NCBI RefSeq assembly: GCF_029633865.1
Contig: NC_079217.1
Location: 55,218,979-55,282,978 of the forward strand
Source of the DNA: Lampris incognitus
Taxonomy: Eukaryota > Chordata > Actinopteri > Lampriformes > Lampridae
DNA: 64,000 nt
Reading direction: 5' to 3'
The notes beneath the pieces were generated by a model that was not told the DNA's origin, did no database searches, and saw nothing but the letters and a program-made list of their open reading frames with translations. A program made the position numbers and the translations under genes. This document shows positions 1-64,000 of this stretch, piece after piece. Each line of letters opens with the position of its first letter. The first letter of the stretch is position 1.

Positions 1-406
1 GTTGAAAATGATTGAAAATGATTTCTCTTTGTCTCAAGAAATGAGTCATGTCGAATTGAGATCTCATGTTTTTTCAAAATCCCCCTTGGAAAATTAGTAA
101 AATTAACATCTTGAGATATAACAATAGCAGGAACAACTGTAAAATCAATGTTTAACTCCTTTATTATCACAACATTACGAACTTACATCAGTGTAATTTG
201 TACAAGTCTCTTGAGAGATGTCCTCTTTCGCGTAGCTCCTCCAAGCGAAGCGATAGTCCATCACACATTTCAAAAGCGCGGTAGTCGAATCAAACATAGG
301 GGTGACGTGTGGTGACGGACCAATCAGAAATAGAGGCGGGCGTGTCTTTTCGGGGTCTTGGCGTGGCCGTAGTATGATTCGTAAATTCGCTCACTGAACT
401 GTGGTA
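1..406. other. Left-edge non-coding sequence
   Basis: No exon, ORF or repeat structure that I can name. The last 200 bases are fairly CpG-rich. It ends at the target duplication of the following SINE. Confidence 0.5.
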
Positions 407-420
407 ACTAGGTAGCCACT

Positions 421-735
421 GGGCGCCCGGGTAGCGTAGCGGTCTATTCCGTTGCCTACCAACGAGGGATCGGCGGGTCGAATCCCCGTGTTACATCCGG
501 CTTGGTCGGGCGTCCCTACAGACACAATTGGCCGTGTCTGCGGGTGGGAAGTCGGATGTGGGTATGTGTCCTGGTCGCTGCACTGGCGCCTCCTCTGGTC
601 GGTCGGGGCGCCCCCGGATCGGCGGAGAGGAGGTGGAGCAGCGAACGGGACGGCTCAAGAGGAGTTGGGTAATTGGCCGGATACAAATTGGGGAGAAAAA
701 AGGGGGAAAATTGGAAAAAATGAAGAAAAAAAAAA
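421..735 (+). repeat. tRNA-derived SINE with A-rich tail
   Basis: A pol III A-box-like motif (TAGCGTAGCGGT, about 432-443) is followed by a B-box-like motif (GGGTCGAATCCC, about 475-486), the spacing of a tRNA-derived head. About 240 bases of unrelated body follow, then an A-rich tail. A 14-bp imperfect target duplication flanks the copy: ACTAGGTAGCCACT at 407-420 and ACTAGCTAGCTACT at 736-749, two mismatches. Retroposition by a partner LINE is known for such SINEs. I did not identify the family. Confidence 0.8.
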
Positions 736-887
736 ACTAGCTAGCTACTCATTACACCGGAAAAGAAAAGCATAGGGTGGCCCGAATGCGCAAATGGACC
801 GGAAGTGCCGCGTAAACTTGTCTATTCGGCTTCGTACTGAAAAAAAACTGGAGAAAGAAGATAATGATTGAAGGGTGACGTCTATCA

Positions 888-993
888 TCTGTGATGTCCA
901 GGGTGTCTACCCGCCTGCCGCCCAATGATTGCTAGAATAGGCTCCAGCATCCCCGCGACCCTGAGAGCAGGATAAGCGGTTCAGATAATGGAT
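888..993 (+). repeat. 3' fragment of the (GGAT)-tailed dispersed repeat
   Basis: Matches the last 100 or so bases of the fuller copy at 13,181-13,576: the shared stretch around GGCTCCAGCATCCC, then GATAAGCGGTTCAGATAATGG and a GGATGG-type end. Only the 3' part is present. Confidence 0.75.
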
Positions 994-1000
994 GGGCTAT

Positions 1001-2235
1001 CATTCGATCACGACTACGCGACGGAGGATGTCCAGAAGCACAAGGCGTACACGGGAATAAAGAGGGCCCTGAAGGAGAAAGGTATCCATTTCCAGACCCT
1101 GCTGGACAAAATGCACATTCACTGGGACTCGGGAACACGCACTTAAGATAGCGCACAAGACGCAGCGCAGGAGTTGAGGGGGAGAGGTTACTCCGTGGAG
1201 ACACCAGGCAGCAGCGCTACGGAGCCGGATAAATAATAATAATAATAATAATAATGAATTAAACATATAGGATATAGAGGTGGAGAACCGTTTTCAGACT
1301 ACGACATGGCAGCGTGCCGGGGATAGGAGTGAATACTGTGCGTCGAGCAAGGGCAAGATTACAGGAGTTTGAGGGGATCCCCTCCAACTAATTCTTATTT
1401 TGTCACGGTATGTGAAATTTCGTTAGCCCCTATGTAGAACCAGCGGTGTTAAGCTAAATGACCATTGTGTAGTGGGTATAGGGATACATAATTCCCCTTA
1501 TTGAGCTGGTCGGAACGTTTGTTTACAGCTGCTGTTTTCCCGGTTCGTGTTTACAGGGATACACTTCCGCTGCGCGGGTTTTTGTTGTTATGGTGAAGGA
1601 ATAAATGGTGCACATTGTGTAGCCGAAAGAGAAAGTTGTCACGACTCCTGATTGAGCTCCGCTACAATTGTGTGATTTTTGCCCGTGGCGTGACTCTTAA
1701 ATCAATATAATGTTAAATGGCTCAAATATTTGCACGCCATTTCCTTGTGTATCTTTCATTCATATAACATGATTAAAAGGATGAAACGATGCGGTTTTTT
1801 GTTTTTGGAGGGCATCTCACTTATTTACTTTTGGGTTTACTTTGCAATTCAAATAAGAACCTGCTTGTGGGGACCTCCCTCTTTTCTTTCTATCTTATTG
1901 CTGATCTATATTGGGCTAAATAAGTTTTGATTAATGCTGAAGACTTCGTTTGGACTACAAAATAAGTGCTATCGGATGACGTTGGACTACTAGGATGCGT
2001 GAAATGGCGTGTTTCACCTCTAGGGAGGGGCTCTCTGAGAGGAGGCTTTCCCCTCTGCCTGCCAACAGGGACTCAGGGTGGCGAGGAATCACCCTGGAAG
2101 TTAACGGTTTTTTCTTTATTTTCTTTATTTAGCACACGTTGTCCAGATGTTCAGGCCTGTGCATTTGTAGGTTGTCTGGAAGTTTATGAATGCAACGCAG
2201 GACGGGGTAGTTTGAATGCCATATAATCGATATAA
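1001..2235 (+). repeat. L1-type LINE, ORF1 remnant and inter-ORF region
   Basis: Plus-strand translation near 1,009-1,140 gives DYATEDVQKHKAYTGIKRAL followed by KEKGIHFQTLLDK, like the C-terminal nucleic-acid-binding part of fish L1 ORF1 proteins (an F/HDY motif, then a basic helix). It ends at a stop. A GC-poor stretch to about 2,235 has no further coding signal and leads into the ORF2 start of the same element. I infer one degraded L1 continuing at 2,236. Confidence 0.55.
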
Positions 2236-4345
2236 AATTGGTGTCAATGTAAATGGGATAAATAATCCAGTCAAAAGGAGCAAGGTCTTGGCCAATTTGA
2301 AAAGAAAAAAAAGAAAAGGCTCAAGAAACCCATTTGCCTTAACAAGAACACGAGAAATTAAAACGCCACGGTTTTAAAAATGCATTTTATAGCTCCTACA
2401 AACCTCGCCGGAAGAGAGGAGTGGCTATCCTATATCGCAAATGCAGTCCAATTTGAATGCCATAAAGAAGTCAAGGGGCAAAGGGGTATTAGTTAAAGGA
2501 AAGCTAGAAAACAAACTGGTGACACTGTCACTGATCAATGTATATGCTCCCCCAAAGCATCCCAAATGTTTTTTCAAAACTCTGACATTATTGCTTTAGA
2601 GACTGAAGGTACTTTGATATGTGGATGGGTTTTTAATGTGGTCATGAATCATAATTTTGATACAAGCCTCAAGAAAAACAAGATGCATTTGACCAAGTTT
2701 ATCAACATATTAATACAGGAAATGGGACTAATTGATGTTTGGAGAAAACTTCACCCTCTGGAAAGGGACTATACACACTACTCAGTACCTTATTCTGTCT
2801 ACTCCAGAATTGACTACTTTTTAATGAGTACTGGTGAGAGTCACAGGGTCAAAGAGTGTAAAATCGGGGTGGCAGATGTATCAGATCATAATGCGATTAG
2901 CTTGACAATTCACCTGAATAGTAGGAAAATAAATATGCTATGGAGGCTCAATGTGGGTATTTTGAATAATAATGATAATTTGGAACAGATAAGGGAAGAG
3001 ATAAAAGGGTATATAGAAGAGAATGGTAATGGGGAAGTGGATCCTGTAATACTGTGGGATGCTATGAAGACAGTTATTCGTGGAAAGCTGATTGCCCTGA
3101 CAACGTCACAAAAAAGGCCCGGCTAGCCACCCACCTACAAACACAAAGTAGAAAAATTGAGAGAACTGGAGAAAAAACATAAAAACACAGAGAACCAGTT
3201 GGTATTACAACAAATTAAGGAAACAAGGGAGGAGATATATGAGACCCTCATGGGAGATACAGAAAAAAGGGCAAGATTTGTAAAGCAGACTTATTATGAA
3301 GCAGGTCCAAAATCATTTAGACTCCTGGCCAGATGCCTGCGTAAACGGCAGACCTCAAATACAATTCGTAAAATAAGGGACCCTCAACCAAACCAATTAT
3401 TACAGGGGCCAGATCAGATAGAAAAAAAATATTTGAAGAGTACTATAAGAAACTCTATTCCAAACCACCATCAGCTGAAAAAAAAACAAGTTTTCTTGAT
3501 TCATTTGACCTGCCATCTATTGGTGAGGTACAGATTAACACCATTACATCAGAATTTACAGTTAAGGAGCTGCAAGCTGCAATTAGTAGACTAAAGTCCA
3601 ATAAATCACCAGGCAGCGATTGGTTTCCATCAGAATGGTATAAGGCCTTTAAGAAGGAGCTAACACCTCTGCGTCGGTCCTGCTTTAACTGGACCCTTAA
3701 GAAGGCAGGGCCCCCCATGTTGGAAGGAAGCAATTATTACCATTTTACCTAAGGAAGGCAAAGACAAAGAACAATGTAAAAATTTTAGGCCAATCTCACT
3801 TTTAAACGTAGACTACAAGCTATTTAACGCAATCATTTGCAAAGATCTGAGACTTTCGTACCAGACCTAATCAGTGAAGATCAAACTGGATTTATTAGAG
3901 GGCGCTAAACACAGGACAATATTAGAAGAACCCTCCATATTGTAGACAATGCTCAAAAAAGGATACAAGTACAGTTCTGGTTAGTTTGGATGCAGAAAAA
4001 GCATTTGATAGTGTTAGTTGGGTATTTTTATATGAAGTACTGAAGAGATTTGGTTTCAATGCAAATGCAATTCAGTGTATTAAAACTATTTATCATGAGC
4101 GTACAGCTAGGATTAAGGTAAATGGAAGCCTGTCTAATAGGATTCAGCTAGAGCGAGGTTCAAGACAAGGCTGTTGTCTTTCTCCTACTCTCTTTGCTTT
4201 ATATGCCAAACCCTTAGTACAAGCAATAAGGCAGAGTGAAGACCTGCAGGGTGTTAATATAGGGGGGAAAGAACATATCATTTGTCTTTTCGCAGATGAT
4301 GTTAACATTTTTCTCGAACAACCAGATGTATGTTTCCCAAACCTA
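2236..4345 (+). pseudogene. L1-type LINE ORF2, 5' half (endonuclease and RT)
   Basis: ORF2 appears to start near 2,236 (IGVNVNGINNPVKRSKVLAN). An endonuclease-like part follows, with LINVYAPPKHP near 2,535 and SDHNAISLTIH near 2,882, then the reverse transcriptase. The clearest block is 3,986-4,340: [23 protein letters not shown] and the catalytic FADD of [10 protein letters not shown]. Frames change several times between 3,120 and 3,990, so this copy is dead. ORF2 is cut at about 4,345 by an oppositely oriented LINE and resumes at 7,661. Confidence 0.85.
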
Positions 4346-4352
4346 ACGATTC

Positions 4353-7300
4353 ATTCAGTCATTCATCATCAGCCACTTCTCCAGGTCGGGTCGCGGTGGC
4401 AGCAAGCTAAATAGGGCACTCCAGATGTCCCTCTCCCCAGCAACACCCTCCAGCTCCTCCTGGGGGGTCCCAAGGTGTTCCCAGGCCAGATTGGACATGT
4501 AGTCCCTCCAGCGAGTTCTGGGTCCACCCCGAGGTCTCCTCCCAGTTGGCCATGCCCAGTAAACCTCCAAATGAAGGCGCCCAAGAGGCAATCTTATCAG
4601 ATGTCCGAACCACCTCAACTGGCTCCTTTCGACATGAAGGAGCAGCAGCTCTACTCCGAGCTCCCTCAGGATGTCCGAGCTCCTTACCCTATCTCTGAGG
4701 CTGAGTCCAGACACCCTACAGAGGAAACTCATTTCAGCCGCTTGTATCCACGAGCTCACCCTTTCGGTCACTACCCAAAGCTCGACCATCATAGGTGAGG
4801 TTTGGAATGAAGATTGACTGGCAAATTGAGAGCGTTGCCTTCTGGCTCAGCTCCCTCTTCATCACAACAGTGCAGTACAATGTCCGCATTACTGCTGATG
4901 CTGCACCAATCCTCCTGTCAATCTCCCGTTCCATCCTACCCTAACTCGTGAACAAAACCTCGAGATACTTGAACTCCTTCACTTGAGTCAACAACTCATC
5001 CCCAACCCAGAGGGAGCAATCCACCATTTTCCGGTAGAGAACCATGACCTCAGACTTGGTGGTGCTGACTCTCATCCTAGCTATTTCACACTCAGCTGCA
5101 AACCACCCCAGTGTGCACTGGAGGTCGTGTTCTGGTGAAGCCAACAAAACCACATCATCTGCAAAGAGCAGAGATGCAATTCTGAGGTTTCCAAAATGGA
5201 CACACTCCTCACCTTGGCTGCCCATTGAGATCCTGTCCATGAATATCACAAACAAAATCGGAGACAAGGGACAACCTTGGTGGAGTCCGACACCCACCGA
5301 AAACTTGTTTGACTTTGTGCCGAGAATGCGGACACAGCTCTCACTTTGGTTATACAAGGACCGGATTGCTTGTAGCAACTGCTCCAGTACCCCATACTCC
5401 CACAGTGCCCCCCACAGAGTGCCCCGGGGTCAACGGTCTTATCCAAGTCCACAAAACACATGTAGACTGGCTGGTCAAACTCCCATGCCCCCCTCAGCAC
5501 TTCCACAATGGTAAAGAGTTGGTCCGTTGTTCCACGGCCAGGACGGAATCCACATTGTCCCTCCTGGATCCAAGTTTCGACAGTCAGTCTGAGCCTCCTT
5601 TCCAGCACTCTAGAGTAGACTTTACCAGGGAGGCTGAGCAATGTGATGCCCCGATAACTGGAGCACACCCTCCGGTCCCCCTTTTTAAAAATGGGAACCA
5701 CCACCCCAGTCTGCCACTCCACAGGTACTGTCCCCGACCTCCACGCGACACTGAAGAGGTGTGTCAACCAAGACAGCCCAACAATGTCCAGAGCCTTCAT
5801 CATCTCAGGGTGAAGCTCATCCACACCCAGCGCCTTGCCACCGAGGAGATTTTTAACTACCTCAGAAACCTCTGTCAGGGATATGGGTGGAGCTTCCCCT
5901 GAATTTTCAGACTCTACCTCCTCCACTGAGGACATGTTAACCGGGTTCAGGAGCTCCTCAAAGTGTTCTTTCCATTGCTCGACAACATCCCCAGTCTGGG
6001 TCAACAGTTCCTCTCCCCGGCTGAACACAGCCTGAGTCAAGCCCTGCTTCCCCTTCCTGAGTTGCTGGATGGTTTGCCAGAACTTCCTTGAGACCAACCG
6101 AAAGTCCTCCTCCATAGCCTCACCAAACTCCTCCCACACCCAAGTTTTTGCTTTCGCGACCGCCAACGCGGCAGCCCTTCTGGCTTCCCGGTACCTGCTA
6201 CTGCTTCAGGAGACCCCTGGGCCAACCAAGTCCAAACGCCTCCTTCCTCAGTCTGGCGGCTTCCCTTGCTACCAGTCTACCAGCGTGTCTTAGGTTGCCG
6301 CCACGACAGGCACTGATGACCTTATGACCACAGCTCCTGCCTGCCACATCTGCAATAGAGGCTTTGAACATGGCCCACTCAGAATCCATGTCCCCAGCCT
6401 CCCTCGGGATACACGAGAACTTCTTCCAGAGGTGGGAGCTGAAGACCTCATACACAGGGGCCTCCACCAGACATTCCCAGTTCACCCTCACTACACGTTT
6501 AGGTTTGCAAGGTCTGTCCGGCAGCCTTCCCCACCATCTGATCCAACTCACTACAAGGCGGTGATCAGTTGACAGCTCTGCTCCTCTCTTCACCCGAGTG
6601 TCCAAAAGATACGGCTGCAGATCTGATGATATGACCACAAAATCTATCATTGATCTTTGGCCTAAGGTTTTCTAGTACCAAGTATACTTATGAACTACCT
6701 TATGTTCGAACATGGTGTTTGTTATGGCCAATCCATGACTCGCACAGAAGTCCAATAACAAGGCACCGCTCAGATTCAGATCAGGAAGGTCGTTCCTCCC
6801 AATAACGCCCCTCCAGGTTTCTCCATTGTTGCCCACATGAGTGGTGAAGTCCCCCAGCAGAACTATAGAGTCCCGAGGCAGAGCCCTATCCAAGATCCCA
6901 CCCAGAGACTCCAAGAAGCCCGGATACTCCAAACTGCTATTCGGTGTATAAGCACACACAACAGTCAGAGCCTTCCCCCCAGCAACTCACAGTCATATAG
7001 AGGCGACCCTCTCATTTCCTGGGGAGACCTCCAACACAGTGGCACTAAACCAGGGACTTGTGAGTATCCCCACACCTGCCTGGCGCCTGTCACTTTAGCC
7101 AACTCCAGAAAAGTAATGAGTCCAGCCCCTGTCCAGGAGTTTGGTACCAGAGCCCATGCTATGTGTCGAAGTGAGCCCAACTCTATCTAGCTGGTACCGC
7201 TCTACCTCCCACACCAGTTCAGGCTCCTTCCCTGCCAGAGAGGTGACATTCCTCATCCCGAGGACCAATCTGCGATGCCGGAAGTCGGCACGCCCCGGTC

Positions 7301-7660
7301 CCCACCTTTGCCTGCTGCCTGGCCTGCATTGCACCCTAACCCAATGCTCATCCCCGTGTGTGGTGGGTTCATGGGATGGTGGCTCCATGTTGTTTTTTTG
7401 GGCTGGGCCCGACCACCAGGCGCTCACCGGCGAGCTCCCTTCCCAGGTCTGGCTCCAGGAGGGGGCCCCGGTTTCTCTTTTCTGGGCGAGGTGCTATAAC
7501 TCTGCTGGTGTAAATTCATTGGGTTTTTTGGGAATCGCTCTTAGTCTGGCCCCTCCCCTGGGACCAATTTGCCTTGGAAGACCCTACCAGGGGCTATTGG
7601 CCCCGACAACACAGCTCCCAGAATCACCAGGACACACAAACCCCTCCACCACATTCCATG
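4353..7660 (-). repeat. Near-complete LINE nested in the L1 (clade not settled)
   Basis: Reading the minus strand from 7,660 down: an N-terminal and endonuclease part (about 7,430-6,200, with [10 protein letters not shown] and [10 protein letters not shown]), then RT from 6,166 (GKALGVDELHPEMMKAL, SSYRGITLLSLPGKVYSRVL, QCGFRPGRGTTDQL), the palm with QGCPLSPILFVIFMDRI and LLFADDVVLLA (5,378-4,941), and the conserved C-terminal end (LRWFGHLIRLP, TGRRPRGGPRTRWRDY, about 4,590-4,470). It ends in a TGAATGA-type tail. ACGATTC at 4,346-4,352 and 7,661-7,667 is a likely target duplication. Several frameshifts are present. It belongs to the jockey/CR1/Rex-like group of fish LINEs, but I cannot fix the clade by eye. 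Confidence 0.8.
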
Positions 7661-9940
7661 ACGATTCTCAGAGGGGCAAAGCTAATGAACCTACTTGAAA
7701 TATATGGACAATACTCAGGGTATAAATTGAATATAACAAAAACACAAATTCTTTCATTTAATTATTCTCCATCCCAACAAATCAGAGATACATATTATCT
7801 GAAATGGAACTCTAAAACAATGACGTATCTTGGTGTAACTATAACCAAAACACTTTCCAACATGTTTGAAACCAGTTATAACAAAATTGATGAAAAGAGC
7901 CAAAAGGATGTTGAAAGGTGGTCTTCCCTCCCTCTAGACTGCCAGAATACAAGCAGTTAAAATGAACATCCTACCTAAACTGCTGTATTTATTCCAATCT
8001 CTCCCAATTCATGTTCCCTGACACAAATTCATAGCCTGGGATAAGATTACTCTCTAGACTCATTTGGAACAGCAAAAAGCCAAAAATAAAATTCACGACT
8101 CTCCAACTGCCTAAAAGTAAGGGGGGGGGGTGGCTTTACCAAATCTTAGGGAATATATCTATGCAGCCCAACTCAGAACTCTGACCTGTTTGAGTAGACC
8201 TGACTATGAATCTCGGTGGAAAGAAATGGAAAGGGAGATACAGGGTTACCAGACCCAGTTTTGATGGGAGACAAATATTTAATAGGGGCAATGAAACATG
8301 TTATGAATCCAATATGAGCATTTATGTTAGAAATATGGAATGTTATAGTAGAAAAATACAAATTAAAGGGAGGGGTTCGCACACTGAGGTGGTTTGCATA
8401 TGACTCAAAAGTTTAAGCCAGGAGTGTATGATCCAATATTCAAAGAATGGGCACAAAAAGGCATTACGGCAATTTGTACAGTTCTAGAAAACTGTGAATT
8501 TATGAACTTCCAAGATTTAAAGGCAAAATATGGTCTCAAAAACAAAGTTTTTTTTTAGATACATTCAGTTAAGAGACTACTTTACAAAACAGATAAGGTT
8601 GGAACCAGATGAAACTTAAAATAATGTGATTGGGGTGATTGTGTATGCATACAAAAAGAAGGGGCTTAGGGTCATCTCTGCTTTGTACCAAGCTTTGGGT
8701 TGCTGAAGCGTCATGTGATGTAGGCTGAACGGTACAGGCTACTGATTCCTGCATGCATGACAAACCCCGGATAGGCCCCTTCTCGTGGTATTGACCGGAC
8801 TTCACTTGTGGAGTTGGCGTAACCTGGGCAGCACTCAGCTGGCTAAAGCCTAACGGGACCACAAACTGGCGGTTATAAAAATCCCACACATCCCTGGCTC
8901 GTAAGTGCCTAACAAGTGGGCAGTCCGGACTCCCAATCCGACCATCACTTGGGTGCAACCTGTGATGGATCCCATCGTCTTCACTCTAGTGTTGCCATGG
9001 AACTAGATCCTCCCAGGCCAAGCAGTGTGGACCAGCGTTGCGACCTGATCACCACTTTAATCAAGGCTTCAGCGAATGGCTCCAAGTTTTTAAGCACACA
9101 TCTTAATCTCATGGAATGGATCCTCGGACACGAGAGACGCCAACGACGACGACGACCGAGCTTTGGGGTGAAGCAGGGGGGATTCAGTGCTCTACATAAA
9201 AGCAAAGTGGGAAGCAGAGTTAAAGATTCAGATAACAGAGGAAGAATGGTATCAAATGTGTGAGACACAATGTATAGCCACAAACTCAGAAATATGGAGG
9301 AAATTCTGCTGGAAGAATTTAACTCACTTTTTCATAAAACCCAAAATAAAAGGCAGGCAACTTGCTGCACAACATCAGTGTTGGAGGCTGTGTGGGAGCA
9401 TGGAGGCTGACCACTCACATATTTTCTGGAAATGCACAAAGATTAGGTTATAATGGAAGAATGTAAACTTAGATACCAACAATATTTTGGGATATGAAAT
9501 CCCAAATACCTGCTCTGTGATGTATCTTGGTAACACTGATGATGTTGTGATGAGAGAGGATCTCTACTTGACTAAAGTTTTACTTGCCACATGTAAGAAA
9601 GCCGTTACCACAAACTGACTCAATGTAAACACTCCAAAACAGGAACAGTGGATGGAGGTTGTCAAAGACATTTTTGTTATGGAAAAGTTGACATACATTT
9701 TGAGAGTCCAACAGAATATATTTAAAAAGAACTGGGAAAATTTGAACATTTATATGGGAAATGACACCAGCTAAATGAATGCCTAATTAAAATATTCGTG
9801 TGAATATTGAAATATTTCCAGACAACTATTTATTGTTTTTTATTTTTATCTGTTTGTATATCTTACTGTATTATTTTGGGTGTTGATATTGATGTACTGT
9901 TCTGTTTATATCTTTTTAAAAACTCAATAAAACTTAAGTG
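7661..9940 (+). pseudogene. L1-type LINE ORF2, 3' half and 3' UTR
   Basis: Continues the L1 cut at 4,345. The residues after FADD (LLEIYGQYSGYKLNITKTQI, from about 7,690) follow directly on the left half once the nested LINE is removed. The C-terminal part at 9,190-9,450 has the L1-typical WRKFCWKNLTHFFIKPKIK block and a Cys/His end (QCWRLCGSMEADHSHIFWKC). The 3' UTR ends near a CAATAAA signal at about 9,925. An unrelated segment interrupts it at about 8,697-9,185. Frameshifts are frequent. Confidence 0.8.
8697..9185. other. Unclassified insertion inside the L1
   Basis: The L1 reading (VIGVIVYAYKKKGLRVISAL...) stops at about 8,697 and resumes at about 9,187 (LHKSKVGS/YIKAKWEAEL). The 490 bases between are more GC-rich, contain a CGACGACGACGA run, and have no domain I recognise in any frame. 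It could be a terminal repeat or leader of another element. I saw no clear inverted ends or target duplication. Confidence 0.5.
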
Positions 9941-11294
9941 AAAACATTTTTCATAAAACTGTTACAGGGATGCTCTCCAGCAAACTACTTTTTTCCAGCC
10001 AAACAGATGTACACTTCAACATTGTGAAGGGGGAGAAATACTCAAGCATTGGCTGTGAAGCTGTTTTGGGTTAAATGACTCACCTTGGAGATCTCTCCCT
10101 TGTGGCCCCCCAGCTTCACAAGACTGATGTGTGGCTGCACTATACACACAGGCTGTACCTGGAGAGGGAAAAAGGACAGACAAGGCTTTGAGGGGCATGT
10201 CAATGTAATGTGCATTTTTCAGTTGCCCATATTTTTTATTAGCTTAATGTGAAAACTGATTTGTCATTATATAACCCTAAGAAATATTTCTATGTTAAGT
10301 CAAATCTTTCTAATATTGCATACTATTAACACAGGTATATTCTGACATTGAACTGTTAACACACTAGCACACTGTATTTGATGTTAAAACACATTCTTTT
10401 TTGTACTTACACAAAAAAGGCAAAATAATTTAAATTAAAATGCTGTAGCACAAACACTTTTTAGGACTGTGACCTAAACGACACAAAGAACTAAAAATAA
10501 TAAGGAACAAAAAGCAAAAGAGCAGGAATCTACACCAAAAAAAGAGGTTCTATATAGAAAACATTAACATCTGGAAAAAAGAAAAAAAAGAAATCCTGTT
10601 ATTGGTTATGTTTAGGTACTATCTACAACACTATAGAAATTAACACCGCTATTAGTCTCACCATCAGCAAAGGCAGTAGCAATGAGGTGACCAGTTAAAT
10701 TAAAACACATCCAGCAACTCTTCCTTGGGCCCAGTGAGGGTTGCCAGACACTTCCCACTAGCTGCCCCCCAAAGTTGTCAACACACAAAAAGCAACACAT
10801 TCACGTAATAACACAGACACACACAGACACTTATGTATACGTGAACTTGCAAGCGTGTGCCCAAACACACATCCCAACCCACTTAGCATTCTAACATGTA
10901 CCTGTTAGCTGCCTAAGTGGCTTTATTTTACCCGGCTCCCCTTGAGGAACGCAGTGATGTGAATAACTCTGACTTGTGAGCATGATTTATTTTGTCCAAG
11001 GAGCCACTGATTATGAGGGAGCAGTCCCAGTTCATCTGAACATTGGCAATCTCTCCTTGGTGACCTATCAGGGTATGAATACAGCGGAGGAAAACACACT
11101 GTGATTAATGTGGGACAATTTAAGACACGTGTGCACACATTTGAATAAGCATGTACACAGCAGTATCTGCATGTGGTGAAGACCATAGTCACAAGATGCA
11201 GATACCCACAGAATTTATCTTTTAAGAAATAGACAGGCATGCAGAGAGAACACACACACACACACACATTTTAGGTGCATTAATGATTTCTGAC

Positions 11295-11401
11295 CTCCCT
11301 GAAGCAAAATCCCACAGCGAGACAGTGTGGTCAACGGAGCCAGTGACGATCTGGTTTCCCAGTGTGTTAAAGGACAAAGCAATGACCTCTGCAGTGTGAC
11401 C
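11295..11401 (-). pseudogene. daw1: DAW1 WD-repeat exon (best preserved)
   Basis: This 107-nt exon still has a TTATCCAG acceptor and a GT donor (GGGAG/GTCAGA). It encodes [15 protein letters not shown] then [20 protein letters not shown], a full WD blade with the GH and WD landmarks and no internal lesion. It shows the copy decayed from a real spliced gene, not a retrocopy. Confidence 0.85.
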
Positions 11402-13180
11402 CTGGATAAGCAGAATTAAAGAGCGAGACAGAAGAAGAAGAAAGAGAAGGATTCCCAATGGTTAAATGGGGATGCAGACATGTGCACATCAAAGACTAGG
11501 AATGTATTTTTTCTGCAGTTGTAAGACTTCATGAGAATACACTTTAAAAAGTAGGTTCTTTTTTTATCTTTTTATTGATTTTTGAACCAGTGTTGCATAC
11601 AAAACATTGTTATATATACAAAATGTCCAATTGAACTGGTTTCATACATATATAAACAGAACCTATTATAGTGGGGTATACAAAGAGTAGAAAAAAAACA
11701 GCAACAAGAACAGAAATCAATCCCTATTCCAATTAATTCTTACCCAATCTTCATGTACCCATTAGCCCCGTAATTCCTCCAACCTAATCCCAACCACTTG
11801 TTACAAGACAAAAAAAAGAAGAAAAAAAAAACACTAAGTGAAAGGCAAATATATGTACACTCATACCTATTAACCCAATAACATTTCCTGCCCAAAGTCT
11901 TCCCACTGGCTATTAGAAAAAGAAGGGGCATCTAGTTGTCATCTGGGTGAATGGTAGCCATCTTCAAATAATCAATAAAGGGCTTCCAGGTCATGTCAAA
12001 GGGTTTACCAGGGTTTTTAATTGAAAATCTATTTTTTTAAAGTTTGATGTGAGATAGTATCTCCTTGAGCCAGCTATTGTGTGTGTGTGGGGGGGGGGAC
12101 ATGTTTCCACTTAAATAAAATTAGGCACCTAGCTAAAAGAGTTGTAAAGGCCAAGATGCACTTTTTATCAAAGACAAATTAGGTGCTGTAGATGGTGGGA
12201 CTCCAAATAGGGCTGTAAGAGGTTCAGGCTTAAGGTTCATACCAAATATTGTCCCAAGTGTGTTAAAAATTTGACACCAGAAATCTGTCAGTTTTGGACA
12301 GGACCAAAACATGTGAGTATGGTTTGCAGGTGATTGTTTGCACCTATTGCAAGTATCATTGATAGCTGGGTAGATTTTTGCCAGTCGGACATTGTTGTAG
12401 TGTACTCTGAACAGAACCTTACTCTGGATTAGATCATGCCTAGCACACATAGAAGCTGAGTGGACCAGTTCGAGAATATGGTCGCACTGGTTGTCATGTA
12501 TTGACACACCAAGTTCCTGTTCCCAGATCTCCTTCAAATGGGCTGCTGGATTGGGGTTAAGGGAGTCAGTGGAGCCATAAATTATGGAAATTGAGCGTTT
12601 CTGTACAGGGTCCAGAGTAAAAATGGGGTAAATAGCGGATCCAGGAGGGTGATTAGGGAAATGGGGGTAGTTGGTTTTAATGAAATGTCTAACTTGAAGG
12701 AAGCGAAAGAAGTGGGATTTAGGCAGGTTAAACCTGGTTGAGAGCTCTGTGAAATCAGTGAAGATTCCTTCCTTATAGAAATCTTTGATATTAAGTAAGC
12801 TCGTCACACCAAATGTGAAAAATGGGGTCAGAGGAAGAAGGTGGGAATAAGTGGTTTTTGAAGACTGGGGCTAAAGTACAGGGTTTGTCCAATTTGAAAT
12901 GCTTACGGAATTGTACCCATATCTTAACTGACTTGGTAATGACTGGATTTTGGGAAAATCACCGGACTTCAATGACATGGTGATTAACCTGTTTGTATCC
13001 CAGAAAGGTCGTTGATGTGAGCTTCTCTTCAAATAAGGTAGGCCCAAGCCTATAGACCTCTAAAAAGACTATCAGACACGTTTAGCTTTCCTGTCTACAT
13101 ATTGCTTGTCTCTCTTCTATAATGACCATTATTTCTGCTGTGCTCACTAAATTGTTTTATTCAGGACATGTTTGACACAG

Positions 13181-13361
13181 GGCGGCACGGTGGCGCAGTG
13201 GTTAGCACGGTTGCCTGGACGTCCCGGGTCAGCCTCTGTGTGGAGTTTGCCTGTTCTCCCCATGTCTGCGTGGGTTTCCTCCGGGGGCTCCAGTTTCCTC
13301 CCACAGTCCAAAGACATGTAAGTCAGGTAAATCGGCCATACTAAACTGTCCCTAGGTATGA

Positions 13362-13450
<89 letters not shown>

Positions 13451-13576
13451 GGCCTTGTGATGGCCTGGCGGCCTGTCCAGGGTGTCTTCCCACTTGCCAC
13501 CCAATGACTGCTGGAATAGGCTCCAGCATCCCCTCGACCCTGAGAGCAGGATAAGCGGTTCAGATAATGGATGGAT
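13181..13576 (+). repeat. Dispersed SINE-like repeat with internal TG tract
   Basis: Starts GGCGGCACGGTGGCGCAGTG and ends in a GATGGATGGA tail, with a TG/CGTG microsatellite at 13,367-13,450 in the middle. The reverse complement of the same layout is at 20,515-20,766, and 3' pieces are at 888-993 and 63,225-63,362. This repeat type is very common in teleosts. It is inserted in the minus-strand L1. Confidence 0.8.
13367..13450. repeat. (TG)n grading into (CGTG)n microsatellite
   Basis: About 26 TG units followed by about eight CGTG units, within the dispersed repeat. The ORFs across it are low-complexity artefacts. Confidence 0.95.
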
Positions 13577-16385
13577 GAATTTTAAGCTGGAGTTGTGCAG
13601 TAATGACAGACTGGAGGGAGAGCTTCGAAGACATTAGCTCCATTTGGGCCCATAGGGGACGTGTCTCAGCCCTGTTATCGATCCAACAGTGTAATTTTCC
13701 AATATTGCATGCCCACTAATACTGAATAAAATTGGGCAGTGGCAGACCACCTGACTTTCTTCGGAGTTGTAAAATGTTATGGCAGTTTATTAGCCTATGG
13801 GAATGAGGATACCATCTCATCTAATTGATGAAAGAAATACTTTTTCATAAAAATTGGAATGTGTTGAAATAGGTATAGGAATTTGGGGAGGATCAACACC
13901 TTTATAAGGTTAACACGGCCAATTAAAGACAAGGGGAGAGAGGACCAGCGAATTATGTCAAGTTTATATTTATCGACAAGGGTTTGAAAGTTTTTGGCAA
14001 AAAGGTCATTAAATGAGGTGGTGATAAACACTCCCAAGTATTTAAAGTCTTCAGAGACTACTCTGAATGGTAGGACAGACTGTGGTATTTTCTTGGACAA
14101 AGCATTGATGAGGAGAAGTTCACTTTTTTGGAAATTTAACTTATATCCAGAGTATTTGCCGAATTTAATTAAAATGTCTTTGACAACCGGGAGGGATGAA
14201 ACTGGGTTGGAGGCATATAAAAGCAGATCGTCTGCATATAAGGACAGTTTGTAAGTGACACCCATCCTGGTGATGCCCTGAAACCTCCTCTCCTCTCGAA
14301 GCCAAATGGCTAGGGGTTCGATGGCAATTACAAATAAGAGGGGAGAGAGAGGGCACCCCTGTCTGGTGCCACGGTGGAGAGCAAAAGGGGGAGACCTCAC
14401 ACCACTGGTGAGAACACAAGCAACCGGCACTCCATGGAGTAGTCTAATCCATGCAAAAGTCAGAGCTAAAACCAAACCTTTCTAAGACATAATAAAGGTA
14501 TCGCCACTCAACCCTGTCAAATGCTTTTTCCACATCTAAAGATATTACTACCTCAGGAGTGTCAGGGTTGGGGGAGCCGATCATATTGAGCAGCCTTCCG
14601 GTGTTATAAGAGGAGCTCCTTCCGATCATGAAACCAGTTTGGTCTGTTGAAATCAAATTTGGTAGGGCCCGTTGTAAACGTGAAGCTAAAACCTTTGCTA
14701 GAATCTCTTGGTCTACATTTAAGAGAGATATGGGCCTGTAACTGTTACATTCAAGAGGGTGTTTGTCTTTTTTTAGTAAGAGACAGATGGTGGCTTCAGA
14801 TAAACTCAAAGGTAGTTGGCCATTAGTGGAGGATTCATTGTAAACATCAGCTAAAAGTGGAGAGATTAAATTTGAATATTCTTTATAAAACTCTACTATG
14901 TACCCGTGCGGGCCTGGGGGTTTACAATTTTGCAGCAGTCTGACTGCCTCCCTTACTTCATTGGCTGAAATCGGAGCTCTCAGCTCATTGGTGTAATTGA
15001 CACTGATTCTCGGAAACATGATCAACTCTAAAGGGTTGTGGCCATTCCAGACTTCAGGTGAATATTCAGAGGAATAAAGGTCAGAATATTTTTTTTTAAA
15101 ACGTCATTCACCATTTTTGGGTTGGGAGACAATAATCCCCAGTGGTGATCCTATCCTTGGGATCAGTCTTGAGACAGCCGCTGTCCTGGCCCAGTGAGCA
15201 AGAAGTTTACCACCTTCTTCTCCCATTTCGAAGTAGCATTGCCTTGATTGTAATAATTGTCTTTCAATCTTGGTGGTTGACAAGAAATTGAACTCAGCTT
15301 GAAGCTTAAGTCGTTGGCTGTAAAACACTGAGGTGGGAGTGGAGGCATACTGCACATCAGCCCTCTGTTGATCCGAGATCTCTGTCAATCTGAATGTTTC
15401 TGCTCTTTTCAACTGAGAAGCAAAGCAGATAGCTGCTCCCACAGGTAGGCCTTGCACGCTTCCCACAAGATACCTTTTGCAATATTTGGCATGTCGTTCG
15501 TCTGGGGAAAAAAGTGAGAGGTTTCGTCTGAAAAGACTTTTTTTAAATTTCATATTGGTTAACAATTGTGGGGAGAGCCTCCATTGTCTGGGTGAAGAGT
15601 TGTAACTGGGGAAGTGTATGTCCACTGATGTGGGGGCATGGTCTAAGATTACAATACTATGGTGCATACTGCTATTAATCCAATGTAAGATTCTGTTGTC
15701 AACAAGAAAGAAATCAGGTCTCGAGTAAGAATGGTGAACGTGGGAGAAAAACGAGTATGCATTTACAGATGGATGGGTGGACCTCAAAGGGTCGCTCAAA
15801 CCAAGCTGGTCCTTAAGTGAATTCAGTACTGTGGCAGCTTTAGACAAAGTGGACGGTCCAGAGGAAGACCCATAAAGGTCAGGGTCTTGGAGGAGATTAA
15901 AATTGCCATCTAAGAGCAGGTAGTGACTATCTACATCAGGGAGAGAAGGGGAAAAAAAAGGTTAATACATCTGTCATCATCCCAGACAGGGGCATAGACG
16001 CATGCTAAAACTACAGGTATGTTAAACAGCTTGCCCGATACTGCTACAAATCGACCAGTGGGATCTTCAATGGATTTTGAAGATCGAATGCTACATTTTT
16101 ATCAATTATGATAGCTGCCCCTCTCACCCTTTTGGAATACTTGGAGTGAAATATATGACTCATCCAGGATCTCTTAATGCATGAAATTTCAGAAAGCATA
16201 AGATGGTTTTCCTGCAGGAAATAAATATCCCCTTTAAGCTGTTTTAGGTGTGCCAACACTTAACCTCATTTGGTGACTCCATTGACACGCCTAAAATTCC
16301 ATGAGACAAACCAACAGCCCTTACCTTGAGATGTTATGCTCAACATTGTTCACAAAACACTGGGGACAGAACATGTGTCCAGATG

Positions 16386-16411
16386 ATGCCTGCGGGGGGG
16401 GGGGGGGGGGG
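16386..16411. repeat. Poly-G run
   Basis: An almost pure G run (GCGGGG... onward) in the 5' part of the minus-strand L1, possibly of uncertain length in the assembly. Confidence 0.85.
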
Positions 16412-17025
16412 ATAACAGCATAGCCAGGGGAAGAGAAAAAGGAAACAAAAAGAATAATAATAATGAAGCCAAAACCTTATGCAACTTTCCATTCTTTCCA
16501 TACTCACTACTCTCTTTCAGTCACAATTCCCATTATTCACAGTGTTACCTGACAAAAATGCAGACAATTTTAACAAAAGCAAAAATGTTTAGGTGAGGAT
16601 GCTGGCACTGCGCTGCTAGTATCCTTACTGGAGACAGCTTGACATTTTCCTTGATGACTTCAAAGAGACCCGTAATCAGTGACTGTTGCCTGCATCACAT
16701 CTAATTTGGTTTCACGAGATGCAAATGCTGACTTAAATTTGGTAGAAAAGGCTGATGACATAGACACGCGGTGCTCTTCCAGCAAGTTAGCGAGGGCCTG
16801 CATGCTAATAATCCCTCTTGCATCAGTGGAATGTTCGTCTTTTTTGCCATCTTCTTTTTTATTATGTTTTGTTTGGGATGCCATAGGGCAGTTTATAGAT
16901 GGTGTCTGCCCTTAGTAAAAAAAATTAGACAAAGGTTCACGATATAAAAAAGTTATGGGTTGTAAAGTCATGGGAGAGTACGGCAAATGCATCTACTCCA
17001 GTCCTCTCTCCACCAGAAGTCATAT

Positions 17026-17513
17026 AAAAGTAGGTTCTTATAAAGGGAATGCACACATTGGTTTTTGTATTAATTTGACCGGAGATTGATTTATTTTTCA
17101 AGTTTTTGGGCTGTAAAGAGAACAGAGAAAGACAAAAGTTTTAGAACCGTTTTTTTTTTAGCACATAGCCAGCTAGTCAGTCAACCAGTCACAACACGTA
17201 CCCATGTGCCACTCATGCATAAAACAAAGATCTGTATTCCCCGCACATTGGGTTAAGACTGCCTCATTTAAGTACAATTCCCAATCAGATGACAGAAGGA
17301 TAAGTGAACCGGAAAAGGAGCTGAGAATCCACAAGGTTAATGGCTCACCGTGAATGAATAATTACTGTAGACATGAATGAATGAATGAATTCATAAATCA
17401 TTATTGGATTTATATGAGCAAGAGAGAAAATGTGAAAGAGAGACATGGACAAATGGACACACAGAACAGTAATGAAAAATAAATGTTAAAAAAATAACTA
17501 GATAACTAACTAT
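17026..17513. other. DAW1 intron sequence without a gene
   Basis: AT-rich intronic sequence between the L1 target duplication and the fifth DAW1 exon. A short GAAT repeat lies near 17,373-17,390. Nothing else recognised. Confidence 0.5.
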
Positions 17514-17689
17514 CTGAGTGGCCAGATCCACCCCAGTCTCCACATCCCACGGCTTGGCAGTATTGTCCAATGCTGCCTGTGGCTATCAGTGTACTCTGGG
17601 GATTAAATGCCACACTGCATCATAAGAAAAACGAATAAAAAGCACTGTTAGGAGTTAGCATCCCCAGGTTCAGCTCTTGCATATGATTT

Positions 17690-20346
17690 GTTCTCCCAAA
17701 TTTGAACGGACATTATTGGGACACACTGCTCCCCGGACTTAGAATACCTGGCTGTGAAATGCAGGCAATTTTATATGCCGAGGGAGTTTTTTGCCGTCTT
17801 AATCACAGCTGTTTACATACCATGACATGCTAACGCTAAGATAGCACTGGAGGAACTGCACAGCACTATCAACAACCAGCCGAATGCACATCCTGAGGGA
17901 ACTGTGATTTTGGCAGGAAACGTTAACCACTCAGAACTAAAGACAGTGCTGCCCAAACTCCACAAGAATATCAACTTCCCAACCAGAGACAAAAATATTC
18001 TGGATGAAGTTTACACCAACATCCCAGGAGCATACAAAGCTGCACCATCACCACACCTCGGCTTATCCGACCACATCTCACTGGTTATGATTCCATCCTA
18101 TAAACCTCTAATCTACAGAACAAGGCCAGCTGTTAAAACTGTCCAAGTTTGGAGTGAGGAAGCCACCTCATGACTGCAGGCCTGCTTTGGAAGCACAGAC
18201 TGGGAAGTGTTTGCACAGGAAGAAAACTTAGAGGAATACACGTCAGCTGTCCTGGCCTACATTCACTTCTGTACTGAGACAGTACCAACTACCAAAACCA
18301 TCAAGGTATTTCTGAACCTGAAGCCATGCCTGGACAGGAATGTTCGGTCTCTGCTCAGGGCTCAAGATGCTGCCTTCAGGACAGATGACATGCTGGCCTA
18401 CAAAAATGCCCGGAGGAACTTAAAAAGGGCATTAGAGAGGCTAAATGCAGGTACAAGCAGGTGCATTGAGGGGCACTTCACACACAACAACAACCCCCGG
18501 AGCATGTGGAGAGGTATTAAAAACATAGTGGATACAAATGCAGCACCCCACACATCACCTGTGACAGCGCCCTCCCTGACATGCTTAACCAGTTCTTTGC
18601 ACGCTTTGAAATGCAGAACAACAGAGTGAGGGTCCAAATGACCCTGCCCAAGGAGGAGCATGCACTCGTCCTACAGCACCATCAGGTGAAATCCAATTTG
18701 AGGAGAATTGATATCGCCAAAGCGGCAGGACCAAACAGAGTGCCGGGCTGCACAATGAAGACATGCGCTGACCAACTAACAGGGGTGTTCACCAACATCT
18801 TCAACCTCTCCTTACAACAGGCTGTAGTCCCCACCTACCTGAAATCCAACACCATTGTGCCTGTACCCATGAAGACAGCAGTCATCTGCCTCAATGACTA
18901 TCACCCAGTTGCCCTCACCCCAATTATTATGAAGTACTTTCTCACATCAAGGACATCATCCCCACAGATCTGGACAGCCACCAATTTGCCTATTGGGGGA
19001 ACAGATCTATGGAGGATGCAGTCTCAATTACACTTCATACAGCTCTGTCCCACCTGCAGCATCCAAACACATATGTCAGGATGCTCTTTTTTGACTTCAG
19101 CTCTGCTTTCAATACAATAATCCCCCATAAACTGGTACACAAACTCAGCAACCTAGGATTAACCACCTCACTCTGTTCATGGATTATGGACTTCCTCACT
19201 CACAGACCACAAAATGTCAGGATAGGCAACCATAAATCTTCAACCCTCATCCTGAACACAGGTGTGCCACAGGGCTGTGTGATCAGTCCAGCCCTCTTCA
19301 CCTTTTTCCACCCACGATTGTACCCCCATTCATTCCTTCAACACTATAATCAAGTTTGCTGATGACACCACTATAGTGGGACTCATAACCAACAACAAGC
19401 AGACACACTACAGAGAGGAGGTCCAACATCTGGCTGAGTGGTGTTCAGACAATAACCTGGTCCTGAACACCAGTAAAACAAAGGAAATCTCTGTGGACTT
19501 TAGGAGATCCAGGAAGACCACCCCACCCCCACTGCACATAAACGGTAAAGAGGTGCATATTGTGGATAACATCAAATTCCTGGGAATCCACATAACCAAA
19601 GAACTCAAATGGTCACTCAACACCTCCCACCTGGTGAAGAAAGCACAACAGAGGCTTTTCTTCCTCAGGAAACTTAAACAAGCTGGTCGCTCCTCTCAGC
19701 TACTGGTCAACTTTTACAGAAGCACAATAGAAAGCATCCTCTGTCAATGTGTCACAGTGTGGTATGCCAGCTCCACAGCAGAGAACAGGAAGGACTTGGC
19801 CCCGGTGGTAAAGGCAGCACAGAGGATTGTGGGAGTTGTGCTCCCAAACTGTGATGCTGTGTAATGCTGGCCGCCTACAGAGGAAAGCCAGCAACATCCG
19901 CAAAGACACAACACATCCAGGTCACTGTGTGTTTATTCCCTTGCCATCGGGGAAAAGATACCCCACCATCAAAACCTAGACTAACAGACATGAGGAACAG
20001 CTTCTTCCCCAGAGCTGTAGCCTCCATCACCCCCCCCCCACACACACACACACACACACCTATAACTGCTGAGGGCTAACTGGTACTAAAGCCGCTGCAA
20101 TATGGACAACTATGTGCAATAATCCCATACACTATTTTGAACTTTAAAAGCCACTGCTATCTTTTATTGTCTCATTATCATTTTTGCTATCTCACTTATT
20201 TTTACTACCTCACTTGTTGTACTAAATTTGGTTTGTCCTTGTGTTTATCTGTTGTTAATCATTAACCTTGTCTAGTGCTGCTGGCCTGAGAGTCACCAAA
20301 TGAAATTTCCTTGTGTGCGCACAATGACAATAAAGTATCTTATATG
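17690..20346 (+). repeat. L2/CR1-like LINE, 5'-truncated
   Basis: Plus-strand LINE starting inside the endonuclease. Parts: endonuclease end (about 17,880-18,175, SDHISLVMIPSY), a linker with the KPCLDRNVRSLLRAQDAAFR motif, and RT (18,581-19,864) with [42 protein letters not shown] (FADD) and LNTSKTKEISVDFRRSRKT. It ends in the L2-type tail TGACAATAAAGTATCTT. At least four frame changes mark it as dead. It lies in a DAW1 intron and resembles the element at 36,541-40,740. Confidence 0.85.
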
Positions 20347-20514
20347 ATTCCAAAACACCATCAACTAAAGCAGGGCCGTTGTTTCCAAACATTTAATATT
20401 TCTTTCAGTGTCATATGATTTATATGCTGAGTTTGTCCTGGACTTGGCAAAACATAGTCCTGTTCTGGAAAGGAGGCTTTTTAATTTTGACTATTGTCAC
20501 TATTGACTATTGTC

Positions 20515-20643
20515 TATCCATCCATTATCCAAACCACTTATCCTGCTCTCAGGGCTGTGGGGATGCTGGAGCCTATCCCAGCAGTCATTGGGCGGCAGGC
20601 AGTGAGACACCTTGGACAAGCTGCCAGTCCATCACAGGGCGGG

Positions 20644-20678
<35 letters not shown>

Positions 20679-20766
20679 GGACAATTTAGTATGGCCGATT
20701 CATCTGACCTACATATCTTTGGACTGCGAGAGGAAATCGGAGCACCCGGAGGAAATCCAAACATGC
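20515..20766 (-). repeat. Dispersed SINE-like repeat, reverse copy with CA tract
   Basis: Reverse complement of the layout at 13,181-13,576: a TCCATCCATTATCC start, the AGCCTATCCCAGCAGTCATT block, a CA tract at about 20,646-20,674, then CTAGGGACAATTTAGTATGG. The CA tract is at the same internal position as the TG tract of the other copy. Confidence 0.8.
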
Positions 20767-21148
20767 CTTAATACAACAAAATTGAGATGAATATTCAATC
20801 CAAATTCACCTTACTGAATTACTGATTTTTATTTTGTTTTTTTAAATTTGATTTTTGATATACTTTATTGACTGTTGTGACTATCGTAAAGACGCTTTAC
20901 GGTAGCTATTTGAAATGTGAGAAATGTCTTTAAGATAGAAAATGTATAGATAATAATGATAATAATAAGTTGTAGTATTAGTGGCAGTAGCTGTAATAGT
21001 AGCTTAAGTATTAGTATTAGTGGCTGTAATGGTGTTATCGTAGTGGTACTATTGTTATTTTTCATACTGACAACTTCTCTTGTTGCACACTAAGCAACCC
21101 TTAAATGAAAAACACATTTTTAGAATTTAACAAAGATGTGTAACATAC
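20767..21148. other. AT-rich DAW1 intron sequence
   Basis: No gene or classified repeat. A degenerate trinucleotide-rich stretch (TAATAATGATAATAATAAG, then AGTATTAGTATTAG) lies around 20,950-21,040. Confidence 0.45.
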
Positions 21149-21481
21149 TATTTCTGCCATGTGTCTGCGAAAGGTATGAAAACATTTGCCAGTCTCTGCA
21201 CTCCATAGTTTGCAGGTCTTATCAAAAGAACCAGCGGCAATCTTGTCCCCGAGTTTAAGGAACAGAGAAGCAAATATCAAATAGCACAGAAAAAAAGAGC
21301 AAAGACAGGATATCTTAAAACAAAACAAAGTGGCTTTGAACAAATGAACAAGAAATAATTGAGTGTCAGAGGGAGCCACTGAGTTCCTCATAACTCTTTC
21401 TAAAATGTTCTTCAAAACAACTCCTTACCCATAGGGGTTGTTGAATGCAATGGCATATACCACGTTCCTATGACCCTCTCG

Positions 21482-21685
21482 CAGGGGTGGGCGATCTTAT
21501 CCAGAAAGGGCTGGGGTGGGTGCAGGTTTTTGTTCCAACCAAGCAGTTACACACCGGATCCCACTAATCAACCAGTAGAGTCTTTGCTGAGAAACTTGAT
21601 TAGGAGACATAGGTGTGTAACTGCTTGGTTGGAACAAAGACCTGCACCCAAACCGGCCCTTTCTGGATAAGATTGCCCACCCCTG
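21482..21685. mobile_element. 204-bp inverted-repeat MITE inside a DAW1 exon
   Basis: Both ends read CAGGGGTGGGC then ATCTTATCCAGAAAGG in inverted orientation, followed by further inverted blocks (GTTACACAC, TTGGTTGGAACAAA). A CAGGGGTGGGC-type end is usual in hAT-derived MITEs. It sits between the DAW1 coding blocks TELHTL and EGHRNVV, so it interrupts an exon. I could not see an exact 8-bp target duplication. A related copy is at 45,089-45,278. Confidence 0.85.
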
Positions 21686-21999
21686 TGTCTAGTGTGTGCA
21701 GCTCAGTGCCTGACACGGTGTCCCACATTCTGCATGTCACAACTTCCAGTTATGAAACTGAAGGATGGCAGAGAGAGAGAGAGACAGAGACAGAGTGAAA
21801 GCGACATAGACATAGACAGAGAGTGAATGAACAAAGGGGAGAGGGTACTGCTCACCCTCTCTGAACCCAAGAAACAAATGCCCAGGGTTTTCTAGAAGCC
21901 AGAATGGCAGCTCTCCATGTGCTGCAGATAAACTTACCTCAACCCCAATTTGTTGAAGGCAACATTTTTCAGAGGCAGTAAATGTGCCTGGAGCACCTG

Positions 22000-22920
22000 G
22001 AAAGGGTACCAGAGAAGGATCATGAGAAAACTAACTCTGAGGGGATATACTTAATTCACTGAATTTGTTCAATTTCAAATATTTAAGTTTACTGGTGTCA
22101 CTTCCATGCATAATTAATTTGACTTTGATGCGCTGGATAGACTTGGTATGCTGACCGCTGCTTCCCTCTAGTGTCACTTTAAAGCAATAATCACTGGTTC
22201 TTGCCACCAAGCAAAACAGCAAACTCAGATTTTAAAATGTCTTAGTAAATTTTGAAAAACTAACCTTTTTTTCTGAAAATTTAAACATCCAAAGTTTGAT
22301 TGTAAACTTACAAAAGTCATTGAGTAACAAATTTAACAACAAGAAAACGGTCTAAAACTGCTTAATTTCCTCGATCTGATCCAACATTTGTGTGCCCAAA
22401 GACATTTCAGCCTGAATCAGACATTGGGAAAAAAATTTGATATTTGATTTGAAGATTCATCCTAGAATGCACTGGGACAGATCAGTGATGTTTCCTGAGG
22501 TCCTTGGGTGTTTCAGGTCTTTCAACATCATACACCCTCTCTCAGGAGACCCAGCCAGGGTTGATCAGGCCCTGGCTTGTGTCCCAGCAGCACTGGCCCA
22601 CAGATCACTCCTTCTAATCCAAAGCCACCTGGATGCCCTCTCTGTAGCCTCAGTCTACTGCATTCAAATAATTTCAATCTAGCACAATCAAATAATAGAG
22701 GAAATTTCAAGAGAGGAACTAGAGGTGTTGTCTTCTGTGTTCCCCAAAACCAGGCAAGATACACATTACTTTCAGAATCACTGCCCCTGTTGTAAATCAA
22801 ATAGGTTAGTATAGGTAGTTGTTGCAAGTGTAGGTTACCCTACAACAGTAGTCTTATTTAACTGCATGTTGATTTGCCCATTCACTATTGGCTAGTAATG
22901 CAAATACAGTTTCTGTTTCT
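22000..22920. other. DAW1 intron sequence
   Basis: No exon or classified repeat recognised between the second and first visible DAW1 exons. Short ORFs are present on both strands, but none has a domain or splice context. Confidence 0.45.
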
Positions 22921-23035
22921 GACCTTGGTAAGAAAGAACCTTTGGTGATCCTGCTGGCCCCGTTTCTGCTGCAGTCTGAGGATCAGCTGTTTGACCTGGT
23001 CAGCCCTGAACTCTGTGATGAGGGGCTCTAACTGC

Positions 23036-24243
23036 CTGACTTTTGCCAATGGAGGTTGCCATAAAAAAAAAGAAGAAAAAAAAACTAAAAAAAAAGAAAA
23101 AAGGAAGAGAACCAGAAGGAATGAGGACAAACAGTAGTTTTGTTTTGATACAGGAAAATATTTATTTTATTTACAAGTTATATTGTGACATGTTGTACTA
23201 TGTACTTGCACTATGCTCTAATGTGTTGGTGTTTACATTGGAAAAGGAGGATGTTACATGGTCTAGTTAGATCAATAGCATCGGCAATCTACTAGTTTGA
23301 TGTTTGATGCATGACCCCGGATATAGGGGAGTTGTTACTTGCTTTGAGAGATGACTCGTTCTGAACTTGGCACACGTCTGTCATTTATTCATGCATTCAG
23401 TATATCCTAGACAAACAAAACAGTTGCTATTTAAAAAAAACTAAAACAAACTGTTGCTATGGCGATGGATGCAAGTCACGCTCTCATGCGGGCCGCCACG
23501 CATGCAAAGTACGGGTACAATGCCAAAATCTCGTGACGAGACGTGATTGGTGGTTGTCCGTCACCTGACGAACCATTCAAAGAAATGACGGTCAAGGTTT
23601 TAATCTAACCCTAACCTAATCTCTACCCCTAAACATAACCCTCACCCTGAAACTAAACCTAACTCTACCCTCCTTGAATATTGAGTGCTAGCAATAACTG
23701 ATTTTTGACAAATTACCATTCTGTTTGTGAGATGATCTGAGTGGCTGCAAGCTTGCAACACGTGTTATTGGTGTGGAGGATGCACGTGCAGCATCTGTCT
23801 TATCTACAGTAGCTTGGTGAAGCAGTAAACAGTAATATGGACAGTAGGCTTCTATAAAAATTTCATTTTTTCCTTGCAGACCAGGATTATCTTTGACATG
23901 AAGATTTACCAGAATATGTCTGTAAAATACAGGGTGATATGCATTACTTGAAATGTTCTCAACATCTCATGAAATGTGATTTTCTTGTCTAGTGGAATTT
24001 ATAAATGAAGTAAGACTGACATAAGGCTTGTTTTATCATGCCTCTGTAATTCCTCTATTTCCTGAGAGGTCAAAGTCCTGCCGTAAACAATGGGGCACAT
24101 GCAGACAATAAGCAGCTGAAAGAAAGCTTGAAGCGTGCCAGTGGTAGCAGCAAAACATTATTCTGAGACCAGAATATTTTGGTGGCATACTGGGAAGCTC
24201 CAAACCAAAGACTTTCTCCAGGGATTTCGACTGAGATATAATA
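23036..24243. promoter_or_regulatory. Head-to-head interval between DAW1 and SLC19A3-like gene
   Basis: About 1.2 kb separates the visible DAW1 5' exon (minus) from the SLC19A3-like start codon (plus). It probably holds the missing DAW1 first exon and the SLC19A3 promoter or 5' UTR. A TTTTCCTTGCAG at about 23,868-23,879 could be a 5' UTR acceptor. I saw no convincing TATA box or named factor site. A CTAACC-rich low-complexity tract is at about 23,600-23,672. Confidence 0.4.
23600..23672. repeat. Degenerate CTAACC-rich tract
   Basis: Irregular CTAACCCTAACCTAATC and ACCCTCACCCTGAAACTAAA units. It resembles interstitial telomere-like or simple low-complexity sequence, too degenerate to call telomeric. 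Confidence 0.6.
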
Positions 24244-24393
24244 ATGTACTGTTGGGCCAAGCTGAGGTCCTCTGGTTGGATTTATCCCACTGCTGTGCTT
24301 TCGCTCTATGGATTTTTTGCCAATTGTAGAGTGGCAGAGCCCTTTCTTACACCATACCTAATTGGACCACATAAGAACATCTCTGAAGAAGTG
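24244..24393 (+). CDS. slc19a3: SLC19A3-like exon 1 (start codon)
   Basis: 50 codons, ends in phase 0 at GAAGTG/GTAAGA. Encodes the first membrane span and the conserved EPFLTPYL motif. The ATG at 24,244 is preceded by ATAATA, a fair initiation context. Confidence 0.9.
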
Positions 24394-25649
24394 GTAAGAT
24401 TGAAAGGAACACGCTCATGTGGTCATTCATGCAGATGTGTACTAAGTCAAGTCAAATTAGGGCTGGGCGATATATCGAATATACTCGATGTATCGCGGCT
24501 TGTTCTCTGTGGGATGTAGAAAATTATTATATCGTGAATATTCGAGTATACGTTCAATTGTCACGCAGTCGCTTTTAGTCGCGGGCATTGAACTACAGGT
24601 TTTTCTCACTCTTTCGCATCTCTCAGCACAGAGAGATAAAACAAGCGCACCTAGTTACGTATGTCACATGCTGTCGTGCCTGCAACGTCCTACGCCCAGC
24701 AGCATGTAGCAGCAGCGCGTGCTATGACAAATGGAGGAGGGAGAATTAATTCCCAAGAAAAACAACGCAGGATCCATCGTCTGGCGGTGGTTTGGGTATA
24801 AGAGGGAGGACGTTGAACAAATAAACGTAATATGTAAATTATGCCACAAAAGCGTCGCCACAAAAGGTGGTAGTACAACGAATTTATTTCACCATTTGAG
24901 AACCCACCCGCTAGAAAACCAAGAGTGCTTGAAACTCCGCACGAGCGCATCTCCGGCCAGTGCCATATCGAAGAAAGTGCCGAAGCAACCAGCACTGACG
25001 CAGTTGAGCCTGGCGTCTTCTTTTTCCAGAACAACACCATACGACAAAAATAGTCAAAAACAGAAGGAGATAACGTCCGCAGTAACGTAAGTAATGAATG
25101 TTTAAAATCAGCACATTGTAGCGAATTCGGGGTAAAGCGCAACCACAGGAACTGCCGCGGCCCGGAGGCGAACCCGTACCGCCCGCACCGCGGGAGACAT
25201 CGCTAACCGCTCGACTAAAGGGTCAGACCCCCCCCCCCCCCCCCAGCTAGTGGCCAGCGTGTCTACTTATCCCTGCACGTTACAATATATTAATGCAGTA
25301 TGACCAAGAATGTTTTAATGTAGACACGTAGAATCATCATACTGGCATGATTGTGTGCATCAAAGTGTTAATTCAAGGCTAAGGCAAAATATCAAGATAT
25401 ATATCGTGTATCGTGACATGGCCTAAGAATATCGGGATATTAGTAAAAGGCCATATCGCCCAGCCCTAAGTCGAATCAATTTTATATGTATAGCCCAATA
25501 TCACAAATTTGCCTCAAAGGGGGCTTTACAGCAACACAGCATCCTGTCCTTAGACCCTCACATCGGATAAGGAACAACAAAACTCGGGGAGAGCAACAGA
25601 GGAGAAATCTCTCTCCCAAGACGGACAACATGCAATGGATGTTGCGTTT

Positions 25650-25739
<90 letters not shown>

Positions 25740-28700
25740 TGTTAGCAGTGCTTATCTCAGAAAAGCATGCACAAGTCATTTACGTGAGAAATTTACCTAT
25801 GACCAAAGATCGCCATTTTTATGCTGATGAGCACTGAGTCTTGCCCCCCCCTTTTTTTTTTGCTTATTGTCTTTACAATAAATGTTAACTTGTTATCTTG
25901 CTTTACTGCTTTGTCTTTTTCTACAGGTGACTAATTACTTGTTCCCCATCTGGACATACTCCTACCTGGTCATTCTCTTCCCTGTATTCTTGCTGACTGA
26001 CTTCTTGAGGTACAAGCCCCTCATTGTTCTACAGGGGCTCTTTCTGGTGACCAACTATATCCTGCTCTGCTTCGCCTCCAGCCTGCCTGCAATGACCTTC
26101 CTTCAGGTTTTTTATGAAAGATGTTCTTTGCTTATAAATATCAATTGTGGGGTCTGAAAATATGTTCTTTTCTGATTTGAACCCATTATATATCTATTTC
26201 TTTATTTATCATTTCTACAATTTCATCCAGACTGCTAGCATAGTAAACGAGCATTTATAAATCAATAATGTTCTCAATATTTTGTTCTGATTACAGGGCA
26301 TGATCCTAGAATCAAAGAAGGTTGAAGCAGTTAATCTCGATACGTTTGACAGAAACGTTTCATTACTCATCTAAGTGACCTCTTCAGTCTAAACTGACTG
26401 CAGGTATCCCCACCCTTATAAACAATACGGTGGCATAACGACTCAAACCAATGTCCAGTTTCATATACAAATCGCTGTGACCATTAGCAAGTGTTTCAAT
26501 GGCCATGTGTACTAGTCACAGCGGAGTTGGGAATGTTTGCAATCACAGCATTGTAAGATGGTAAGCTGTACTCTTAGCCCTCCCTCGGTTCAGGGATGGC
26601 CGTTCCCTCTTCACATAGATGGTCTCTGACTCCCCGTTGAAACCAACGTTCCTCCCTATAATACTGATTTCAGTCATGCAACTGTATTGTTTATAAGGGT
26701 GGGAATACCTGCAGTCAATTTAGACTGAAAAGGTCACTTAGATGATAGATGAGTGATGAAATGTATCTGTCAATAAACGTATCCAGATGAACTGACTCAA
26801 CTTTCTTTGATTTTCTTACCAGGATTATAGAGCACACGTTTACCCTAGAAGTTTATCGAAAGACATTACTATCGTAAATCAAAATGTTTTCTGTAGAACA
26901 GCACAGACAGGAGCCATCGTAGAAATTCAATCCTGTATATGTGTTTTCCTCAGGGAAAACATATATACATAGTTTGTTTGTTGTTTCCTAGGGAGGAACA
27001 CAGGGTGACATATAAGAGTGGAGGAACATGCACACAGGTGAACTATATCTTATGTAAAAGGCACGATCTGAAAGGGATTGGAGACTGCAAGGTGGTGACA
27101 GGGGAGAACGTAGCTAGGCAGCAATGGCTGGAGGTCTGTAGGATGACTTTGGAAACCAGGAAAAGGAAGAGAGTGAAGGCAGAGCCAAGGATCAAATGGT
27201 GGAAGTTGAAGAAGGAAGACTGTTGTGTGGATTTCAGGGAGATGATAAAACAGGCACTGGGTGGTAGTGAAGAGTTGTTGGATGGCTGGGCAACCACTGC
27301 AGAAATAGTGAGGGAGACAGCTAGGAAGGTACTTGGTGTGTCATCAGGACAGAGGAAGGAAGACGAGACTTTGGTGGTGGGATGAGGAAGTACTGCAAAA
27401 TATACAGAGGAAAAAGTTGGCAAAGAAGAAGTGGGATAGTCACAGAGATGAAGAAAGTAGACAGGAGTACAAAGAGATGCAGTGTAAAGTGAAGAAAGAG
27501 GTGGCAAAGGCAAAGGCGCATGGTGAGTTGTGTGAGAGACCAAGCTGGAAAAGATGTGCAGCAGGTAAGTGCGATCAAGGATAGAGATGGAAATGTGCTG
27601 ACAAGTGAGGAGAGTGTGTTGAGAAGTTGGAAGGAATACTTTGAGGAGCTGATGAATGAAGAAAATGAGAGAAAGAGAGAAGGTTGGATGATGTAGGGAT
27701 AGTGAATCAGGAAGTTCAGTGGATTAGCAAGGAGGAAGTGAGGGCAGCTATGAAGAGGATGAAGAGTGGAAAGGCAGTTGGTCCTGATGACATACCTGTG
27801 GAGGCATGGAGATGTTTAGGAGAGATGGCAGTGGAGTTTTTAACTCGATTGTTTAACACAATCTTGGAAAGTGAGAGGATGCCTGAGGAGTGGAGAAGAA
27901 GTATACTGTTACCGATTTTCAAGAATAAGGGCGATGTGCAGACCTGTAGCAACTACAGAGGTATAAAGTTGATCAGCCACAGCATGAAGATATGGGAAAG
28001 AGTAATAGAAGCTAGGTTAAGAGGAGAGGTGATGATTAGCGAGCAGCAGTTTGGTTTCATGCCACGAAAGAGCACCACAGATGTGATGTTTGCTTTGAGA
28101 ATGTTGATTGAGAAGTGGAGAGAAGGCCTGAAGGAGTTACATTGTGTTTTTCTGGATTTAGAGAAAGTATACAACAGGGTGCCAAGAGAGGAGGTGTGGT
28201 ATTGTATGAGGAAGTCAGGAGTTGCAGAGAAGTATGTAGGAGTGGTGCAGGATATATATGAGGGAAGAGTGACAGTGGTGAGGTGTGCGGTTGGAATGAC
28301 AGATGGGTTCAAGATGGAGGTGGGATTACATCAAGGATTGGCTCTGAGCCCTTTCTTGTTTGCAATGGTGATGGACAGGTTGACAGATGAGATCAGGCAG
28401 GAGTCTCCGTGGACTATGATATTTACGAATGACATTGTGATCTGTAGCGAGAGTAGGATGCAGGTTGAGGAAAGTCTGGAGAGGTGGAGGTACACACTGG
28501 AGAGAAGAGGAACGAAAGTCAGTAGGAGCAAGACGGAATACCAATGTATGAATGAGAGGGAGGACAGCAAAATGATGAGGATGCAAGGAGTAGAGGTGAC
28601 GAAGCCGTATGAATTTAAATACTTGGGGTCAACTGTCCAAAGTAACGGGGAGTGTGGAAAAGAGGTGAAGAAGAGAGTGCAGGCAGGTTGGAGTAGGTGG

Positions 28701-29871
28701 AAAAGAGTGTCAGGAGTGATTTGCGAAAGAAGGGTACCAGCAACAGTTAAAGGGAAGGTTTACAAGATGGTTGTGAGACCAGCTATGTTATATGGTTTGG
28801 AGGCAGTGGCACTGACGAAAAGACAGGAGATGGAGCTGGAAGTGGCAGAGTTGAAAATGCTAAGATTTTCATTGGGAGTGACGAAGAAGGACAGGATTAG
28901 GAACAGTTATATTAGAGAGACAGCTCAGGTTTGACAGTTTGGAGACAAAGCAAGAGAGGCAATTATTCATTTATTGAATTATTTTGTTAATAAGTATTCC
29001 ATGTGTAATGTAGTTGTTTGTCAATTTTTATTTGGCATTAGGAAAAAAATGTTTACGGAGTGATAAGAGTGATAACGGGTTATAGAGGCTATTTTGCATG
29101 AATATGAATACTGGTGTGCCTTGAGATTGTGGCTTGCTCTTTGGTGTGCCTTGGGCAGAAAAATTCTGAAAACCACTGTATTAGAGGGACAGCTCAGCTT
29201 GGACAGTTTTGGGGAGAAAAAGCAAGAGAGGTAAGATTGAGATGGCTTGGACATGTGTGGAGGAGAGATGCTGGGTATATTGGGAGAAGGATGCTGAATA
29301 TGGAGCTGCCAGGGAAGAGGAAAAGAAGAAGACCAAAGAGGAGGTTTATGGATGTGGTGCGAGAGGACATGCAGGTGGCTGGTGTGACAGGAAGATGCAG
29401 AGGACAGGAAGAGATGAAAACGGATGATCCGCTGTGGCGACCCCTAACCAGAGCAGCCGAAAGTAGTAGTAGTATTAGTTCAAAGAATCGGGCCCTCTGA
29501 TTGTAACAGTACACTCACCTACAGGTCAACTATGCCGTGGTAACTTCCACAGAGGTGGCCTATTTCTCTTACATCTACAGTGTAATACCAACTGAGAGGT
29601 ACCAGCAAGCCACTGGTTACTTGCGCAGTGCTATGCTGGCTGGGTACACTTTTGGGGCCACCCTGGGCCAGCTGCTGGTCTCCCTGGCAGGTAGGGTTTG
29701 GGGTTATATATCATAAACACTGAATCAGAAAGTAAATGATGGAATCTGAGTTAACGACACCATGCCAGAATTAGCAACAAACAATATTATGTGAAATGAT
29801 TGAATGCTGCCATGCTAAACATAGGAATTTTGTTGTGAAACAAGAGCAATATTGCATTTGCCTCTCTGGGG

Positions 29872-29935
<64 letters not shown>

Positions 29936-32900
29936 AGCAAAAGAGAATATTCCTTGATGGATATAACAATAAATGAAGAATGTCTTACTTTATGGCAAAA
30001 TTAAGTGAAGAAAAACTGTCAAGGAACTGTACTGAAGCATAACTTGAAACAAAACTCTAAACTCAGAGCTGAGCCATGATCAAGTTTTACCTCCTTTTTA
30101 CAGGGATGGACTACTTCTACATCAATGCTATCACTCTGGGGATAATGAGTGTAGCTTTTATTGTGTCCCTCTGGCTACCCCTGCCTCAGCGCGGCATTTT
30201 CTTCCAAGGTAAAATAGCTGGGTCCCAGCGGGAGGAAGAGGTAATGGAGGAGAAGAAGGGGGGTGATGAAGAGGCCGTGAAGAATGAGAAAGAGGTTGGC
30301 ACAGGGGCACAGAAGACAAAAAGGCAGGGCAGCGGTAATTGGTGCAGCAGGGATAACGTGGTCCATGCTAGCCAGCTGCTCTGGAGAAGCTTCAAGGAGT
30401 CCTACTCTTCCAGGCAATTTTTTTTCCTTAGCAATTAGTCACTCCACAATCCCCTGTCAGTAGACATCATATTTAATGAAAAGGATGTGTGCAGAGCAAT
30501 CACCTTTTGTTTTCTCCATGCCTATTTTCAGCTCTTCCTCACAAGGTGTTGTGATTAACAGTAATAATGTCTTTATACTTGAAGTACTAATTGTCATTAC
30601 AATCTTAAATGTGAATGATTATCTAGGCATTTGGTCTATTGGTCCTTGTGGTGGGCATTGGCCACAGCCGGATATGTGCAGGTCTTCAACTACATCCAGC
30701 TGATGTGGGACCACATTGAGCCTTCAGCAACATCATCCATCTACAATGGAGGGGTAGAGGCTGTCTGCACTCTTGTAGGTAGGACAGGTCACTCTAATTG
30801 TGTACTTAAGACAGCAGGAATGAGAGGGACAGAGAGAGACAGAAAAGGTGGCAAATACAAAGGAAAGAGACAGAGATGTACTACAGATTATTCCGGATAT
30901 GATCCCATATCCTTATACTTGAGATAAACCTTTTCAACTGAGCTGCAACATTATTTGGCTCATAAACAAGATGAAATATTTAGATAAGGTATGTGTTGAA
31001 ATTAATACTTAAGAATCCCAAATAACATCAGATCACATTGTTGTGAGTGAAAATGTTCCATGATAGAAAGCAGAAATTATGATCTCTGATAGAGGTCAAA
31101 GATCAGGATTGCCTTCTCGACACTTTTAGAACAGGTACCAGGATCCTTAGTGGGATGAAGATGCCAGACAGGCAATGTAGGAAGTGCACACATAAAAAAG
31201 TATGACACTAGTAAAAGCCACCATGTCCGATTACAGACAGACCTATAAAAGGTCTGCAATTGAGAACTCAGCATTCCCAATCTTGTAAATATAGGACAGC
31301 TGATTAAATGGATAATATGTATCGACTGAGAAAGGGGACTAATGGTTTCACAGTCCTGTTGGTTTGCTTCCAAACTGGCTCAGTATGAGAGAGAAATAAG
31401 TAATTGCTTCAATGAAGGAGATAGAGTTGTCGTGTAATGGTTCCTCTGATTATTGCTGATAGCTGGGTTCTAAGAGATAGATTTAAGTGGTTGACTGTGA
31501 TGGATAGGGGCTGGTGAGCAAGTGCATGGACAGACATACAGTTTCCCATAATCAAGTAGGCACCATGTCCTCCCCTCCGCCAGTGTCCAGGAAGAGGGAG
31601 CTTATTTCTAGAGTTAATGAATGAGTGCACAAATGCAAATTGTTTTGGAGAACACAGTGCTGATGCGCTGGCACACTCGGGAAGGGTCGTCTCCACGAAA
31701 CAGCAGGTTTATCACTCCATTTGTTCCTTCCCCGGGCCAGGTGCTGCAGCTGCCCTCTCTGTGGGTCATGTCAAGGTGATGTGGGACGTGTGGGGAGAGA
31801 TGGCTTTAGGCTTATTCTCAGCAGTGGGAACGGGAGCCGTGTTTCTCATGGGGCTCACCAACAGCATCTGGGCCTGTTATGCTGGTTATGTTGTTTTCAA
31901 AGCCTCCTACATGCTCCTCATCACTATTACGACGTAAGTTCCCAACAACACAAACAAGATATATTGCTGGCCTGTGTCAGTGATTCTGCACTGGTGGAGC
32001 AGGATCTTTTTAACATTTCTTTGTGGGTGGAGGGATGGTACAGTAACATTGCATCAAGCATGAAATAAAAATGGGACTTCGACAATTGATTTGTCTGCAT
32101 GGCTGTCCTCTGATAAAAGCTACAAACTGGTTTTAGACAGACTTTTTATGCACATAGATCTTGTTGAGGAAAATTTGACCTTCACTTAGTTTCAGGCATT
32201 GATCTGGAAAATTTTATATGGCATAAATGAAAGCTGAATGAATTCATTCACCAAAGAAAAACGATGGGAACAGGAGTGAGACAAGTCTAAACTACAAAGG
32301 TGCTACTACTACGACTACTACTTCTTTTGGCTGCTTCCGTTAGGGGTCGCCACAGTGGATCTTCCATTTCCATCTCTTCCTGCCCTCTGCATCTTCCTCT
32401 GTCACATCAGCCACCTGCATGTCCTCTCTCACCACATCCATAAACATCCTCTTTGGCCTTCCTCTTCTCCTCTTCCCTGGCAGCTCCATATTCAGCATCT
32501 TTCTCCCAGTATACCCAGCATCTCTCCTCCACACATGTCCAAGCCATCTCAATCTTGCCTCTCTTGCTTTGTCTCCAAACTGTCCAAGCTGAGCTGTCCC
32601 TCTAATACAGTAGTTTTCAGGATTTTTCTGCTCAAGGCACACCAAAGAACAAGCCACAATCTCAAGGCACACTAGTATTCATATCTGTGCAAAATAGCCT
32701 CTATAAACCGTTATCACTCTTATCACTCTGTAAATGTTTATTTTTATTTACTAATGCCAAATAGAAATTGACAAACAACTACATTACTCATTAAATATTT
32801 GTTAACAAAATAATTCAATAATTGATTTTAAACTTTGTAAAATTTCGTCAAAAAGAGCAGCAACACAACCATTTAAACCAGACAGGTCACACAATTAAAA

Positions 32901-35900
32901 CTGAAAAGAAGGAGACACAGAAGAGTGTGTGTGTGTGAGAGAGAGGGAGAGAGGAGGAGGAGGAGAGAGAGCAGCGTTCCTGGTTGAGTAAATTCATGTC
33001 AACAGCATTGATTTGAAAACATAACTGTAGTCTAAACTTGTAAAGGAAAAAGACGCACTGAGAATGAAAACGAATTTTCATGCAAAATGTGAATATAACC
33101 AGTGTCAACGCACTTGACATCGAGTTGAAAAGAAAACTTTTAGTCGGAAATTGTAAATGTAACTTAAATTTGCCGCATTAAAGCATTTGCTATCGTAAAT
33201 ATGTTTTTGGGGTTGTTTTTTTTTTTGCCTACCTCCAAACTAGTGAGACCCATGTGCCTATTGGTGCTCGCAGATCTTTTTAAACTGACGAGAGGGCCAC
33301 TAACAAGTCCTGTTCAACAGAGAGCCGTGACCTCCTGTTGTTCTTCATGTAAACCAGAGTAGAGAATGCCAACTCACACAGGTAGGCAGTGGGGAGAAGA
33401 AGAAGTTGCTCAATAGCTTTGGCTGGAGATTGGGTGCAAAAGCCAACCAAAACTGATCCAGTAGGAACTCACTAAATTTGAGCTTCAATGTGCGGTCCAT
33501 ACGGAGCTCTGCGCATTCCTCTCTCTCTCAAAATTAGCTTTTCTGTTGAGGATTCCTGATTGAATGGGTCTTGAATCCAGTCATAGTCCTCGATGTCGGC
33601 CACACCTGGAAAATAGCGCTCAAACCTCTCTTTTAATGTCTGAGGGTGTTCGGCAAATACAGCGCACTCCCTGGCTGCCTGTGGCGCGGCTGATGCCAGT
33701 GGGAATATGTCCCTGGAGCCTTGCTCCAAAGCCTCGTGCCACAGTGTAAACTTGCCCATAAACCCCTGAATCTTGTCTGTGGATGACAGAATGTTTTCAT
33801 TCCTGCCTTGAAGCTTGGCGTTTAACTCGTTAAGATGCCCAAATATGTCTGCAAGGTAAGCCAGCTTGGCGCACCACGTCTCATCTGCAAGCTTGTCCTT
33901 ATGTGTTTGTTCACTTGAAAACTCAAAAACCTCTTCTTGAAGCTCATAAAGATGGGACAGGACTTTCCCCCATGCAGCCAACACACCTCGGTGTGGAGGA
34001 TAAGGCTTTGATGATCAGCTCCCATCTCAGCGCACAGTTTGGAGAAGAGGCGAGACTTCAGGGGCCTTGATTTGATGTAATGTGCCATCTGTACAGCCTG
34101 ATCCAGTACCTCAGCCAACTCCGGGGTCATGGGTTTGGCAACTAATGCTTCTCGATGAAAAATACAGTGGTTTGTCACAATATTTGGGTTTTGTGCTTTC
34201 ACTTTGGCAATAAATCCTCTCACTCTCCCAGTCATGTATGCCACACCATCTGTGCAAAGACTGACGCACATATCCCAGGTCAGACTTTTCTCTTTTAAAG
34301 TTATGTTACCCTGAATATTTCTCCTCCCATTTTATGGCTTTCAGTTTCTTTGCAGAAGAGAAAAGTCTCTTTAATAGAGTCACCATCAACGTAGCTGACG
34401 TTTGCCAGAAGTTGGGCAGCCCCACTTATGTCAGTGGATTCGTCGATTTGTAGAGAAAATTTGCCGCTCATCTGCAGTTTCTCGGTCAATTGTTGCTCAG
34501 TTTCATCTGACATGTCGTCGATTCTTCTTTTGATTGTATTGTCGGACGCAGGCACGTCTGATACCGCATTTGCGGCATCTGGCTCTAGCATGACACCTGC
34601 AGTTTTTGTTTTTTGTTTTGCAAGCGGGGAGGATGAGTGTCTCAGCTACTGTGATGTTTCTCCTGCTTTGCAATAAGCGCCGCTAACATATAACTTGCCT
34701 CCAACGCCTTATCAGACACTTTCACACAATCCATCAAACGATCTTGCTGCTTCTGGTTCAGAACCCGTGCTCTTTTGAAGTATGCCAAGTGTCTATCAAT
34801 GTGTAAGGGATGTTTGGTTTCCAAGTCTCTTCAGCTTGCTTGGCACCAATGTTAGCATTAGCCAACTTCTCCCGGCAGATGACGCACTCGGGCTGAGGGC
34901 TGTTGACATCCCCGGTCCGGCTGAAGCCGTAACACATGTAGCTTTCGTGATACTGTCTACTGACAGTCTTTTCACAGTTGTTATCCTCCCTCACACTGGC
35001 TGTCAATCAGGGCCTTTGATGTGTCACACTCTAATAATTCCCACATCTACTGCGCGAACGGTGAAAACTGGGGTTCCCTTTGACAGAAGGTTTTTAAAGA
35101 AATTGTTTTTAGGCGGATAATTTGTCTCTGCCAGGGAAGAGGAAAAGAGGAAGGCCAAAGAGGAGGTTTATGGATGTGGTGAGAAAGGACATATAGGTGG
35201 CTGGTGTGACAGGAAGATGCAGAAGACAGGGAGAAATGGAAACGGATGATCCGCTGTAGCGACCCGTAACGGAAGCAGCCAAACGTAGTAGTAGAAGTAG
35301 TAGTACTACTACTACTACTTAGTAGTGGTAGATTGGGAAATGATTGTGTAAAAAAAATACTGACAGGAAATTAGAAATTAATTATTAACTTTTTAGTTGT
35401 ATATTGTAATAACAATGTGTGCTTTCACAAAATCCCACGGCACACCTGGACTTGCCTCACGGCCATGGATGTAATAAAGTAGAACTGGACACGGCGCCGC
35501 CGCTCAGCCTTGCAGCCAATTTGTTCCAGTGGTCACTCCCGGTGTTGCAGCGAAAAATCCCCTGCGGCCCAAAAGCATTTTCCCCATAGACCACCATCGT
35601 AAAAGAGACGCCTGTAAAACTGTTGACAGGACACCTGCAGCTATAATCATGGTCAATTATTACTCTTTGAATTGGATACTGTAGCGAATTCGGGGGACAA
35701 CGCAACCACAGGAACTGCCACGGCCGGGAAGCGAACCCGTGTCGCCCGCACCGCAGGAGGCATCGCTAACCGCTCGACTAAAGGGTCAGACTCGCGGGCC
35801 AGCGTATCTTCTTATCCATGCACGTTACATTACCCCCTCCTTCGGAAAGCGCGTCCCCGCGTTTAAGCATATCAGCTTCTTCACGCCTCAGGGCGCATAC

Positions 35901-38900
35901 GCTTCCGATGGCCTTACGGTCGCTCCATCCCACTTCTGACACCAATGTAGCGAATTCGGGGGACAACGCAACCACAGGAACTGCCGCGGCCGGGAAGCGA
36001 ACCCGTGTCGCCCGCACCGCAGGAGACATTGCTAACCGCTCGACTAAAGGGTCAGACCCGCCAGCCAGCGGCCAGCGTGTCTTCTTATCCATGCACATTA
36101 CAATACTTTTTAGCCATGGGGTTTTAATCTTTTAAAAAAAATTCCCAAAGCCCAGAAAAAGCACAGAATTTTTTTCCCCTGCATGACGGCACGGCTGTGT
36201 ACGAGCCGTTCTCATAGCCTAGAGGCATGACGGAATCCCACATATTCAGTGGGCCCCAGGTACCCGGAAGTAACCCGGAAGCCAGAAACTTTTTCGGCGT
36301 ATGTGCCAGGTGAGCAATTCTCATAGGAATGAACAGGCGCCATTTTTAGATCCGGTATCCAGTTCTACTGTAATGGGAACCTCTGTACTCGTTCACAAAC
36401 CTGTCTTCATTCGTCACTCGCAATGACAATCTTAGCATCTTTAACTCTGCCGCCTCCAGCTCCGCCTCCTTTCATTTCGTCAGTGCCACTGTCTCCAAAA
36501 CCATATAATGTAGCTGGTCTCACAAACATCTTGTAAACCCCACATCCAAGATGGCGGCGCGCTGGACTTGGCGGCTACTGCGGCTCCCTGTTCAGTGTTG
36601 TGTTTTCTTTGTTATTTATGTTAGTTTTAAGTTTATTTACAAGTGTAGGTCACGCGCTCTTCTACAGCCGTCAGGAACTTTTAAACCTCACAACAGGTTA
36701 CTCACTTCCCTCCTCCATCATGGACAATTTCCCCATCGATATTATCCGCTCACCGGTCTCGCAGTGGAAACGCTGGCCCCGTCGGCAACGTAAACAGAAG
36801 AGGGGGAAACGAGGCCGGCTACATGCTAAGCTAAGTAGCGCTCCCTTCAAAGTTTCCCTCCCCAGCATATTAATGGCCAATGTCTGATCGTTAGCTAACA
36901 AAATGGACGAGATAAGACTCAGGCTGTCCTCTCAGAAATGGCTGCAGAACTGCTGTCTGCTGATGTTTACGGAGACTTGGCTCAACAGCAACATAGCCGA
37001 CTCGGCAGTCGAGCTAGCGGGCCGCACAGCCTTCCGTGCCGACAGGACAACGGACTCCGGCAAAATCCGCGGAGGAGGTTTGAGTATTTATGTCAATAAC
37101 TCTTGGTGCAAAAATATTGTAACGTGCATGGATAAGAAGACACGCTGGCCGCTGGCTGGCGGGTCTGACCCTTTAGTCGAGCGGTTAGCGATGTCTCCTG
37201 CGGTGCGGGCGATATAGGTTCGCTTCACGGCCGTGGCAGTTCCTGTGGTTTGCGTTGTCCCCGGATTTCGCTACAATATAAAGATCGTTGAAAGGCATTG
37301 CTCTGCTGATCTCGAGCTCCTTATTGTAGCCCGTGGAATTAGATACCACACAGGACACAATTACTTCCGGGGTTCTTGTAGCTTTAATTTTATTGTTTGA
37401 ACCTTCGAATGCAGATCGTTTTACTGAGTGCATACATTCCTGTGTCTTTCGAGCAAACAGCTCATAAATGTTCACAGATGTGGCAAGTTTAACAGAAAAG
37501 ATTTTAAAAAGGGAAATAATAAATACAAAATACGGTGCAAAATACGGCAGTGGACTATGTACGTTAAACAGGGTTTAACAAAGACATGTGGAACTTCCTG
37601 AAGATCGCGCAACTTCTCACTCTGTCAGTTACCTTTAAACAGAATTAAAATGCATATAAACCTTTACATCCCAAATACAATGGCATGGTGTGGCTTTATT
37701 CACGCCAACATTACCTTGTCATGCCTGCAATGGCGAACAGCGGTCGACGGCTCGCGCCCAAAATCACCGAACATCAACTCCAGTAGCGTCTAAATCAAAC
37801 CATCTTGTCAAATTACCGACATACAATATTGGTTGGAATAATGTTACAGGTATATTTCACAAGATATTTACCCTTACTTACTACGGAGTCAGAGCACTGT
37901 CACACCGCAATCTTCAGGCGCTCCACACAAGAAAAAAAAGAAAGAATACCCAACATGCACTTGGATAACTTGCACGGAGTTACAATAAAAGTCCGCCACT
38001 GCCACTTACTGGTCAAAACATGCAATGACAAGCAAAACTATAAAAATACCCTCACAATCTGCCTCACAATTTAAATACATCAAATGACATTTTACATGGC
38101 TTGACAGTGTAACAATTACATATATTAACAGTTAAACTATACTAAATTTAAGTGGAAAATCATTTAACATATTTAACAGATTTACCACCCGGCTACATTA
38201 TGATTCAGTGCAGGCCTTTTTAACTGCCCAGGGAGCTAATGGCCATTACCATCACTGCTGTATACATCCCCCCACATGCTAATGCTAAGGTAGGACTTAA
38301 GCAGCTACAATGTGCCATCAGCAGACAACAGACCAAGCACCCGGACAATGCCTTTATCATAGGTGGTGATTTTAATCAGGCTAACCTCAGAACTGTATTG
38401 CCCAAATTCCATCAGCATGTCTCCTGCCCCACTAGGGGACAAAACAGCCTGGACTATCTCTATACAAACATTAAGGACTCATACAAAGCTACTCCCTGTC
38501 CCCACCTGGGGCATTCTGACCATCTGCCTGTTCCTGGTCCCAGCCTACAAACCCTTAATAAAATGGGTCAAGCCAGCAGTAAAGACAATCACTGTCTGGC
38601 CAGAAGGAGCAGTCTCTGAACTCCAGGACTGTTGTGACAACACAGACTGGAGTATTTTTGCACATTCAGCTACCCATGGCTCCCATATAGACAGTAATGA
38701 ATAGACATCTGCCATACTAGCCTACATTAACTTTTGCACTGAGAGTGTCACAACAAAAAAATCAATCTGCTCCTTTCCAAACCAGAAACCCTGGATGACC
38801 AGTGAGGTCCGGCAGCTGCTGAAAGGCCGGGATGCAGCGTTCAAGTCAGATAACTGCGAGGCCTACAGCGCAGCCAGATCCAACCTCAAAAAGGCATTAG

Positions 38901-41900
38901 AACAGCCAAACATAAATATTCCCTACGAATAGAGAACCACTTTCACAATAACTCCGATCCCCGGCGAATGTGGCAAGGCATTCAGTCTATCACAGACTAC
39001 AAAAGCTCCAATAGCGGTCCCACTGTCCATGATGCCTCCCTGCCAGACAAGCTAAATTATTTGTATGCCCGCTTCGACAAGGACAATACTGACCCAGCCA
39101 CAAAAATCCCCAGTCACCCAGAAAACCAGGTGCCCACTCTATCGATCACAGAGGTCAGAAAATCACTGCGCAGAGTGAACACACGGAGGCTGCCAGACCA
39201 GACAGCATACTGGGTCGGGTCCTCCGGGAATGTGCCGACCAGATGGCTGAGGTCTTCACAACTATATTTAATCTCTCACTGTCCCAATCCATAGTCCCGG
39301 CATGCTTTAAGACCACCTCTATCATTCCTGTACCCAAGAAACCGACATCCTCATGTCTGAATGACTACCGACCCATAGCACTTATCCCCATTGCCATTAA
39401 GTGCTTTGAGAGACTGGTTCTGGCTCACATCAAAAGCATTATCCCCCCACACTTCACCCACATCAGTTCGCCTACCGTCCCAAAAGGTCTACTGAGGATG
39501 CCATTGCCACTGCCCTGCACTTTGCTCTGACCCACCTTGAACTTAGCAACACATACATCCGGATGCTGTTTATAGATTAGAGCTCTGCCTTCAACACTAT
39601 TATCCTTACCAAACTAACCACCAAACTCCTCTCCCTTGGCCTCAACCCCTCCCTCTGTATCTAGACCCTGGACTTCCTGACCAACAGACCTCAGTCTGGT
39701 AGGTTAGGTGACCACACCTCCTCCACCCTGACCCTCAGCACAGGTGCCCCTCAAGGCTGTGTTCTGAGCCCCCTCCTTTTCTCCCTCTTTACTCATCAGT
39801 GCCTGCCAACTCACCCTTCAAATGTTATTTATAGTTAAGTTTGCAGATGACACCACAGTCATTGGCCGTATCACCAACAATGACAAAACCACCTACAGGG
39901 ATGAGATTCAGCACCTCACATCATGGTGTACTAACAACAATCTTGTCCTCAATGTGCAGAAGACGAAGAAGCTGATTGTGGACTTCAGGAGGTCTAGAAG
40001 CTGCAGCCACTCCCCCATACATATCAATGGAGTGAAAGCGCAGCGTGTTTCCAGCTTTAAATTCCTTGGAGTCCACATCAGCCAGGAACTTTCCTGGCTG
40101 ATGTGGAAAAGGCCCTTGTGAAAAAGGCCCAGCAACACCTGCATTTCCTGAGGAGGCTGAGGAGCACCCATCTATGCCCCAACATTTTCACCAACTTCTA
40201 CCATTGCACCATAGAGATTATCCTGACCAGCTGCATCTCAGTGTGGTACGGCAACTGCACCTCAGTAGACCAGAAAGCTCTGCAGCAGGTCGTCAAGGCA
40301 GCCCAGCATATCATCGGTACCCAGCTCCCAGCCATAAAAGACATTTATTACAAACGCTGCCTTCGAAGGAGTCTGAGCATCAGCAGAGATCCCACCCACC
40401 CCAACCATGGACTGTTCTCCCCCCTGCGCTCTGAGAGGCGTTACAGGAGCCTCAGAGCCCACACTACCAGGCTCAAAAACAGCTTCTTTCCACAAGCTGT
40501 TGCCCACCTGAACCTGGCCACCCACTAAATGTCTGTAGATATTTTTTAATATTTTGTACTCTTGCTCTTTTTTTAACTTATTTTTAACTTTTGGTCTTCA
40601 TGTGTGTATATCTTATACTGTGTTTCCTGTGTTTGTCTGTGTCTGTCTTGCACTGTTTGGTGAAGCCACAGCCCTCATTTCATTTTTAACATGTGCCTGC
40701 ACATTGTTTTTAATGACAATAAATGGAATTGAATTGAATTCCCTTTAACTCTTGCTGGTACCCTTCTGTCGCAAAGCACTCCTGACACTCTTCTCCACCC
40801 AGTCCACCCTGCCTGGACTCTCTTCTTCACCTCTCTTCCACACTCCCCGTTACTTTGGACAGTTGACCCCAAGTATTTAAACTCATACGGCTTCGTCACC
40901 TCTACTCCTTGCATCCTCACCATTCCACTGTCATCCCTCTCATTCACGCATATGTATTCCGTCTTGCTCCCACTGACTTTCACTCTTCTTCTCTTCAGTG
41001 CATATACCTCCATCTCTCCAGGCTCTCAACGTGCACCCTACTCTCGCCACAGATCACAATGTCATCCGTGAACATCATAGTCCATGGAGACTCCTCCCTG
41101 ATCTTGTCCATCAACCTATCCATCACCATTGCAAACAAGAAAGGGCTCAGAGCCGATCCTTGATGTAATCCCACCTCCATCTTGAACCCATCTGTCATCC
41201 AACTGCACACTTCACCACTGTCACACTTCCCTCATACATATCTTGGACCACTTCTACATACATCTCAGCAACTCTCGACTTCCTCGTGCATTACCACACC
41301 TCCTCTCTCGGCACCCTGTCGTATGCTTTCTCTAAATCCACGAAGACACAATGTGACTCCTTCTGGCCTTCTCTATATTTCTCAGTCAACATCCTCAAAG
41401 CAAACGTCGCATCTGTAGTGCTCTTCTGTGGCATGAAACCATACTACTGCCAATAGTCACCTCTCCTTTTAACCTAGCTTCATTAATCTTTCCCATATCT
41501 TCATGCTGTGGCTGATTAACTTTATGCCTCTGTCGTTGCTACAGTTCTGCACATCGCCCTTATTGAAAATCGGTACCAGTATGATTCTTCTCCTCTCCTC
41601 ATGCCTCCTCTCACTTTCCAAGATTGTGTTAAACAATCTAGTTAAAAACTCCACTGCCATCTCTCCTACACATCTCCATGCATCCACAGGTATGTCATCA
41701 GGACTAACTGCCTTTCCACTCTTCATCCTCTTCATAGCTGACCTCACTTCCATGCTTCCTGAAACACTATCCCCACATCATCCAACTTTCTCTCTCTCAT
41801 TTTCTTCATTCATCAGCCCCTCAAAGTACTCCTTCCACCTTCTCAACACACTCTTCTCTCTTGTCAGCACATTGCCATCTCTATCCTTAATTGTCCTTAC

Positions 41901-43006
41901 CTGCTGCACATCAGTCCCAGCTTGGTCTCTCTGTCTAGCCAATCAGTAGAAGTCCATTTTCCCTCCCTTAGTGTCTAACCTCTCATACAACTCACCATAC
42001 GCCTTTGCCTTTGTCACTTCTCTCTTCGCTTTATGCTTCATCTCTTTTTACTCCTCTCTACTTTCTTCATCTCTCTGCCTATCCTACTTCTTCTTTGCCA
42101 ACCTCTTCCTCTGTATATTTTGCTGTACTTCCTCATTCCACCACCAAGTCTCCTTGTCTTCCTTCCTCGGTCCTGATGACACACCAAGTACCTTCCTTGC
42201 TGTCTCCTTCACTATTTCTGCAGTGCTTGCCCACCAATCCGGCAACTCTTCACTACCATAAGATATAGTCCACCTGTGTGCACTTTCCTCCACTCTTGTA
42301 TGTCACCCAGTGTTCCTCCCATCTTCTTGAAATATGTATTCGCCACAGCCATTTCCATCCTCTTCGCAAAATCCACCACCATCTGTCCTTTCACATTTCT
42401 CTCCTTGACACCATACCTACCCATCACCTCTGTTCCCTTCACCGACATGTCTATTGAAGTCCATTCCACCCCCCCTTGGGTACACTCTCCACCACTTCAT
42501 CCAACTCACCCCAGAATTCTTCTTTTTCTTCCATCTCACACCCAGCGTGCGGGGCATATGCGCTGATAACCGTCATCAATACACCTTTGATTTTTAGCTT
42601 CATACTCATCACTCTGTCTGACACTCTTAGTCAGGTCTAAACAAAAATAGATAAATAAATAAATAAAGATAAGTTGGCATCGGAATGCTATTCGTTTCAT
42701 GGTCATGTATCTGCACGGTGGAAAAGTCAGAAAAGCAGCGCCATATACAGTCACAGGTCAATTAGCTTCCAGGGTCCAGTCAGCATTAATGAAAATGAGT
42801 GTTGTAATATTCTTGTGTATCTTTGTCATCTAAAGAATGACATGTTGACTTCTCTCTCAGATTTCAGATTGCATCCAACCTCTCTATGGCATGCTATGCT
42901 TTGACATTTGGAATCAACAATTTTGTCGCTCTCTCACTGCAGACCATTGTCACAGCTATCGTAATAGATGAAACTGTGCTAGGACTGGATATTGTGACAC
43001 AGGTAT

Positions 43007-43046
<40 letters not shown>

Positions 43047-43556
43047 TGTATCATATTCAAAAACTCATACTACATTACGTGGACTTGCTTCTTCAGCAGA
43101 CATACCCAAAAAGTACTGACATTAAAATCTCAGCATAACTACAGCATCAAAGGGTGTTTTTCCATTCAGTTGTTTTGATGGTGTTTCATGGCACCTAAAT
43201 ACTAAAACTATTAAATACTCTTGGTGTGCCCTGGCAAAAACTGTTTGATTTAAGCTCTCTACCGAATTGGTAAAACATAATTACGAGGAGAGTGACACCT
43301 GGTGGTGTACCCTTACCTTTGCATCTAACCACACTGTCAAAGAAGTCATAAACTAAACTATACTGCATTCGCAAAGTGTGACATAAGCCATTTTTCTCTG
43401 CAGTTCATCATCTACGGCAGCTACTATGCTGCCATTTCGGCGCTGTTCCTGATTCGAGGGACATACACAGTGTGTACGTATCACTGCAGCGCTAAAAGGA
43501 GAGACCAAGGAGCAAAAGAGCCCAGTGTGGTGGCGATCTCTGCTGCATGCTTCTGA
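24244..43556 (+). CDS. slc19a3: SLC19A3-like thiamine transporter, 8 coding exons
   Basis: A plasma-membrane carrier of the SLC19 (reduced folate/thiamine) family; SLC19A3 is thiamine transporter 2. Exons: 24,244-24,393; 25,927-26,106; 29,525-29,690; 30,104-30,413; 30,627-30,778; 31,741-31,933; 42,861-43,002; 43,404-43,556. They total 1,446 nt with matching phases, giving 481 aa against about 496 in human. Landmarks: N-terminal [17 protein letters not shown], then [47 protein letters not shown]; a charged cytosolic loop (about 174-240); [85 protein letters not shown]. Hydrophobicity suits 12 membrane spans. The start is placed by alignment with mammalian MDCY. All introns are GT-AG except the fourth (GC-AG). 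A dead paralogue lies downstream at 56.8 kb. SLC19A3 fits better than A2 mainly by synteny. Confidence 0.9.
24731..25090 (+). CDS. BED zinc-finger N-terminus of a hAT transposase (partial)
   Basis: 119 codons. A BED finger with C-x2-C (CKLC) and H-x4-H (HHLRTH) ligands at about residues 36-59, then an S/T/K-rich linker. In hAT transposases this domain binds the transposon ends. No dimerisation or RNase-H-like core follows, so this is a remnant. Confidence 0.8.
   Translation: MEEGELIPKKNNAGSIVWRWFGYKREDVEQINVICKLCHKSVATKGGSTTNLFHHLRTHPLENQECLKLRTSASPASAISKKVPKQPALTQLSLASSFSRTTPYDKNSQKQKEITSAVT
25117..25284 (-). repeat. Solo LTR of the miniature tRNA-like LTR family
   Basis: Fossil LTR with TGTA...TACA ends, related to the two LTRs at 35,680-36,102 and to 37,118-37,275. 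It carries the same tRNA-like segment in reverse, with a poly-C run at about 25,230-25,244. It lies within the hAT element. The flanking ACAT/ATAT may be a 4-bp duplication with one mismatch. Confidence 0.75.
25477..25640 (+). repeat. Dispersed repeat (TATAGCCCAATATCACAAAT type)
   Basis: Shares a long block with 63,594-63,700, including TTTGTATAGCCC/TTATATGTATAGCCC, TCACAAATT, TTTGCCTCA and GGATAAGGAACAAC. The hAT element at 24,458 is inserted at its left end. The repeat class is not identified. Confidence 0.7.
25651..25739. repeat. (CA)n microsatellite
   Basis: About 44 uninterrupted CA units in SLC19A3 intron 1. Confidence 0.97.
25927..26106 (+). CDS. slc19a3: SLC19A3-like exon 2
   Basis: 60 codons from [15 protein letters not shown] to AMTFLQ. 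Acceptor TTTCTACAG; donor CAG/GTTTTT, a weak GT donor that is supported by exact alignment to the next exon. Confidence 0.9.
26298..26830. repeat. Long inverted-repeat element
   Basis: Two arms of about 130 bp (26,298-26,434 and 26,680-26,830) are inverted copies: CAAAGAAGGTTGAAG pairs with CAACTTTCTTTG, and CACCCTTATAAACAATAC pairs with GTATTGTTTATAAGGGTG. About 245 bp of single-copy sequence lies between. The arms carry GAAACGTTTC- and AAACGTATC-type motifs like those near Penelope-like 3' ends in fish. No ORF. Confidence 0.7.
27684..28934 (+). CDS. RTE LINE reverse transcriptase (416 aa, inactive-site variant)
   Basis: Longest open frame in the window. It has the RT finger and palm blocks and the C-terminal linker of RTE-clade LINEs. 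The palm aspartates are altered: FTND replaces FADD at about residues 246-249. LEKAFDRVPR has become [10 protein letters not shown], which also loses the Asp of motif A. The reading frame stops in the hAT-disrupted zone. A decayed element protein, not a host gene. Confidence 0.85.
   Translation: MDDVGIVNQEVQWISKEEVRAAMKRMKSGKAVGPDDIPVEAWRCLGEMAVEFLTRLFNTILESERMPEEWRRSILLPIFKNKGDVQTCSNYRGIKLISHSMKIWERVIEARLRGEVMISEQQFGFMPRKSTTDVMFALRMLIEKWREGLKELHCVFLDLEKVYNRVPREEVWYCMRKSGVAEKYVGVVQDIYEGRVTVVRCAVGMTDGFKMEVGLHQGLALSPFLFAMVMDRLTDEIRQESPWTMIFTNDIVICSESRMQVEESLERWRYTLERRGTKVSRSKTEYQCMNEREDSKMMRMQGVEVTKPYEFKYLGSTVQSNGECGKEVKKRVQAGWSRWKRVSGVICERRVPATVKGKVYKMVVRPAMLYGLEAVALTKRQEMELEVAELKMLRFSLGVTKKDRIRNSYIRETAQV
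28960..29178 (+). mobile_element. hAT (Charlie-like) terminal fragment
   Basis: About 220 bp matching the terminal part of the ZBED5-like hAT at 32,608 (TGGTGTGCCTTGAGATTGTGG; ending AAAACCACTG). It is followed by TATTAGAG and then the LINE 3' part, the same junction seen at 32,600-32,610. Confidence 0.8.
29525..29690 (+). CDS. slc19a3: SLC19A3-like exon 3
   Basis: 166 nt, phase 0 in and phase 1 out. Encodes [20 protein letters not shown] through GQLLVSLAG. Acceptor CACCTACAG, donor GCAG/GTAGGG. Confidence 0.9.
29691..30103. other. slc19a3: SLC19A3 intron 3
   Basis: A short intron containing only a (TG)n tract (29,873-29,934) and otherwise unclassified AT-rich sequence. Confidence 0.7.
29873..29934. 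repeat. (TG)n microsatellite
   Basis: About 31 TG units in SLC19A3 intron 3. Confidence 0.95.
30104..30413 (+). CDS. slc19a3: SLC19A3-like exon 4 with GC splice donor
   Basis: 310 nt, phase 1 to phase 2. Encodes [15 protein letters not shown], the [10 protein letters not shown] end of the span, then the hydrophilic loop rich in E and K. The frame joins the next exon only if the donor is AG/GCAATT, a GC-AG intron, restoring [13 protein letters not shown]. Confidence 0.85.
30627..30778 (+). CDS. slc19a3: SLC19A3-like exon 5
   Basis: 152 nt starting after ATTATCTAG. Encodes [18 protein letters not shown] to [12 protein letters not shown]. Donor TAG/GTAGGA. Confidence 0.9.
30779..31740. other. 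slc19a3: SLC19A3 intron 5
   Basis: Nearly 1 kb with no recognised repeat or coding signal. Confidence 0.6.
31741..31933 (+). CDS. slc19a3: SLC19A3-like exon 6
   Basis: 193 nt after CCGGGCCAG, encoding [18 protein letters not shown] to [10 protein letters not shown]. Donor GACGTAAGT (AC/GTAAGT). The paralogue exon at 57,887-58,079 has the same length. Confidence 0.92.
32310..32599 (-). repeat. RTE LINE 3' end
   Basis: Minus-strand reading gives [20 protein letters not shown], then [19 protein letters not shown], the RTE C-terminus also present at 29,200-29,430. It ends in a (TAG)n-type tail. It joins directly to the hAT element at 32,608. Confidence 0.85.
33822..34271 (-). pseudogene. ZBED5-like hAT transposase, catalytic-core fragment
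   Basis: 149 codons with [12 protein letters not shown] (the Asp is expected in the RNase-H-like core) and an [12 protein letters not shown] block like mammalian ZBED5/GTF2IRD2-type domesticated relatives. Those proteins derive from the same hAT family. Here it sits in a disrupted transposon, so it is not a domesticated gene. Confidence 0.75.
35125..35330 (+). repeat. RTE LINE 3' end fragment
   Basis: Reads [20 protein letters not shown], then a GACGATCCGC-like end with CAGCCAAACGTAGTAG and a TAG-rich tail. It interrupts the right side of the hAT element. Confidence 0.8.
35476..36373. mobile_element. Non-coding DNA element with inverted ends
   Basis: Ends AGTAGAACTGGACACGGCGCC (left, about 35,477) and GGCGCC...CCGGTATCCAGTTCTACT (right, ending about 36,372) are inverted. 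Without the miniature LTR element inserted at 35,680 it is about 475 bp. GTAAT flanks both sides near the ends. Superfamily not assigned. Confidence 0.6.
35680..36102 (-). mobile_element. Miniature LTR retrotransposon (TRIM-like) with tRNA-like LTRs
   Basis: Fossil, non-coding LTR element that looks structurally whole. LTRs are at 35,680-35,829 (150 bp) and 35,946-36,102 (157 bp), with TG...CA ends and an interior of 116 bp. It is flanked by 4-bp ATAC (35,676-35,679 and 36,103-36,106). On the minus strand the primer site TGGTGTCAGAAGTGGGAT follows the first LTR. It is complementary to the 3' end of tRNA-Leu(CAG) plus CCA. A purine tract GGAGGGGG precedes the other LTR. It is too short to encode proteins, so it must have used proteins of an autonomous relative. 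Other copies: 25,117-25,284 and 37,118-37,275. Confidence 0.82.
36370..36540 (-). repeat. RTE LINE, 3' segment left of the L2-like insertion
   Basis: The minus strand reads ...[15 protein letters not shown]..., continuing the RTE copy that stops at 40,741 (VPARVKG). Together they show the L2-like LINE is inserted in this RTE element. The remainder of the 3' end is missing. Confidence 0.8.
37118..37275 (+). repeat. Solo LTR of the miniature tRNA-like family
   Basis: 158-bp fossil LTR, TGTAACG...CGCTACA, flanked by 4-bp ATAT (37,114-37,117 and 37,276-37,279). It contains A-box-like TAGTCGAGCGGTTAG and B-box-like GGTTCGCTTC motifs. Inserted in the endonuclease part of the L2-like LINE. Confidence 0.85.
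37325..38197. repeat. Solo LTR, 873 bp, second family
   Basis: Fossil LTR. Ends TGTAGCC and GGCTACA (TG...CA), flanked by exact 4-bp TTAT (37,321-37,324 and 38,198-38,201). AT-rich and non-coding. The LINE reading on its left and right meets exactly at the duplication, which fixes the borders. Family not identified. Confidence 0.85.
40741..42640 (-). repeat. RTE-type LINE, main segment
   Basis: Minus strand from 42,640: endonuclease ([40 protein letters not shown]), a linker, RT entry ([36 protein letters not shown]), palm ([37 protein letters not shown] in place of FADD) and a C-terminal part ([19 protein letters not shown]). Frames are broken. The 3' remainder is at 36,370-36,540, beyond the L2-like insertion. 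Confidence 0.85.
42861..43002 (+). CDS. slc19a3: SLC19A3-like exon 7
   Basis: 142 nt after TCTCTCTCAG, encoding [20 protein letters not shown] to GLDIVTQ. Donor CAG/GTATGC. The preceding intron is 10.9 kb of nested repeats. Confidence 0.92.
43008..43044. repeat. (CA)n microsatellite at an exon edge
   Basis: About 18 CA units starting 6 bases after the exon 7 donor of the SLC19A3-like gene. Confidence 0.95.
43404..43556 (+). CDS. slc19a3: SLC19A3-like exon 8 (stop codon)
   Basis: 153 nt after TTTCTCTGCAG. Encodes the last membrane span ([17 protein letters not shown]) and a short tail, ending in TGA at 43,554-43,556. I saw no nearby AATAAA. Confidence 0.9.
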   Translation, partial: FIIYGSYYAAISALFLIRGTYTVCTYHCSAKRRDQGAKEPSVVAISAACF

Positions 43557-43990
43557 TCACGATCTACAGACTACTGGGGGCCCTTTGTGATACTGGGGCA
43601 AACCTTTTAGCCATCAGCAATGGCAGGAGGAGTATAGGTTGATGATGATGAGATGATTTATTTCGAACATTTAAGTAAGCAGGATATAACATAGAGATAA
43701 GCCATTGTCAATAATGTGAAGTGATAAACAAATCCACACATCAAACTCAGCGAACAAATCTTCATATACATCAGATTATTTGTTACATGTTCAAAAAGGA
43801 GTGGGAGGGAGTATACACTTATTTTTTTCCTACCCCTTCTACCTACTCTTACGTTAATTCAGCAACTTTACATTTCAAACTCAGTTCCCACTGTACTGTA
43901 TAGTTCAAATGCAATGCAAGTTGGGCGGCACAACACAAACTCAACTACTGCGAACAATATGAGAAAAAAAATGAATGCGTCTTGCTTTTC
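43557..43990. other. SLC19A3-like 3' flank
   Basis: Probable 3' UTR start followed by a GATGATGATGAGATGATTTA stretch and ATTTATTTCGAACATTTAAG sequence, resembling widespread fish repeats. No coding signal. Confidence 0.4.
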
Positions 43991-44433
43991 CCATGAATGC
44001 AGCGCTCCTTGCTGCGAGCTTTGCTCACACATTATGTGAGGTTTCCAGCAGATTTTGTGGTCTAGTATCACACCTAGGAATGAGTTTGAACCTGAGCTTG
44101 AACACAAGAAGCTCACTAACGCAAGATACAAGTATGCCATTCACTTCAATTGTAAAAATGAGCAAGCCATGAGGGCAGATTCCATGGCTAAGAAGCGGCT
44201 AGGAAATAATGTTGCTAATTTCTGGAAAGAAGTGAGTGTTCTCAACAAGCATAAAACATCTCTACCGTGCACTGTTGATTGTATCTCCAGTACAGACAAT
44301 ATTGCTGTGTTATGGCGATAGCATAATAGTACCTGCAACTGCTTCACATCAGTTGAGCACAGCATTGGTTTTTGGTTCCTACCTTACCTCACATTTAGTA
44401 GGCTTTCACCGGGGCGGAACTAATCTTCATGAC

Positions 44434-44852
44434 ATGTGTTACCAGGGGATTGATTAATGTAAACACACAGAGGAGCGCGAAAAATGAGGTCATATTTCAA
44501 GCGCAAATAAATATTAAGAGATTTATTATTTCATGATCGAATTGTAAAGAAGAATAAGATAGCTTACAAGCAAAACAAGACCTACTAGCCCCTCTAGTGT
44601 CATAGGCAGCCTACGAGGTATGTTCATTGTTTACATTTGACAGTAATGTTGACTGCGTTAACTAGCTTAATAGCTAATGGTAGCTAGCGTTCGGCTGTAT
44701 ACTAGTGTGTATAAAACACATGCTGTAACGTTATTCATTCACTCATTCATATCTTTTCTTTTGTACGCAGTTTTTTACGGGTTTGTCCAACCAAGACAAT
44801 AAAGCCCAGTATTCTAAACCGAGAACTCATGCCTCGACTCATCGTGTTCATT
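44434..44852 (+). repeat. Candidate solo LTR
   Basis: LINE coding sequence stops at about 44,434 and resumes at about 44,853. The piece between has TATAAAA near 44,712, CAATAAAG near 44,800 and TGTGTTACC/GTGTTCA-like ends, the layout of an LTR. Family and exact borders are uncertain. Confidence 0.4.
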
Positions 44853-45088
44853 GCTAGAGGAGCTACATACCTTATTCAACTGTGTCCAAAGTGATCTGTA
44901 TAAGGTGGGCAATATTGAGAGCGACGATTCTACGATGATCATGTCAAATGAGGTGAACCAAGCTATAAACAAGCTGCCTGTTAACAAAGCAAGTGCTTTA
45001 GATCACATTACTGCTGAACACCTTAACTATGCCAGGCCGAGGATATCTCCTCTCCTTGCTGTTTGTTTTACTGGCTTTATGGTCCATG

Positions 45089-45278
45089 GCTTGGGCAATC
45101 TTATCCAGAAAGGGCCAGTGTGGGTGAAGGTTTTTGTTCCAACTAAGCAATTACACACCTGTGTCTCCTAATCAAGTTCCTCAGCAAAGTTGATTGATGG
45201 GATCAGGTGTGTAACTGCTTGGTTGGAACAAAAACCTTCACCCAGACTTATCCTTTCTGGATAGGATTGCCCACTCTA
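45089..45278. mobile_element. MITE, second copy of the 21,482 family
   Basis: Inverted ends GGGCAATCTTATCCAGAAAG and its complement near 45,262 (CTTTCTGGATAGGATTGCCC), with the same internal inverted blocks as 21,482-21,685. Here it interrupts LINE coding sequence. Confidence 0.85.
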
Positions 45279-45406
45279 GTGATTAAGGACAAAGCTGATG
45301 CAGCCTAGATAACTACAGGCCTATAGCTCTAGCCAGTATCCGGTCAAAAGTCCTAGAAAGAATCCTGCTGGATAGAGTGCATGAGTTTATCAACTCCATG
45401 GATAAC

Positions 45407-45466
45407 TACTACTACTTTCGGCTGCTCCCATTGGGGGTCGCCACAGCGGATCATCCGTTTCCATTT
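45407..45466 (-). repeat. 60-bp RTE LINE tail insertion
   Basis: Only the last 60 bases of the RTE 3' end (CGGATGATCCGC complement, then the TAG-type tail) are present, flanked by an exact 15-bp target duplication AACTCCATGGATAAC at 45,392-45,406 and 45,467-45,481. Confidence 0.88.
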
Positions 45467-45949
45467 AACTCCATGGATAACCAGTTTGGTTTTAAAGCTA
45501 AACATGGCACTGACTTATGCATAATATGCCTTAAAGGAAGTTGTTAACAAATATAGAGGCCAAAACTCATTGGTTCTTATGTGTTTTATTGATGCTTCCA
45601 AAGCTTTTGATTGTGTTAATCATAGAAAGTTGTTTGTTAAATTGAGTCAAAGAGGGGCGCTTAAATACATTGTGAGAATCCTGGCTTATTGGTATGCCCA
45701 CCAGACTATGCAAGTGAAATGGGGTGATAGCGTTTCAGCCCCATTTGGGGTAAGCAATGGTGTCAGACAAGGGGGAATTCTGTCTGCACTTATCTACAAT
45801 CTATATATTGATGATTTGTCCAAGCAGTTGAAAGTCTGTAACACTGGGTGCATGATTGGTAATACCTTGGTGAACCATATTATGTATTGGTCAGTGCAAT
45901 CCTCATTGCATTGTACAGCATACACCAGATTGCTTTTTTGGGTGTGTGG

Positions 45950-46660
45950 TACACGATCTTTGGGATCAACCAGTCTTTGTCAGAACTATACATAGGAGAA
46001 ACCAAACAACCACTACACAAACGGATGGCCCAACACAGAAGGCCAAACTCCTAAGAACAAGACTCAGCAGTTTATCTACACCTAAAGGAGAAGACACACT
46101 CCTTCGAGTACAGCAACGTACACATTTTAGACAGGGAAGATAGATGGTTTGAAAGAGGGGTGAAGGAAGCCATCTATGCGAAACTGGAAAAACCATCCCT
46201 CAACAGAGGAGGAGGTCTGCGACACCACCTATCTCCCACTTACAATGCCGTCCTTTCATCTCTACCCAGGAGACTCAAGAAGCTTAGCCTCCAAGAACAA
46301 CAGTAGGTCACTAACGGTTCCAACGACTCATGACCACTGAATGGAGCACTGACGAAGTCGAAACTAACACCTCCAACGACCGTCGCTGCTTAACATCGGA
46401 TGACAAAGAGCCATGCACATCAACAGCTCTGATAACGACCGTAAAAGAGCCATGGACATCAATAGCTCTGATAACGACTCCAAAGAGGATAAATATCTAA
46501 GTTTCATCACCAGCCAGTCAGACTAGCTTGGTCTAGTCAGAAAGGCACGAACTGATGAAGCTTCTTGGATGAGAGGTGAAACGTCTTCATGGATATATAC
46601 CAAGTCCAGTTGCACTTGATTCAATTTCTTTTGGATAACCATGACCTGGATGAATGAGAA
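45950..46660 (+). repeat. Penelope-like element, 3' part with GIY-YIG endonuclease
   Basis: Reading frames encode LYIGETKQPLHKRMAQHRR, the GIY-YIG nuclease motif with the following conserved Arg, then AVYLHLKEKTHSFE and DREDRWFERGVKEAI, as in Penelope-like retroelements of fish (Neptune/Poseidon group). The 3' tail contains GAGAGGTGAAACGTCTTCATG. A relic; the RT part is absent here. Confidence 0.8.
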
Positions 46661-46669
46661 CATTCACAG

Positions 46670-46867
46670 ACATGCAATATTTCAGTTTTTTATTTTTAAT
46701 AAATTTGCAAACATTTCTAAAAAACCTTTTTCACTTTGTCATTATGGGGTATTGTGTGTAGATTGATGAGAAAAAAAAAGGAATTTAATCCATTTTGGAA
46801 TAAGGCTCTAACATAACAAAATGTGGGGAAAGTGAAGGGGTGTGAATACTTTCCGGATGCACTGTAT
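46670..46867 (-). mobile_element. Tc1/mariner-like terminal fragment
   Basis: Contains the block TTTTTCACTTTGTCATTATG and ends GAATACTTTCCGGATGCACT followed by GTA, a terminus common in fish Tc1-like elements. Only one end is present. Confidence 0.6.
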
Positions 46868-47694
46868 GTGGATGACCTTTCATCCTTAGTCCCTGTAGCG
46901 CTGGTCTCCAGCAGCTCCTTAATATATGTTCTGTGTATGGTGTGGAGCATGATATCAAATGCAATGCTAGTAAGTGTGTTGTCATGATCTGCAGAACCAA
47001 AAAGTCAATTATCCAAAATTTCCTGATTTTAAATTGTCTGATAATAATCTTGCAGTATAAGGTTAAATATCTTGGACCTTATATTACTGAACAAATGACA
47101 GACGATGATCATATTTATAGGCAATACCGCATAATGTATGTACAAGCAAACACTCTCTCACACAAGTTTGGTATATGTTCAGTTAGTGTGAAGATGTCTC
47201 TGTTCAGAACATACTTTATACTGTACCACTTTATACTGCTCACCTGTGGTCAAACTACAACAAAACAAGCTTACAGAGACTTCGAGTAGCTTATAATGAT
47301 GATATGAGAATACTCCTAAAAAGACCTAGATGGTGTAGTGCAAGTGAAATGTTTGTGGCTGCAGGAGACAATACCTTCCAGGCTGCTCTAAGAAATCTCA
47401 TGTATAGATTTATTTGCCGGCCCAATGAATCTGATAATGAAATCATTATGGGTTTAACTAATATAAGATTATATAAGATTCAGTGCCACATGCTACCAAT
47501 CCCAGCAGTGGGACCACTGGTATAGCTGCCTTCTTGTAAGACAGTGATTTGTTCCTTTTATGTGTTTACTCTATGTATTGTGTAGGGTTTCTCTTTCAAC
47601 AATGGCTCTATCTTTTATAGCTTTTTTTTTTAACCTTGTCTTTGTCTGTTATGGACCCTGAGCCTGCAATAAAGTATTGAACTGAATTGAATTT

Positions 47695-49690
47695 CTAGTT
47701 GGACATCATCAATCACTACTTTTACTTTGGTGTTTATTTTATAATTTCCAAACAGCATAAAGTTTGTTTTGTCCAGATTTAAGGATAATTTGTTTTTGTC
47801 AAACCACCGTTTTAATTTTTCCATTTCTATTGTGGTCACCTCCAAAAGCTGCTGTAAATTCTCACCAGAACAAAATATATTCATGTCACCTGCAAATAAA
47901 ACAAATTTCTATATTTTTGATATCTTGGATATATCATTTAAGTACAGAATGAACAGTTTGGACCTAAAACCGACCCCTGGGGTACACCACAAGTAATATC
48001 CATGCATGAAGATTTATGTTCACCTATCTTTACAAACTGCTGCCTGTTACTTAAATAGCTTCTTAGCCAGTTCTGCACCACCCATTTGATACCATATCTT
48101 TCCAATTTATCTATTAAACTGTTGTGGTCAATAGTGCCAAAAGCTTTTTAAGGTCTATAAATATTCCCACAGCAAACCTTTTTTGGTCTATGCAATTAGT
48201 TATTTCTGCAATTAATTCAATGAGCGCCAGAGATGTCAATCTGTTTTGTCAAAACCTGTACTGGCTATCGGTCAACAGATTGTGCTTCACAATGAATTTG
48301 TCTAGTCTAGCAGCAAATAGTTTCCCCAATATTTTAGAGAATTGTGACAATAATGAAATCGGTCTGTAGTTTTTATATTGGTGTCGTTCTCTGGTTATGA
48401 GTTTTGCTATTTTCATTTTGCTTGGAACTTTACCAGATTGAAAGGACATGTTATAGATGTGGGTTAGTGGTTTTGCAATACCTTTGATTACTTTCTGAAC
48501 TATGTCATATCAATATCATTCCAGTCAGTAGATTTTTTTTTCTCACATTTGTTTACAATGTCCATGATTTCCTTCTCTTCCATCGTTCTAAGAAAAAAAT
48601 GGAACTTGGATTTCTGTTCACATAATCACTATCATTCCCCTCTGTGATTGTTTGTGTGTCATTGATTTTTCCTGCCAGTTTTAGGCCCACATTTACAAAG
48701 AATCTGTTGAAGCCATTAACCACATCTTCCATTTTATTTCTAGTCTTGTCATTATCTGTAAAGTATTGAGGGCAGCTTGGGCTTTTAGAACAGTTTCTAA
48801 TACTATTCAACACATTCCATATACCTTTGGTGTTGTTTTTATTGGTCTCTAACTGTTTATTATAGTATTCCCTCTTGCATATCCTCATACTGTTTGTTAG
48901 CTTGTTTTTATATATTTTTTGTATTTCAGATCTGCTTCAATGGTTCTGTGCTTAATTAATTCTTTATAGAGCTTTTTTTTTATGACAAGCAATACGTAGT
49001 CCCTTTGTGATCCATGGACTATCTTCATATTTCTTTTTACTGTTGAATTGTTCTATTGGTCAATTTTGTCAATTAAGGATTGAAATATGTTTAGGAATGA
49101 AATGTAAGCTTTATCAATGTCTATTTCTTTGTATACTATATTCCAGTTATGTGTTAGTAATTAATTTTTGAAAGCATTCATGGGTTCCTCTGTTCTTACT
49201 CATATATTTGATGTTGTTGGGAACTTCGTTCTCCCTAAAATTACAGTCATAGACTAAAAACTGGTAGATGGTCATTGATGTCATTTATCAAAAGCCTGCT
49301 CTCAGTGTTGCCTTCTATAATGTCTGTGAATATATTGTCTATTAAGGTGGTACAGTGTGGTGTGATTCTGCTAGGTCCGGTGATTTTAGGATATAAACCA
49401 AAACTATAATGAACTCTTGTCTTGTTGTGCTTATTTGGATTTAACGGGTCGATAGTGAAATCCCTACATATGAACATATTCTTTTGTGTTGATTTTGAAT
49501 GAGTGTCTTTTATGCAGTCCTTAAATAATTCAGTATTTGATCCCAGTAATCTGTACATACAATTTATGATTACATTCTTCTTTTTTCCATACAGATTTCA
49601 ATTATGATACATTCCAGCATGTCAGCAACAGCTGTTGACATAACTTCTACCACCTTGTAATTGAGGCTGTTGCTCACATACAAAGCAACC
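47695..49690 (-). repeat. Decayed LINE, minus strand
   Basis: Minus-strand order: a GVALYVSNSLNYKVVEVMST block (about 49,690-49,630), endonuclease end (49,558-49,247: TRVHYSFGLYPKITGPSRIT), a linker (48,888-48,553: CKREYYNKQLETNKNNTKGI, GFNRFFVNVGLKLAGKI), RT entry (48,449-48,249: YKNYRPISLLSQFSKILGKL) and a later RT part (47,884-47,700: KLKRWFDKNKLSLNLDKTNF). A typical non-LTR RT layout of the CR1/jockey group. Frames are heavily broken. Confidence 0.75.
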
Positions 49691-49694
49691 CCCC

Positions 49695-50906
49695 CCCCAA
49701 CAATTCGTATCCAGCTAACTCAAAGTCAACACCTGAGATGGATGATGGGACAAATGGTGTGTTCTCACCCACTTTGTCACAGAATACAATGGCCTTGTCC
49801 TCAGAGGAAGCAGGATCGTCGTGCCAAGGTCAGTGAGAGGTGAGACCCTTCAGAAAATTCACGAAGGGCACCAGGGCCTAGTTAAATGTAGGGAGAGAAC
49901 GGGTGCATCTGTGTGGTGGTCTGGACTCTATGGAAATAAACAAGCTCGTGATGTCATGCCAGGTGTGCCGTGAACTGAGAAGAGCACAACAAAAGGAACC
50001 TCTCATCTCTACACCACTTCTGGAGCAACCTTGGAAGAGAATTGCAATGGACCTCTGCGAGCACAAACACCACAGCTACCTGGTAATCTCAGATTATTAC
50101 TCCAGGTTTATAGAGATACTGCACTTGCCCTCAACAACGAGTGCACAAGTTATCCAAAACCTGAAAACAGTCTTCGCCAGGTTTGGCATTCCAGATGAGG
50201 TGGTGGGCGATAATTGACCCCAGTTTTCAAGCACAGAGTTCCAGGAGCTTGCGAGGCAGCTCAGTTTCAAGCACTGCACATCCAGCCCTCGCCACCCACA
50301 GGGCATTCGGCATGCAGAGAGAGCCGTACAGATGGCAAAGAAAATTCTCACACAGGAAGATCCTGTGATGGCTCTAATGAGCTATAGGTCCACTCCCTGC
50401 TCCTCCACAGACTACAGCCCAGTTGAACTGTTGATTGGGGAAAAAAATCAGAACCACACTCCCTGCTTTGGAGACAATCTCCTACCAAATTGGCCCAGCA
50501 GAACAGCTGTGAAAGGAAAAGATGGGAGAGAAAAGGCTAAACAGGCTCACTACTTCAGTCGCTGTCATGGAGCCAGGCCCTTACCTGCCCTGTGACCAGG
50601 AGATGTTGTATTCTCCAACTTGGACCATGAAAAGTCATGGTCTCTGCCAGCGGTGATCTCAAGTGAGAGCACCACTCTGAGATCCTTCGCCATCAGGACG
50701 CAGCAAGAAGCAGAGCTGAAGCGGAACCGCCGTCACCTCCAACCAGGGCCGGCTCCCCAGCTCATCCCAACAGCATCCGGTGAGAGCACAGGGACAGACA
50801 CCCACTCTGACGGAACCACCATGTTAGAGACTGTTCTTGTCAGTCAGAGTGTGGCTACATCCACACCCCCTCTACCCAGTCAGACTGTGTGGACGGGTTT
50901 GCAAGT
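49695..50906 (+). repeat. Ty3/gypsy-type relic, integrase region
   Basis: Fossil LTR-retrotransposon piece on the plus strand. It shows the zinc-binding CQVCRELRRAQQ block, the integrase core beginning MDLCEHKHHSYLVISDYYSR, and an SPRHPQG-type motif, ending in a C-terminal tail near 50,900. Broken; gag and RT are absent here. Confidence 0.82.
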
Positions 50907-52245
50907 GTAACGGATGTGGATAGGGCAAATAAGGAAGCAACTCTCAACGACTGTTTTTCAGCATTTATTGGCTCTGCAGAAGACAAACACAACACATTTT
51001 TGATATCTCTTCTGCTTGTCTTCATCAAAGCAAAATGGCACTATGAGGAGGACGGGTGCTACGGAAATTCAGTGGTACAGAAGGATTGATGTGAAGTAAC
51101 ATAATTTCTGCAGGGAATATTAATAACTGTAAATTGAAATAATAACAAATACTTAACAGAATTATTAAATGATAAATAAATTCAAAAGTACTAATTGGAA
51201 ATAAAGAAATTAATCAAGAGCATTTTTTTTATTATTTGTTTCACCCACCCCCACTGAATTTTATCGAATTTGAGCACCAGCTACACAGTACGGACTATAA
51301 AAAACACTTCAAATCACAAAGGGTCATAATAAAGAAAGCCAACATCAATTGTATCCCATTAAGGATGCAGTGGGATGAAGGATGAAGTGGTATGAGAGCA
51401 GCTCTTATCCCTCAACTGGCATCCAACAACTGGCAACAGGGTGCCTTGTACACCCCACAAGACCCTAACACATTGCAGTGTAGGCCCAAGACAGTAAAGA
51501 AAAAGAAAACCATGGAACATTATACCAATACAAAAACTTTCAGTCATTTAAAGACATAGGCTATCTGATTACGAATTTAGTCAGCAAAAGCCTGGAACAC
51601 AGATTTGCAAACAGCCTTAACATTGAACTTGTCTGGAACAACATCCTGCTTGGACATGGTTTGTATGAGCCTGTTTGCCTTTTCTTTTCTCTCCCTTTAA
51701 CAGATCAAAGAGTGGCTTGGCGGTGGCAGAGTATCCAAGCACGAAGTGTTGATAGTAATTTATCATCCGTTAGGAAGGATCTTATGGGGTCACACCATCA
51801 GGCTCCATGAGGTCAGCGCTTGTCATGTTTGTAATGTTCTCAACCTTACTGGGATCTGTCGAAACACTATTCTCATCTATTATGTGGCTGTAAGTGACCA
51901 AGCTGGTAGACAAGAGGAATCACAGGTCTTTTTTTTTTTCAAAAAATAAGCTTTTATTTACCCAAAACCATTCCCCTGTGATAACAAAAAGCTCTGGACC
52001 CATAAAAGAGGTCAACTAAACAAAACTTACCTCAAATCATGCCAAACAAAGAAACTGAACATAACAAACTGAACATAACACCAAACTAAACACAAGGGGG
52101 AACTTATATACTGGCTGGTCAGTGAAACGGGGTAACACACAAACAACAATCTACCAACTAAACTACAAATAACAAAAATCAAGACAATTCTTCAATACAT
52201 TAACCCATTTAAATAATAACCAAAGCCAAAGAACCAAAACCTAAC
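50907..52245. other. Non-coding stretch between gypsy relics
   Basis: TGTAACGGATGTGG near 50,908 may start an LTR of the integrase-bearing relic. From 51,100 to 52,245 it is AT-rich with a T run near 51,931-51,942 and no gene recognised. Confidence 0.4.
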
Positions 52246-52439
52246 ATATTCCTAAGAAACAAACAAAATATCTAAATTAAGAATAACATTCCCCCCTATG
52301 ACATGGCAGGTAGTTGGTAGAGCCCAATTGGCCACCTTGTATTTAACAGCTCTGCTCTGTGGAGTGCATCTTTTGCTCAGGCCTGACAAGATGTCCTCCA
52401 GCAGTGGCAACCAGCAGCGGCATCCCGAGCACTGGTAAC

Positions 52440-55380
52440 TCAGCAACCGAAAATTAAAACAAAATGAACTACAAATGTGTGGCTACGAGTGCGACCATCC
52501 CAGTGGCCAAGAAACTTGATAGACCTCCTGAGGAAGTAGCACTTTTTGGGCGCCAACTTCAAGTTGTGGCCACACAGCCTGTCAAACACCATCTCCAGGT
52601 GCTGTAAGGCAGTCTCTTCATCAGGCGCAAACACCAACAGATCATCCAAGTAGCACAGCAGACCCAGATACTTTTGGTCCCCAAATATACTGGTCATCAT
52701 AAGCATAAAGCTCCCAGGGCTGTTGCAGAGGCCTTGGGGTAGACCGTTATACTCATACAGGCCCATGGGAGTGGTAAAGGCAGAGTACTTCCTGTCGTCC
52801 TCATGGAGTGGCATGTTATAATAACCGGAGGTCAAATCCATCGTGCAGTTGCTTCCCAGCGCTGCCAAGCAGTCTGTCTGGTGGGGAGGGGGATGAGCAT
52901 CCTTCAGGGTCCTTTTGTTCAACCAGTGAAAGTCTGTACAGATGCGGAGAGCTCCGTTTTTTTTTCTTCCCACACAAGCACCAATGGAGATGCATATTCA
53001 CTTGTCAGTTTTCAAATGCTCTCCCTTTCCTCCATCACATTCAGCAGTTGGAGCAGTTTTTGGTACTGGCCAGGGGGCACTCTCCTGTATGGGAGCCTGA
53101 ATGGTCTGTTGTCCGACAGGTGTATGCGGTGTACAAAGCCCTTTGCCTCCCCACAGTCAAGATAGTGGCATGAAAAGACAGCCGCAACACAAGGACAGTC
53201 AATCTCCTCTTACAGTTCTCTGACACTTCACATGACTCAATGTCAACAGTACTGAGCCAAACGGACATGAGCTGATCTTTGACGGAGTTTACATCAGCAA
53301 CAGATGGCACAGCAGATTGGGTGTAACTGGCCAGGGGAACATCAGGGCCTCAGGAACATCCATGTCTTCAAGCGCTACATGGGAGTAGACATCAGCCAGC
53401 GTTGCATTGCACCTCAACAGCACAGGCCTTTCAGATGTATTAAGCGCTTCAGTGGGACCCACCTGTCTCCCCGCATTGATGTCACAAGCTTTATGACCAA
53501 AACACCTCTGGGAGCTGAGCAGGACGATGTTGGCTCTGTCATGACTGTGCTGCCTGGGGAAATAGCAGTGTTTTTGGGTAGTTTACCCCAGATGAGATAC
53601 TCATGACCAGGCTTGAGACAGGTAGCTGAATTACACCTGACTGTATCAACCTTATCAGGGACATCTTCACCTCTCCAGGGGTTCAGACCAGAGAGCATGG
53701 ACAGGAAGCATTCAGTGTCTGGGTCATTGGTTGAACAGAGGCCTGACAATGTCTTCCAATAGGACTCACAAAGCTTGGACTGACAAAGGATGTGTTTTAT
53801 AACATTGGTCCTCAATATCAACTCATCATGCTGTCCTGGAACAACGGGTGTGGGAACCAGCATCTTGCCACCATACACCTCCATCTCCACATTAAAAGCA
53901 CATTTGGGCTTTACATGTAGCCCACCACATCCAACTAGGATCAGATTTACATCTATTCATTTCTGATCAGTTATCACTCCAGCCTCTCTCAATTTCATTT
54001 CAGCTGTTTCACTGATACTGCATGCCATTGAACCACTGTCCAACATGCCACCCATTGTCACTGTCCCACCCATCACCACAGGTGTGAAGAAAAAGACTGT
54101 CACTGCTGCCAACTCTGTGAATATTCTGATAAACAACTTTAAAGTGAGTACATGAGTCTTTCACAGATGTGTAAACCGATTCAGCATCAGACATATCAAC
54201 ATTTAGGGAGTTTGTGGTGCGAACTGTACTGCTTCCCTCTGAATATAGGTCAGCTAGTTTCCCTCAGGCTGGGGCTGGGTGGAGTTGTTTGCACGGCAAC
54301 TTTGTCTGGTGTGGCCAGGGACGAGGCAAGCAAAACACCGTCTCTGACATGCAGTGTGACATGGTGGTGTGGCTTGAATCATTTCACACTTTACAAGCTG
54401 CCTCTCTGGGACGTCTTTTGTGGGGGGCACGCTGAATCCTCCCACCTCGACTTGAATGGGTAGTATTACGCTGTTGCATTTTCTCCATCATCTCTTAAAA
54501 CATGTTAACCATACGGGTGAGAAGTCTTTCTTCTGACAGTTGGAAATTTTGTGCTACAACTGGTAGAGAGGCATGACTTGCAGCACGGTGACACACCTTG
54601 AATTGGGACAAATGCTGGAGAGGGGCAAGGAGGATGACACACATGACGTTGAGCTTGGAGGGAAAGAGGTGAGGGACTGGGAGTGTGGCACGGCTCAGAC
54701 TCTGCTAGGCTTGTTGATGGTGGATTGGTCTGCTCAGGAGTGATGGTGGTGATGTAACTCTTTAACTATACACTGGCTCTGCCATTAGTCCTCAACTCTC
54801 TCTGATAATCAGCAATCCTCAGCTGAACATCACGTGAGGTCCACTCATGAATTGGCTTACACTTCAGGGTGCATGATAGCTCTGGGTCAGGGCAGTGTTT
54901 GACAAACATGAGAGCCCCTTCTTTGTGCATGTCCTCTGTCCGCTTACCGTGTCTGTGCAGGCCCTCAAGAGCTAAGACTGCTGCTTTATTCAATCTTATC
55001 CAGTAATCAACTGGGTTCTCCCTGTGTTTGGGCAGAGTGGCATAAAAGTCTGCATGGGGAGACATGACGGAGCTTCACTGAAATAGTGGAGGAGCACATT
55101 GTATATCAGTTCAGGTTTATGTTTAACGTCAAGTGCAGGATCACTGCGTAAGGCCATTTTCACCACCTCTGGCCTTGCCCATTAAATGACTCATAATGTC
55201 TTCTGCTTGTTCATACACAGGGATCGCTTGCTTTCTGAGGTAAGTTTTGATCATTTCAAGCCAGTCTTGGGCCGAGTTGTCACCTCTGAATGTCTGGAGT
55301 ACTTTATCAGACTTAACTGTTACAGTTTCACCCTCACAACCCCTGCAACCTACCTCTTCCGTTCCCTCTGGACCTCCACG
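52440..55380 (-). repeat. Ty3/gypsy-type relic, gag to RT
   Basis: Fossil on the minus strand. A gag-like part (about 55,380-54,760), a CCHC knuckle (CFACLVPGHTRQSC, about 54,320), a protease-like zone, then RT (about 52,973-52,500) with RICTDFHWLNKRTLKDAHPP, GYYNMPLHEDDRKYSAFTT and the catalytic LLCYLDDLLVFAPD. Broken in several places. A separate gag-side piece appears at about 56,330-56,100, on the far side of an LTR-like insertion. Confidence 0.85.
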
Positions 55381-55399
55381 ACGCTCGGCTTCACCTGAG

Positions 55400-56066
55400 T
55401 ATCCACTCCTCACCACCAGAGTTGGGGAGCGTTCACGTTCCCCATCACCGGACTCTGATCCTGAGGTCCCCAGCGCCTCCCAACGGGCACGGCATGCCCT
55501 ACGGCGCCACTGATGCCATCTGCTGGCAGACTGGCAGCACGGCTCTGCTTTTCCCCGGTCACTCATTCCCTCAACTGTACCCCATCTACAATCATCTCAG
55601 CTGTTCCCCATCTGCAATCACTTCTACCCCTACAAGAACCTGGCCTTCTTTCAAACTCATTGCCAGATCTTCCCATAGGATATCTCTGACCTGTTGCGCA
55701 GAGCCGGCTCACCCACCTCCTCGGACTACCACTTAGACTGTGAGCTCGGACTACTCATCGATTCCCCTTTGCCCTCGGACTTGATACTTTGGCTGGTACA
55801 CGCACACTTACACAGCACCCAACGCCCCATTCACATTTTACACACACTTAGGATAATTTACACTAACACATAGCTAGACACATTACCGCCTGTCACTACA
55901 CATAGCGTATTCACACACCCCACTAACAAAACTGCCTGAGCACCATACACATCCTGCATTTCTCTCTCCATGATTTTTCCCCCTTTGTTAATTTTCATTA
56001 AACTTTACTAAGAGTCCTCAGCCTCCCGTGTGGTGATCTGGGTCCTCCTGCACAACCCGTAACACT
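55400..56066 (+). repeat. LTR-like insertion in the gypsy relic
   Basis: A C-rich plus-strand segment containing CATCTGCTGGCAGACTGGCA, a TTCATTAAACTTTACTAAGA block and an end near CCCGTAACA. It separates the two gag-side pieces of the minus-strand gypsy relic. It looks like a fossil solo LTR, but the left border is uncertain. Confidence 0.4.
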
Positions 56067-56099
56067 TAACGTGGACAGACACTTGTGGAACGTCATGTC

Positions 56100-56329
56100 T
56101 GTTAACATCTCAGTGTGTGTTTTAGGGTTGTGGCAGTAGTATGGCTGTCACTATTTATATTTACAACACCAGATGACATTAACTTTGCTACAATGAATTC
56201 ACCAATTTGGGCGCCTAACTTCCCTACCAAGTCTGTAAAATGGTGAATGGCATCGACATCACTACCAGGAGTAGAAGAGTGGGGACTCTCTCTCATGAGC
56301 TGATTAACAGGAGTAGTCTGAGCTCTCAC
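56100..56329 (-). repeat. Gag-side fragment of the gypsy relic (tentative)
   Basis: A short minus-strand open stretch with no clear domain. Placed with the gypsy relic only by position and strand. Confidence 0.35.
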
Positions 56330-56527
56330 TTAGCTCTGTATCTGCACAGTTATCGTTCATGAACCTTGAATGTCCCACATCCCTACTGTTGGCAATATGA
56401 TGGAGCCAAACACCCCTAGCTTTTGGCAAAATGTGAGTAGTAAATTCATTCGTTTCCATTTTAGCATTAGCTTTAAATCATTAAACATACTTGCACTATA
56501 GGAGGTCTTGCTGGTCGGTGCACTTAC

Positions 56528-56697
56528 TGCCAGGGAAGAGGAAAATCGGAAGGCCAACGAGGAGTTTTACGGATGTGATGAGGGAAGACATGCTGGTGTG
56601 ACAGAGGAAGGTGCAGAAGACAGGAAGAAATGAAAATAGATGATCCGCTGTGGCGACCCCCAACGGGAGCAGCCGGTAGTTGTAGTGGTAGTATTAC
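56528..56697 (+). repeat. RTE LINE 3' end fragment
   Basis: Contains the same LPGKRK-to-REDM region and GATCCGCTGTGGCGACCCC end as the other RTE tails, followed by a GTAGTTGTAGTGGTAGTA tail. Confidence 0.8.
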
Positions 56698-56825
56698 AGT
56701 GAGCTCAAGCTACTGAGAAACTGTTAAAATGTGTAGAATTTGGCACAATCTTTTGAGTTATGTTATTGCGTGGCTCTGTGGAATATGTAGGATATGACTT
56801 GAGGCAGACACATTAATACACTTAT

Positions 56826-58606
56826 TAGTGTGGTGGATCTGGACAGGAATCATAAGGCTACCTTTTACTGCCAGTGTCCAACTCCTGGGCTACACAGTGG
56901 GATCTATGCTGGGCCATATACTGGTCAGTCTTAATCTCATGTCCTACCACTACATCCTGGTATTGACCCTGGTCCTCATCTCCATCGCTCTCTTCACATC
57001 TTACCTCCTGCCAATGCCCAGCAAAGCATGTTTTTCCATTGCAGATGAAGAGACGAGGCACCAGAGGACACAGGAAAGTATACTGATGGGGGCTTGTATG
57101 GAAAAGACAAATACGAGAGCAAAGAGAAAGCCCTGGTGAAGGCAGGGAAGAAAGAACAGGTCCCAAGATTGAGGATGCTGAGGAGGCTGGACGTACAGAG
57201 GGACTTGTCCAGGTTCTCCTCCAGCTGTGGAGGGACTTCCTCCAGTGTTACTCTTCCCCGCAGCTGCTATACTGGTCAGTTTGGTGGGCACTGGCCACCT
57301 GTGGCTACAACCAGACTGCCAACTACGTACAGCTCAGTCACAAGGAAACACTGAAAAGGCTGGAAAAATTGACTCAAACATGTATGATTTAACTTTCATA
57401 AACTTAATTTGTGCAGGTGTGTCTGTATGTTGTGAGAATCTGGGATAGGATTATTCAAGAGAAAATTGCATCTAAAAATTCAAGTTGGGTCTCATTGATC
57501 ATGAGATGGTTTATTGTCTAGCTAGTGAGGCAAGAGGGGTGCTCCCAGTTTTAGGTAATGTACTGTCCCCCCAAATGCAGAGGATAAGGTGTGAAAATCA
57601 GGACAAAAAAAACCAAGAGCTTCAATAATACATAAATGATGCATCTAAAGTACATAAACGATCCCTGAAACCCACCCTGTAGGTACTGTGGGAGGATGTG
57701 CAGCCTTCCCAGAATTACAATGGAGGGGTGGAGGCTGTTTCAAACCTGTTCAGTAAGCAGCACTGAATGAAAACATTCCTAGCAGAAAGCCAAACAAGTC
57801 GGATGAATATCCATATCATTACACCAATTCCTGACAGTTTAAATGAAAACACAATGCAAGTCAAACTACAACTGTCTCTCTTACAGGTGCAGCCACAGCC
57901 TACAGTGTAGGCTTCACTCAGGTGAACTGGGCTCATTGGGGTGAGTTAGCCCTGGGTGGCCTCTCTGTCCTGGGGGCTGCAGCACTCTTTGCAATGACCT
58001 TCGCAGGCAATATCTGGGTCTGCTACACTGGCTACATCGTTTTCAAGTGCCTATACATGCCATCAATTACCATATCCATGTACGGGTTTGTTTATGATAC
58101 AAAGTTTATGAATGGAAAAACACTGAAGCCCAAATTCAATATTCAGTTTCTAGCTTAAGTCTGTAGGCCAATTACTGATCAAATGTGGGTTGTGTTAATT
58201 CGGTGAGATACTTAAGTATTTGTTCTGAATATTTCTCAGGTTCCAAGTGCAGCTGATCTGTCACTAGAAAGATTTGCACTCATCTTTGGAGCAAACAACT
58301 TTGCAGCTTCAGCTCTACAGACCATTATCACCTCCATAGTGGTCGACAGTGGAGGGCTTGGTCTGCACATCGTCCAGCAGGTAAGTCACCTGTTAAAGGA
58401 AGAGTCCCTTATTGTCTACTGCATGCCTAGCTGTAGCCACTTTACAACACAACTCAAGTCCTACTCTTTTGCAGTTTACCATATATTCCAGCTACTACTC
58501 AGTCACTGCCATTATATTCTGTCTGCAGGGAATATTCACCATTTGCAGAGGAAAGAAAACCCAGTTGGAGTCAACGCTTAAGAAAAAGTGTTCCCCAAGA
58601 CCCTGA
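56826..58606 (+). pseudogene. SLC19A2/A3-like thiamine transporter pseudogene (tandem copy)
   Basis: Homology starts abruptly within the fifth-span region (SVVDLDRNHKATFYCQ), so the first 130 or so codons are missing. Segments: 56,826-57,326 (LLGYTVGSMLGHILVSL; loop; [35 protein letters not shown]); 57,683-57,752 ([18 protein letters not shown]); 57,887-58,079 (193 nt, equal to the intact gene; NWAHWGELALGGLSVL, NIWVCYTGYIVFKCLYM); 58,240-58,380 (FALIFGANNFAASALQTI); 58,475-58,606 (FTIYSSYYSVTAIIFCL, stop). Lesions: frame changes near 56,870 and in the loop, and a 1-nt deletion in the fourth segment (141 against 142 nt; GTG-CA-GCT). Introns differ from the upstream gene. Most likely a dead duplicate. 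Confidence 0.87.
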
Positions 58607-59682
58607 TGTCCACTGTGAAGCCAGGCTCTAAATAAGGAATTGCCAACTGAGATATTACATAATCACTGCCGATTTGGGCCCGTGTTGTGTCCAGTTGGTT
58701 CCAATGCAAAAACCTTAAAATTACTGACTGCAACACCATGAATAAAAATCCTTTTATAAAAAAAAAAACAAACATTTACACATAAGATGATGTACAGCAA
58801 TATTAATGAATGGTTTGGTCATTTCTTAGTTAAAATTCTTTTATATATATTTATATATATATATATTTACATGTTAACTTAAAATTCTCTGATACCCAAT
58901 ATAAGTGGTCTTCGGTTTCATCAGTCCTTATGGTTGACCTTGTGGATTTGGTTTACCAAAACCATCCTATTAACACTGAGATTGCCTTAGCCCATTTGAT
59001 TACAAGCCAAATGATCCTGGCCCTAAAATGCATTTGGGAACCTGGGTCCCTACTAGTAGAACAGAGGATGGCAGAGAAAAGGGTGCCCCGCCACTCTCTG
59101 ATGCAGGAATTGCAATTTCATCTCTCATAAATGGAAAATGTGATTCCCCCCCCCCCCAGTAAAAAATAACTCGCCTAAAACCATAATGCACAAGTAAACT
59201 GCTTTTGGTTTCTTTACTGTTACATTAACTGGGAGTACCCCTCAGTTTTTCTGAGTAACATCTTTGCCTTTACAATTCTTGTGTGTTGGATACAAATACT
59301 GATATGCACAAAGAGCTAATTTCTGCTACAGAAAAACAAAACAGAATTGCAGCATAATGAATGGGGTAGCTGTAATAACTTAGTTATCAGCCAGTTTGAA
59401 AACACACTGTGGCTCAGTAGAGGCCAGGCCAGTTCACAGGTTTAATAGAGGACAAAAGCGGCTCAACGTCTGCCCCTGTGCACACAATCATCTTTCATTT
59501 TGTTGCCATGGACACCATCAACAACACTGCCTTTGTTATTGTTGCAATTCTTTTCAAATTACAATAGAAAATACAAATTCTTACAAACATTGTGGTTTAA
59601 AGCTATGTGTGAAACAAAACAGTGCATGAGGTGCAAGCGCCCCTGGTTGTTGACCCTGCAATGGTGCTGATTGGATGGAGCG
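58607..59682. other. Tail-to-tail spacer between SLC19 pseudogene and AGFG1
   Basis: Probably contains the AGFG1 3' UTR on the minus strand. A TATATATTTATATATATATA tract is near 58,844-58,865 and a poly-C run near 59,148. No other gene or repeat recognised. Confidence 0.5.
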
Positions 59683-59739
59683 CTATAAGAAGGGGTTTGT
59701 TGAGTTTCCTGTGGGATACTGTGCAGATGGAGCTCCGGC
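59683..59739 (-). CDS. agfg1: AGFG1 last coding exon
   Basis: 57 nt including the stop TAG; acceptor CCCTTCTAG. Ends in NPFL, the EH-domain-binding terminus. Confidence 0.88.
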   Translation of the reverse strand, partial: AGAPSAQYPTGNSTNPFL

Positions 59740-62049
59740 CTAGAAGGGGAGAAAAAGAAATGGATAAATATATTAGGATCTGGCACACAAAAAAAAAGTG
59801 AACGTAAGGTCTAAACTTAGCAAATCGCAAAAGAAGAGCAATTTCCAGTTTAAACCTCATTATTGGTCACATTTCTTCCCCAGCATATCAGAATTCAGTG
59901 GACACAAACAAAAGCGACCATAGCGATGTGGTATTTTGTAGAACCATGGATCAGAACCAAAATGGGAAGCTAGAGAACAACCTCATCTTTAATTACCAAT
60001 AATTTTGGCTAATGTGTTAAAAAAAACATATTTTCACAAGTCATACTCTCTTACCAGGAAGGGGTTACTGGAGACACCAGGTCCAGCCATTGCTTGCCCA
60101 AAGGGAGCCACCACAGGCTTAGCCTGGCCAAAGGCTGAAAACCCTCCACCTAAAACACATTCAGAACAGAGATCAAGTGATAAACCTAATTTAATCCGTT
60201 CTAAATAAACTGATTTAATAAATAACCTGACTTATACTGGCTTGACATTCTGATGTAACTTTATAGTTAGCCAAATACAAACATTTTGACAAACAGTTTG
60301 TCAGCTATTTTTAATTACTAGATATGAGCACTCATGCCTGTGCAGTTATACACTGCTCAAAAAAATAAAGGGAACACCTAAAAACACAATATAGACCTCG
60401 ATGAATGAAATATTTCAGCTGAAAATCTATTTATTAGACAGAGGAATGTGTTTAGAGCAAAATAACCTAAGAATGATCAATGGAAATCAAAATCATTAGC
60501 CCATTAAGGTCTGGATTCAGAATCATACTCAAAATCAAAGTGGAAAATGAGAACATAGGCTGATCCAACTTCTGTGGAAATTCTTCAAGACGATTCAAAA
60601 TGAGGCTCAGTAGTGTGTGTGGCCTCCACGTGCCTGTATGCACTCCCTACAACGTCTGGGCATGCTCCTGATGAGACGACGGATGGTCTCCTGAGGGATC
60701 TCCTCCCAGACCTGGATCAGGGCATCGGTCAACTCCTGGACAGTCTGTGGCGCGACATCGCGTTGGCGGATGGTATGAGACATGATGTCCCAGAGGTGCT
60801 CAATTGGATTCAGGTCTGGGGAACGTGCAGGCCAGTCCATACCATCAATGCCCTCGACATACAGGAACTGCTGACACACTCTGGCCACATGAGGACGAGC
60901 ATTGTCATGCATGAGCAGGAACCCAGGGGCCCACTGCACCAGCATATGGTCTGACAATGGGTCTGAGGATCTCATCCCGGTACCTAATGGCAGTCATGGT
61001 ACCTCTGGCTAGCACGTAGAGGTCTGTGCGGCCCTCCAAGGATATGCCTCCCCAGACCATCACTGACCCACCGCCAAACTGGTCATGCTGGAGGATGTTG
61101 CAGGCAGCAGAACGTTCTCCACACCGTCTCCAGACTCTCTCACGTCTGTCACGTGTTCAGTGTGAACCTGCTCTCATCTGTGAAGAGCACAGGGCGCCAA
61201 TGGCGAATCTGCCAACCAAGATGTTCTCTGGCAAAGGTCAATCGGGCTGCACGGTGTTGGGCTGTGAGCACAGGCCCCAATTGTGGACGTCGGGCCCTCA
61301 TACCATCCTCATGCATTCTGTTTCTCAGTGTTTGAGCAGAAACCTGCACATTAGTGGCCTGTTGAAGGTCGTTTTGTAGGGCTCCGGCAGTGCTCCTCCT
61401 GTTCCTCCTTGCACAAAGGACCAGATAGTGGTCCTGCTGCGGGGTTGTTGTCCTCCTGCGGCCCCCTCCACGTCTCCTGGTGTACTGACCTGTCTCCTGA
61501 TACCTCCTCCATGCTCTGGACACTGTGCTGGGAGACGCATCAAATCTTCTTGCCACAGCACGCATTGATGTGCCATCCTGGATGAGCTGCACTACCTGAG
61601 CAACTTCTGTAGGTTGCAGATACCACCTCATGCCACCTCTAGTGGTGAGGGCACTAGCAAAATGAAAAACTAACCAAAGATCGGCCACAAAAGATGAGGG
61701 CAGGCAGACAATTAGACAATTTACCAACAGGTGAAATTGATTCACAAATCAGTGTTGCTTCCTAACTGGACAGGTTGATATCTCAAAAGTGTGATTGACT
61801 TGGAGCTAAATTGCACTGCTTATGTGTTCCCTTTATTTTTTTGAGCAGTGTATATTAGCTATGCCTACATCTACAAAAACAGAAACAAACACACACCATT
61901 GGGTTGCTGGGGATATGCTGGAGGCTGGGGGAAGGGAGCCTGGCCAGGGAAAGGTTGGTGGAAGGTTCCACTAAAACTGGTGGGGAGGTTATAGGCTGCA
62001 GCATTCCCAAATCCAGCTGGCATGCTCATGGAGCCAGTACCAAATGTAG
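59683..62049 (-). CDS. agfg1: AGFG1, three C-terminal coding exons (partial gene)
   Basis: AGFG1 (Hrb/RIP) has an N-terminal ArfGAP zinc finger and a C-terminal FG-repeat region. It acts in clathrin-dependent sorting (VAMP7 cargo) and binds EH domains through NPF motifs. Seen here: 61,897-62,049 ([38 protein letters not shown]), 60,055-60,149 ([26 protein letters not shown]) and 59,683-59,739 ([18 protein letters not shown], then TAG). Phases match (1 then 0) and all junctions are GT-AG. The two NPF motifs and the final NPFL agree with the human C-terminus. No lesion seen. The ArfGAP and middle exons must lie right of this window, or in the 62-64 kb interval where I found none. A Tc1-like element lies in the intron at 60,351. 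Confidence 0.9.
60055..60149 (-). CDS. agfg1: AGFG1 penultimate coding exon
   Basis: 95 nt; acceptor GTTTTAG, donor CTG/GTAAGA. Contains FG dipeptides and an NPF motif. Confidence 0.9.
60607..60975 (-). pseudogene. Tc1-like transposase, C-terminal half
   Basis: Carries the second Asp (MHDNARPH) and the Glu (LNPIEHLWD), followed by [15 protein letters not shown] and [19 protein letters not shown] at the end, the usual Tc1 terminus. In a different frame from the N-terminal half. Confidence 0.85.
61149..61631 (-). pseudogene. Tc1-like transposase, N-terminal half
   Basis: 161 codons from [14 protein letters not shown] to SRFTLNT, holding the bipartite HTH DNA-binding region and the first catalytic Asp. 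The upstream extension of the frame to 61,745 is probably not translated. TGA at the end coincides with the loss of frame relative to the C-terminal half. Confidence 0.85.
61897..62049 (-). CDS. agfg1: AGFG1 antepenultimate coding exon
   Basis: 153 nt; acceptor GTCTTGCAG, donor ATG/GTGTGT. A Pro/Gln/Phe-rich end ([12 protein letters not shown]). Confidence 0.9.
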
Positions 62050-63224
62050 CTGCAAGACAGTGGGAGGAGAATGAGTTACAGAGGCCTGAATAAGGTTCCA
62101 CAAAAACTAAAACATCTCAGTGAAACAAATATTTCACTTGTTGCCAGTGCATGTAAACAGACAAAATGGTACAACTTGTTCCTTTTCAGATTTTCTTCAT
62201 ATATCAGAAAGTTAATCTTACAGTTATTCAGGGACACACACACACTATCTCACAGTAGTACAGGAGGTGACACAATGATAGCACCATCAGCAACAGGAAC
62301 AGAAAACAAAGAGGAGAAACTATCATTTTAAGAATGTGCAGTACGAGTTGGCTTAGTTCAGTGGGAGAATGGAAAAACTGGGCATCATGAACTAGTCTGT
62401 CTGCCAGAAAAGGTCTGGTTGACGTCATGTCTGAAAGGCATGGTGGCACTGAGGAAATACTACAACAGACAAAGCAGGCCAGGATATGGTTGCCACCTGG
62501 GAGAGAGTTAGGGGTACAAAAAACCCCCCCAAAAAAAAAAACCAAAAAAAAAAACCCAAAAACCCCCCCAAAAAAAAGTTTACATAATGTCCCTCACTCT
62601 GCAAGTATAATTCTAGTATCATTCTTTATGGCCAAACTGGCACATCAGGTTTTACCAGAGCTACTCCTGCTAGAAAGCCTCTTCTAAAAATATGTATTTG
62701 TGTTGCAGTACATTTGAAAAACATGCATGTACACAGTGCCCTCAGAAAGAAGTCATCCCCCATTGATAATGATTCAATTTTCTTGTGTTACAAAGTCAAA
62801 TAGAAACATCTCTAAATGTGATTTTTGTATTACAACAGAGGTAAATATCTATTATATCAAAACAAAGCCTTGTAACTAAGTTTCTTTAGAATTACATTGA
62901 TAAAAACCTGAAAATTAGGCCGTTTAATTTTACATGTAAATTCAAATCACAAAATATTTATCTTATGTGCATGAAAAGAATCTGGCCGGATGTAGACAAT
63001 TTCCTTGAGATTTCACACTAAATACGTTAACAAGGTCCACCTATGTTGATTTTGAATCCTCTTGTGCTCCGTAGCATGACTGCACAATATATTATCACTG
63101 AGTTTCTTAGGTCTCACAACTGAAACAGCAGATGAGATCAGTCCCGCTGTTAGAAGACCCAATGTCTGAAGAATCAAGTTGTTTTTATTATTTTTTTATT
63201 ATTATTATTAGTTTTTTTTTTTTG
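62050..63224. other. AGFG1 intron or flank, right side
   Basis: No exon recognised. Contains an A/C homopolymer-rich stretch at 62,519-62,577 and a CCTCAGAAAGAAGTCATCCC motif near 62,740, perhaps another DNA-transposon end. A T/ATT-rich tract lies at 63,182-63,222. Confidence 0.4.
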
Positions 63225-63362
63225 AGCCAAGACCCGTGTGATGGCCTGGCGGCCTGTCCAGGGTGTCTCCCTGCCTGCCACCCAATGGCTTCTGGGATAG
63301 GCTCCAGCATCCCTGCGACCCTGAGCGCAGGATAAGTGGTTTTGATTATGGATGGATGGATG
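63225..63362 (+). repeat. 3' part of the (GGAT)-tailed dispersed repeat
   Basis: Matches 13,460-13,576: GTGTGATGGCCTGGCGGCCT, GGCTCCAGCATCCCTGCGAC, ending ATGGATGGATGA. Confidence 0.8.
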
Positions 63363-63593
63363 AGCTGAGAACACATTGGTATGAGCCTAGGCTGGTTGAA
63401 CTGATGATAAATTCAACAAAATAAAAGATATATCACATGGCCACTTTGAGGGAGAAAGTCTTTGTATTTCCGTACTTCAGGGGGAAAAGGCACATTACTA
63501 TCAACCCCCTCCGATTTCCAGACTTAATATGGGGGCATCAAAGAAGCCAAGACCCATGTGAGGCAGGTAACACATGGGGTCAAGTCAATTTTA

Positions 63594-63700
63594 TTTGTAT
63601 AGCCCAACATCACAAATTACAAATTTGCCTCAGTGGGCTTTATAGCAACACAACATCCTGTCCTTACACCCTCTCATCGGATAAGGAACAACTCCTTAAA
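63594..63700 (+). repeat. Dispersed repeat, second copy (TATAGCCCAACATCACAAAT)
   Basis: Same repeat as 25,477-25,640, with the TTTGTATAGCCC, TTTGCCTCA and GGATAAGGAACAAC blocks. Confidence 0.7.
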
Positions 63701-63952
63701 ATAAAACCCCACCGTGTTAGACCAATAAAAGAAGAGGTGAGTACAACGGGTGACAATGCTGGCTATAGGCCAACTAAACTGGGTAGACTTGTGAGAAGCT
63801 GGGGTGAGGCGTTCTATGACAACATTGACACCTTCAGTCTAAACCACACTACCAAAGCTGTCCTCGACATTGTGCCATGTTTAACACCAAACAAAGGCAG
63901 TCCAACCAACCATCCAAGTAACTTAATCCCTAATATATCAAGCATGGCATAG
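63701..63952 (+). other. Unrecognised open stretch at the right edge
   Basis: About 80 codons open in one frame (RPIKEEVSTTGDNAGYRPTK, then LGRLVRSWGEAFYDNIDTFS) and ending in TAG at 63,950-63,952. I recognise no domain or splice signals. It might be part of a mobile element or chance. No function assigned. Confidence 0.3.
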
Positions 63953-64000
63953 TCAGCACCATGCCATGGGGGTTGGTTTTCAGCAGGAGGGAGTGGAACG

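What the first reader, a model, noticed from the sequence alone, without database searches (positions are those of the whole stretch)
35680..36102. Miniature LTR retrotransposon whose LTRs carry a tRNA-like, pol III-promoter-like segment
Seen: two related LTRs of 150 and 157 bp, a 116-bp interior, 4-bp ATAC duplications, a primer site TGGTGTCAGAAGTGGGAT and a purine tract. Within each LTR is a tRNA-like stretch: an A-box-like TAGTCGAGCGGTTAG, a TGTC/GACA pairing around a CTGCGGTG loop, and a B-box-like GGTTCGCTTCC with a CGGG/CCCG T stem. Known: plant Cassandra TRIMs carry 5S rRNA sequence in their LTRs, and tRNA-derived promoters drive SINEs. Inference: this fish family may use pol III promoters within an LTR, an analogue of Cassandra built on a tRNA. 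At least three more LTRs of the family are known only as solo copies or parts here, so it is a real repeat family.
Basis: partly seen in the sequence, partly recalled or inferred. Interest (0 to 1): 0.8.

Follow-up and report, generated by a model that had tools for sequence, protein, structure and literature searches.

The report
Tiny fish retrotransposon with tRNA-like LTRs
This is a real, very abundant miniature jumping element in a fish genome whose end repeats carry a tRNA-derived stretch; the same kind of element (Helenus) was described in 2024, so it is a new copy-rich member of a known group rather than a new kind.

Summary
[quoted passage not shown] It is a family: the host genome (1.48 Gb) has 4,526 LTR-primer-site junctions and 19,339 LTR cores at up to 3 mismatches, with zero control matches for each. 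The tRNA-like segment is significant by linear alignment but is not a tRNA by covariance model or ARAGORN. Box A fits the recalled consensus in 107 of 122 LTRs; box B departs by at least one base in all 122.

I file this as a new member; identity with its fish family LTR-11_DR could not be tested.

Added here: integration targets are RTAY in 38 of 40 perfect duplications, fitting a Gypsy-type integrase; diverged sister subfamilies; single insertions with two LTRs of different subfamilies, best explained by collapse of tandem arrays; and no pol III terminator in the window element. Pol III use remains inference.

The parts
35676..35679 (.). target-site duplication ATAC (left)
   Evidence: same type RTAY in 38 of 40 perfect duplications of the family
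35680..35829 (-). 3' LTR, 150 bp
35770..35780 (-). box A-like TAGTCGAGCGG in the 3' LTR (0 mismatches to TRGYNNARNNG, consensus recalled)
35727..35737 (-). box B-like GGTTCGCTTCC in the 3' LTR (1 mismatch to GWTCRANNC, consensus recalled)
35833..35843 (-). polypurine tract GAAGGAGGGGG just before the 3' LTR
   Evidence: a purine tract ends the interior in the 22 units listed
35830..35945 (-). interior, 116 bp, non-coding
   Evidence: 39 further places at 97-98% identity over 113 nt (list cut by the tool)
35927..35944 (-). primer-binding site TGGTGTCAGAAGTGGGAT, 18 of 18 complementary to the 3' end (with CCA) of tRNA-Leu-CAA (tRNA sequence recalled)
   Evidence: exact in 61 of 69 interiors
35946..36102 (-). 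5' LTR, 157 bp
35993..36003 (-). box B-like GGTTCGCTTCC in the 5' LTR
36036..36046 (-). box A-like TAGTCGAGCGG in the 5' LTR
36103..36106 (.). target-site duplication ATAC (right)
37118..37275 (+). solo LTR of the same family, ATAT duplications
25117..25284 (-). solo LTR of the same family, imperfect ACAT/ATAT duplications, expanded C/G run

Best explanation
A non-autonomous TRIM of the Helenus group. Shown: LTRs of about 150-157 bp with tRNA-derived boxes A and B, a tRNA-Leu primer site, a purine tract, 4-bp RTAY duplications, thousands of copies, solo LTRs and tandem arrays. Inferred mechanism: RNA is made from the tRNA-like promoter in the 5' LTR (pol III, by analogy), starting near the GACCC upstream of box A. 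It runs through the interior and the 3' LTR and stops in the flank, because the body has no T4 terminator. A Gypsy-type element supplies Gag, RT and integrase in trans; cellular tRNA-Leu primes minus strand at the PBS; strand transfer uses the LTR stretch repeated in the RNA; the purine tract primes plus strand; integrase inserts at palindromic RTAY sites. The tRNA-like part is a promoter relic, not a tRNA and not the primer. The confidence given is for Helenus membership and the LTR-type cycle; for pol III transcription itself I would say 0.6.
For: Anatomy. Family in the host: 40 LTR and 41 interior matches listed, both lists cut by the tool; 4,526 LTR-PBS junctions and 19,339 LTR cores at up to 3 mismatches, zero control matches for each. 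36 LTR-interior-LTR units with full-length LTRs and one such LTR-I-LTR-I-LTR array among 118 chains. TSDs: 40 of 55 tested sites are perfect and 38 of those 40 are RTAY, against 1.4% RTAY tetramers in the window, with an A/T preference 3 bp outside on both sides. tRNA resemblance: the four window LTRs score above 300, 300, 292 and 296 of 300 dinucleotide shuffles against 19 recalled tRNAs, on the sense strand; 119 of 122 LTR copies score above the 99th percentile of 400 random window stretches, which are poorer in G+C (10 recalled tRNAs). Box A exact 107 of 122. Between the window LTR and five copies of a diverged subfamily, identity is high just before box A (0.85), at box A (0.76), box B (0.89), T arm (0.87) and LTR 3' end (0.88), and 0.39-0.63 elsewhere. 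Helenus definition and fish members: PMC10886601. Palindromic ATAT targets of Gypsy-type elements: PMC3276498 passages.
Against: No tRNA covariance hit at any threshold tried, no ARAGORN hit, no cloverleaf fold (z 0.21, 0.39, -0.45). Box B never matches the full consensus (0 of 122; the A is C in 116, T in 5, gap in 1). Within the window subfamily the tRNA-like part is no more conserved (0.946) than the 3' side of the LTR (0.959). Lack of TTTT is not significant: 757 of 2000 shuffles and 162 of 1272 equally long window stretches also lack it. TRGCY, which Kojima reports for most box A, is TAGTC here. Some single insertions carry LTRs of two subfamilies, which plain reverse transcription does not give; an extra step (array collapse or gene conversion) is needed. 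No autonomous partner was identified.
Confidence: 0.9

Rival explanations
1. A TRIM whose LTR has a tRNA-derived stretch that is only a fossil; the element is transcribed by pol II like an ordinary LTR retrotransposon.
For: Box B defect in all 122 LTRs and no stronger conservation of the tRNA-like part within the subfamily; no tRNA fold.
Against: No TATA box (TATAWA) and no AATAAA/ATTAAA in the window element; between subfamilies the stretch before box A, box A and box B / T arm are among the few conserved parts (five copies).
Confidence: 0.35
2. Two independent solo LTRs of a repeat family flanking unrelated DNA.
For: The two LTRs differ by 5% and by a 7-bp indel, and no second interior lies in the window.
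Against: Identical ATAC on the two outer sides; primer site and purine tract sit exactly at the LTR borders; 39 other places with the same interior were listed, and each of the 30 interior loci scanned (L009-L038, L009 being the window element) has a family LTR on at least one side.
Confidence: 0.01
3. A tRNA-derived SINE, tandemly duplicated.
For: tRNA-like head, short length, many copies.
Against: TG...CA LTR ends, tRNA-Leu primer site, purine tract, 4-bp RTAY duplications, solo LTRs.
Confidence: 0.02
4. The two LTRs of one insertion are systematically different because transposition follows a route that keeps LTR differences (not the usual LTR copying).
For: 157/150-bp pairs with perfect duplications are common among loci found with the 150-bp query. 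Of 53 interiors with both LTRs classed by box A motif, 8 have LTRs of two subfamilies (6 with the foreign type at the 5' side, 2 at the 3' side); 43 are window type on both sides and 2 foreign type on both. L011, L018, L024 and L078 are such mixed units with perfect duplications. In L007, L011 and L024 the 5' LTR changes from window type to foreign type between the U3 marker and the GGGTC(T/G)GACCC marker.
Against: The length asymmetry follows the query, which was the 150-type 3' LTR shifted 4 nt into the interior; among interior-chosen loci it is mixed (157/150 in L025 and L070, 155/150 in L018, 150/157 in L073, five 157/157). Mixed subfamilies fit collapse of arrays of the form A-I-C-I-A by LTR-LTR recombination, which keeps the outer duplications; L053 is such an array. 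Gene conversion would also do. 6 versus 2 is not a significant bias.
Confidence: 0.06

Closest known systems
Helenus (Kojima 2024), in particular fish families related to LTR-11_DR
   Same: TRIM with tRNA-derived boxes A and B in the LTRs, PBS to a tRNA 3' end (tRNA-Leu is one of the three used in vertebrates), purine tract, 4-bp duplications in animals, thousands of copies and tandem arrays (LTR-11_DR), functional tRNA unlikely
   Different: No sequence comparison with LTR-11_DR was possible. Box A reads TAGTC rather than TRGCY. RTAY target preference, a missing terminator and mixed LTR pairs are not mentioned in the parts of the paper I read. Host species and order unknown; it could be one of the hosts already listed.
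Cassandra (plants)
   Same: TRIM with an internal pol III-type promoter in the LTR (works-like comparison)
   Different: Cassandra carries 5S rRNA sequence with conserved pol III terminators; here the segment is tRNA-like and the window element has no T4
Ajax (nemerteans)
   Same: TRIM with a small-RNA-derived LTR segment and tRNA-Leu primer
   Different: 5S rRNA-derived, 5-bp duplications
tRNA-derived SINEs
   Same: tRNA-like internal promoter, short, non-coding
   Different: no LTRs, mobilised by non-LTR retrotransposons through target-primed reverse transcription
Gypsy-type LTR retrotransposons with ATAT targets (e.g. Drosophila 297, Transpac, 412)
   Same: 4-bp duplications at palindromic A/T-rich targets (PMC3276498 passages)
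   Different: autonomous, coding; named here only as the type of integrase likely used

Membership tests
Helenus | TRIM: short (311-1263 bp reported), two LTRs, no coding capacity | tested here: met
   423 bp, two LTRs; minus-strand ORF has no Pfam family, the plus-strand ORF only a sub-cut-off ZT_dimer match judged to be chance
Helenus | tRNA-derived sequence in the LTRs | tested here: met
[quoted passage not shown]
   GGTTC and CGG present; TAGTC in place of TRGCY
Helenus | PBS and PPT at the interior ends; vertebrate PBS to tRNA-His, -Leu or -Lys | tested here: met
   18 of 18 to tRNA-Leu-CAA 3' end (recalled), purine tract present
Helenus | 4-bp target-site duplications in animals | tested here: met
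   window ATAC/ATAC; 40 of 55 sites perfect
Helenus | functional tRNA unlikely (only a few families could encode one) | tested here: met
   no Rfam tRNA, no ARAGORN hit
Helenus | mobilised by Gypsy (animals) | tested here: inconclusive
   RTAY palindromic targets fit; other elements with the same PBS exist (L085, L089), but no partner was proved
LTR-11_DR-related fish Helenus | sequence homology to LTR-11_DR | not testable with these tools
Cassandra | 5S rRNA sequence in the LTRs | tested here: not met
   no 5S match in the element at E<=10 and none in the window at gathering score
tRNA-derived SINE | no LTRs, PBS or PPT; mobilised by target-primed reverse transcription | tested here: not met
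   LTRs, PBS, PPT, 4-bp RTAY duplications
TRIMp3 (pol III-transcribed TRIM) | transcription by RNA polymerase III | not testable with these tools
   no transcript or occupancy data on hand

The most novel reading that the evidence does not exclude
A terminator-less pol III TRIM: transcription starts at box A/B in the 5' LTR and reads through the whole element and 3' LTR into flanking DNA to the first T-run (61 nt downstream in the window copy). Minus-strand transfer would then land on an internal R in the 3' LTR, unlike Cassandra, which ends inside its LTR. Read-through RNAs and co-packaged RNAs of sister subfamilies would also explain the head-to-tail arrays A-I-C-I-A (L053) and, after their collapse, single insertions with two different LTRs. 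With more LTR cores than the 5,575 LTRs given for zebrafish (counted differently), this would be a large mobile source of pol III promoters placed at RTAY sites.
Probability: 0.35. Interest if true: 0.55.

Novelty: new member of a known kind. Interest (0 to 1): 0.3.

Why it matters
It is a blind rediscovery of Helenus in an assembly not identified here, with more LTR cores (19,339 at up to 3 mismatches) than the 5,575 LTRs reported for zebrafish by other criteria. It adds testable points: a strong RTAY target preference, which ties the element to a Gypsy-type integrase; the absence of an internal pol III terminator; and mixed-subfamily LTR pairs, which bear on how arrays form and warn against dating such elements by LTR divergence. 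So copy-rich a family, with diverged sister subfamilies in one genome, is a good system for asking whether TRIMp3 elements really are pol III transcribed.

Tried and rejected
Chance repeat or two independent solo LTRs: rejected by the shared interior family and duplications. Hidden tRNA gene: rejected. 5S or other Rfam family: none at gathering score in the window. The single-stranded fold is no better than shuffles. Absence of TTTT as evidence for pol III: not significant. 5'/3' LTR length asymmetry: traced to the query used; mixed LTR subfamilies are real but put down to array collapse (see rivals). Bacterial and viral contig collections: a 23-nt LTR core gave 0 matches in genome contigs and 0 in viral contigs. 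The 17-nt PBS as a text string in papers: 0. Papers on Helenus in that library: only PMC10886601 holds 'Helenus' with 'TRIM' and 'retrotransposon'; two searches listed no other paper on it; (20 of 28 listed) found it. Long direct repeats around the RT and integrase fragments at 47000-60000: none of 60 nt or more. Host identity: one CFTR exon scores 290.9 bits to 5uar/5w81 and 212 to 6d3r (species recalled as zebrafish and chicken); I read it as a teleost not close to zebrafish, order undetermined.
Full report
Observation. The window stretch 35680-36102 is a complete miniature LTR retrotransposon on the minus strand: 5' LTR 36102-35946 (157 bp), interior 35945-35830 (116 bp), 3' LTR 35829-35680 (150 bp), ATAC on both outer sides. 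The interior begins with TTGGTGTCAGAAGTGGGAT, of which 18 nt are complementary, 18 of 18, to the 3' end plus CCA of a recalled human tRNA-Leu-CAA gene; the next best of 19 recalled tRNAs, Leu-CAG, matches 9. It ends with a purine tract. The two LTRs differ at 7 of 150 sites (K2P 0.049) plus a 7-bp difference at a GCTGGC repeat. Two further LTRs lie in the window: 37118-37275 with ATAT duplications and 25117-25284 with ACAT/ATAT.

A family in the host genome. The window lies in a 1.48-Gb assembly. A search with window 35684-35833 (the 3' LTR shifted by 4 nt into the interior) listed 40 places at 92-100% identity, with 2,400 first-look candidates of which 40 were scored. The interior listed 41 matches, 40 of them nearly full length at 97-100% identity, the window's own included. 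Whole-genome pattern counts with up to 3 mismatches gave 4,526 LTR-PBS junctions (31-nt pattern) and 19,339 LTR cores (25-nt pattern), with zero matches to the reversed control in both. These counts may include diverged copies, array members and solo LTRs. Because the tool lists only the best matches, the loci studied favour well-preserved copies.

Anatomy across copies. From 76 loci plus the window (L001 and L009 dropped as duplicates of the window; L030 and L031 overlap) 118 chains were found: 36 LTR-I-LTR with full-length LTRs, 22 solo LTRs, one full LTR-I-LTR-I-LTR array, and 59 partial or irregular chains. Of the 59 regular chains, 4 were dropped for inexact ends; of the other 55, 40 had identical 4-bp duplications and 15 did not. 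The 40 are ATAT 19, GTAT 11, ATAC 7, GTAC 1, TTAT 1, GTTA 1, so 38 of 40 are RTAY, against 916 of 63,997 tetramers in the window. A/T is also favoured 3 bp outside on each side. Palindromic ATAT or TATA targets that extend beyond the duplication are described for Gypsy-type elements of Drosophila (PMC3276498, passages seen). The exact 18-nt PBS is in 61 of 69 interiors.

The tRNA-like segment. Local alignment to recalled tRNA genes scored 51, 44, 32 and 35 for the four window LTRs. Shuffles reached the observed score in 0, 0, 8 and 4 of 300, and antisense scores were 20-27. Of 122 distinct LTRs, 119 exceed the 99th percentile of 400 random window stretches (which are poorer in G+C); the best of 10 recalled tRNAs is Gly-GCC in 85 and Asp-GTC in 27. 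Box A (TRGYNNARNNG, recalled) is exact in 107 of 122, with one mismatch in 13 and two in 2. Box B (GWTCRANNC, recalled) has one mismatch in 116 and two in 6, never none; the consensus A is C in 116, T in 5 and a gap in 1. No covariance or ARAGORN tRNA was found, and the fold is not a cloverleaf. It is therefore a tRNA-derived linear promoter-like segment, not a tRNA.

Is it constrained? Within the subfamily, no: mean column conservation is 0.946 in the tRNA-like part against 0.959 on the 3' side and 0.903 on the 5' side, the latter lowered by a variable spacer (0.786). Between subfamilies the picture differs. A pattern search for the PBS followed by a base other than G gave 675 places. Of the 12 loci fetched, the first in contig order, five (L083, L086, L087, L090, L091) carry an LTR about 68% identical overall to the window LTR, with the same PBS. 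Identity between the window LTR and these five is 0.85 just before box A, 0.76 at box A, 0.89 at box B, 0.87 over the T arm and 0.88 at the LTR 3' end, and 0.39-0.63 elsewhere. In L086 box B is the full consensus GGTTCGATTCC. This supports retention of the boxes, on five copies. The L090 LTR itself has 40 other listed places at 89% identity or more.

Mixed LTR pairs. Most LTR pairs in the 22 units differ at 1-11 sites, but L007, L011, L018 and L024 differ at 20-26. In these four the 5' LTR belongs to another type whose tRNA-like part and 3' side resemble the diverged subfamily, while the 3' LTR is of the window type. Typing by box A motif, 53 of 67 interiors could be classed on both sides: 43 window type on both, 6 with the foreign type at the 5' side only (L007, L011, L014, L018, L024, L046), 2 at the 3' side only (L053, L078), 2 foreign on both. 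L011, L018, L024 and L078 have perfect duplications. In L007, L011 and L024 the change lies between a U3 marker and GGGTC(T/G)GACCC, just upstream of box A. Ordinary reverse transcription makes both LTRs alike, so something else acted. L053 is an array A-I-C-I-A; LTR-LTR recombination inside such an array would leave a single interior, mixed LTRs and intact outer duplications. I take that as most likely, with gene conversion as the alternative; neither is shown. The window element has the window type at both ends.

Mechanism. Shown: LTR-type ends, PBS, PPT, 4-bp RTAY duplications, copy number, arrays. Inferred: pol III transcription from boxes A and B, trans-mobilisation by a Gypsy-type element, tRNA-Leu priming. 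The window element has no TTTT in sense. TTTT occurs in 4 of 122 LTRs and 0 of 69 interiors, but 757 of 2000 shuffles of the window element and 162 of 1272 window stretches of its length also lack it, so this is no evidence of selection. It does mean that a pol III transcript would end in the flank, at a T-run 61 nt downstream in the window copy. There is no TATAWA, AATAAA or ATTAAA in the element. Other elements in the genome share the PBS. L089 has an open frame with a CCHC zinc knuckle 0.8 kb downstream; an open frame in L085 looks Gag-like to me but has no Pfam match. Neither was shown to be the partner.

Comparison. Kojima 2024 (PMC10886601; text parts 1-4 of 6, the figure and table section, and passages read) describes Helenus: TRIMs with tRNA-derived LTR sequence in fungi, animals and plants, with 4-bp duplications in animals, vertebrate primers tRNA-His, -Leu or -Lys, families in coelacanth and sturgeon/paddlefish, fish families related to LTR-11_DR in Ostariophysi, 5,575 LTRs and 2,618 interiors of LTR-11_DR in zebrafish, and tandem arrays. 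The paper names Helenus as the twin of Cassandra and says pol III use is unproven. The present element meets the defining features tested, except that TRGCY is TAGTC and the Gypsy link is inconclusive. Searches for other papers found no second description. Whether it belongs to the LTR-11_DR lineage is untested. The host appears to be a teleost not close to zebrafish from one CFTR exon; its order is unknown.

Verdict. A sound observation and largely correct reading, but of a known kind: a new, very copy-rich member of Helenus. Interest 0.3.

Noticed in passing
L083, L086, L087, L090, L091 (PBS near locus position 1501-1520): A diverged Helenus-like subfamily in the same genome, LTR typically starting TGTAACGATCACGGATGAATAGG, same PBS and similar LTR end; the L090 LTR has 40 other listed places at 89% identity or more.
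   Followed up: partly
L007, L011, L014, L018, L024, L046, L078; array L053: Single insertions whose two LTRs belong to different subfamilies, and one array with a foreign middle LTR; such elements cannot be dated by LTR divergence.
   Followed up: partly
L083 1835-2913: Repeated copies of LTR positions 36-120, mostly about 142 bp apart, i.e. an LTR-derived tandem array, possibly a young satellite.
   Followed up: no
L006, L020, L030/L031; also G000 C1:47889695-47890259: Head-to-tail arrays with a period of about 267-280 bp, as reported for LTR-11_DR.
   Followed up: partly
window 31560-31937 and 56798-57139, both +: Two exon-like pieces matching reduced folate carrier / SLC19 (Pfam PF01770), 25 kb apart in transposon-rich DNA.
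   Followed up: no
window 52440-52997 (-) and 49882-50217 (+): Fragments of a reverse transcriptase and of an integrase-like domain, the latter below Pfam cut-off.
   Followed up: no
window 24728-25090 (+): Open frame with a BED zinc finger (Pfam PF02892) ending just beside the solo LTR at 25117.
   Followed up: no
window 25228-25252: The solo LTR at 25117-25284 has an expanded C run in the spacer before box A; the same spacer varies in length across the family.
   Followed up: partly
L080, L081, L085, L089: Other elements that share little more than the tRNA-Leu primer site with the TRIM; L089 has a zinc-knuckle open frame downstream. Candidate autonomous partners or their remains.
   Followed up: partly
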